Source of the DNA: a virus
Virus record (IMG/VR): IMGVR_UViG_3300012920_000240
Coordinates: 1 to 25,327 of that record
Length of the DNA: 25,327 nt
Strand: one strand, 5' to 3'
The translations under genes were made by a program, and so were the position numbers. Of this stretch, positions 1-25,327 are shown piece after piece. The notes under the pieces were generated by a model. It was not told the origin of the DNA and ran no database searches. It was given only the letters and a program-made list of their open reading frames with translations. Within the stretch, counting starts at the first letter, position 1, and every line of letters starts with the position of its first letter.

Positions 1-333
1 ACAGAAGTATGGGGATCAGAAGTGAGCCTACACTATCCAGAACTGTATGCGGGCACCACTGACCTTGTGGCAGTGTACAAAGGCGAACCTGCCATCTGTG
101 ACTTCAAACAGTCACGCAAACTCAAAAAGAAAGAGTGGATTGAAGATTATTTTTTGCAGTTGGTGGCCTACTCTGAAGCACACAACAAACTGTATGACAC
201 CAACATCAAGACAGGACGTGTGTTTATATGCACACAGAACAACGAATTTCAAACATTTGAAATAGATCGTTACGAGCATTGGACCAGTGAATGGTACAAA
301 AAACTGGAACAATACTACAAGCAAGTTTTATAA
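1..333 (+). CDS. RecB/Cas4-like PD-(D/E)XK nuclease, C-terminal part (5' end outside window)
   Basis: The reading frame is open from base 1, so the gene starts outside the window; the GTG at 22 is internal. The visible 110 residues carry the PD-(D/E)XK nuclease signature: an acidic Glu in the leading segment (EVSLHYPELY), the metal-binding Asp in AGTTDLV, the D-x-K pair in ICDFKQS, and the downstream Q-x-x-x-Y motif (LQLVAYS) typical of RecB and Cas4 exonuclease domains. Such proteins cut or resect DNA with Mg2+; in T4-like marine phages they are thought to act in recombination or host DNA breakdown. The stop overlaps by 6 nt the stop of the convergent HNH gene. The motif order fits the family well; the exact role is inferred. 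Confidence 0.72.
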   Translation, partial: TEVWGSEVSLHYPELYAGTTDLVAVYKGEPAICDFKQSRKLKKKEWIEDYFLQLVAYSEAHNKLYDTNIKTGRVFICTQNNEFQTFEIDRYEHWTSEWYKKLEQYYKQVL

Positions 334-840
334 CTTACTTCTTTTCAATAAGTCCTTGAATTCTTCAATAGATAAATCACCTCGCATTACGTTGGCCCTT
401 CTTGATATAATCCATAAATTGTCAGGGTGTTCGTCTTTGCTATTGTCAATTCTGTCTAGGCTTGGTCTAAATCTATGATCGTCAGTAATTACATTTTCTT
501 TCAATCCATAATCTAGTACAGTATCAAACACAGGACATCTATCAACTGCTTTTGGTAGTAAACGTTGTATAAATTCTAATTTTGAAAAAAGTTTTCTTGA
601 TTGGTTAAGTTCTTTCCTACGTTGAGAAACGCTTTCATCTGAATTACGATTCCATTGTTTTCCTAAAAACGTTATTCGTATCGCTGTTTCAACATCTATT
701 TCTTTTCTTCGTGCAGGATAAAATGCAATACGTTTACAAGACCCCCAAGTGAGTGAATCAGTATTTTTTATTACAGTAAAAAAGTTATTTCTTTCCTTGA
801 TTGCTTGTTCAATTCTTGCGTTTTCTAATGTGATATTCAT
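328..840 (-). CDS. HNH-like homing endonuclease
   Basis: This is a 170-residue protein. The C-terminal part matches a phage HNH-type endonuclease pattern: CPVF near residue 102, then PSLDRIDNS near 126-134, then N-LWIISRRAN near 141-150, and a GDLSIEEF tail. The Asp-Arg-Ile-Asp segment and the following Asn/Arg-rich helix are the expected catalytic and metal-binding part. The N-terminal 100 residues are probably DNA-binding and are not recognised. I chose ATG at 840 over an in-frame TTG at 873 because the TTG is the -35 box of a good promoter (873-846) whose start site falls at about 840, giving a leaderless mRNA. The gene is probably a free-standing mobile endonuclease inserted between phage genes. 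Confidence 0.7.
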   Translation of the reverse strand: MNITLENARIEQAIKERNNFFTVIKNTDSLTWGSCKRIAFYPARRKEIDVETAIRITFLGKQWNRNSDESVSQRRKELNQSRKLFSKLEFIQRLLPKAVDRCPVFDTVLDYGLKENVITDDHRFRPSLDRIDNSKDEHPDNLWIISRRANVMRGDLSIEEFKDLLKRSKL

Positions 841-845
841 TCCAA

Positions 846-873
846 ATTTTAACACAGATTTAAAATCTGTCAA
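846..873 (-). promoter_or_regulatory. Sigma70-like promoter of the HNH gene, near-leaderless
   Basis: On the minus strand TTGACA (873-868) is followed after 16 bp by TAAAAT (851-846). The expected start site is at 839-840, on the ATG of the endonuclease gene. Confidence 0.55.
854..870. promoter_or_regulatory. 17-bp palindrome inside promoter spacer, candidate operator
   Basis: ACAGATTT, a single A, then AAATCTGT: perfect 8-bp arms around a one-base centre. It fills most of the region between the -35 and -10 boxes of the HNH promoter, a classical site for a repressor dimer. The function is inferred from position only. Confidence 0.45.
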
Positions 874-882
874 TGCCAGTAG

Positions 883-890
883 TATAAATA
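883..890 (+). promoter_or_regulatory. T4-type late promoter for the GIY-YIG gene
   Basis: Exact TATAAATA, the consensus for the T4 late sigma factor gp55. It ends 6 nt before the ATG at 897, so the late transcript would begin at or next to the start codon. Confidence 0.65.
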
Positions 891-896
891 AACTAT

Positions 897-1577
897 ATGT
901 ACTCTATATACAAAACTGTTAATAAAATCACGGGTAAATTCTATGTTGGTAAACAGCACAGGAATTATGATTATTATCTCGGCAGTGGTAAACTCCTAAA
1001 GAAGGCCATAGCCAAACACGGCAAACACAATTTCACTAAAGTTATATTAGAGGATGGACTGACTGCCAAACAGGCCTCTTACAGAGAACAACATTGGATT
1101 AAAGAAACAGGCGCCTTGACTTCACAGGGTTACAACATGAACCTAGGTGGTGTAGGCGGTGACAACAGTCAGCATATTAATTATAAGAAGAGAGGAAACC
1201 CAAGTGATAATTTCGCTGGTAGGCAACGCTGGTGGAATTCCTTGACTAAACAACAACAAAAAGCACAGCATAGGAGACAAGGCATGGCTAGATCAAAAGT
1301 GTGGTACGTCAGCAAAGTGGGATCTAAAAAAGAAAACAAAATAGTGAATATACACGAATGGTGTAAAAACAACAACATTCAAACAGAAACAGCAACTTGT
1401 ATCGCTACAATTGGATCAAGGCTCTACGGTAAGCAAACAAAAGGATACAGGTTCAGAAGAGCAGGCGACCCTAAACTACCACCTTATGAGGATCGTAGAC
1501 ACATTCCTACAGACAACGGCTGTAAAGGCAAAACCTGGCGTTTGAAGGACGGCAAGCGTGTTTGGATCACTGTATAA
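897..1577 (+). CDS. GIY-YIG homing endonuclease
   Basis: This is a 226-residue protein. Residues 1-90 form a GIY-YIG nuclease domain: the IYKTVNKITGKFYVGKQ strand carries the degenerate GIY...YVG motif, followed by a Lys/His-rich helix (KKAIAKHGKHNF) and the glutamate-containing YREQHWIKETGA segment expected to hold the metal-binding Glu. The C-terminal 110 residues are basic and repetitive and end in GKTWRLKDGKRVW, a segment typical of DNA-binding modules of phage seg/NUMOD-type endonucleases. It is probably a free-standing homing endonuclease. It is divergent from the HNH gene across a 56-bp gap and is expressed from a late promoter. The stop codon overlaps the next late promoter. Confidence 0.85.
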   Translation: MYSIYKTVNKITGKFYVGKQHRNYDYYLGSGKLLKKAIAKHGKHNFTKVILEDGLTAKQASYREQHWIKETGALTSQGYNMNLGGVGGDNSQHINYKKRGNPSDNFAGRQRWWNSLTKQQQKAQHRRQGMARSKVWYVSKVGSKKENKIVNIHEWCKNNNIQTETATCIATIGSRLYGKQTKGYRFRRAGDPKLPPYEDRRHIPTDNGCKGKTWRLKDGKRVWITV

Positions 1578-1581
1578 ATAC
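1574..1581 (+). promoter_or_regulatory. T4-type late promoter for the tail-fibre-like gene
   Basis: Exact TATAAATA, overlapping the last codons of the GIY-YIG gene. The predicted leader is about 30 nt and includes a Shine-Dalgarno-like AAAGGAA near 1600. Confidence 0.65.
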
Positions 1582-1618
1582 AGTAAATGTTAACAAAATT
1601 TAAAGGAAATTATTAATC

Positions 1619-3229
1619 GTGCCTATAGTGAACATCTCCCGAATTCAGCATAGAAGAGGTCTAAAGACTGATCTCCCACAACTTGCCGCGGGTGAATTAG
1701 GGTGGGTTGTGGATGAACAACGTCTTTACATTGGAAACGGCACAGTGGCGGATGGTGCTCCAGCAGTGGGCAACACAGAAATTGTCACAGCAGGATCCAG
1801 CAGTTTCACCACAGCACTCAGTTATGTGTACAAAGGTTATTTGGGTGACAGCACAGTGGTTGGCACAGGTGCATCGGGTGATGTCACAAGAACACTGCAA
1901 CAGAGATTGGATGACTATGTGAGTGTAAAAGCCTTTGATGCCAAAGGTGACAACAGCACAGACGACACAGCGGCCATACAGAGAGCATTGGACGAACTGT
2001 ATTCAGACACAGATCAAGACGACACAAGGGCAAGAAGAATTTTATTTTTTCCAGCAGGCATATACAAAACCTCATCAGCATTGACCATTCCACCATACGC
2101 ACATTTGGTAGGAGAAGGACCAGACAAATCAATTATCAGCAACACAGGGAACAACTTGATTGCTGTCACAGAAGACGATGACGGCAATGGTTTTGGAAGT
2201 ATAGGTGCGGCCAGTGCCACAACTCCAACACAGATTCAATTGTCAAATTTAACATTCAAAACAAACTCTGCCAGTGGTGGAATGTCATTTGATTGTGTGT
2301 CTAAAGTATATGTAAATCAGTGTAAATTCATTGGTGACTATTCCAAAGATTCTGTGACCACAGACACATCAACATCAAAAGGTATAAGTGCCAGAGCACA
2401 ATCAGGTTTAAAAAGTTCACATCTAGTGTTCAACCAATGTCAGATTACAGGCTTTGCCAGACTGGTTGATTTCAGTTACAACATTGACAATGTCACATTC
2501 AACAACTGTGATTTCAGCAATGCCTACTATGGCGCACTGTTGGGAGAAACACAGGACGGAAGCACAGCAGGTTTGGATGTGGGACCAAGAGATATCAAAT
2601 TTTCAAACTCCACTTGGGAGAACATCAGCCAACAGGCCATCTATGTGAAACTGAGTAGCAGTACCACAGGACCAGGCACAAGAAACATCATCAGTTACGG
2701 CAACTGGTACAGTTCAACTGTGGGCAACAATTTTGAAGGTGTGGGTTCAATCAGAGAAGTGCCAATCATACAATTTGACAATGACGAATGTTCGTCAGTG
2801 ATGGACTTCTTTGAAAGATCAGATCTACGTAGATCAGATGGCAGTTCAGAATTGAATGCCGCTCCAGAATTACAGGGTATTGGGATACAAACCAAAGCAA
2901 TAAAATCACAAACTCTCGCAGACAACACATCGTCGGCCACTACGATAAATGAATATCCAGCACTAGCAGGCAAAGGATTGAAAATAACTTACAAGATTGT
3001 GAGAGGCACACTAGACAGAACAGGTGAACTGGTTGTCAGTGCAAGTACCAATGGTGTCAACTACGATGACACATTCACAGAAAGCGGTGCTGATGTGGGA
3101 GTAGAACTTACAGCAGTGCTTGACAACAAAGACTCCACAGCAGGTTCAGAAACTGTGGCGTTGAAATTCACAACTTCCAGCACAGGTACAGACGCCACAA
3201 TTGACTATCAAACAACAATTATAGCATAA
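1619..3229 (+). CDS. Tail-fibre/tailspike-like protein with pectate-lyase-type beta-helix
   Basis: This is a 536-residue protein with a GTG start, chosen because AAAGGAA lies upstream and the N-terminus matches the family. Residues 8-41 (RIQHRRGLKTDLPQLAAGEL, then LGWVVDEQRLYIGNG) are the short module that opens many phage fibre and tropism proteins, probably for virion attachment. Residues 100-125 (VSVKAFDAKGDNSTDDTAAI) are the signature start of pectate-lyase-superfamily beta-helices. A long Ser/Thr/Asn/Gly-rich repeat region to about residue 400 fits the helix coils. The last 120 residues look like a separate beta-rich receptor or trimerisation domain. It probably binds and perhaps degrades host surface polysaccharide; an enzymatic activity is not proven by sequence. 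Its late promoter fits a virion role. Confidence 0.8.
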   Translation: MPIVNISRIQHRRGLKTDLPQLAAGELGWVVDEQRLYIGNGTVADGAPAVGNTEIVTAGSSSFTTALSYVYKGYLGDSTVVGTGASGDVTRTLQQRLDDYVSVKAFDAKGDNSTDDTAAIQRALDELYSDTDQDDTRARRILFFPAGIYKTSSALTIPPYAHLVGEGPDKSIISNTGNNLIAVTEDDDGNGFGSIGAASATTPTQIQLSNLTFKTNSASGGMSFDCVSKVYVNQCKFIGDYSKDSVTTDTSTSKGISARAQSGLKSSHLVFNQCQITGFARLVDFSYNIDNVTFNNCDFSNAYYGALLGETQDGSTAGLDVGPRDIKFSNSTWENISQQAIYVKLSSSTTGPGTRNIISYGNWYSSTVGNNFEGVGSIREVPIIQFDNDECSSVMDFFERSDLRRSDGSSELNAAPELQGIGIQTKAIKSQTLADNTSSATTINEYPALAGKGLKITYKIVRGTLDRTGELVVSASTNGVNYDDTFTESGADVGVELTAVLDNKDSTAGSETVALKFTTSSTGTDATIDYQTTIIA

Positions 3230-3237
3230 ACAACTTT

Positions 3238-3888
3238 ATGTTATTATTAAATGGTTGCAGTTTCACGGACCGATGGATACCATCACAAAACTTTTTACAA
3301 GCAGTTGACTGTGCCAAAACAATGAATATTTCTATACTGGGTGGCAGTTTTCAAAGAACCCTAAGAACCACAATAGAATACTGTGCCTTATTTGGTAATC
3401 CTAAATTTGCTGTGATTCCAATAACACTGGCCAGCAGATGGGAATTGGCACTTGCCAGAGAAGATGTGATCATAGACGGCACTTGGTACAGTATGCAACA
3501 TCCTGAGTATATTGATTTTGACAAACTGGACAAATCAATACCTAAAGAAAAAGTAAAACAGTTGGTTGAAAACTACTACGGCATTATTCCTAATGTGAGA
3601 TCCACTTGGGACAAAATGTTCACTGAGATTATTGCGTTGGCATCATTTTTTAAAGCAAACAATATCAAGTATTTGATGTTTGATATGTGTAATAATTTTG
3701 AAACAAAACATCTCACAGGTTACAAGGGTTTTGAGAAATTGGATCTTATTAAAAATAACAAAAACATAATTGACTTGTTTGAATTCTGTGGTAATAAGTT
3801 TATGTACGATTCAATGACTGCAGAACAACAAAAAGATATAGACGCATATATGCACCATCACCATGCCACAGAATATGTTGCATTGTAA
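3238..3888 (+). CDS. SGNH/GDSL-hydrolase-like protein
   Basis: This is a 216-residue protein starting 8 nt after the fibre gene, so probably in the same late transcript. It opens MLLLNGCSFTDRW: a beta-strand followed by G-C-S-F-T, which resembles block I of SGNH hydrolases with Ser8 as nucleophile. LGGSFQRT follows near residue 34. Near the end D-AYMHHHHATEYVA resembles the block V Asp-x-x-His. These features suggest an esterase or deacetylase acting on carbohydrate, which would suit a gene beside a polysaccharide-binding fibre. The middle of the protein is not recognised, so the family call is moderate; the function is inference. Confidence 0.5.
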   Translation: MLLLNGCSFTDRWIPSQNFLQAVDCAKTMNISILGGSFQRTLRTTIEYCALFGNPKFAVIPITLASRWELALAREDVIIDGTWYSMQHPEYIDFDKLDKSIPKEKVKQLVENYYGIIPNVRSTWDKMFTEIIALASFFKANNIKYLMFDMCNNFETKHLTGYKGFEKLDLIKNNKNIIDLFEFCGNKFMYDSMTAEQQKDIDAYMHHHHATEYVAL

Positions 3889-4108
3889 AAATATCTAATA
3901 GACTACTTAAATCGCAAGTTGTGATAATTAATCCGTAGACAAAAAACTTTTTTTATCATAATATTAGTATAAAATAAAAAAGCAAAACGACAACCTAGTT
4001 TTGTTCTTATGAAGGTGACAAAAAAATGGTAAAAACTACAAAACAGAAATTTAGATAAATATGGATACACAAAAAACAAAAATCAAAACAAAAAATATAA
4101 AAGGCATA
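3889..4108 (+). other. AT-rich gap before nrdA
   Basis: This is 220 bases of very AT-rich sequence without a convincing gene. CAAAAC and GTTTTG near 3983-4003 can form a weak hairpin but there is no U-tract after it. TATAAAAT near 3971 is a possible -10 box without a good -35. A 10-codon ATG frame at 4026-4058 lies just before another in-frame ATG at 4061 that could extend NrdA by 16 Lys/Thr-rich residues. I see no reliable promoter or riboswitch. Confidence 0.35.
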
Positions 4109-6493
4109 ATGACAACAACCAACTCTAGTACTATTCAAGTTCAAAAAAGAGATGGTAGGCTAGAGCCGTTGGACATCAACAAGATTCATTTCGTTGTTGA
4201 AGAGGCGTGTGAAGGTCTTCCTGGAGTATCCGCATCTCAGATAGAAATGAATGCCAACATACAATTCTATGATGGTATGACAACCAAAGACATTCAACAC
4301 GTTTTGGTGAGATCCGCAAACGATCTTATCAGTTTGGAAGCACCCAACTATCAATATGCCGCGGCAAGATTGCTTTCTTATGATGTAAGAAAAGAAGCAC
4401 ACGGTCAATACGAATACATTCCGTTATTGAAACTGATTTTGAGAAACATCAGACTGGGTGTGTATGACAAAGGCATCGTAGAAAAATACACAAAAACAGA
4501 ATTGAAAAAGTTAAACACTTGGATTCGTAGAGACAGAGATTTGAATTTCACATATGCAGGTTTAAGACAGGTGGTGGACAAATATCTTGTGCAGGACAGA
4601 AGTTCAGGACAGATATATGAGACACCACAAGATATGTATATGATGATTGCGGCCACTCTGTTTGCTGAGTATCCAACCAAAACAAGGATGAGTTATGTTA
4701 AGAAATATTATGACGCAATCAGTCAACACAAAATCAATATACCTACTCCTGTTATGTCTGGTGTTAGGACTCCTATTCGTCAGTTTGCCAGTTGTGTACT
4801 TGTGGATTCAGACGATACACTCCCTAGTATATTTTCTAGTGATATGGCTATCGGACTTTATGTCGCACGTAGGGCCGGCATTGGAATCAACGCAGGTAGG
4901 ATTAGAGGTATAAATTCTAAAATCAGAGGCGGTGAAGTTCAACACACAGGTGTGATTCCATTCCTTAAAAAGTTTGAGGCCACTGTGAGATGTTGTACAC
5001 AGAATGGTGTGCGTGGTGGAAACGCAACTGTTCACTTCCCAATATGGCACCCAGAGATTGAAGACATACTTGTTTTAAAAAACAACAAAGGCACAGAAGA
5101 CAACAGGGTTAGACGTATGGACTACTCCATACAGATATCCAAACTGTTCTATGAGAGATTCATAGACGACGGTGAGATCAGTTTGATATCTCCACATCAA
5201 GCACCAGGCCTGTATGATGCTTTTGGTACACCAGATTTTGACGATCTATATCTGAAATACGAAGCGGACAAAACTATTCCAAAGAAAACTGTGAAAGCAC
5301 AGGATCTATTTTTTGATCTTTTGAAAGAGAGAGCAGAGACAGGTAGACTCTACATAATGAACATTGACCACGCAAACTCGCACAGCAGTTTCAAAGACAA
5401 AGTGTCAATGAGTAACTTATGTCAAGAGATCACACTGCCAACAACACCTATCCAACACATAGATGACGACCAAGGAGAAATTGCTCTTTGTATTCTTTCC
5501 GCAGTCAATGTTGGACAGTTGAAAGACGTAACAGAATTAGAAAACTTATGTGACCTAAGTGTGAGAGCATTGGATCAAATCATTGACTATCAAGATTATC
5601 CTGTAAAGGCCGCAGAAGTTTCAACCAAAGCCAGAAGAAGTTTGGGCATAGGTTACATTGGATTGGCACACTACTTGGCCAAAAATGGTGTGCAATATTC
5701 AGATCCCAAGGCTTGGGAGTTGGTTGATAGACTGTCAGAAGCATTTCAGTATCATTTGTTGAGAGCAAGTTGTAATCTTGCTGAAGAAAAAGGCAAGTGT
5801 GAAGGTTTTGAAAGAACCAAATACGCAGATGGCCTACTGCCAATTGATCACTACAAAAAAGAGATTGATGACATAGTGCCGCACAAACAAAGAATGGCTT
5901 GGGAAAGTTTGAGAAAAGACATTGCCAAACACGGTTTGAGACACAGCACACTGTCAGCACAAATGCCATCAGAAAGTTCTTCCGTTGTTAGTAACGAAAC
6001 CAACGGTATCGAACCTCCAAGAGCATTGCTGTCAATCAAGAAAAGCAAAAAAGGTCCACTGAAACAGATTGTTCCAGGGTATCCTAAATTAAAAAATGAT
6101 TACACACTGCTTTGGGATATGCCAAACAACGAAGGTTACATCAATGTTGTGGCAATGATGCAGAAATATTTTGATCAGGCCATATCAGGCAACTGGAGTT
6201 ACAATCCATTGCAGTATGAAAACAACGAAGTGCCACTATCTGTGATGGCGCAGGACTTGTTGAACACATACAAGTATGGTTGGAAAACATCATACTATCA
6301 AAACACTTATGATTTCAAAGGGGAGGAAGAAGAAGTGCAACCAGCAGGTATAGGTGCCACACAACAGGATGACGAGGGCGAAGACGTTATATTAGAGCCT
6401 GAAAATCCAGAAACGGTAAACGGTGTAAATGGCTCACATCAGATAAGTACAACCGCAGACGAAGATGGTGAGTGTGAAGCCTGCACAATTTAA
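4109..6493 (+). CDS. nrdA: Ribonucleoside-diphosphate reductase, class Ia large subunit
   Basis: This is a 794-residue protein. It reduces ribonucleotides to deoxyribonucleotides with NrdB, supplying dNTPs for phage DNA. The N-terminus is an ATP-cone (VQKRDGRLEPLDINKIHF). Active-site landmarks are present: redox Cys in FASCVLVDS (about 229), Asn-Cys-Glu in SNLCQEITLPT (N436, C438, E440), second redox Cys in GEIALCILS (C461), the radical-transfer Tyr pair in WKTSYYQN, and the C-terminal Cys pair in GECEACTI. These positions almost match E. coli numbering, which supports the ATG at 4109 (with AAAGG 5 nt upstream) over the ATG at 4061. An acidic, poorly conserved insert lies before the C-terminal cysteines. 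It ends 13 nt before nrdB. Confidence 0.95.
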   Translation: MTTTNSSTIQVQKRDGRLEPLDINKIHFVVEEACEGLPGVSASQIEMNANIQFYDGMTTKDIQHVLVRSANDLISLEAPNYQYAAARLLSYDVRKEAHGQYEYIPLLKLILRNIRLGVYDKGIVEKYTKTELKKLNTWIRRDRDLNFTYAGLRQVVDKYLVQDRSSGQIYETPQDMYMMIAATLFAEYPTKTRMSYVKKYYDAISQHKINIPTPVMSGVRTPIRQFASCVLVDSDDTLPSIFSSDMAIGLYVARRAGIGINAGRIRGINSKIRGGEVQHTGVIPFLKKFEATVRCCTQNGVRGGNATVHFPIWHPEIEDILVLKNNKGTEDNRVRRMDYSIQISKLFYERFIDDGEISLISPHQAPGLYDAFGTPDFDDLYLKYEADKTIPKKTVKAQDLFFDLLKERAETGRLYIMNIDHANSHSSFKDKVSMSNLCQEITLPTTPIQHIDDDQGEIALCILSAVNVGQLKDVTELENLCDLSVRALDQIIDYQDYPVKAAEVSTKARRSLGIGYIGLAHYLAKNGVQYSDPKAWELVDRLSEAFQYHLLRASCNLAEEKGKCEGFERTKYADGLLPIDHYKKEIDDIVPHKQRMAWESLRKDIAKHGLRHSTLSAQMPSESSSVVSNETNGIEPPRALLSIKKSKKGPLKQIVPGYPKLKNDYTLLWDMPNNEGYINVVAMMQKYFDQAISGNWSYNPLQYENNEVPLSVMAQDLLNTYKYGWKTSYYQNTYDFKGEEEEVQPAGIGATQQDDEGEDVILEPENPETVNGVNGSHQISTTADEDGECEACTI

Positions 6494-6506
6494 CGAAACA
6501 ACTGAT

Positions 6507-7607
6507 ATGACAAAAACTGTGTTTAACCAGAACAATATTGATTTCTCCAAAGAGCCAATGTTCTTTGGTGCGGATCAAAATGTGCAAAGATACGATGTTT
6601 TCAAGCACCCACAGTTTGACAAGTTGAATCAAACTATGCTTGGATACTTCTGGAGACCAGAAGAAGTCAGTTTGCAAAAAGACAGAGCAGACTATCAAAC
6701 ATTCAGACCTGAACAGAAACACATATTCACAAGCAATCTAAAATATCAAACACTGTTGGATTCAGTGCAAGGTAGAGGACCAAGTCTGATGTTCTTGCCG
6801 TATGTTTCAAACCCAGAGTTGGAAGGTTGTATCGTTACTTGGGATTTCTTTGAGACTATCCACTCAAGAAGTTACACACACATCATTAAAAATGTTTATC
6901 CAGACCCCACAGAAGTTTTTGACACTATCTTAAATGACAAAGAAATTATTAAAAGAGCAAAATCAGTCACAGAGAACTATGATAAGTTTGGCAAAATGGC
7001 GCAAGACTGGAGAGCAGGTAAAAAAGTGGATATGATTGATTTGAAAAAACAGTTGTATCTTGCCATGATGACTGTGAACTTGCTGGAAGGATTGAGATTT
7101 TATATTTCATTTGCTTGTACTTTTGCATTTGGTGAACTAAAACTAATGGAAGGTTCAGCAAAAATACTTTCATTGATTGCCAGAGACGAAGCCACACACT
7201 TGAACTTGAGCACACACGTGATCAAGGCTTGGCAAAAAGGTGATGACACTGAGATGACCAAGGCTATGAAAGGCACAGACAAACAAGTGATACAGATGTT
7301 CAAAGACTGTGTGGAAGAAGAAAAAGCCTGGGCAAAACATCTATTCAAGGATGGTTCTATCATAGGATTGAACGAGAGACTGTTGGGATCATACGTGGAA
7401 TGGACAGCAAACAAAAGATTAAAAGCATTAGGATTTGATCCCTTATACGACATACCTGCCACACAAAATCCACTGCCGTGGACACAGCACTGGTTATCAT
7501 CAAAAGGTATGCAGGTGGCACCACAAGAAACAGAAGTAGAAAGTTACATTGTGGGTGGTATCAAGCAAGACGTCAAAAAAGGCCAATTCGCTAAATTTAA
7601 ACTATAA
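6507..7607 (+). CDS. nrdB: Ribonucleoside-diphosphate reductase, class Ia small (radical) subunit
   Basis: This is a 366-residue protein. It carries the diiron-tyrosyl radical used by NrdA. Ligands are visible: D85 in TLLDSVQGR, E116 and H119 in ETIHSRSYTHI, radical Tyr123 in the same segment, E194 in NLLEGLRFY, and E228 and H231 in IARDEATHL. The Tyr is present, so this is an ordinary class Ia protein. The frame is open further upstream into the end of nrdA (ATG at 6465), but ATG at 6507 gives the usual start and almost exact agreement with E. coli numbering. The gene is co-transcribed with nrdA. No clear terminator follows; the next gene has its own late promoter. Confidence 0.95.
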   Translation: MTKTVFNQNNIDFSKEPMFFGADQNVQRYDVFKHPQFDKLNQTMLGYFWRPEEVSLQKDRADYQTFRPEQKHIFTSNLKYQTLLDSVQGRGPSLMFLPYVSNPELEGCIVTWDFFETIHSRSYTHIIKNVYPDPTEVFDTILNDKEIIKRAKSVTENYDKFGKMAQDWRAGKKVDMIDLKKQLYLAMMTVNLLEGLRFYISFACTFAFGELKLMEGSAKILSLIARDEATHLNLSTHVIKAWQKGDDTEMTKAMKGTDKQVIQMFKDCVEEEKAWAKHLFKDGSIIGLNERLLGSYVEWTANKRLKALGFDPLYDIPATQNPLPWTQHWLSSKGMQVAPQETEVESYIVGGIKQDVKKGQFAKFKL

Positions 7608-7627
7608 TCCTAGCCGTTTTTTACTCC

Positions 7628-7635
7628 TATAAATA
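7628..7635 (+). promoter_or_regulatory. T4-type late promoter for PAAR gene, near-leaderless
   Basis: Exact TATAAATA ending 5 nt before the ATG at 7641. The expected start site falls on the start codon, and no Shine-Dalgarno can lie on such a transcript. Confidence 0.7.
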
Positions 7636-7640
7636 ATCGT

Positions 7641-8081
7641 ATGCCAGGCGTATCACGACAAGGAGACAAAACAACCACAGGTCACACGTGCAATAAAATT
7701 GCACCTATCAGTGCATCTAGATCAGGAGTTTTTGCAAATGGAAAAAGACTGTCACATCGATCTGCACCTGTAGGTCCCCACACCATATTAGTTTGTTATC
7801 CAGGACCTCCACCTTTTTGTGTCTGTGAAGATCACAGAACCACAGTGAAAGGTGGGTCACCCAATGTTTTTGTAGCAAACAAACCTGTGGCTCATTTTGG
7901 AGTGAGAGCAGACCTAGGTAAAGTTTTTCAAAGTTCTTCAGATGTGTTTGTAAACGGTCTAGGGGGTGGATTTGGCAAAGGAAGAGATACAAGTCTAAGA
8001 GAGATGAGAGAGCGTATAATGAGAAGACGCAGAGACATTGCGATTGACAGAGGTATCCAGGCCGCGGAGGATGATGCTTAA
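7641..8081 (+). CDS. PAAR-domain baseplate spike-tip protein
   Basis: This is a 146-residue protein. Its first 105 residues show the PAAR repeat pattern: MPGVSRQGDKTTTGHTC, then VFANGKRLSHRSAPVGPH, then GSPNVFVANKPVAHFG, then SSDVFVNGLG. Cys and His residues (C17, H61 or nearby, C78/C80, H83) could bind the metal ion that stiffens such tips. In T4-like phages the PAAR protein (gp5.4) caps the central spike that pierces the outer membrane. The last 40 residues are Arg-rich and helical, longer than a minimal PAAR protein. Late promoter directly upstream; the stop overlaps the next start (TAATG). Confidence 0.85.
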   Translation: MPGVSRQGDKTTTGHTCNKIAPISASRSGVFANGKRLSHRSAPVGPHTILVCYPGPPPFCVCEDHRTTVKGGSPNVFVANKPVAHFGVRADLGKVFQSSSDVFVNGLGGGFGKGRDTSLREMRERIMRRRRDIAIDRGIQAAEDDA

Positions 8082-9310
8082 TGTCAAATAAAGGATTAAA
8101 GTCACTGGCAGAAAACACGCCAAATTTCAGCAATCAGGCATTGGAAAATTCTGTCAACGATTTAAAAATTGGTTGGTTTGCCAAATCAATTGATTTAGAC
8201 ACTGCAATAACAGACAGCACAGTTTTGACTGCTTCACAAAAAAATGACCTTAAAGATGAAATAAACAACGTTGCATATTTGAACGCAGGAAGATACATCA
8301 ATGATATGTTGCGACACAGTCAATCTATCATAGACGGATCAATTTTGCCGTCAACAGATGATGCGGTAAATCCAGAGCCAACAACATTTATAGACATTTT
8401 ACAACTTATTGAATCAATACAAGGGTTGGTTCCTTCGTTCTATGATGTGCCTGCCAAAGAAAAAAATAGAGGCGTAAACGATCACGTGGGAATTCTGAAT
8501 GGTATATTTTTAACCACAGAAGACAGCACACAACCTGTGTTTACATCTTTACGAGAATCAATTGTGTTTATAAACAATGCTGGACTGGCTACAGATACAG
8601 CATATCAGAATGCTCTAGATGATCTTAAAAATTTCATCAACGGATTGGCAGGTGATTCAACTGACTTTCAGACCAGTCTAGACAATAGATCGACTGCTGT
8701 GCAAACAGCGGCCACAAACTTTGACACAGCACTTCAGGCACATCCTTACAGTGTGAAGAGAACACAAATGATTGCTGACCGAGATGCCATCAACACACAG
8801 GTCAATCTAGAAAATTCAAATATCACAACAGCACAAACATATATTAAAACACTTACCGATAACTTAGCATTCACCAGTCTTGCACAAGACAGTGATTTGA
8901 GATCTTTGCTATCAAAAACCGCACAGAATGCCAGTTGGCAAAACTATTTCAACACACTAGAAACAAATGACAACAACTTGAACCCCATATATGACGTCAC
9001 ATCTGAAACAGAACGTGAGTATGTGATAGATGAGGTGTTGGCCAGCAGAGGCTTGCCAGATGTTGAAGATTTCAATGATTTAGATGCTGTGGTCAACAAA
9101 GCCAAACAAGACACCAGAATTGATTCTAAAGGTTTTGATTTCAACACTGTAGAAAAAAATATAGAGTTGTGTTGTGTGCAATTAGGAATTATTACTTTTG
9201 GAACAGTTTTCAATCAAAGCGAAAGACTGCTGAACAATTTAAACAAAAGAGATAGAGATCTTGTTGCTGAAGAATTAGATCTCAACGAAGACTCTAATAC
9301 AATCAGTTAA
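8081..9310 (+). CDS. Probable virion structural protein, unrecognised
   Basis: This is a 409-residue protein translationally coupled to the PAAR gene by TAATG. There are no membrane segments. The sequence is acidic, rich in Asp, Asn, Thr and Gln, and largely helical; residues 170-290 show heptad-like spacing suggesting a coiled-coil rod. I do not recognise a family. Coupling to a PAAR protein under a late promoter suggests a baseplate or tail component, or a protein that interacts with the spike. It ends tail-to-tail with the minus-strand gene, overlapping by 8 nt, without a visible terminator. Confidence 0.65.
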   Translation: MSNKGLKSLAENTPNFSNQALENSVNDLKIGWFAKSIDLDTAITDSTVLTASQKNDLKDEINNVAYLNAGRYINDMLRHSQSIIDGSILPSTDDAVNPEPTTFIDILQLIESIQGLVPSFYDVPAKEKNRGVNDHVGILNGIFLTTEDSTQPVFTSLRESIVFINNAGLATDTAYQNALDDLKNFINGLAGDSTDFQTSLDNRSTAVQTAATNFDTALQAHPYSVKRTQMIADRDAINTQVNLENSNITTAQTYIKTLTDNLAFTSLAQDSDLRSLLSKTAQNASWQNYFNTLETNDNNLNPIYDVTSETEREYVIDEVLASRGLPDVEDFNDLDAVVNKAKQDTRIDSKGFDFNTVEKNIELCCVQLGIITFGTVFNQSERLLNNLNKRDRDLVAEELDLNEDSNTIS

Positions 9311-9452
9311 CCTTGGCTTTTCTTTTTTTTCCACCCATATAGTGATCGCCTGGATCGTAGTTCCAACGCTTGCCGTGGTGTCCACGTACATCAGCATAGA
9401 ACATTCTTAATCTAACCAGCAATTTGATCAACGGATTGTGATTCACTTTCAT
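9303..9452 (-). CDS. Small basic protein, unknown
   Basis: This is a 49-residue protein, strongly basic (GGKKRKAKVN tail), with a central YADVRGHHGKRWNYDPGDH segment. The ATG overlaps the stop of the upstream minus-strand gene as TAATG, so the two are probably coupled; the longer upstream frame is the shadow of that gene. It might bind nucleic acid, judging only by charge. No family recognised. Confidence 0.55.
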   Translation of the reverse strand: MKVNHNPLIKLLVRLRMFYADVRGHHGKRWNYDPGDHYMGGKKRKAKVN

Positions 9453-9655
9453 TATCTTCCTATCTTTTTGCTTCTGCCCAATGGTAAAGGTTGTTGTTTG
9501 GTATAGTACTCGCCTTTTTTGGCCTCCCACTCAACCGTGATTTCTTTACTCTTGGCATTGCCTTGATAGGATTTCACTGCTCTTTTGAATGATAACGCTT
9601 CTACCTCGCTTGACTCACCACCATCGATTATTGTAAATTTTCTCATTTTTGGCAT
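9452..9655 (-). CDS. Small protein, unknown
   Basis: This is a 67-residue protein beginning MPKMRKFTIIDGGESSEVEAL and ending PLGRSKKIGR. The first half looks like beta-strand, turn and helix (SFKRAVKSY), followed by a strand (KEITVEWEA) and a basic tail. A minus-strand promoter (TTGACT, 16 bp, TAAAAT) lies immediately upstream with its start site about 3 nt before the ATG. First gene of a two-gene minus-strand unit that faces away from the tmRNA. Function unknown. Confidence 0.6.
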   Translation of the reverse strand: MPKMRKFTIIDGGESSEVEALSFKRAVKSYQGNAKSKEITVEWEAKKGEYYTKQQPLPLGRSKKIGR

Positions 9656-9664
9656 AATACAACT

Positions 9665-9692
9665 ATTTTATCTATTTTGAAAAAAAAGTCAA
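9665..9692 (-). promoter_or_regulatory. Sigma70-like promoter of the minus-strand pair
   Basis: On the minus strand, TTGACT (9692-9687), 16 bp, TAAAAT (9670-9665). It lies back-to-back with the tmRNA promoter, the two -35 boxes being only 11 bp apart. Confidence 0.45.
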
Positions 9693-9703
9693 CCAAAAAG
9701 AGT

Positions 9704-9732
9704 TTGACACATCAAAATTTCTGTGCTTAAAT
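9704..9732 (+). promoter_or_regulatory. Sigma70-like promoter of the tmRNA gene
   Basis: TTGACA (9704-9709), 17 bp, TTAAAT (9727-9732), with a TGTGC extended -10 element directly before it. The predicted start is near 9739, just before the tmRNA. The same TTGACA...TGTGC arrangement occurs in the promoter at 10610. Confidence 0.7.
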
Positions 9733-9744
9733 ATTGGCAAGTTT

Positions 9745-10038
9745 GTTGACTGACAAGAAATAAACGGACAAGACCTCGGTGCAAATCCGAGCACCTCCAC
9801 CAATTATTACTAGGTGGCTTATGAAATCCCTTCCGGGGGTGACACTAGGTATCGATTGACGTATAAAGTTGTCACGAGAACTTGGTGATGGCACTGACCT
9901 AAACAGGCCAGTTTTTAAATGCAAACAAAAAAGCATTAGGGTTTGCTGACCTAACAGTTGGTATGCCTGCATTGAGATTAGCGGCGTAATATCCAACAAT
10001 CTCGGGGCACGGGCAACGCCTGGCAACAGAAGTTGCCC
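9745..10038 (+). ncRNA. ssrA: Circularly permuted (two-piece) tmRNA
   Basis: The acceptor piece comes first. T-arm CTCGG (9775-9779), loop TGCAAAT, CCGAG (9787-9791) leads into the acceptor strand CACCTCC (9792-9798), discriminator A and CCA (9800-9802). After a linker (9803-9834) the coding piece starts GGGGGTG (9835-9841). This pairs fully with CACCTCC and includes a G3-U70 wobble, the identity element for alanine charging. Then follow a D-loop-like segment, a tag frame starting at GCA 9921 and ending in LAA plus TAA at 9989, and a 7-bp stem GGGCAAC (10011-10017)/GTTGCCC (10032-10038) enclosing GGCAACAGAA. The order acceptor-then-coding is the alphaproteobacterial/cyanobacterial permuted form, in which the linker is removed. 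tmRNA with SmpB frees stalled ribosomes and tags the peptide for proteolysis. The outer ends are approximate. Confidence 0.92.
9921..9989 (+). other. tmRNA proteolysis-tag reading frame
   Basis: The resume codon is GCA at 9921; 22 codons then TAA. The encoded tag begins ANKKALGFAD and ends GMPALRLAA; the charged alanine adds one more residue in front. The LAA terminus is what ClpXP-type proteases recognise. The tag is about twice as long as the E. coli one. Confidence 0.8.
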
Positions 10039-10050
10039 ATAAGTACTAGT

Positions 10051-10278
10051 ATGTATAAAGTGTTTGCAATAATCTGTATCCTAGTCCAAGATCCTTTGGG
10101 CATTGAGCGTCAAGACTGCAATGTGTTCTATGAAACAAACAACACAGTGTACGCGACAGAAACAGAATGCCTAGCAAAAGCAGAGGACAAAGCCTACGAA
10201 ATGGTCAATGGATTTACCACATTAAATCTGCCTTTTGAAGCCATGCAGTTTGGTTGCACAGACAAAGAAATAATATAA
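10051..10278 (+). CDS. Small exported Cys-containing protein, unknown
   Basis: This is a 75-residue protein from ATG at 10051; an upstream in-frame TTG at 10033 lies inside the tmRNA and is rejected. A short hydrophobic N-terminus (MYKVFAIICILV) could be a signal or anchor. The mature part has cysteines at about 23, 40 and 69 and the acidic helix ETECLAKAEDKAYEMV. No Shine-Dalgarno is visible. It starts 12 nt after the last tmRNA stem and probably shares its transcript. I do not recognise the family. Confidence 0.55.
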   Translation: MYKVFAIICILVQDPLGIERQDCNVFYETNNTVYATETECLAKAEDKAYEMVNGFTTLNLPFEAMQFGCTDKEII

Positions 10279-10334
10279 ACCAGTATAATATCACAACCAG
10301 CGGTCATTAAATAATTTACCAACGGGGGAGGTTT

Positions 10335-10613
10335 ATGTTCAAATGGGCACAGAAGCGGACAAACTATTGGTCCAAGTTACGCAAGAAAGCACCCAAAGTG
10401 CCAGACATCACTTGTCCAGACATAGACAAGGTGTTGGACATCTGTGAAAAAAGCATAGGCGGTAAACTTACCAAAACCCAATACAAAAGAATAGAACGTA
10501 TCATGGAACGCCTGAGAAGAGACAACGAACTGCTACGAGAAGCAGGTGTTTACTGGCATCACACTTGCCGTGACACAGTGAGAGATCTACTGGGCAAAAA
10601 AACACAAGGTTGA
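10335..10613 (+). CDS. Small basic helical protein, unknown
   Basis: This is a 92-residue protein with a strong purine-rich ribosome site (GGGGGAGG, 10325-10332, just upstream of the ATG). It is basic at the N-terminus (KWAQKRTNYWSKLRKKAPK), then has ITCPDIDKVLDICEK with two cysteines, then a long charged helix (YKRIERIMERLRRDNELLREA). It probably binds a partner or nucleic acid; no family recognised. The gene ends inside the next promoter's -35 region. Confidence 0.6.
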   Translation: MFKWAQKRTNYWSKLRKKAPKVPDITCPDIDKVLDICEKSIGGKLTKTQYKRIERIMERLRRDNELLREAGVYWHHTCRDTVRDLLGKKTQG

Positions 10614-10638
10614 CATATTTCCATTTTTGTGCTATAAT
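10610..10638 (+). promoter_or_regulatory. Perfect-consensus sigma70-like promoter
   Basis: TTGACA (10610-10615), 17 bp, TATAAT (10633-10638), preceded by TGTGC. The predicted start near 10645 gives a leader of about 74 nt to the DGQHR gene. The -35 overlaps the stop of the upstream gene. Confidence 0.8.
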
Positions 10639-10650
10639 TGTAGTGTATTT

Positions 10651-10683
10651 GTAGACTTTGTTCTATTGTTGAACGCCATCTAC
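10651..10683 (+). other. Two-tier hairpin in the leader of the DGQHR gene
   Basis: GTAGA (10651-10655) pairs with TCTAC (10679-10683), enclosing GTTC (10660-10663) and GAAC (10671-10674). It lies between the start site and the AGGAGG at 10705. It is modest in stability and could be chance. Confidence 0.3.
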
Positions 10684-10718
10684 TGATACAACATATATTA
10701 CCATAGGAGGATTTGTAT

Positions 10719-11795
10719 ATGTCAAATGTAAGAATGCTTCTTGACGTTGTAGCAGAAGTCAAGAAAGAAGCACCAGAAGATGTACCCAACTGGACAAAAA
10801 GGTACGACGAAGCAAAAATTAATCTCAAAAACAAATTAGATCAAGGGTTTGAACTGCCCAAAGGTGTTGAAGCACATCCATTGGAGGATTTCGCATTCAA
10901 CTATTCTGTTCAACGTGATGTAAGACCCGGACACGTGATGAACATTATGAGAAAGTTTGATCCCAGAGTGTGTTGCCCTGTGTCAGCAGTTCGTAGATCA
11001 GACAGTAAAACTCTCTACATATTTGATGGACAGCACAGAGCAGTGAGTCTAGCACTGTTGGGTTACAAAAATATACCTGTCACTATAGTTGAAACTGACG
11101 AACCGGCATTTGATGCCATAGCATTTGAAATTGTCAACGACACAGGTATCTTGAGAGCAGGCACAGAAGAGATACACAGAGTTCTCCTACACAGATATAA
11201 AATGGGCGAAACAGACACAGAAGGCAGACCTTGGAAAGCAAGACAGGTTCAAGATGCCTTTGATGCCGTGGGCATAGATCTCGAGCCAAAGCGAGTGAGA
11301 AACAGTGCCAACAAGAAAGGACCAAATCCTTTTTACTTTTCTCATTTTGATTATGCCTACAAAGGTTTGACCATGTCAGGCAAAGACGGATTGATAGATG
11401 CCTTACAGGCCATTAAAGATGTGTTTCCAGACGAAGAAGGTGGCGAAATCAATCAAGGTATCTATATTGGCTTGATGAAACAATACGAACTGTCAGCAGG
11501 TAGACTACACAGACTGCCAAAGGATTGGATGAAGCAGTTGCTATTGAGTGCCAAAGCAGTTTGTCCAAGTGCCACACTGTTACACACAGCCGCAAAAAGA
11601 CAGTGGCAACACGCAAATGGTACAGGTTGGGACGCACCAGTGGCAATGGCACACGTGTTGAAAGAGATATACGAACAGGAACAACCAGAGGGATTTGAAC
11701 CCAGTTTCATTCCACAGGTTAAAGTTGGTATAGCAGAAGGTAACATCAGCGAAGAGTCTGAGGCACAGACTGCCTTTAGAAAATACGTGGCCTAA
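10719..11795 (+). CDS. ParB/DGQHR-domain protein
   Basis: This is a 358-residue protein. ATG at 10719 with AGGAGG 8 nt upstream (10705-10710) decides the start over an in-frame TTG at 10713. Residues 70-125 contain the ParB-N/Srx-like core: VRPGHVMNIMRKFD, then TLYIFDGQHRAVSLALLGY with D-G-Q-H-R at 103-107. In this fold that loop binds nucleotide or DNA. The rest is helical, including IEEH-type and Trp-rich stretches near 290-330, and is not recognised. Related proteins occur in phages with unclear roles, possibly DNA binding, NTP-dependent switching or nuclease activity. It has its own perfect promoter, so it is probably an early gene. The stop overlaps the next gene (TAATG). Confidence 0.72.
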   Translation: MSNVRMLLDVVAEVKKEAPEDVPNWTKRYDEAKINLKNKLDQGFELPKGVEAHPLEDFAFNYSVQRDVRPGHVMNIMRKFDPRVCCPVSAVRRSDSKTLYIFDGQHRAVSLALLGYKNIPVTIVETDEPAFDAIAFEIVNDTGILRAGTEEIHRVLLHRYKMGETDTEGRPWKARQVQDAFDAVGIDLEPKRVRNSANKKGPNPFYFSHFDYAYKGLTMSGKDGLIDALQAIKDVFPDEEGGEINQGIYIGLMKQYELSAGRLHRLPKDWMKQLLLSAKAVCPSATLLHTAAKRQWQHANGTGWDAPVAMAHVLKEIYEQEQPEGFEPSFIPQVKVGIAEGNISEESEAQTAFRKYVA

Positions 11796-11968
11796 TGGAT
11801 GATTTTTACAAGGTAACTATCACTCAAAACAATCGTACAGAAATATTGTTTTATGGTTATGTTTCTTATCATACAATTATGTTAGATGTTGAATTGTTTT
11901 ATGAAGAAGGCGCAGATGCTGTGGAAATGGAAATGATTACTGAAAAGGAGTTCAATGAACAATTTTAA
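11795..11968 (+). CDS. Small acidic protein, unknown
   Basis: This is a 57-residue protein, MDDFYKVTITQNNRTEILFY at the start and ITEKEFNEQF at the end. The ATG overlaps the stop of the DGQHR gene (TAATG), and the gene's 3' end overlaps the next start by 14 nt. Predicted beta-strands followed by an acidic helix. The coupling on both sides and sensible composition support a real gene; no family recognised. Confidence 0.6.
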   Translation: MDDFYKVTITQNNRTEILFYGYVSYHTIMLDVELFYEEGADAVEMEMITEKEFNEQF

Positions 11969-12479
11969 AAATCTTACTAACCTACCAGAGATCACATTCA
12001 AGAGCAAAGGCAAGCCACAGTTGGCAGAGTTGGCACGTTACGTGGATCATATGAAACAGAGTCTGTTTGATGATCAGTGGAGCCACAGTACCAAAAAGCA
12101 CATCAAGACAGCAATGACCCTGTATATTAGGTCAATGCAGAAACAGTTGGCTCCAATGGGTGCTCACTATAGAGCAGAAAACATAATTGGCAAACAGCAT
12201 CTGGAACACGTGATACCACAGAACAAAATCATTACGGCCTACTTACACAACAAGATCACGGCAGAGGTGATGTTGCAGATGCCGTTGTGTATGATAGATG
12301 ATGCCGACAAACATAAACTTGAAGGTGACTGGCAACAGGCTGGAGACTGGCAGTACCCGTTCCGTAGATATCGATCAGCAGGCTTTACTAACACCATCAA
12401 AGATGTCACAGGAAAAACTATTGACCTACAAAATTACACTTTAAATAATCATTTTGATATGTTGGGTTACAAAATATGA
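11955..12479 (+). CDS. Unknown protein with an EHVIPQ motif, possibly HNH-like
   Basis: This is a 174-residue protein with AAGGAG 5 nt before the ATG. Residues 75-90 contain GKQHLEHVIPQNKII. A Glu-His pair followed by Ile-Pro resembles the start of the His-metal motif in DUF1524/HNH-type nucleases, but the expected later Asn/His residues are not obvious. Downstream are LCMIDDADKHKLEGDWQQ and a WQYPFRRYRSAGF segment, which fit a compact mixed fold. It sits after the DGQHR gene and the 57-residue gene in an overlapping unit. The nuclease idea is a weak inference. Confidence 0.5.
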   Translation: MNNFKNLTNLPEITFKSKGKPQLAELARYVDHMKQSLFDDQWSHSTKKHIKTAMTLYIRSMQKQLAPMGAHYRAENIIGKQHLEHVIPQNKIITAYLHNKITAEVMLQMPLCMIDDADKHKLEGDWQQAGDWQYPFRRYRSAGFTNTIKDVTGKTIDLQNYTLNNHFDMLGYKI

Positions 12480-13288
12480 ATATTTTATTATTAGGCGATT
12501 GTGCATCTTCTGGAAACAATACTCTTTTGCCATCAATTTTACAAAACAATAACTTACATATAGAATATAGTATGCCATGGAAAGGTGATAATTGGAAAAA
12601 ACTAATGTTATGGTATCTAAAAGAAACAAAGCATATCAGAAATAAAATTGTTGATCAAAACGACATTTATTTCAATGCTTTAAAATATTTAGAAGAACAG
12701 GAATTAGCAAACAGTTATTTTAAACATATCTCACATAATCATCACTTAACAAATGTCAGTAAAAATGGTGCAACAGCATACTCATATTACAAAAGATTAC
12801 AAAAATATGAAATGGAATTTAATCATAAACCAGACATTATTTTTGTGACAGATTATTGTCCGGCACACAATTGGCAAAGAATTAATCATAGTAATTCAAA
12901 ATATTTTCTTGAAAAACGATTTGATCCTACAAATGATAATTTTGTTTACAACAAATATCTGAAAGCACCAGAACATATACAAAAATTAGCCTACGCAAAA
13001 GCAAAAAAATATTTCTTAAAAGGAGAAAATTTTATCATAAAACGTAATCAAAAAATAATGACTTGGTTTTTGAATTACTTAGAATCTAACAATTACAAAT
13101 ACTACAAATTGAAATTTTACAGAGGATTCAAAGAATTTGATAATGACTCTTCTGCGGTTGATTGTTCAAGTTTTGTTGATCAATATACCAGAGGAAGACA
13201 AGATATTGTGAGTGAAAAAATAAAAGTAAGTAAATGGATTGCTGACAAAATTGCACAGCAACATCCATGGTTGACAGATAACCAATAG
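12476..13288 (+). CDS. AT-rich unknown protein, SGNH-like N-terminus
   Basis: This is a 270-residue protein coupled to the upstream gene by ATGA. The N-terminus MNILLLGDCASSGNN resembles the strand plus Gly-Asp-(Ser/Cys) turn of SGNH hydrolases. A second strand, KPDIIFVTDYCPAHNW, follows near residue 118. The rest is rich in Lys, Asn and Tyr. The gene is visibly more AT-rich than its neighbours (wobble positions mostly A/T), which suggests separate acquisition. The 3' end contains a perfect promoter for the next operon. The catalytic His of block V is not clear, so an enzyme call is uncertain. Confidence 0.45.
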   Translation: MNILLLGDCASSGNNTLLPSILQNNNLHIEYSMPWKGDNWKKLMLWYLKETKHIRNKIVDQNDIYFNALKYLEEQELANSYFKHISHNHHLTNVSKNGATAYSYYKRLQKYEMEFNHKPDIIFVTDYCPAHNWQRINHSNSKYFLEKRFDPTNDNFVYNKYLKAPEHIQKLAYAKAKKYFLKGENFIIKRNQKIMTWFLNYLESNNYKYYKLKFYRGFKEFDNDSSAVDCSSFVDQYTRGRQDIVSEKIKVSKWIADKIAQQHPWLTDNQ

Positions 13289-13299
13289 TAATATATAAT
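13271..13299 (+). promoter_or_regulatory. Perfect-consensus promoter of the oxygenase/aminotransferase operon
   Basis: TTGACA (13271-13276), 17 bp, TATAAT (13294-13299). The -35 lies in the last codons of the upstream gene. The predicted start is near 13306, leaving a leader of about 137 nt before the ATG at 13443. Confidence 0.8.
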
Positions 13300-13305
13300 G
13301 GTAAA

Positions 13306-13442
13306 ACAACGCACATTGAGTAAATGGTGTAAATCATTTGTAACCTCAATTCCAACACCCGCCTTAGGGTTTATGCATTGTAGCCAAGGGGAGTGACAGC
13401 CGCCGCGGCGAGATACATTGTTTACTCGTGTGTTATAAAATT
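13306..13442 (+). ncRNA. Structured GC-rich leader or small RNA, candidate cis-regulator
   Basis: This stretch has no gene and is far richer in G+C than its surroundings. CACCCGCCTT (13356-13365) can pair with AAGGGGAGTG (13386-13395), 8 of 10 positions. Alternatively GAGTGA (13391-13396) pairs with TTACTC (13422-13427) around a hairpin GCCG-CCG-CGGC (13399-13409). The two share 13391-13395 and exclude each other, as in a riboswitch or attenuator. A further AAATG/CATTT hairpin lies at 13322-13339. There is no recognisable known riboswitch class and no Shine-Dalgarno next to the downstream ATG. Pairing was found by eye. Confidence 0.45.
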
Positions 13443-13886
13443 ATGAGCAAGACAAAAGAATTACTAGAAGGATTAAGTCAAATAACAGCCAAACCATCGG
13501 CACCAGATCCAATATATACATCTGTGTCAAATCAATATGGCGAAACAGCAGATGGCAAACCTATCTACATTGACAGATTGTATGGTGGATTGTATGGTGA
13601 TACCAAACTGATCAACAAAGACCACACCAGGTACAAAGGCAAAATATATAGACGTAGAAGATTAATATCCAGAAAAACAGTGGGTGGTGATGTGAATAAT
13701 TTTTACAGTGTGTGTTATGAAACAGCAGATGGCAGATGGTTTGACAACTCAGGTATGCCCATAGAAGCACCCAAAAAATTAGAACCTGAAAAGGTCAAAA
13801 CAGCAGAAGAGATTGAAGAAGAACAGCAACAAAAGGCCGAGATAGCCAAACGTAAAGAAGCGGCCATCCTAGCAAATTTAAAATGA
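13443..13886 (+). CDS. Unknown protein opening the oxygenase operon
   Basis: This is a 147-residue protein from ATG at 13443; an in-frame GTG at 13428 is less likely. The N-terminus is polar. The centre, IYIDRLYGGLYGDTKLINKD then YRRRRLISRKTVGGD, looks beta-rich and basic. The C-terminal 35 residues are a charged helix (TAEEIEEEQQQKAEIAKRKE), possibly a coiled coil. No family recognised. It overlaps the first oxygenase by ATGA, so it is first in the operon after the structured leader. Confidence 0.6.
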   Translation: MSKTKELLEGLSQITAKPSAPDPIYTSVSNQYGETADGKPIYIDRLYGGLYGDTKLINKDHTRYKGKIYRRRRLISRKTVGGDVNNFYSVCYETADGRWFDNSGMPIEAPKKLEPEKVKTAEEIEEEQQQKAEIAKRKEAAILANLK

Positions 13887-14533
13887 ACAAGCAAGAGTAT
13901 GAAACCTTATTAGCGACCAAGCCATGGCAAGAAATGGAGCAACACTTTGACAATTTGCCTGTGGCCACTGTTGAGCCAATTGCATCTTTAGATATTAACA
14001 CAGAAGATTGGATACAGTTTACTATTGATAACTTTGACCAAGCACAGCAAAAATGGGAGTCACCAAAAGATCACTATGCAGATTACAGTAATAAATGGGC
14101 AACCATAAACAACCAATTAGGTAGAAACCAACACAACACATTTGAATTAAATTACGGAATGCTAGGTGATAGCAATCAAAAACTTGTGAACTTGTTGGGA
14201 GAAAAAAATATAGAAACACTTGGTGCAGATCCTGAATCTATCCTGATGAGATTTATTGTGAAAATGCCTGGGCACGGCATTGCTTGGCACGAAGATGATG
14301 CAGGCTCTTACAAAACCAAGTTTCCCAATGCAGATACTAGCAAATTAAAAAGACTTTGGTTTAGTATTCAGGATTGGAAAGACGGTCACGCATTTCAAAT
14401 TTCAAAAACTGTAATTACAAATTGGACAAAAGGATCTGTATATAACATTCCATTTGGTTTAGGACACGCATCAAGTAATTTTGGGTATGTGCCACAGTAC
14501 ACTGTGTCTTTTACAGGCATCATAAATGATTAA
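13883..14533 (+). CDS. Fe(II)/2-oxoglutarate oxygenase-like protein A (Asp/Asn beta-hydroxylase type)
   Basis: This is a 216-residue protein. It shows the HxD...H iron triad: H136 and D138 in PGHGIAWHEDD, and distal H195 in GLGHASSNFG. Between them lies the paralogue signature RLWFSIQDWKDGHAFQ, then W-T-K-G. Upstream NTFELNYGMLGDSNQKL is shared with copies B and D. Enzymes with this core couple 2-oxoglutarate decarboxylation to hydroxylation of a peptide, amino acid or small molecule; the substrate is not readable. In many relatives an Arg after the distal His binds 2-oxoglutarate; here that region reads YVPQYTVS without it. The stop overlaps the aminotransferase start by 8 nt (ATGATTAA). Confidence 0.75.
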   Translation: MNKQEYETLLATKPWQEMEQHFDNLPVATVEPIASLDINTEDWIQFTIDNFDQAQQKWESPKDHYADYSNKWATINNQLGRNQHNTFELNYGMLGDSNQKLVNLLGEKNIETLGADPESILMRFIVKMPGHGIAWHEDDAGSYKTKFPNADTSKLKRLWFSIQDWKDGHAFQISKTVITNWTKGSVYNIPFGLGHASSNFGYVPQYTVSFTGIIND

Positions 14534-15626
14534 CACTCAAAACTTTCATAGACGTTGGCAAGAAATCAAAAACGATGTGCTTGAAGGTTTAGAACAAATA
14601 CATCAAAACGAAACAGTGGTGAATGGATATTTTACTCAACAGGTAGAAGAAAAATTGAAGTTGTTGTCTGGTAGAAAATATGCTGTGCTGTGTAGGTCAG
14701 GATCTCACGCAATCTCAATGAGTTTACGAGCATATGATTTGGGATCTTGGGACAAGGTTATTATTCCAAATTACAGTTGTCCAGCAACCTTGAGCAGTGT
14801 GAATGTGATAGGTTGTGTGCCTGTGTTTTGTGAAGTGAACGAATTTGGATCACTAGACAGTGATAGACTTTTAACTTTGGCCAATAGCGATGCCAAAGCA
14901 GTGTTGGCCACAGGTTTGTATGGTGATGTCCACGATCACGCCGCAGTCAAAGAGTTCTGCATTCAAAACAAAATGATTTATGTGAACGATGCCGCACAAT
15001 CACAGTTTGCATTGTATAACGGCGCAAATTCTTTAACTTTAGGCGATGTTGTTTGTATGAGTTTTGCTGACAACAAAGTTATTCCAACCAGTGGTACATT
15101 TGGTGCTGTGTTGACTGACAACCAAAACATTTATGAAAAATTACGTGTGTTGCGAAAAAATGGAAAACCTGGTAGACTAGAAGATTATGAAGTGGCAGGA
15201 TTCAGTAGCCATCCTGAAGAAGATAAAGCAGTACAGATACTAGCATCAATGAAACACTTTGAAAAATGGAAAAACAAACGTATTGCAATTGGCAAAATCT
15301 ATGATGAGTTTTTTAAAGACAAAATTGTTGTGAGACCCAGTCCTTCTTATTCTACTTGGAATGGGCACAAATATTCAATCTTAGTTGAAGACAAATTTGA
15401 ATGTTACAAAAAATTAAAACAACAAGGCATTGAAACTGAACAGCATTACGTGGACAGTTTTGTACAATTATTATGGACACCTAAAGAACAACAAGATGAA
15501 GATTTTTCCATATCTAATAAGTTTATACAACAAAGTTTGACTTTACCTAACAATCCTCATATGACAGACGAAGAAATTGAACGTGTGGCCAAATCTGTGC
15601 TGATGGTAAATGGTATAGATAAATAA
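14526..15626 (+). CDS. DegT/DnrJ/EryC1-type PLP aminotransferase, copy 1
   Basis: This is a 366-residue protein, normal for the family. Residues 50-62 (RKYAVLCRSGSHA) form the phosphate-binding loop, D155 in VNDAAQS should hold the pyridine nitrogen, and K184 in MSFADNKVIPTSG is the expected Schiff-base lysine, followed by the usual G-x-x-GAVLT. Family members transfer an amino group from Glu or Gln to a keto-sugar nucleotide, or act in AHBA-like and other keto-substrate pathways. No sugar nucleotidyltransferase is in the window, so the substrate is open. It overlaps oxygenase A by 8 nt and is followed by a structured 166-nt gap. Confidence 0.85.
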   Translation: MINTQNFHRRWQEIKNDVLEGLEQIHQNETVVNGYFTQQVEEKLKLLSGRKYAVLCRSGSHAISMSLRAYDLGSWDKVIIPNYSCPATLSSVNVIGCVPVFCEVNEFGSLDSDRLLTLANSDAKAVLATGLYGDVHDHAAVKEFCIQNKMIYVNDAAQSQFALYNGANSLTLGDVVCMSFADNKVIPTSGTFGAVLTDNQNIYEKLRVLRKNGKPGRLEDYEVAGFSSHPEEDKAVQILASMKHFEKWKNKRIAIGKIYDEFFKDKIVVRPSPSYSTWNGHKYSILVEDKFECYKKLKQQGIETEQHYVDSFVQLLWTPKEQQDEDFSISNKFIQQSLTLPNNPHMTDEEIERVAKSVLMVNGIDK

Positions 15627-15792
15627 TTTTGTAACGCCACATATCTTGTGACGTCGGACAAGTACAGGACCAATACATAAGAACTGGCCCTTCCGTATGC
15701 GGACTCTCGCTAACATTAATCTAGTGTAGTATAGGAAACAATATAATTGACTCCTATTGCCTTTCTATGCTACACTTACAAAAGGATTAAAA
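15627..15792 (+). ncRNA. Structured intergenic RNA/leader before oxygenase B
   Basis: This is a gene-free gap in an otherwise overlapping operon. Four successive hairpins can be drawn: CGCCACA/TGTGACG (15635-15653, one mismatch), AGGACCA/TGGCCCT (15666-15691, one mismatch), TCCG-TATG-CGGA (15692-15703), and a long AGTGTAGTATAG (15723-15734)/CTATGCTACACT (15765-15776), 12 bp with one G-U. Inside the last, ATAGGA (15731-15736) can instead pair with TCCTAT (15752-15757). It ends 4 nt before the AAAGGA ribosome site (15781-15786). A weak TTGACT, 18 bp, TACACT promoter at 15747-15776 is possible. Known riboswitch class not recognised. Confidence 0.45.
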
Positions 15793-16602
15793 ATGGCTGA
15801 TAGAAAATTAAAACCTAGTGAGGTAATGTCCAATTACAAGAACATACCTGCAGACATAAACATTTACACACGTGAAAGCGAAATGAAAGACTATCCTGAA
15901 GTTACACTTTGGGACTTTATAGATCAGAGACCTGATAAAGACTATGAAAAGTGGGCCTATGATATTGGTTCAGATCTTACAACTGAGTATGAAGCAAATC
16001 CATTATCTAAATTAGATATAAACGAACAAGACTTCATAGACTTTATGATGAATAACAAAGATACTTGTCAAAAAAAATTCTATGAAAAACGTCCTTATCA
16101 TAATGGCATAAGTGAACTTACTTTAAATTTGCCAATGAAATGTGGTTACAACTCTCGTAACACTATAGAATACAATTGGGGCCTGTACGGCAACAGCAAC
16201 GAGCAGGTGAAAGAACTTTTAGGCACCAGAAAAGTCTGGGAAGACAAAATTGGCATTGATTATGACACTGCTCTAATTAGATTGTTGGCATACTTGCCTG
16301 GACAAATATTGCCTTGGCATCATGACAACTTAGGAAATTGGTGTAGAAATAATAAACATTTGAATCCAGATATAGATGCTCAGATGTGTGATTTAGGACC
16401 AATCAGAAGATATCTTGTGATGATCACTGACTGGCATTGGGGACACGTGTTACAGTTTCAAAACAGTTATTTTCCTAGATGGAAATCTGGTGAGGTGTAT
16501 GACTTACCTATACCACAACCTCATTGTTCTGCCAATATGGGTATGAGACTGAAACTGACTTGCAGTATTAGTGGAGCACTCACAAATGAAATTAAATCAT
16601 AA
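15793..16602 (+). CDS. Fe(II)/2-oxoglutarate oxygenase-like protein B
   Basis: This is a 269-residue protein. ATG at 15793 with AAAGGA upstream is preferred to an in-frame TTG at 15757 inside the hairpin. Triad: H176 and D178 in LPWHHDNLG, distal H244 in PQPHCSANMG, with a Lys in MRLKLTCS that may take the 2-oxoglutarate-binding place. Shared signature: RRYLVMITDWHWGHVLQFQN (205-224). NTIEYNWGLYGNSNEQ is nearly the same as in A. Copy B has the longest N-terminus, about 60 extra residues of unknown role. Its stop overlaps the start of C by 17 nt. Confidence 0.78.
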   Translation: MADRKLKPSEVMSNYKNIPADINIYTRESEMKDYPEVTLWDFIDQRPDKDYEKWAYDIGSDLTTEYEANPLSKLDINEQDFIDFMMNNKDTCQKKFYEKRPYHNGISELTLNLPMKCGYNSRNTIEYNWGLYGNSNEQVKELLGTRKVWEDKIGIDYDTALIRLLAYLPGQILPWHHDNLGNWCRNNKHLNPDIDAQMCDLGPIRRYLVMITDWHWGHVLQFQNSYFPRWKSGEVYDLPIPQPHCSANMGMRLKLTCSISGALTNEIKS

Positions 16603-17299
16603 AATACCCACACAGAGATTAGATCCAAAACCAACTGTTCCAAAAGAAATCTTAGAACAGCATCCGTGGCATTGGGATCCTATGAAAAAAGATCACAGTG
16701 ACGAAACCTGTTATTTGAAAAACATCAAATTCGATTGGGCGGCTCTGGCCAAATGGTCAATTGAAAAGTGTAATGAGCATCTGACTCCACAAAAATATTG
16801 GTGGTACGATTACAAGAACGATGTGGTGATGCACGCCAAAGACAATGTGAACAATATGCCAATCAGAGAGCAGGCAAAATTGGCTTTGAAAAATAATACT
16901 CATAACAAAGATAACAGCCAATATTTTAAAATTGCAAATGAAGAATTTGGCCATTGGTATGAACCTTTAGCGGCTATGTTTCCAAACTTGAAAAAGGATA
17001 AAATGGGTATCAGTCTTTTTATACAAATGCCGGGACACACAATATGGAGTCACGTGGACACTTACAGCAGTTTTATTAGAAGAACAAAAGGACCAGCAAA
17101 TTATTCTGTGTTGAGAAGATATATGGTTTTTGTAAAGGACTGGGATTGGGGACATTTTTTCCATTATGGCAATCACTGTTTTAACCAGTGGCAGGCAGGT
17201 GATTGTTGGGATCTACGTCCAGGTATCTATCACGGCAGTGCCAACGCTGGTGTGAATCCAAAAATAACAATACACTGGAGTGGAGAAATCAATGATTAA
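16586..17299 (+). CDS. Fe(II)/2-oxoglutarate oxygenase-like protein C
   Basis: This is a 237-residue protein. ATG at 16586 with GGAG 9 nt upstream; an in-frame GTG at 16571 would be longer but lacks support. Triad: H156 and D158 in TIWSHVDTYSS, distal H216 in GIYHGSANAG, then a Lys in NPKITIHWSG. Signature: RRYMVFVKDWDWGHFFHYGN. The N-terminal 130 residues are rich in Trp, His and Lys and diverge from A, B and D, suggesting a different substrate or partner. The C-terminus IND and the overlapping ATGATTAA junction repeat what is seen at the end of A. Confidence 0.77.
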   Translation: MKLNHKIPTQRLDPKPTVPKEILEQHPWHWDPMKKDHSDETCYLKNIKFDWAALAKWSIEKCNEHLTPQKYWWYDYKNDVVMHAKDNVNNMPIREQAKLALKNNTHNKDNSQYFKIANEEFGHWYEPLAAMFPNLKKDKMGISLFIQMPGHTIWSHVDTYSSFIRRTKGPANYSVLRRYMVFVKDWDWGHFFHYGNHCFNQWQAGDCWDLRPGIYHGSANAGVNPKITIHWSGEIND

Positions 17300-17384
17300 A
17301 TTTTATAAAAAAGTTTTGGTTTGGTGGAACAAGCCTATTGAATATAAAAAACCAAAACACGATTACACTGTATTTTTTAGATAA
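17292..17384 (+). CDS. 30-residue mini-protein between oxygenases C and D
   Basis: The peptide begins MIKFYKKVLVWW and ends HDYTVFFR; it is basic and aromatic. Its ATG overlaps the stop of C (ATGATTAA, 8 nt) and its TAA overlaps the start of D (TAATG). Exact coupling on both sides argues for translation. It may be a small membrane-associated peptide or only a re-initiation relay. Confidence 0.45.
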   Translation: MIKFYKKVLVWWNKPIEYKKPKHDYTVFFR

Positions 17385-18028
17385 TGACAGACATTTACGA
17401 TAGAAAAGACTACTACGAAAAGTATCTTACGGAAAAAAAAGTAGATCTAAAAGACGAATTAGATCTTGCAGGTTTAGAAACACAAATAAATCTTGATACA
17501 AAATCTTTCACTGACTTTATGCAAGAGCACAGATCAGAAAGTCTACAAAAATCGTTCAAGCCGAGACCGTTTTTTGATTTTGACAGTCTAAGACAAACCA
17601 CGTTTTTGAATGATTTAGGTTACAACGAACACAACACATTTGAATATAACCTTGGAATAAAAGAAGAACATAATACATCACTCAAAAATATGTTGGGCAA
17701 CGGTGCTTTTGATCATCTGCAAATAGAAAAATCAACTGCTGTGGTTAGATTATTAGAATACAAACCTGGCAATGGAATTCCGTTGCACACAGACAGTTAT
17801 CACGCATTCAGAGAAAAAAATAAAAACCGCAATGGTTCTATTCATAGATATTTTATTGCGGTCAGCGAATGGAGTTGGGGTCATTTCTTGCAAGTACACA
17901 ATCACATGATACATCACTGGAAACCAGGATATGTCTGTGAAATTCCAGAAGGTGTGTTTCATTTATCTGCGAACTTTGGAATACAAACTAAATTATCTTT
18001 AACACTCACAGGATTTAGGCCCATATGA
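17384..18028 (+). CDS. Fe(II)/2-oxoglutarate oxygenase-like protein D
   Basis: This is a 214-residue protein, close in length to A. Triad: H135 and D137 in IPLHTDSYH, distal H193 in GVFHLSANFG, then QTKLSLTLTG with a Lys. Signature: HRYFIAVSEWSWGHFLQVHN, with Glu in place of Asp before Trp. GYNEHNTFEYNLGI and LKNMLG match A and B, so A, B and D form one subgroup. The stop overlaps the second aminotransferase (ATGA), so D stands to copy 2 exactly as A stands to copy 1. Confidence 0.78.
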   Translation: MTDIYDRKDYYEKYLTEKKVDLKDELDLAGLETQINLDTKSFTDFMQEHRSESLQKSFKPRPFFDFDSLRQTTFLNDLGYNEHNTFEYNLGIKEEHNTSLKNMLGNGAFDHLQIEKSTAVVRLLEYKPGNGIPLHTDSYHAFREKNKNRNGSIHRYFIAVSEWSWGHFLQVHNHMIHHWKPGYVCEIPEGVFHLSANFGIQTKLSLTLTGFRPI

Positions 18029-19077
18029 TTTCAAATACAGCAGGTGATAGACTCTATAAACAAATACACGAAAGATTAATGGACGCATACAATGAAATTC
18101 ATTTATCTGGCAATTGGATTGATGACAAATTTACAGAGTCTGTTGAAAATAAATTAAAAAAAATTACTGGTAGAAAATATGCTAAACTTGTTACATCGGG
18201 TACATCTGCTTTGAATGTTGCATTATTATCTTGGAATATCATTAACAAAAATGTGGCCTGCACCAATTATAGTTACGTTGCAAGTGTAAGTCAGGCCTCT
18301 TTAATTAACAAAGTAGATTTTTTTGACGTAGATAAAAATGGAGTAATTGATTTAGAAAATAAATTTACACAAGATGCTGTTATTCCTGTATCACTGTACG
18401 GTAACACTATTGATTATGATAAATTTAAAGTTTCAGACCACACAAAAATTATTGTAGATTGTGCTCAAAGTTTGGGTGCAAAATACAAAAATAAAGCAGA
18501 CGGAAGTTTTGGTGATGTTGCAGTTTTTAGTTTTGCAAGAAATAAACCTGTACCCACAGCAGGAACTCACGGTGCTTTGGTATGGGACGACGACTCAATG
18601 ATGCAAAGAGTTAAAGCAGTATCAAATAATGGCAAATTAGGAATGAACAGTCCTATTGAAGCATTTGGGATAAACGCCATACCAATGGAAATACAAGCGG
18701 CGTGGATTGATATAGGATTAGATCATATGGGAGAATGGCAGGTCAAAAGAAAACAAATACATGATTTCTATTGCGATTCTTTTGCTACTTTACCCGTTAA
18801 CATAATACAACCTAATGAACATTGTGAATCAAATTATCATAAGTTTGCGATGACCACTGGAAAAAGAAAATCATTATACGAACATTTGAAAGATAATAAA
18901 ATTCACGCACCACTTCATTATGTAGATAATTTTGCACACGCTTATGGTCATAAAGGATCCTTTACAAATACTGATTATTTGTGTAATACCATCATTACAC
19001 TGCCAAATCATGCTTGGTTAACTGATACAGAAGTGGAGACTGTGGCACATACAGTCAAAAAGTTTTTTAATGGATAA
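18025..19077 (+). CDS. DegT/DnrJ/EryC1-type PLP aminotransferase, copy 2
   Basis: This is a 350-residue protein. Key elements: GRKYAKLVTSGTSALNVAL (49-67), D145 in IVDCAQSLGA and K174 in FSFARNKPVPTAGTHGALV. All residues needed for PLP chemistry are present. It resembles copy 1 along its length (GRKYA, NYS near 82, SLYGN, C-terminal LPN and MT/LTD-E-VE motifs) but is clearly diverged, so both are probably active on different or successive keto substrates. The gene is more AT-rich than copy 1. It overlaps D at its start and the epimerase-like gene at its end (8 nt). Confidence 0.85.
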   Translation: MISNTAGDRLYKQIHERLMDAYNEIHLSGNWIDDKFTESVENKLKKITGRKYAKLVTSGTSALNVALLSWNIINKNVACTNYSYVASVSQASLINKVDFFDVDKNGVIDLENKFTQDAVIPVSLYGNTIDYDKFKVSDHTKIIVDCAQSLGAKYKNKADGSFGDVAVFSFARNKPVPTAGTHGALVWDDDSMMQRVKAVSNNGKLGMNSPIEAFGINAIPMEIQAAWIDIGLDHMGEWQVKRKQIHDFYCDSFATLPVNIIQPNEHCESNYHKFAMTTGKRKSLYEHLKDNKIHAPLHYVDNFAHAYGHKGSFTNTDYLCNTIITLPNHAWLTDTEVETVAHTVKKFFNG

Positions 19078-19591
19078 CATTTGTATAATTGGTGCTACAG
19101 GAAAATTAGGACAACAATTATTGCAGTATCCTAACACAGTTTCTTGTCCTGTACGTTTTGAAGATTTTAAAAATTATCAGCAATGGTTTGACACTCATCC
19201 CAAAATAGATACTGTGTGGCACGTGGCTCGTACCTGTAGAAAAATATCTCCGAGGAGAGATTGGCACACATTAAAGTTGGAAACCACAGCAATGAAAAAT
19301 CTTTTACAAACTAGAGCAAAAGATTGTAGATTTGTGTATGCTTCAACAAAAGTAGTTTATGGTATCACCAACGAAACCACACCATTACCAAAACAAAATG
19401 TTGCTGAAGCCTTTGTTGATAACAAAACAGGCGTATTCAATTGGCCAGAGTGGAAAACCAACAGTATCGTCTCATTAAATGGACTTTCTGAACAGCACAC
19501 CACTTACGCAATAACCAAATTAATTTGTGAAAGATATATCAGTAAAACCTGTTCAAATTACAAAATTTTAAGGATCTGGGATATCATCTAA
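19070..19591 (+). CDS. Short NAD-dependent epimerase/reductase-like (extended SDR) protein
   Basis: This is a 173-residue protein. Rossmann start MDNICIIGATGKLGQQ (G8-x-x-G11-x-x-G14), then DTVWHVART, then FVYASTKVVYG with the catalytic Ser/Thr region and Y146-x-x-x-K150 (YAITK). It fits RmlD/NAD-epimerase-type enzymes acting on nucleotide sugars. It stops right after the strand ILRIWDII, where full-length relatives (about 280-330 residues) continue into the substrate-binding C-terminal domain. I see no continuation in another frame, so it is a natural short version or a decayed gene. Nearby aminotransferases suggest a keto-sugar pathway. Confidence 0.7.
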   Translation: MDNICIIGATGKLGQQLLQYPNTVSCPVRFEDFKNYQQWFDTHPKIDTVWHVARTCRKISPRRDWHTLKLETTAMKNLLQTRAKDCRFVYASTKVVYGITNETTPLPKQNVAEAFVDNKTGVFNWPEWKTNSIVSLNGLSEQHTTYAITKLICERYISKTCSNYKILRIWDII

Positions 19592-19597
19592 TAAATA
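19590..19597 (+). promoter_or_regulatory. Possible variant late promoter
   Basis: AATAAATA differs from the late consensus by its first base. It overlaps the SDR stop and lies about 30 nt before a gene with a strong ribosome site. Weak evidence. Confidence 0.25.
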
Positions 19598-19630
19598 TTA
19601 ACGGAGTCAAACCTTATAAGGAGACAAACT

Positions 19631-20380
19631 ATGTACAAGTTTGAAACTAAGACTAACGAAGCAGGTGAGATCCAAGAAGTGATCAATCACCAACCAGAAG
19701 GATACAATCCTCAAACTGGTATCTATGCTTCAAGTTACATTTTCCAAGGCGACTGGGAAGATGAACTGAAGGCTCTGAACTTCACTAGAAGAGGTGACAA
19801 GTTCAAAGAAACTTCTAAAATTGATGCAATGAAAGGTCAAGATTCACAATACCTTTACAATTCATTTAGAAGTGCTGATGGTAAGGACACAACTCACGAT
19901 CAGTTACAAGACTTCTGGACAGAAGAAAATCCAGCAGACTACAAAGACACTAATTCAAAACTTTCTTCACCAAAACTGGCCGCAATCTGCGATTGGTTCC
20001 AGTGTGAGAAAACTAGAATTAGAATCTTCCAACAACAACCAGGTGCTTATATGCAAATGCACACAGACTTTGATAACCAAAGAGGTAACCAATATGGTGA
20101 AACTTTGAGAATCTTTGTGCAATTGACAGATCAACCAGGTGGTGCTTGGTATAGATTCAAGACTGCGGATTCAGAAGTAAGCATCAATTTACAAAAAGGT
20201 CAGTTTTTGATTTTCAATCCAGATCACACTGGACACCAAACTCAAAACTTAACTGACGTTCCAAGAAATGCTTTCATGTTAGTTGTTAAAAGAAACGCAT
20301 GGTTAGATTCTTTAACCAAGAACGAGACTATGACTTTTATCGATGTAAATGAACTTGCAGAGCAAAAGAAATCAGCATAA
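19631..20380 (+). CDS. Fe(II)/2-oxoglutarate oxygenase-like protein E (distinct type)
   Basis: This is a 249-residue protein with a strong AAGGAG (19618-19623) 7 nt before the ATG. Triad: H144 and D146 in AYMQMHTDFDNQ, distal His at 199 or 202 in PDHTGHQTQNL, and R212 in DVPRNAFMLVV in the usual 2-oxoglutarate position. TLRIFVQLTDQPGGAWYRF fills the place of the D-W-x-x-G-H signature, so it belongs to a separate lineage from A-D and F. Codon use differs from neighbours: more AAC, AAG, ACT, GGT and GCT, suggesting high expression or recent origin. The substrate is unknown. It is followed by a separate promoter. Confidence 0.72.
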   Translation: MYKFETKTNEAGEIQEVINHQPEGYNPQTGIYASSYIFQGDWEDELKALNFTRRGDKFKETSKIDAMKGQDSQYLYNSFRSADGKDTTHDQLQDFWTEENPADYKDTNSKLSSPKLAAICDWFQCEKTRIRIFQQQPGAYMQMHTDFDNQRGNQYGETLRIFVQLTDQPGGAWYRFKTADSEVSINLQKGQFLIFNPDHTGHQTQNLTDVPRNAFMLVVKRNAWLDSLTKNETMTFIDVNELAEQKKSA

Positions 20381-20383
20381 TCA

Positions 20384-20412
20384 TTGACAAACTTATAGCG
20401 GCATTTTATAAT
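20384..20412 (+). promoter_or_regulatory. Perfect-consensus promoter of oxygenase F
   Basis: TTGACA (20384-20389), 17 bp, TATAAT (20407-20412). Start near 20419, then AGGAA at 20421-20425 and ATG at 20432: a very short leader. Confidence 0.78.
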
Positions 20413-20419
20413 GTCGCTA
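20396..20419. promoter_or_regulatory. 24-bp near-palindrome over the -10 box, candidate operator
   Basis: TAGCGGCATT (20396-20405) and AATGTCGCTA (20410-20419) pair at 9 of 10 positions, the tenth being G-T. The axis lies in the TATAAT box and the repeat ends at the predicted start site. It looks like a repressor site; in read-through RNA it could also fold as a hairpin, but no U-tract follows. Confidence 0.5.
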
Positions 20420-20431
20420 TAGGAATTTACT

Positions 20432-21172
20432 ATGTTAGAATACGCAAAACAGAAATGGGACGAAATTTCTAAGGTCAAAGATTTTCTTGCTTTTGTTGAA
20501 GATCCAAAAGTTGATGTAATGGAGTTTTTTAAAACTCAAGCAGATACCTCAAAAAGTGGATTTTGGATTGCTGGCAATATTAATTTTGATATAGACATTG
20601 GAAGGATTCTCAAACAAAAACCTCAAATTAAAAACGATGAAATATCATATCTGACTAGAACTCCTAGTGAGATTGAACACCATAAAAAATTTAAGTTCAC
20701 AAACGGTTACGATAGACACGTGCCCAATGATGAAGTAATGCAGATAGTGTCAACATTAGGTTTTAACGAGAGACCAAGTGTGTACATCAACAATCAAACA
20801 CCAGGAACCTTAATTCATAGACATATTGATTTTGTATCTTGTTATACCTACGACAGAAGCGATGACAAAAACTTTTTAGAACTTCCATATGATAAAGAGC
20901 GGAGACAAGCCACTGGACACAAAGATATATGGAGATGTTTTGTAGCATTAGATGATTGGAAACCAGGACAGTTGGTAAACTTTGAACCTGGCTTTTGGAG
21001 CAATTGGAAAAAAGGTGACATAATGTTTTGGGATTGGAGAAACACACCTCACAGCACAGCCAATTGTGGTATCAATGATCGACCGTTATTAAAAATTACA
21101 GGAACAATTGACAATGACGAGTGGGTCAGACAAGCAAAACAGTCAGGTACAATCAAACAATTTTATGTATAA
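20432..21172 (+). CDS. Fe(II)/2-oxoglutarate oxygenase-like protein F
   Basis: This is a 246-residue protein. Triad: H131 and D133 in TLIHRHIDFVS, distal H207 in NTPHSTANCG, with R217 in NDRPLLKITG in the usual 2-oxoglutarate-binding place. Signature: WRCFVALDDWKPGQLVNFEP, with Gln instead of His. It is therefore a distant member of the A-D group. The N-terminal 100 residues are unlike the others. It has its own promoter and operator-like palindrome, and overlaps the PP-loop gene by 8 nt, suggesting the two products act together. Confidence 0.75.
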   Translation: MLEYAKQKWDEISKVKDFLAFVEDPKVDVMEFFKTQADTSKSGFWIAGNINFDIDIGRILKQKPQIKNDEISYLTRTPSEIEHHKKFKFTNGYDRHVPNDEVMQIVSTLGFNERPSVYINNQTPGTLIHRHIDFVSCYTYDRSDDKNFLELPYDKERRQATGHKDIWRCFVALDDWKPGQLVNFEPGFWSNWKKGDIMFWDWRNTPHSTANCGINDRPLLKITGTIDNDEWVRQAKQSGTIKQFYV

Positions 21173-22268
21173 TTGGGTTTACCAAGTTGGAGAAAAAAAG
21201 TTTTCAAGTAAACTTCTAGCCATAAATCATAGTAATCAAACAAGTAAACCAATCTATTTTAATTGTCCACAAGATTACAACACCTATGATTTTTCAAATG
21301 AACCCAAAGAAAGTTTACAAGTTTTATTCAAAAATCAAGCACAGAAAATTAGAGATTCATATAAAACAGTACGACTGTACTTTTCAGGTGGATCTGATAG
21401 CCATTTGATATTAAGAACTTTTCTTGATAACAACATACCTATAGATGAAATAATTTGTTTGAAGTCAGGTTTTGCATCTGCTGATTTTGAAATTGACAAT
21501 TATGCTATTCCTATATTAAAAAAATTAGATTTAAAAAATACAAAAGTCCATATTAATTGTCCATCTTTAGAAACCTATTACAAATATTATAAAGAAGGTG
21601 TCACAGCAGAAAAAATACAAAATAGTTCATATACATATCATACACATTTTAGACTACAAGAAGCAGTAGAATACCATAGTGAAAAAAATTACAATCCTCT
21701 TACTGCCAATATGAGAGGTTTTGATAAGTCAACCATAATCTACAAAGACGGACACTGGTACACATATTTTCTTGATGTAAATTTAGAACCTTTCCCACAT
21801 ATGATCAATTTTTTTAGTGATGATACAAAAATTCAAAGCAAACAAGCACACAAATGGAAACGTGTAGTTGAAACTCTCACAGACAAGCAAGGAAATAAAA
21901 CACATAATTTTCAAGACAAGGAAATTCAAATGATGTGGAACCAAGCCACAGGTAGAATTTATGAAACACCTCTGAAAGATTGTTTTTATGATAAGGGTGA
22001 TAATCATATTTTAATTGATAATAAAAAATGGTATTACAGGAATTTCAAAGAAAAATATGCATTTGAATCTGTGATGCTCAAGAACAAAGAACTTTTATAT
22101 CTTTGGCAATCAAATCTACAAGATCTTGCCAAGTACACAGGAAACCATTGGTGGAATCAAGGATCCCCAGAATTAGGTTCCATAGGAATTTTATCAAAGT
22201 TTTATTGTTTAACCAAAAATCAAACAAAAACTGTGGATGAATTATATCCCAACGGCTTCAAACCCTAA
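21165..22268 (+). CDS. PP-loop ATPase, asparagine-synthase-like
   Basis: This is a 367-residue protein. ATG at 21165 overlaps the stop of F; the frame extends upstream to 21108 but only as overlap. Residues 69-79 (VRLYFSGGSDS) are the PP-loop, S-G-G-S-D-S, which binds ATP and releases pyrophosphate in asparagine synthetase, QueC and tRNA-thiolation enzymes. IDEIICLKSGFAS follows as the second strand. No N-terminal glutaminase Cys is seen, so it is not a full AsnB. The C-terminal 200 residues are Lys/Tyr/Trp-rich and unrecognised. It probably adenylates a substrate for amide or related bond formation. The gene is AT-rich. Confidence 0.68.
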   Translation: MYNWVYQVGEKKFSSKLLAINHSNQTSKPIYFNCPQDYNTYDFSNEPKESLQVLFKNQAQKIRDSYKTVRLYFSGGSDSHLILRTFLDNNIPIDEIICLKSGFASADFEIDNYAIPILKKLDLKNTKVHINCPSLETYYKYYKEGVTAEKIQNSSYTYHTHFRLQEAVEYHSEKNYNPLTANMRGFDKSTIIYKDGHWYTYFLDVNLEPFPHMINFFSDDTKIQSKQAHKWKRVVETLTDKQGNKTHNFQDKEIQMMWNQATGRIYETPLKDCFYDKGDNHILIDNKKWYYRNFKEKYAFESVMLKNKELLYLWQSNLQDLAKYTGNHWWNQGSPELGSIGILSKFYCLTKNQTKTVDELYPNGFKP

Positions 22269-22291
22269 TAAAATAGCCACTTTTTTGCCAG

Positions 22292-22320
22292 TTGACGGAA
22301 ATACCAAACTATGTTATAAT
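22292..22320 (+). promoter_or_regulatory. Sigma70-like promoter
   Basis: TTGACG (22292-22297), 17 bp, TATAAT (22315-22320). Start near 22327, then AGGAGG at 22332-22337. An imperfect inverted repeat TACCA...TGGTA (22302-22327) with inner CTAT/ATAG surrounds the -10. Confidence 0.75.
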
Positions 22321-22344
22321 AGTGGTAATTTAGGAGGAACAATT

Positions 22345-22701
22345 ATGTATAAATGTTCAGCAAAAGCACAATTAGTAATGGATCAGGTTAGATCAAGATG
22401 TCAATCTGATACACAAACTAACAACAAGTGGACTGGTAGATCTGGAAACTATATGTATATCATGGGCAGAGAGAATGCTGATGGTAAGGCAACAGGTGTT
22501 GTACACAAAATTTCAGAAGACGGTTCACACAAATTATGTGGATCATTCAAGATCATGAGTGATGGTATTATCACTAGATTCACAGGTTTGTCAAAAGCAG
22601 ACTGGAATTCATTTATGAATTCAGCAGAAGCAGAATACAAAAGAAAATATTCTGAGACTGCCACAACAGAAGAAACAACAGCAGAAAAAGTTGCTGTTTA
22701 A
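22345..22701 (+). CDS. Small soluble protein, probably highly expressed, unknown
   Basis: This is a 118-residue protein. A perfect AGGAGG 7 nt upstream and a strong promoter decide ATG at 22345 against the longer frame from 22237. Sequence features: helix MYKCSAKAQLVMDQVRSRCQ with two Cys, then strands GNYMYIMGREN, TGVVHKISEDG and LCGSFKIMSDG, a helix, and an acidic Thr/Glu tail (TATTEETTAEKVAV). The short leader and optimal ribosome site suggest an abundant early protein such as a host-takeover factor. No family recognised. Confidence 0.65.
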   Translation: MYKCSAKAQLVMDQVRSRCQSDTQTNNKWTGRSGNYMYIMGRENADGKATGVVHKISEDGSHKLCGSFKIMSDGIITRFTGLSKADWNSFMNSAEAEYKRKYSETATTEETTAEKVAV

Positions 22702-22711
22702 ATATAGACAA

Positions 22712-22757
22712 GATAGCAGGTTCGCAAGTTTAGGCTAAATTTTCGCGGCCTGCTGTC
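22712..22757 (+). other. Stem-loop immediately upstream of the glucosaminidase gene
   Basis: GATAGCAGG (22712-22720) pairs with CCTGCTGTC (22749-22757), 9 bp with one G-U, around a 28-nt loop that contains TTTA-GGC-TAAA. It ends 7 nt before the ATG at 22765, where no Shine-Dalgarno is visible. It could be a weak terminator of the previous gene (AT-rich but no U-tract) or a translational control element. Confidence 0.45.
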
Positions 22758-22764
22758 ATTTATT

Positions 22765-23415
22765 ATGCAGAAACACGTCTTTAATAATTTGAAACTTGTG
22801 ATTGCCACAGTTGCTTTGGTGGCATTTGTGATCGCATCTGCATTCTTTATTGGCACTTTCTACCCAAACAAATGGACCACACAGGACATCCAAACAGAGT
22901 TTCACAAAAAAGAAGTGAACGAAGTGATATATCTGGGTTTGGTACAACCTGAATTTGAGTTCAAGGACAAACAGAGTTTTATCACTGCCACAGGCAAGTG
23001 TATAGATTATTTGAATTTTACCACAGACAGAATGAGCAGGGTGCCCACATCTATGATCATTGCAATGGCCGGCATAGAAAGTGGTTGGGGCACCAGTAGA
23101 TTTGCCCGAGAAGGTAACGCACTGTTTGGTGTGAGAACTTGGGACAGCACAGTTCCACAAATGAAACCATTGGATCTACCTGATGCAGACTTTGGTGTGA
23201 AAAAATACAACACCAAATGCGACAGTGTGAAAGATATGGTCAGAATACTAAACACTCATCCTGCCTATGAAAAATTTAGGACAGAACGTGAGAGACAGAT
23301 AGATGCTGGATCTTGGGACTATCAACTGTTGTTAGATGGTATTACTGCTTGGAGCACCAATCCAAAATACAAAGATATCATATGGTCAGCCATAGTTGAC
23401 AACAATTTACCATAA
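22765..23415 (+). CDS. Membrane-anchored Bax-like glucosaminidase, candidate endolysin
   Basis: This is a 216-residue protein. Residues 10-32 are one membrane segment rich in Ala, Val and Ile (LVIATVALVAFVIASAFFIG). The rest is a peptidoglycan N-acetylglucosaminidase domain of the Bax/FlgJ type: MIIAMAGIESGWGTSRFARE with the catalytic Glu105, then GNALFGVRTW and a final YKDIIWSAIVDNN. Such enzymes cut the glycan chain in the periplasm. The weakly hydrophobic N-terminus could be a signal-anchor-release segment, as in phage endolysins that leave the membrane to lyse the cell; a permanently anchored enzyme is the alternative. No holin is identified with confidence. Confidence 0.8.
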   Translation: MQKHVFNNLKLVIATVALVAFVIASAFFIGTFYPNKWTTQDIQTEFHKKEVNEVIYLGLVQPEFEFKDKQSFITATGKCIDYLNFTTDRMSRVPTSMIIAMAGIESGWGTSRFAREGNALFGVRTWDSTVPQMKPLDLPDADFGVKKYNTKCDSVKDMVRILNTHPAYEKFRTERERQIDAGSWDYQLLLDGITAWSTNPKYKDIIWSAIVDNNLP

Positions 23416-23424
23416 TGTTATAAT
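23396..23424 (+). promoter_or_regulatory. Perfect-consensus promoter inside glucosaminidase 3' end, near-leaderless
   Basis: TTGACA (23396-23401), 17 bp, TATAAT (23419-23424). The boxes straddle the stop codon of the upstream gene. Expected start at about 23430-23431, on the ATG of the next gene. Confidence 0.75.
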
Positions 23425-23429
23425 TAGAT

Positions 23430-23795
23430 ATGGGTTTCATACAACTGAGATTAGCAAAGCGAATGAAGAAGAAAGCAGAGAACACAAAACGTAACCGTGA
23501 CGCACAGGCCAATCACGAAGAATGGTTGCAGTCACAGGGTTTGGACAACCACACTCTAAAAAAGAGTGCCAAACGTTTTCGAGGCTACGACATTCCTGAT
23601 TACTCGCCTGACCCCACACAACCCAAAACTTCTGATAAAATTCCTGTGAATGGATCTGGCAACAAAGCACAGCCACAGGCCTATTCTGGAGAACGTAAAT
23701 TGTTGGGCATAGGACTTATGCACAAAAGCAATCTTGTGCCTGTTTGGGACGAAGAAGGTGCCAAAGAGATCACCCTAATGAAGGGTAACAAATAG
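23430..23795 (+). CDS. Small basic protein, unknown
   Basis: This is a 121-residue protein. The N-terminus is a very basic helix (LRLAKRMKKKAENTKRNRDA) followed by a Pro-rich linker (IPDYSPDPTQPKTSDKIP). The C-terminal GERKLLGIGLMHKSNLVPVW looks like a conserved beta motif; I have the impression of similar endings in marine T4-like phage proteins, but this is memory, not a search. Probably translated from a leaderless mRNA. Its TAG stop overlaps the next GTG start. Confidence 0.6.
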   Translation: MGFIQLRLAKRMKKKAENTKRNRDAQANHEEWLQSQGLDNHTLKKSAKRFRGYDIPDYSPDPTQPKTSDKIPVNGSGNKAQPQAYSGERKLLGIGLMHKSNLVPVWDEEGAKEITLMKGNK

Positions 23796-24040
23796 TGAAG
23801 ATCAGATACTACCAAAAAATAGACGGCTGGAGATGGACAGGGTTTATCTTGGCTATGGTGAGTGCATTCACTTTGAGTGGTGGTAATCCCAGTGTGCAAT
23901 GGTTGGGATGGGCAGTGGCATTGGTATCTTGTTCAATTTGGATATGGATGGGCATCAAGGACAAAGACACACCAAGAGCACTAATGGAATTGATGTACCT
24001 ACTTTTGGCAATTCGTGGTGTATACAACTGGTTGGCATAA
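23795..24040 (+). CDS. Small membrane protein, unknown
   Basis: This is an 81-residue protein with a GTG start overlapping the upstream stop (TAGTG). Two or three membrane segments: TGFILAMVSAFTLSG, VQWLGWAVALVSCSIWIWMG, and LMELMYLLLAIRGVYNWLA. A basic N-terminus (KIRYYQKIDGWRW) should stay inside. Holin-like in size and topology and one gene away from the glucosaminidase, but similar small membrane proteins have many other roles. Confidence 0.6.
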   Translation: MKIRYYQKIDGWRWTGFILAMVSAFTLSGGNPSVQWLGWAVALVSCSIWIWMGIKDKDTPRALMELMYLLLAIRGVYNWLA

Positions 24041-24094
24041 ATTACCCCTCAAAAAAGTCAATTAAATCAATGGTTATAGCAAGATCAACTTTGG

Positions 24095-24122
24095 TTGACG
24101 CATTTGGAAAATGTGTTATAAT
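24095..24122 (+). promoter_or_regulatory. Sigma70-like promoter, near-leaderless
   Basis: TTGACG (24095-24100), 16 bp, TATAAT (24117-24122). Predicted start at 24129, the A of the ATG. The spacer contains CATTT-GGA-AAATG (24101-24113). Confidence 0.65.
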
Positions 24123-24128
24123 TGTAGT

Positions 24129-24272
24129 ATGATTAAATTAATAATACTATTTGCAATCTTTCTTGCAGTGTATCCTATGATTGGAGACGGTTGGGCACAG
24201 TTCAACGCTGATTTTAATGTTGAAGGTATCTTCCATTCACTGTCTGAAATTATAAGCAAATTGAAAGGATAG
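24129..24272 (+). CDS. 47-residue membrane or secreted mini-protein
   Basis: Starts MIKLIILFAIFLAVYPMIGD, a short hydrophobic segment usable as a signal or anchor, followed by WAQFNADFNVEGIFHSLSEI and a basic end. ATG lies on the predicted start of the upstream promoter. AGGATAGGA at its end forms the ribosome site for the lipoprotein gene 6 nt further on. Function unknown. Confidence 0.55.
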   Translation: MIKLIILFAIFLAVYPMIGDGWAQFNADFNVEGIFHSLSEIISKLKG

Positions 24273-24278
24273 GATAAT

Positions 24279-24752
24279 ATGAAAAATCTAAGTAAATTAT
24301 TCCTTATCTTGGTGGCCGGTGTGTTACTGGCAAATTGCAGTGGCACATACAAAGTAAAACCTGATCTAGGTAAAGCGGGTGTAGTGAACAAAACTCCCAA
24401 GTGGTACGTGAAACACGACAGAGACACTATGTTCAAATATCAAGAATCAGGCACAGCAGTATCACCTGATATGGAACTGGCAATGAAAAAAGCAATTTTA
24501 CTTGCCAAAGCCAAACTGGTTGATAGAGTGTATGGTGAAATGAACAACCAAACTGTAATCAACAAGACTGAAACAGGCGACAACGAAGACCTAACAGTGA
24601 CCACAGATAGCACAGACACAATCAATAATGTGATACAGGACACTGTGGCTCAAGGTTATGTGGTTACAAAATCTGAACTTTATATGACTAGAAATAAAAG
24701 TTACAGAGCCTATGTTTTGATTGAAGTTAAGAAAAGTGCATTTGACATCTAA
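24279..24752 (+). CDS. LPP20-like lipoprotein
   Basis: This is a 157-residue protein. A basic N-terminus and hydrophobic stretch (KLFLILVAGVLLANCSG) end in a lipobox-like L-A-N-C, with Asn before the Cys slightly unusual. The mature part, AMKKAILLAKAKLVDRVYG followed later by QGYVVTKSELYM and YRAYVLIEVKK, has the Ala-spaced helix plus two strands seen in LPP20-type outer-membrane lipoproteins. It is expected in the periplasm anchored to a membrane. In a phage it may act in envelope remodelling or superinfection exclusion; this is inference. Confidence 0.6.
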   Translation: MKNLSKLFLILVAGVLLANCSGTYKVKPDLGKAGVVNKTPKWYVKHDRDTMFKYQESGTAVSPDMELAMKKAILLAKAKLVDRVYGEMNNQTVINKTETGDNEDLTVTTDSTDTINNVIQDTVAQGYVVTKSELYMTRNKSYRAYVLIEVKKSAFDI

Positions 24753-24756
24753 GGCA

Positions 24757-25119
24757 ATGAACTACAACAACATTATAAAAGTCATTGCCTTGGTAGTGCT
24801 CACATTGGTTTGTGTACTGACCTGGGTCACTCAATCACACGCAGGTGGCCCTTGGAACGATCAGTATTGTGACATAGAAGTCACTAAGATCAAAGTAGTG
24901 GATGCAGATGGAAACTTGATTGAAAATCAAACAGAAGAAAAAATGGTATGCAACGACGGAGCCAAAGACTTGTTACACGGAATGGGTATTGCAGACAGTT
25001 GTCACATTTACACTTGGCACATACCATTAGGTGGAGAACTTGTGGAACAACGTTCTATCGCTTGTAAAAAAATAGAGGGTGGATATGAAATTGTTAAAGG
25101 TTATCATAATCTCAATTAG
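24757..25119 (+). CDS. Secreted Cys-containing protein, unknown
   Basis: This is a 120-residue protein from ATG at 24757 with AAGG just upstream; a longer frame from 24721 only overlaps the lipoprotein gene. Signal peptide: NYNNIIKVIALVVLTLVCVL then TQSHA, with cleavage likely after SHA. The mature protein starts GGPWNDQYCDIEV and has four further-spaced Cys residues that could form disulphides. It contains a strand-turn-strand VTKIKVVDADGNLIEN. The 3' end is overlapped by the next gene. No family recognised. Confidence 0.62.
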   Translation: MNYNNIIKVIALVVLTLVCVLTWVTQSHAGGPWNDQYCDIEVTKIKVVDADGNLIENQTEEKMVCNDGAKDLLHGMGIADSCHIYTWHIPLGGELVEQRSIACKKIEGGYEIVKGYHNLN

Positions 25120-25327
25120 TTGCTGGTTGATCAGCACACAGGCCTACGCTAACAAACTGCCAGGAGAGACCAACGAAACTATTGGCAAGTTACCTGATCC
25201 TGTGTGGATTGACGATCCGCAGATAAACTTTCCGCAGTTTTTATGGAGATACACACAGTACGTGGGTATGCGTCTCAAGAAAGCAGAAAAGCAACAGCAT
25301 CAGAGTGCGGTGTTCTTTATGCTGGAC
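25085..25327 (+). CDS. Secreted protein, N-terminal part (3' end outside window)
   Basis: The first 81 codons are visible. Signal peptide MKLLKVIIISISCWLISTQ then AYA, with cleavage likely before NKLPGE. The mature part (LPDPVWIDDPQINFPQFLW, then RLKKAEKQQHQ) is helical and charged. ATG at 25085 has AGAGGGTGG upstream and lies 35 nt inside the previous gene in another frame, so the whole early signal peptide is encoded in overlap. The open frame continues to the window end. Confidence 0.6.
   Translation, partial: MKLLKVIIISISCWLISTQAYANKLPGETNETIGKLPDPVWIDDPQINFPQFLWRYTQYVGMRLKKAEKQQHQSAVFFMLD

Follow-up and report, generated by a model that had tools for sequence, protein, structure and literature searches.

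Why would a phage carry six oxygenase genes of the iron/2-oxoglutarate (2OG) type close together, and do their products act in one pathway or on unrelated targets? This question is raised by a stretch of viral DNA of 25,327 nucleotides (hereafter the window), in which an original prediction had described five related oxygenases and one unrelated oxygenase. All six open reading frames (A to F) were found between positions 13,883 and 21,172, but they do not form a pure oxygenase array as first described: two DegT aminotransferase genes, a minimal SDR gene and a gene for a PP-loop protein are interleaved with or adjoin them (Table 1). The virus is a T4-like marine phage and the cassette occupies a variable island of its genome; a search of phage isolates for close DNA relatives of the record matched the ribonucleotide reductase region only. 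Full-length cytochrome b is present in more than 20 related phage contigs, which suggests a SAR11 host, and SAR11 bacteria are probably the host of this virus. The window also contains a tail-spike-like gene (pectate-lyase fold and Mtd_N) at positions 1619-3229. For B and C, the starts given in Table 1 are the more likely ones, that of B being preceded by AAAGGA.

Table 1. Genes of the variable island and its flanks (positions in the window)
Feature	Product	Length (aa)	Position	Strand	Remarks
Left flank	Conserved	152	13428..13886	+	Position same in L007-L011, L014, L190 and L192
A	Oxygenase	216	13883..14533	+	HxD/H motif intact; Gln at H+10 instead of Arg/Lys; class clade in tree
AT1	DegT/DnrJ/EryC1 PLP aminotransferase	366	14526..15626	+	PF01041, E=7e-55
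B	Oxygenase	269	15793..16602	+	71-87% identity to the seven related loci measured; dS saturated
C	Oxygenase	237	16586..17299	+	Start chosen at ATG 16586; class clade in tree
D	Oxygenase	214	17384..18028	+	AlphaFold2 double-stranded beta-helix, pLDDT 87, pTM 0.85
AT2	Second DegT aminotransferase	350	18025..19077	+	PF01041, E=2.6e-49
SDR	Minimal NAD(P)-binding SDR/epimerase-like protein	173	19070..19591	+	PF01370, E=1.6e-6; alignment
E	Oxygenase	249	19631..20380	+	Arg at H+10; weak PF13640/PF05118
F	Oxygenase	246	20432..21172	+	Motif, family profile
G	PP-loop ATP-pyrophosphatase-like protein		21165..22268	+	SGGxDS motif
Right flank	Conserved		22237..22701	+	80-95% identity in relatives

The proposed relatedness of A, B, C, D and F holds, and these proteins form one family with an intact Fe/2OG motif. 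D resembles B (E=7e-32), A (3e-28) and C (9e-17), F resembles B (4e-7, or 1e-11 between F- and B-profiles), and a single HMM matches all six proteins (E at 2.5e-41, E being among the rows from which this HMM was built). Contrary to the original prediction, E is not of another type but a deep, divergent branch carrying the same motif, as PG-x5-H-x-D, an Arg, a Gly and a distal H-x-x-x-N are common to all six. None of 41,500 shuffled ORFs fits the pattern PGx5HxD...R...G...HxxxN, and the only fitting ORF among the 459 of another phage is itself a family member. The distal signature H-x-S-(A/S)-N, announced for five proteins, does not hold for F, which reads H-S-T-A-N. No family was matched by A-D and F in Pfam, NCBIfam or PHROGs. 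E remains below the gathering scores of both PF13640 (2OG-FeII_Oxy_3; 20.9 versus 27 bits) and PF05118 (Asp/Asn beta-hydroxylase; 19.0 versus 22.6 bits, E 0.0013), and A-D and F match neither, so that membership in PF05118, which had been suggested for checking, is not found. A scan of a defence library returned only a generic 2OG model for E, and sequence searches of the PDB gave a weak ALKBH8 match (0.003) with the family profile and chance matches with E alone.

The metal ligands H135, D137 and H193, as well as R155 and N197, are invariant in all 84 aligned sequences. D, the one oxygenase modelled with AlphaFold2, is confidently predicted to form a double-stranded beta-helix. Its Foldseek matches lie closest to 2OG oxygenases (AsqJ, SptF, P4H and AspH, at E values of 1e-4 to 4e-6), with P. 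putida P4H (solved with EF-Tu too), PHD and proline 3-hydroxylase also among its neighbours, and cupins among the matches. Because the HxD...H triad is intact and D is modelled as a double-stranded beta-helix, A-F are best regarded as predicted Fe(II)/2OG-type oxygenases, in agreement with the original assignment. The residue at H+10, which is expected to bind the C5 carboxylate of 2OG when it is Arg or Lys, is one of these two in B, C, D, E, F and F2; it is Gln in five of the six A-class sequences and Met in L190_15420.

Comparison with other viruses shows that the cassette is conserved in both content and order. B, C and D follow one another in this order in eight other IMG/VR loci, with E downstream (one locus ends before E), and every complete cassette bearing B has the three genes in order and E downstream. 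Relatives with a complete cassette carry five to eight oxygenases. A DegT gene adjoins A-D-class oxygenases in seven of the nine loci that have them and in none of the 48 that do not (Fisher 1e-7, relatedness ignored); for the SDR, the corresponding counts are 6/9 and 0/48. The cassette is under purifying selection, with dN/dS of 0.06-0.31 where computable and saturated dS elsewhere, and it has moved horizontally between phage backbones. E is the most conserved of the six (89-92% identity in close relatives) and F-type relatives are the most widely distributed among phages. The paralogy postulated by the original prediction is real, but the oxygenase classes form separate clades in the tree, showing that the duplications are old and ruling out a recent tandem duplication of A-F. 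Within-phage duplication is suggested only for the pairs L008_6345/11879, L037 and L192.

The family was searched for in several other collections. Phage isolates gave no tblastn match to D or E, and GTDB contigs contained no match in a pattern search based on the F-family alignment. With phage records rather than cellular ones as positive control, the family HMM matched none of 595 sampled bacterial genomes (0/197 from the SAR11-like order and 0/398 from the phylum).

Since an ordered gene set recurs in related viruses, it has the appearance of a single conserved pathway with several steps, and of the options first put forward, successive hydroxylations in one pathway agree best with the fixed B-C-D order, the downstream position of E and the tie of DegT to A-D. 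We thus tentatively propose, with a probability of roughly 45%, that A-F are non-redundant steps of one phage-borne, horizontally exchanged biosynthetic cassette. Each divergent oxygenase would carry out a separate hydroxylation or oxidation of the same substrate, a small molecule or a glycan precursor, and the target hydroxylated is probably a putative amino-sugar-like small molecule. The DegT proteins would place amino groups onto a keto intermediate. Both pass the Pfam gathering score of 19.8 (AT1 with 187 bits, AT2 with 169 bits) and their nearest relatives act on keto-sugars or inosose, those of AT1 among solved structures being 7b0d (glutamine--scyllo-inositol transaminase; 1.5e-40) and QdtB (2e-32). 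Their putative PLP-binding Lys, read by eye rather than from a residue-level structure alignment, lies in FADNKVIPTSGTFGA (AT1) and FARNKPVPTAGTHGA (AT2). The SDR, which keeps the Gly-rich loop, Ser and Y-A-x-x-K without a C-terminal substrate lobe, may provide a redox or epimerisation step. G may use ATP to activate a carboxylate or a comparable group. In its motif G75, G76, D78 and S79 are invariant and S74 is nearly so, and its AlphaFold model (pLDDT 78) weakly matches LarE best in Foldseek (E=6.5e-4). It is found in every complete island examined, usually as the last gene. A further partner, the PGSxW protein, resembles P-loop/sulfotransferase-type proteins by eye and has no significant match in the PDB. 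A glycan, of either the host surface or the virion, would be the most likely target for decoration with the product. A bolder version is doubtful; it supposes an undescribed, phage-restricted pathway of SAR11 phages whose 2OG oxygenase paralogues, up to eight in number, hydroxylate a single aminated, sugar-like metabolite one after another, yielding a compound or glycan that no known cell makes.

Several observations count against a single pathway. In A the basic residue that normally anchors 2OG is absent, the cassette has no recognised glycosyltransferase or nucleotide-sugar synthase, and F relatives are also found next to a transporter/binding-protein pair with no aminotransferase present, which indicates that the family is not confined to a single pathway. 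The solved folds closest to D include protein hydroxylases, and the paralogues might each modify Pro, Asp, Asn or another residue of differing targets among virion fibres or host proteins, in the manner of P4H with EF-Tu or of AspH. P. putida P4H, PHD and AspH among the Foldseek neighbours, the weak Asp_Arg_Hydrox match of E and the tail-spike-like gene fit such a role, which we nevertheless consider unlikely, as it explains neither the aminotransferases, SDR and PP-loop protein among A-F nor the DegT association. Instead of a glycan, the oxygenases could tailor an amino acid in a small-molecule amide or peptide made through Asn-synthetase-like ligase chemistry of the PP-loop protein. Each complete island examined retains G, the L014 cassette has an Asn_synthase protein, and the structural matches include amino-acid hydroxylases such as proline 3-hydroxylase, all of which points this way; as G is closest to LarE rather than to Asn synthetase and no peptide precursor gene was identified, this product appears quite improbable.

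Two further explanations have little probability. Phage hypermodification pathways can mix oxidation and amination chemistries, and a base or nucleoside could be oxidised and aminated stepwise here; the best PHROG matches of E and F do fall in a nucleic-acid category, but they are weak and not significant (E values 0.013 and 0.023), the DegT aminotransferases are of the sugar type, and the window and cassettes have no recognised thymidylate-synthase homologue, base glucosyltransferase or pyrophosphorylase. Alternatively, the enzymes could reprogramme host metabolism or nitrogen/energy signalling by lowering 2OG and raising succinate. Uncoupled turnover of 2OG oxygenases is normally slow, which speaks against such a drain, as do the aminotransferases, left unexplained, and the six distinct classes in fixed order, for which a drain has no need. 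In its favour, a proposal of this type has been published for cyanophages (PMC3037559), and F-type oxygenases in related islands have TctA and a binding protein as neighbours, a pair that could serve to import a 2OG-type acid. SUP05-associated viral contigs share both gene types, with 2OG-FeII oxygenase and tctA (a domain match only) as separate AMGs (PMC4164917), whereas here TctA and the binding protein are found close to F-type genes, in conserved order.

Six such enzymes in 7.3 kb had been called extraordinary for a phage, which is too strong, because cyanophage S-SCSM1 carries 24 2OG-Fe(II) oxygenases (PMC9602691); T4-like cyanophages have 1-5 (PMC3037559) and HTVC023P-type pelagiphages eight non-orthologous ones (PMC9599517). 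Those expansions, likewise numerous within one marine phage lineage, consist of Pfam-recognised genes located genome-wide or nearby without being adjacent. The novelty here is that members of a single Pfam-invisible family form a conserved array in fixed order, tied to aminotransferases and accompanied by SDR and PP-loop genes. The family shares with PF13640/prolyl-4-hydroxylase-like oxygenases the double-stranded beta-helix, HxD...H, an Arg on the strand after HxD and, in most classes, the basic H+10 residue; it differs by its own signature, R(Y/F)xV...(D/E)W..G(H/Q), W..G and H-x-(S/T)-(A/S)-N, by escaping Pfam, NCBIfam and PHROGs (A-D and F) and by the Gln of A. AspH has the same His-to-Arg spacing of 10 as E, but a two-His metal site, whereas the Asp ligand of HxD is present here. 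Among isolates, the closest relative is S-SCSM2R gp308 (PQ898602.1; 27% identity over half of F). Its neighbours comprise glycosyltransferases, a DegT-like gene and genes for a radical SAM enzyme and an inosamine amidinotransferase, and the HMM detects it as the single copy of the family in that phage, compared with six here.

Expanded sets of 2OG oxygenases belong to the most common genes of marine phages that still lack an explanation. With its definable partners, the conserved, ordered cassette converts them into a pathway of about ten genes that can be tested, and members missed by Pfam, NCBIfam and PHROGs are exposed by the family signature. If the host is indeed SAR11, this metabolism would be used in infections of one of Earth's most abundant bacterial groups.

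The six oxygenase ORFs of the window (A to F), which is the entire 25,327-bp IMG/VR virus record, are genuine and collinear. A PG-x5-HxD...R...G...HxxxN pattern occurs in six of its 83 ORFs, exactly A to F. Among 459 ORFs from stretches of another phage, the single match also belongs to the family, and none of 41,500 shuffled ORFs fits. With D as query, B (E = 7e-32), A (3e-28) and C (9e-17) are recovered from the record; F is linked to the family by profile comparison (1e-11), and a single HMM, built from all classes including E, detects all six. The original prediction considered E unrelated to the other five, which is wrong because E carries every metal-site element common to them, although it forms a long, separate branch in the tree.

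Features of the window, with partner genes and borders of the oxygenase island
Feature	Position	Remarks
Nuclease-like ORF	1-333	extends past contig end; adjoins the next two genes
HNH-type endonuclease-like gene	328-873 (-)	recognised by eye; no Pfam match
GIY-YIG endonuclease-like gene	897-1577 (+)	Pfam match sub-threshold
Tail-spike-like protein	1619-3229	pectate-lyase fold; major tropism determinant N-terminal domain (PF18454, 1.8e-9)
LLNGCSF/LLLGDCA small proteins	3238-3888; 12476-13288	
Left island flank	13428-13886	conserved in relatives
Oxygenase A	13883-14533	
Oxygenase B	15793-16602	
Oxygenase C	16586-17299	
Oxygenase D	17384-18028	
Oxygenase E	19631-20380	
Oxygenase F	20432-21172	
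AT1, DegT aminotransferase	among oxygenases	PF01041, 7e-55
AT2, DegT aminotransferase	among oxygenases	PF01041, 2.6e-49
SDR-like protein, 173 aa	among oxygenases	Gly-rich loop and Y-A-x-x-K present; substrate lobe absent
PP-loop protein G	directly after F	SGGxDS motif; model pLDDT 78, weak structural match to LarE
Right island flank	22237-22701	conserved in relatives

Searches of Pfam and NCBIfam returned no match for A-D and F, and PHROGs no significant one; E matches PF13640 and PF05118, both under cut-off. Structural modelling is in line with the predicted iron/2-oxoglutarate enzyme type. In the AlphaFold2 model of D (alignment with 25 family members; pLDDT 87, pTM 0.85), the first His ends one strand and the distal His starts another, as in a double-stranded beta-helix. 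Foldseek matches of this model in the PDB include the Fe/2OG oxygenases AsqJ, SptF, P. putida P4H, PHD, proline 3-hydroxylase and AspH, with E-values of roughly 1e-4 to 4e-6; some of the other matches are cupins. Viral models yield uncharacterised phage proteins (1.5e-12) together with numerous 2OG oxygenases. H135, D137, R155, H193 and N197 are invariant among 84 aligned sequences. Invariant metal ligands and the modelled fold make A-F very probably Fe/2OG oxygenases. In the same alignment, the tenth residue beyond the distal His is Lys/Arg in classes B to F2 (F2 being a further class in relatives), but Gln in five of the six class A sequences and Met in L190_15420; class A may thus bind 2OG in a different mode.

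Related IMG/VR islands, retrieved with E and B as queries, are enclosed by the same flanks. The order B-C-D then E is preserved in seven of them (L007, L008, L010, L011, L014, L016 and L018), while L012 is truncated behind a third oxygenase that belongs to a different class. The genes for F2, F, A, AT1, AT2 and the SDR are variably present. Full records with the cassette carry 3-8 family members, and about 20 more distant phage records carry 1-4. In the tree of these copies, sequences from different phages group according to class (A, B, C, D, E, F and F2; support is starred for A to E), which indicates that the duplications are old and that the classes have stayed distinct. Backbone and cassette identities to the window are discordant: 91% for the ParB-like flank, 71% for B and 43% for D in L007; 73% for the flank and 86-87% for B in L008, L011 and L014; 37% for the flank, 73% for B and 90% for E in L010. 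The cassette, or parts of it, thus moves between phages. Cassette divergence is strongly constrained (dN/dS 0.06-0.31 where dS is unsaturated).

Small proteins starting LLNGCSF/LLLGDCA recur in relatives (L014:12087-13115; L158:6526-7290). With one weak DUF6071 match and one sub-threshold GDSL match (in L014), they are possibly SGNH-hydrolase-like.

The constant gene order, the persistence of distinct classes and the linked PLP-, SDR- and ATP-using genes favour a single pathway, in which the cassette oxygenases would perform non-redundant steps, over a dosage effect or enzymes that can replace one another. Members of the DegT family typically add an amino group to keto-sugars or inososes; solved nearest relatives of AT1 and AT2 include scyllo-inositol transaminase and QdtB, and the nearest isolate relative sits in a glycosyltransferase/amidinotransferase cluster. 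We thus infer an amino-sugar-like substrate. Rival readings are hydroxylation of proteins, 2OG signalling, modification of nucleic acids and an amide or peptide product.

About 50 viral contigs encode relatives of the F type. Of 46 distant ones (within L023-L068), 35 encode a small GxPGSxWS-motif protein no more than 200 bp from the oxygenase, 26 have a TctC-like binding protein and eight have TctA. The recurrent order is TctA, TctC-like protein, GxPGSxWS protein and oxygenase, with PP-loop proteins coming next in some contigs. A TctA-family transporter and a putative binding protein also lie, in some members of the window's own group (L009:6948-9238, L190:12431-14689, L192:10798-12978), inside the island that houses the oxygenase cassette in the window. 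DegT genes are present at seven of nine loci with A-D classes versus none of 48 without them (uncorrected for relatedness). Thus, A-D seem linked to aminotransferases, and F-type genes seem to serve additionally in a second, transporter-linked module. A sample of 595 genomes from the phylum, 197 of them belonging to the SAR11-like order, contained no cellular relative, and a GTDB pattern scan gave none either.

The closest sibling of the window, L007/L156 (RNR 96%, ParB-like protein 91% identical), carries a full-length cytochrome b (Pfam 5e-68 in L156) between nrdB and a PAAR-like gene. Full-length cytochrome b lies amid phage genes at L156:7761-9008, L158:7758-9014, L009:3-1013 and L011:1-948, and the gene occurs in more than 20 further IMG/VR contigs (L149-L175); our open-access literature searches returned no report of it. 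In a quick tree, most phage copies group with proteins of Candidatus Fonsibacter (SAR11) and uncultured Alphaproteobacteria, 20 of them forming a phage-only clade adjoining Ca. Fonsibacter. This makes it likely that the group infects SAR11-type hosts; the same may hold for the window itself, although it lacks cytochrome b at the nrdB/PAAR-like site. We call these phages T4-like because a 172-kb relative (G039) encodes a family-B DNA polymerase and a clamp-loader-like ORF, the latter recognised by eye.

Abundant 2OG oxygenases are already known in marine phages, as the consulted portions of three papers report: 24 genes in S-SCSM1 (PMC9602691), 1-5 in T4-like cyanophages (PMC3037559) and eight non-orthologous ones in HTVC023P-type pelagiphages (PMC9599517). 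Within those portions, and with non-exhaustive open-access coverage, no comparable case was met of a single Pfam-invisible family arrayed in fixed order together with aminotransferases. It is this array, rather than the oxygenase richness of marine phages, that appears to be new here.
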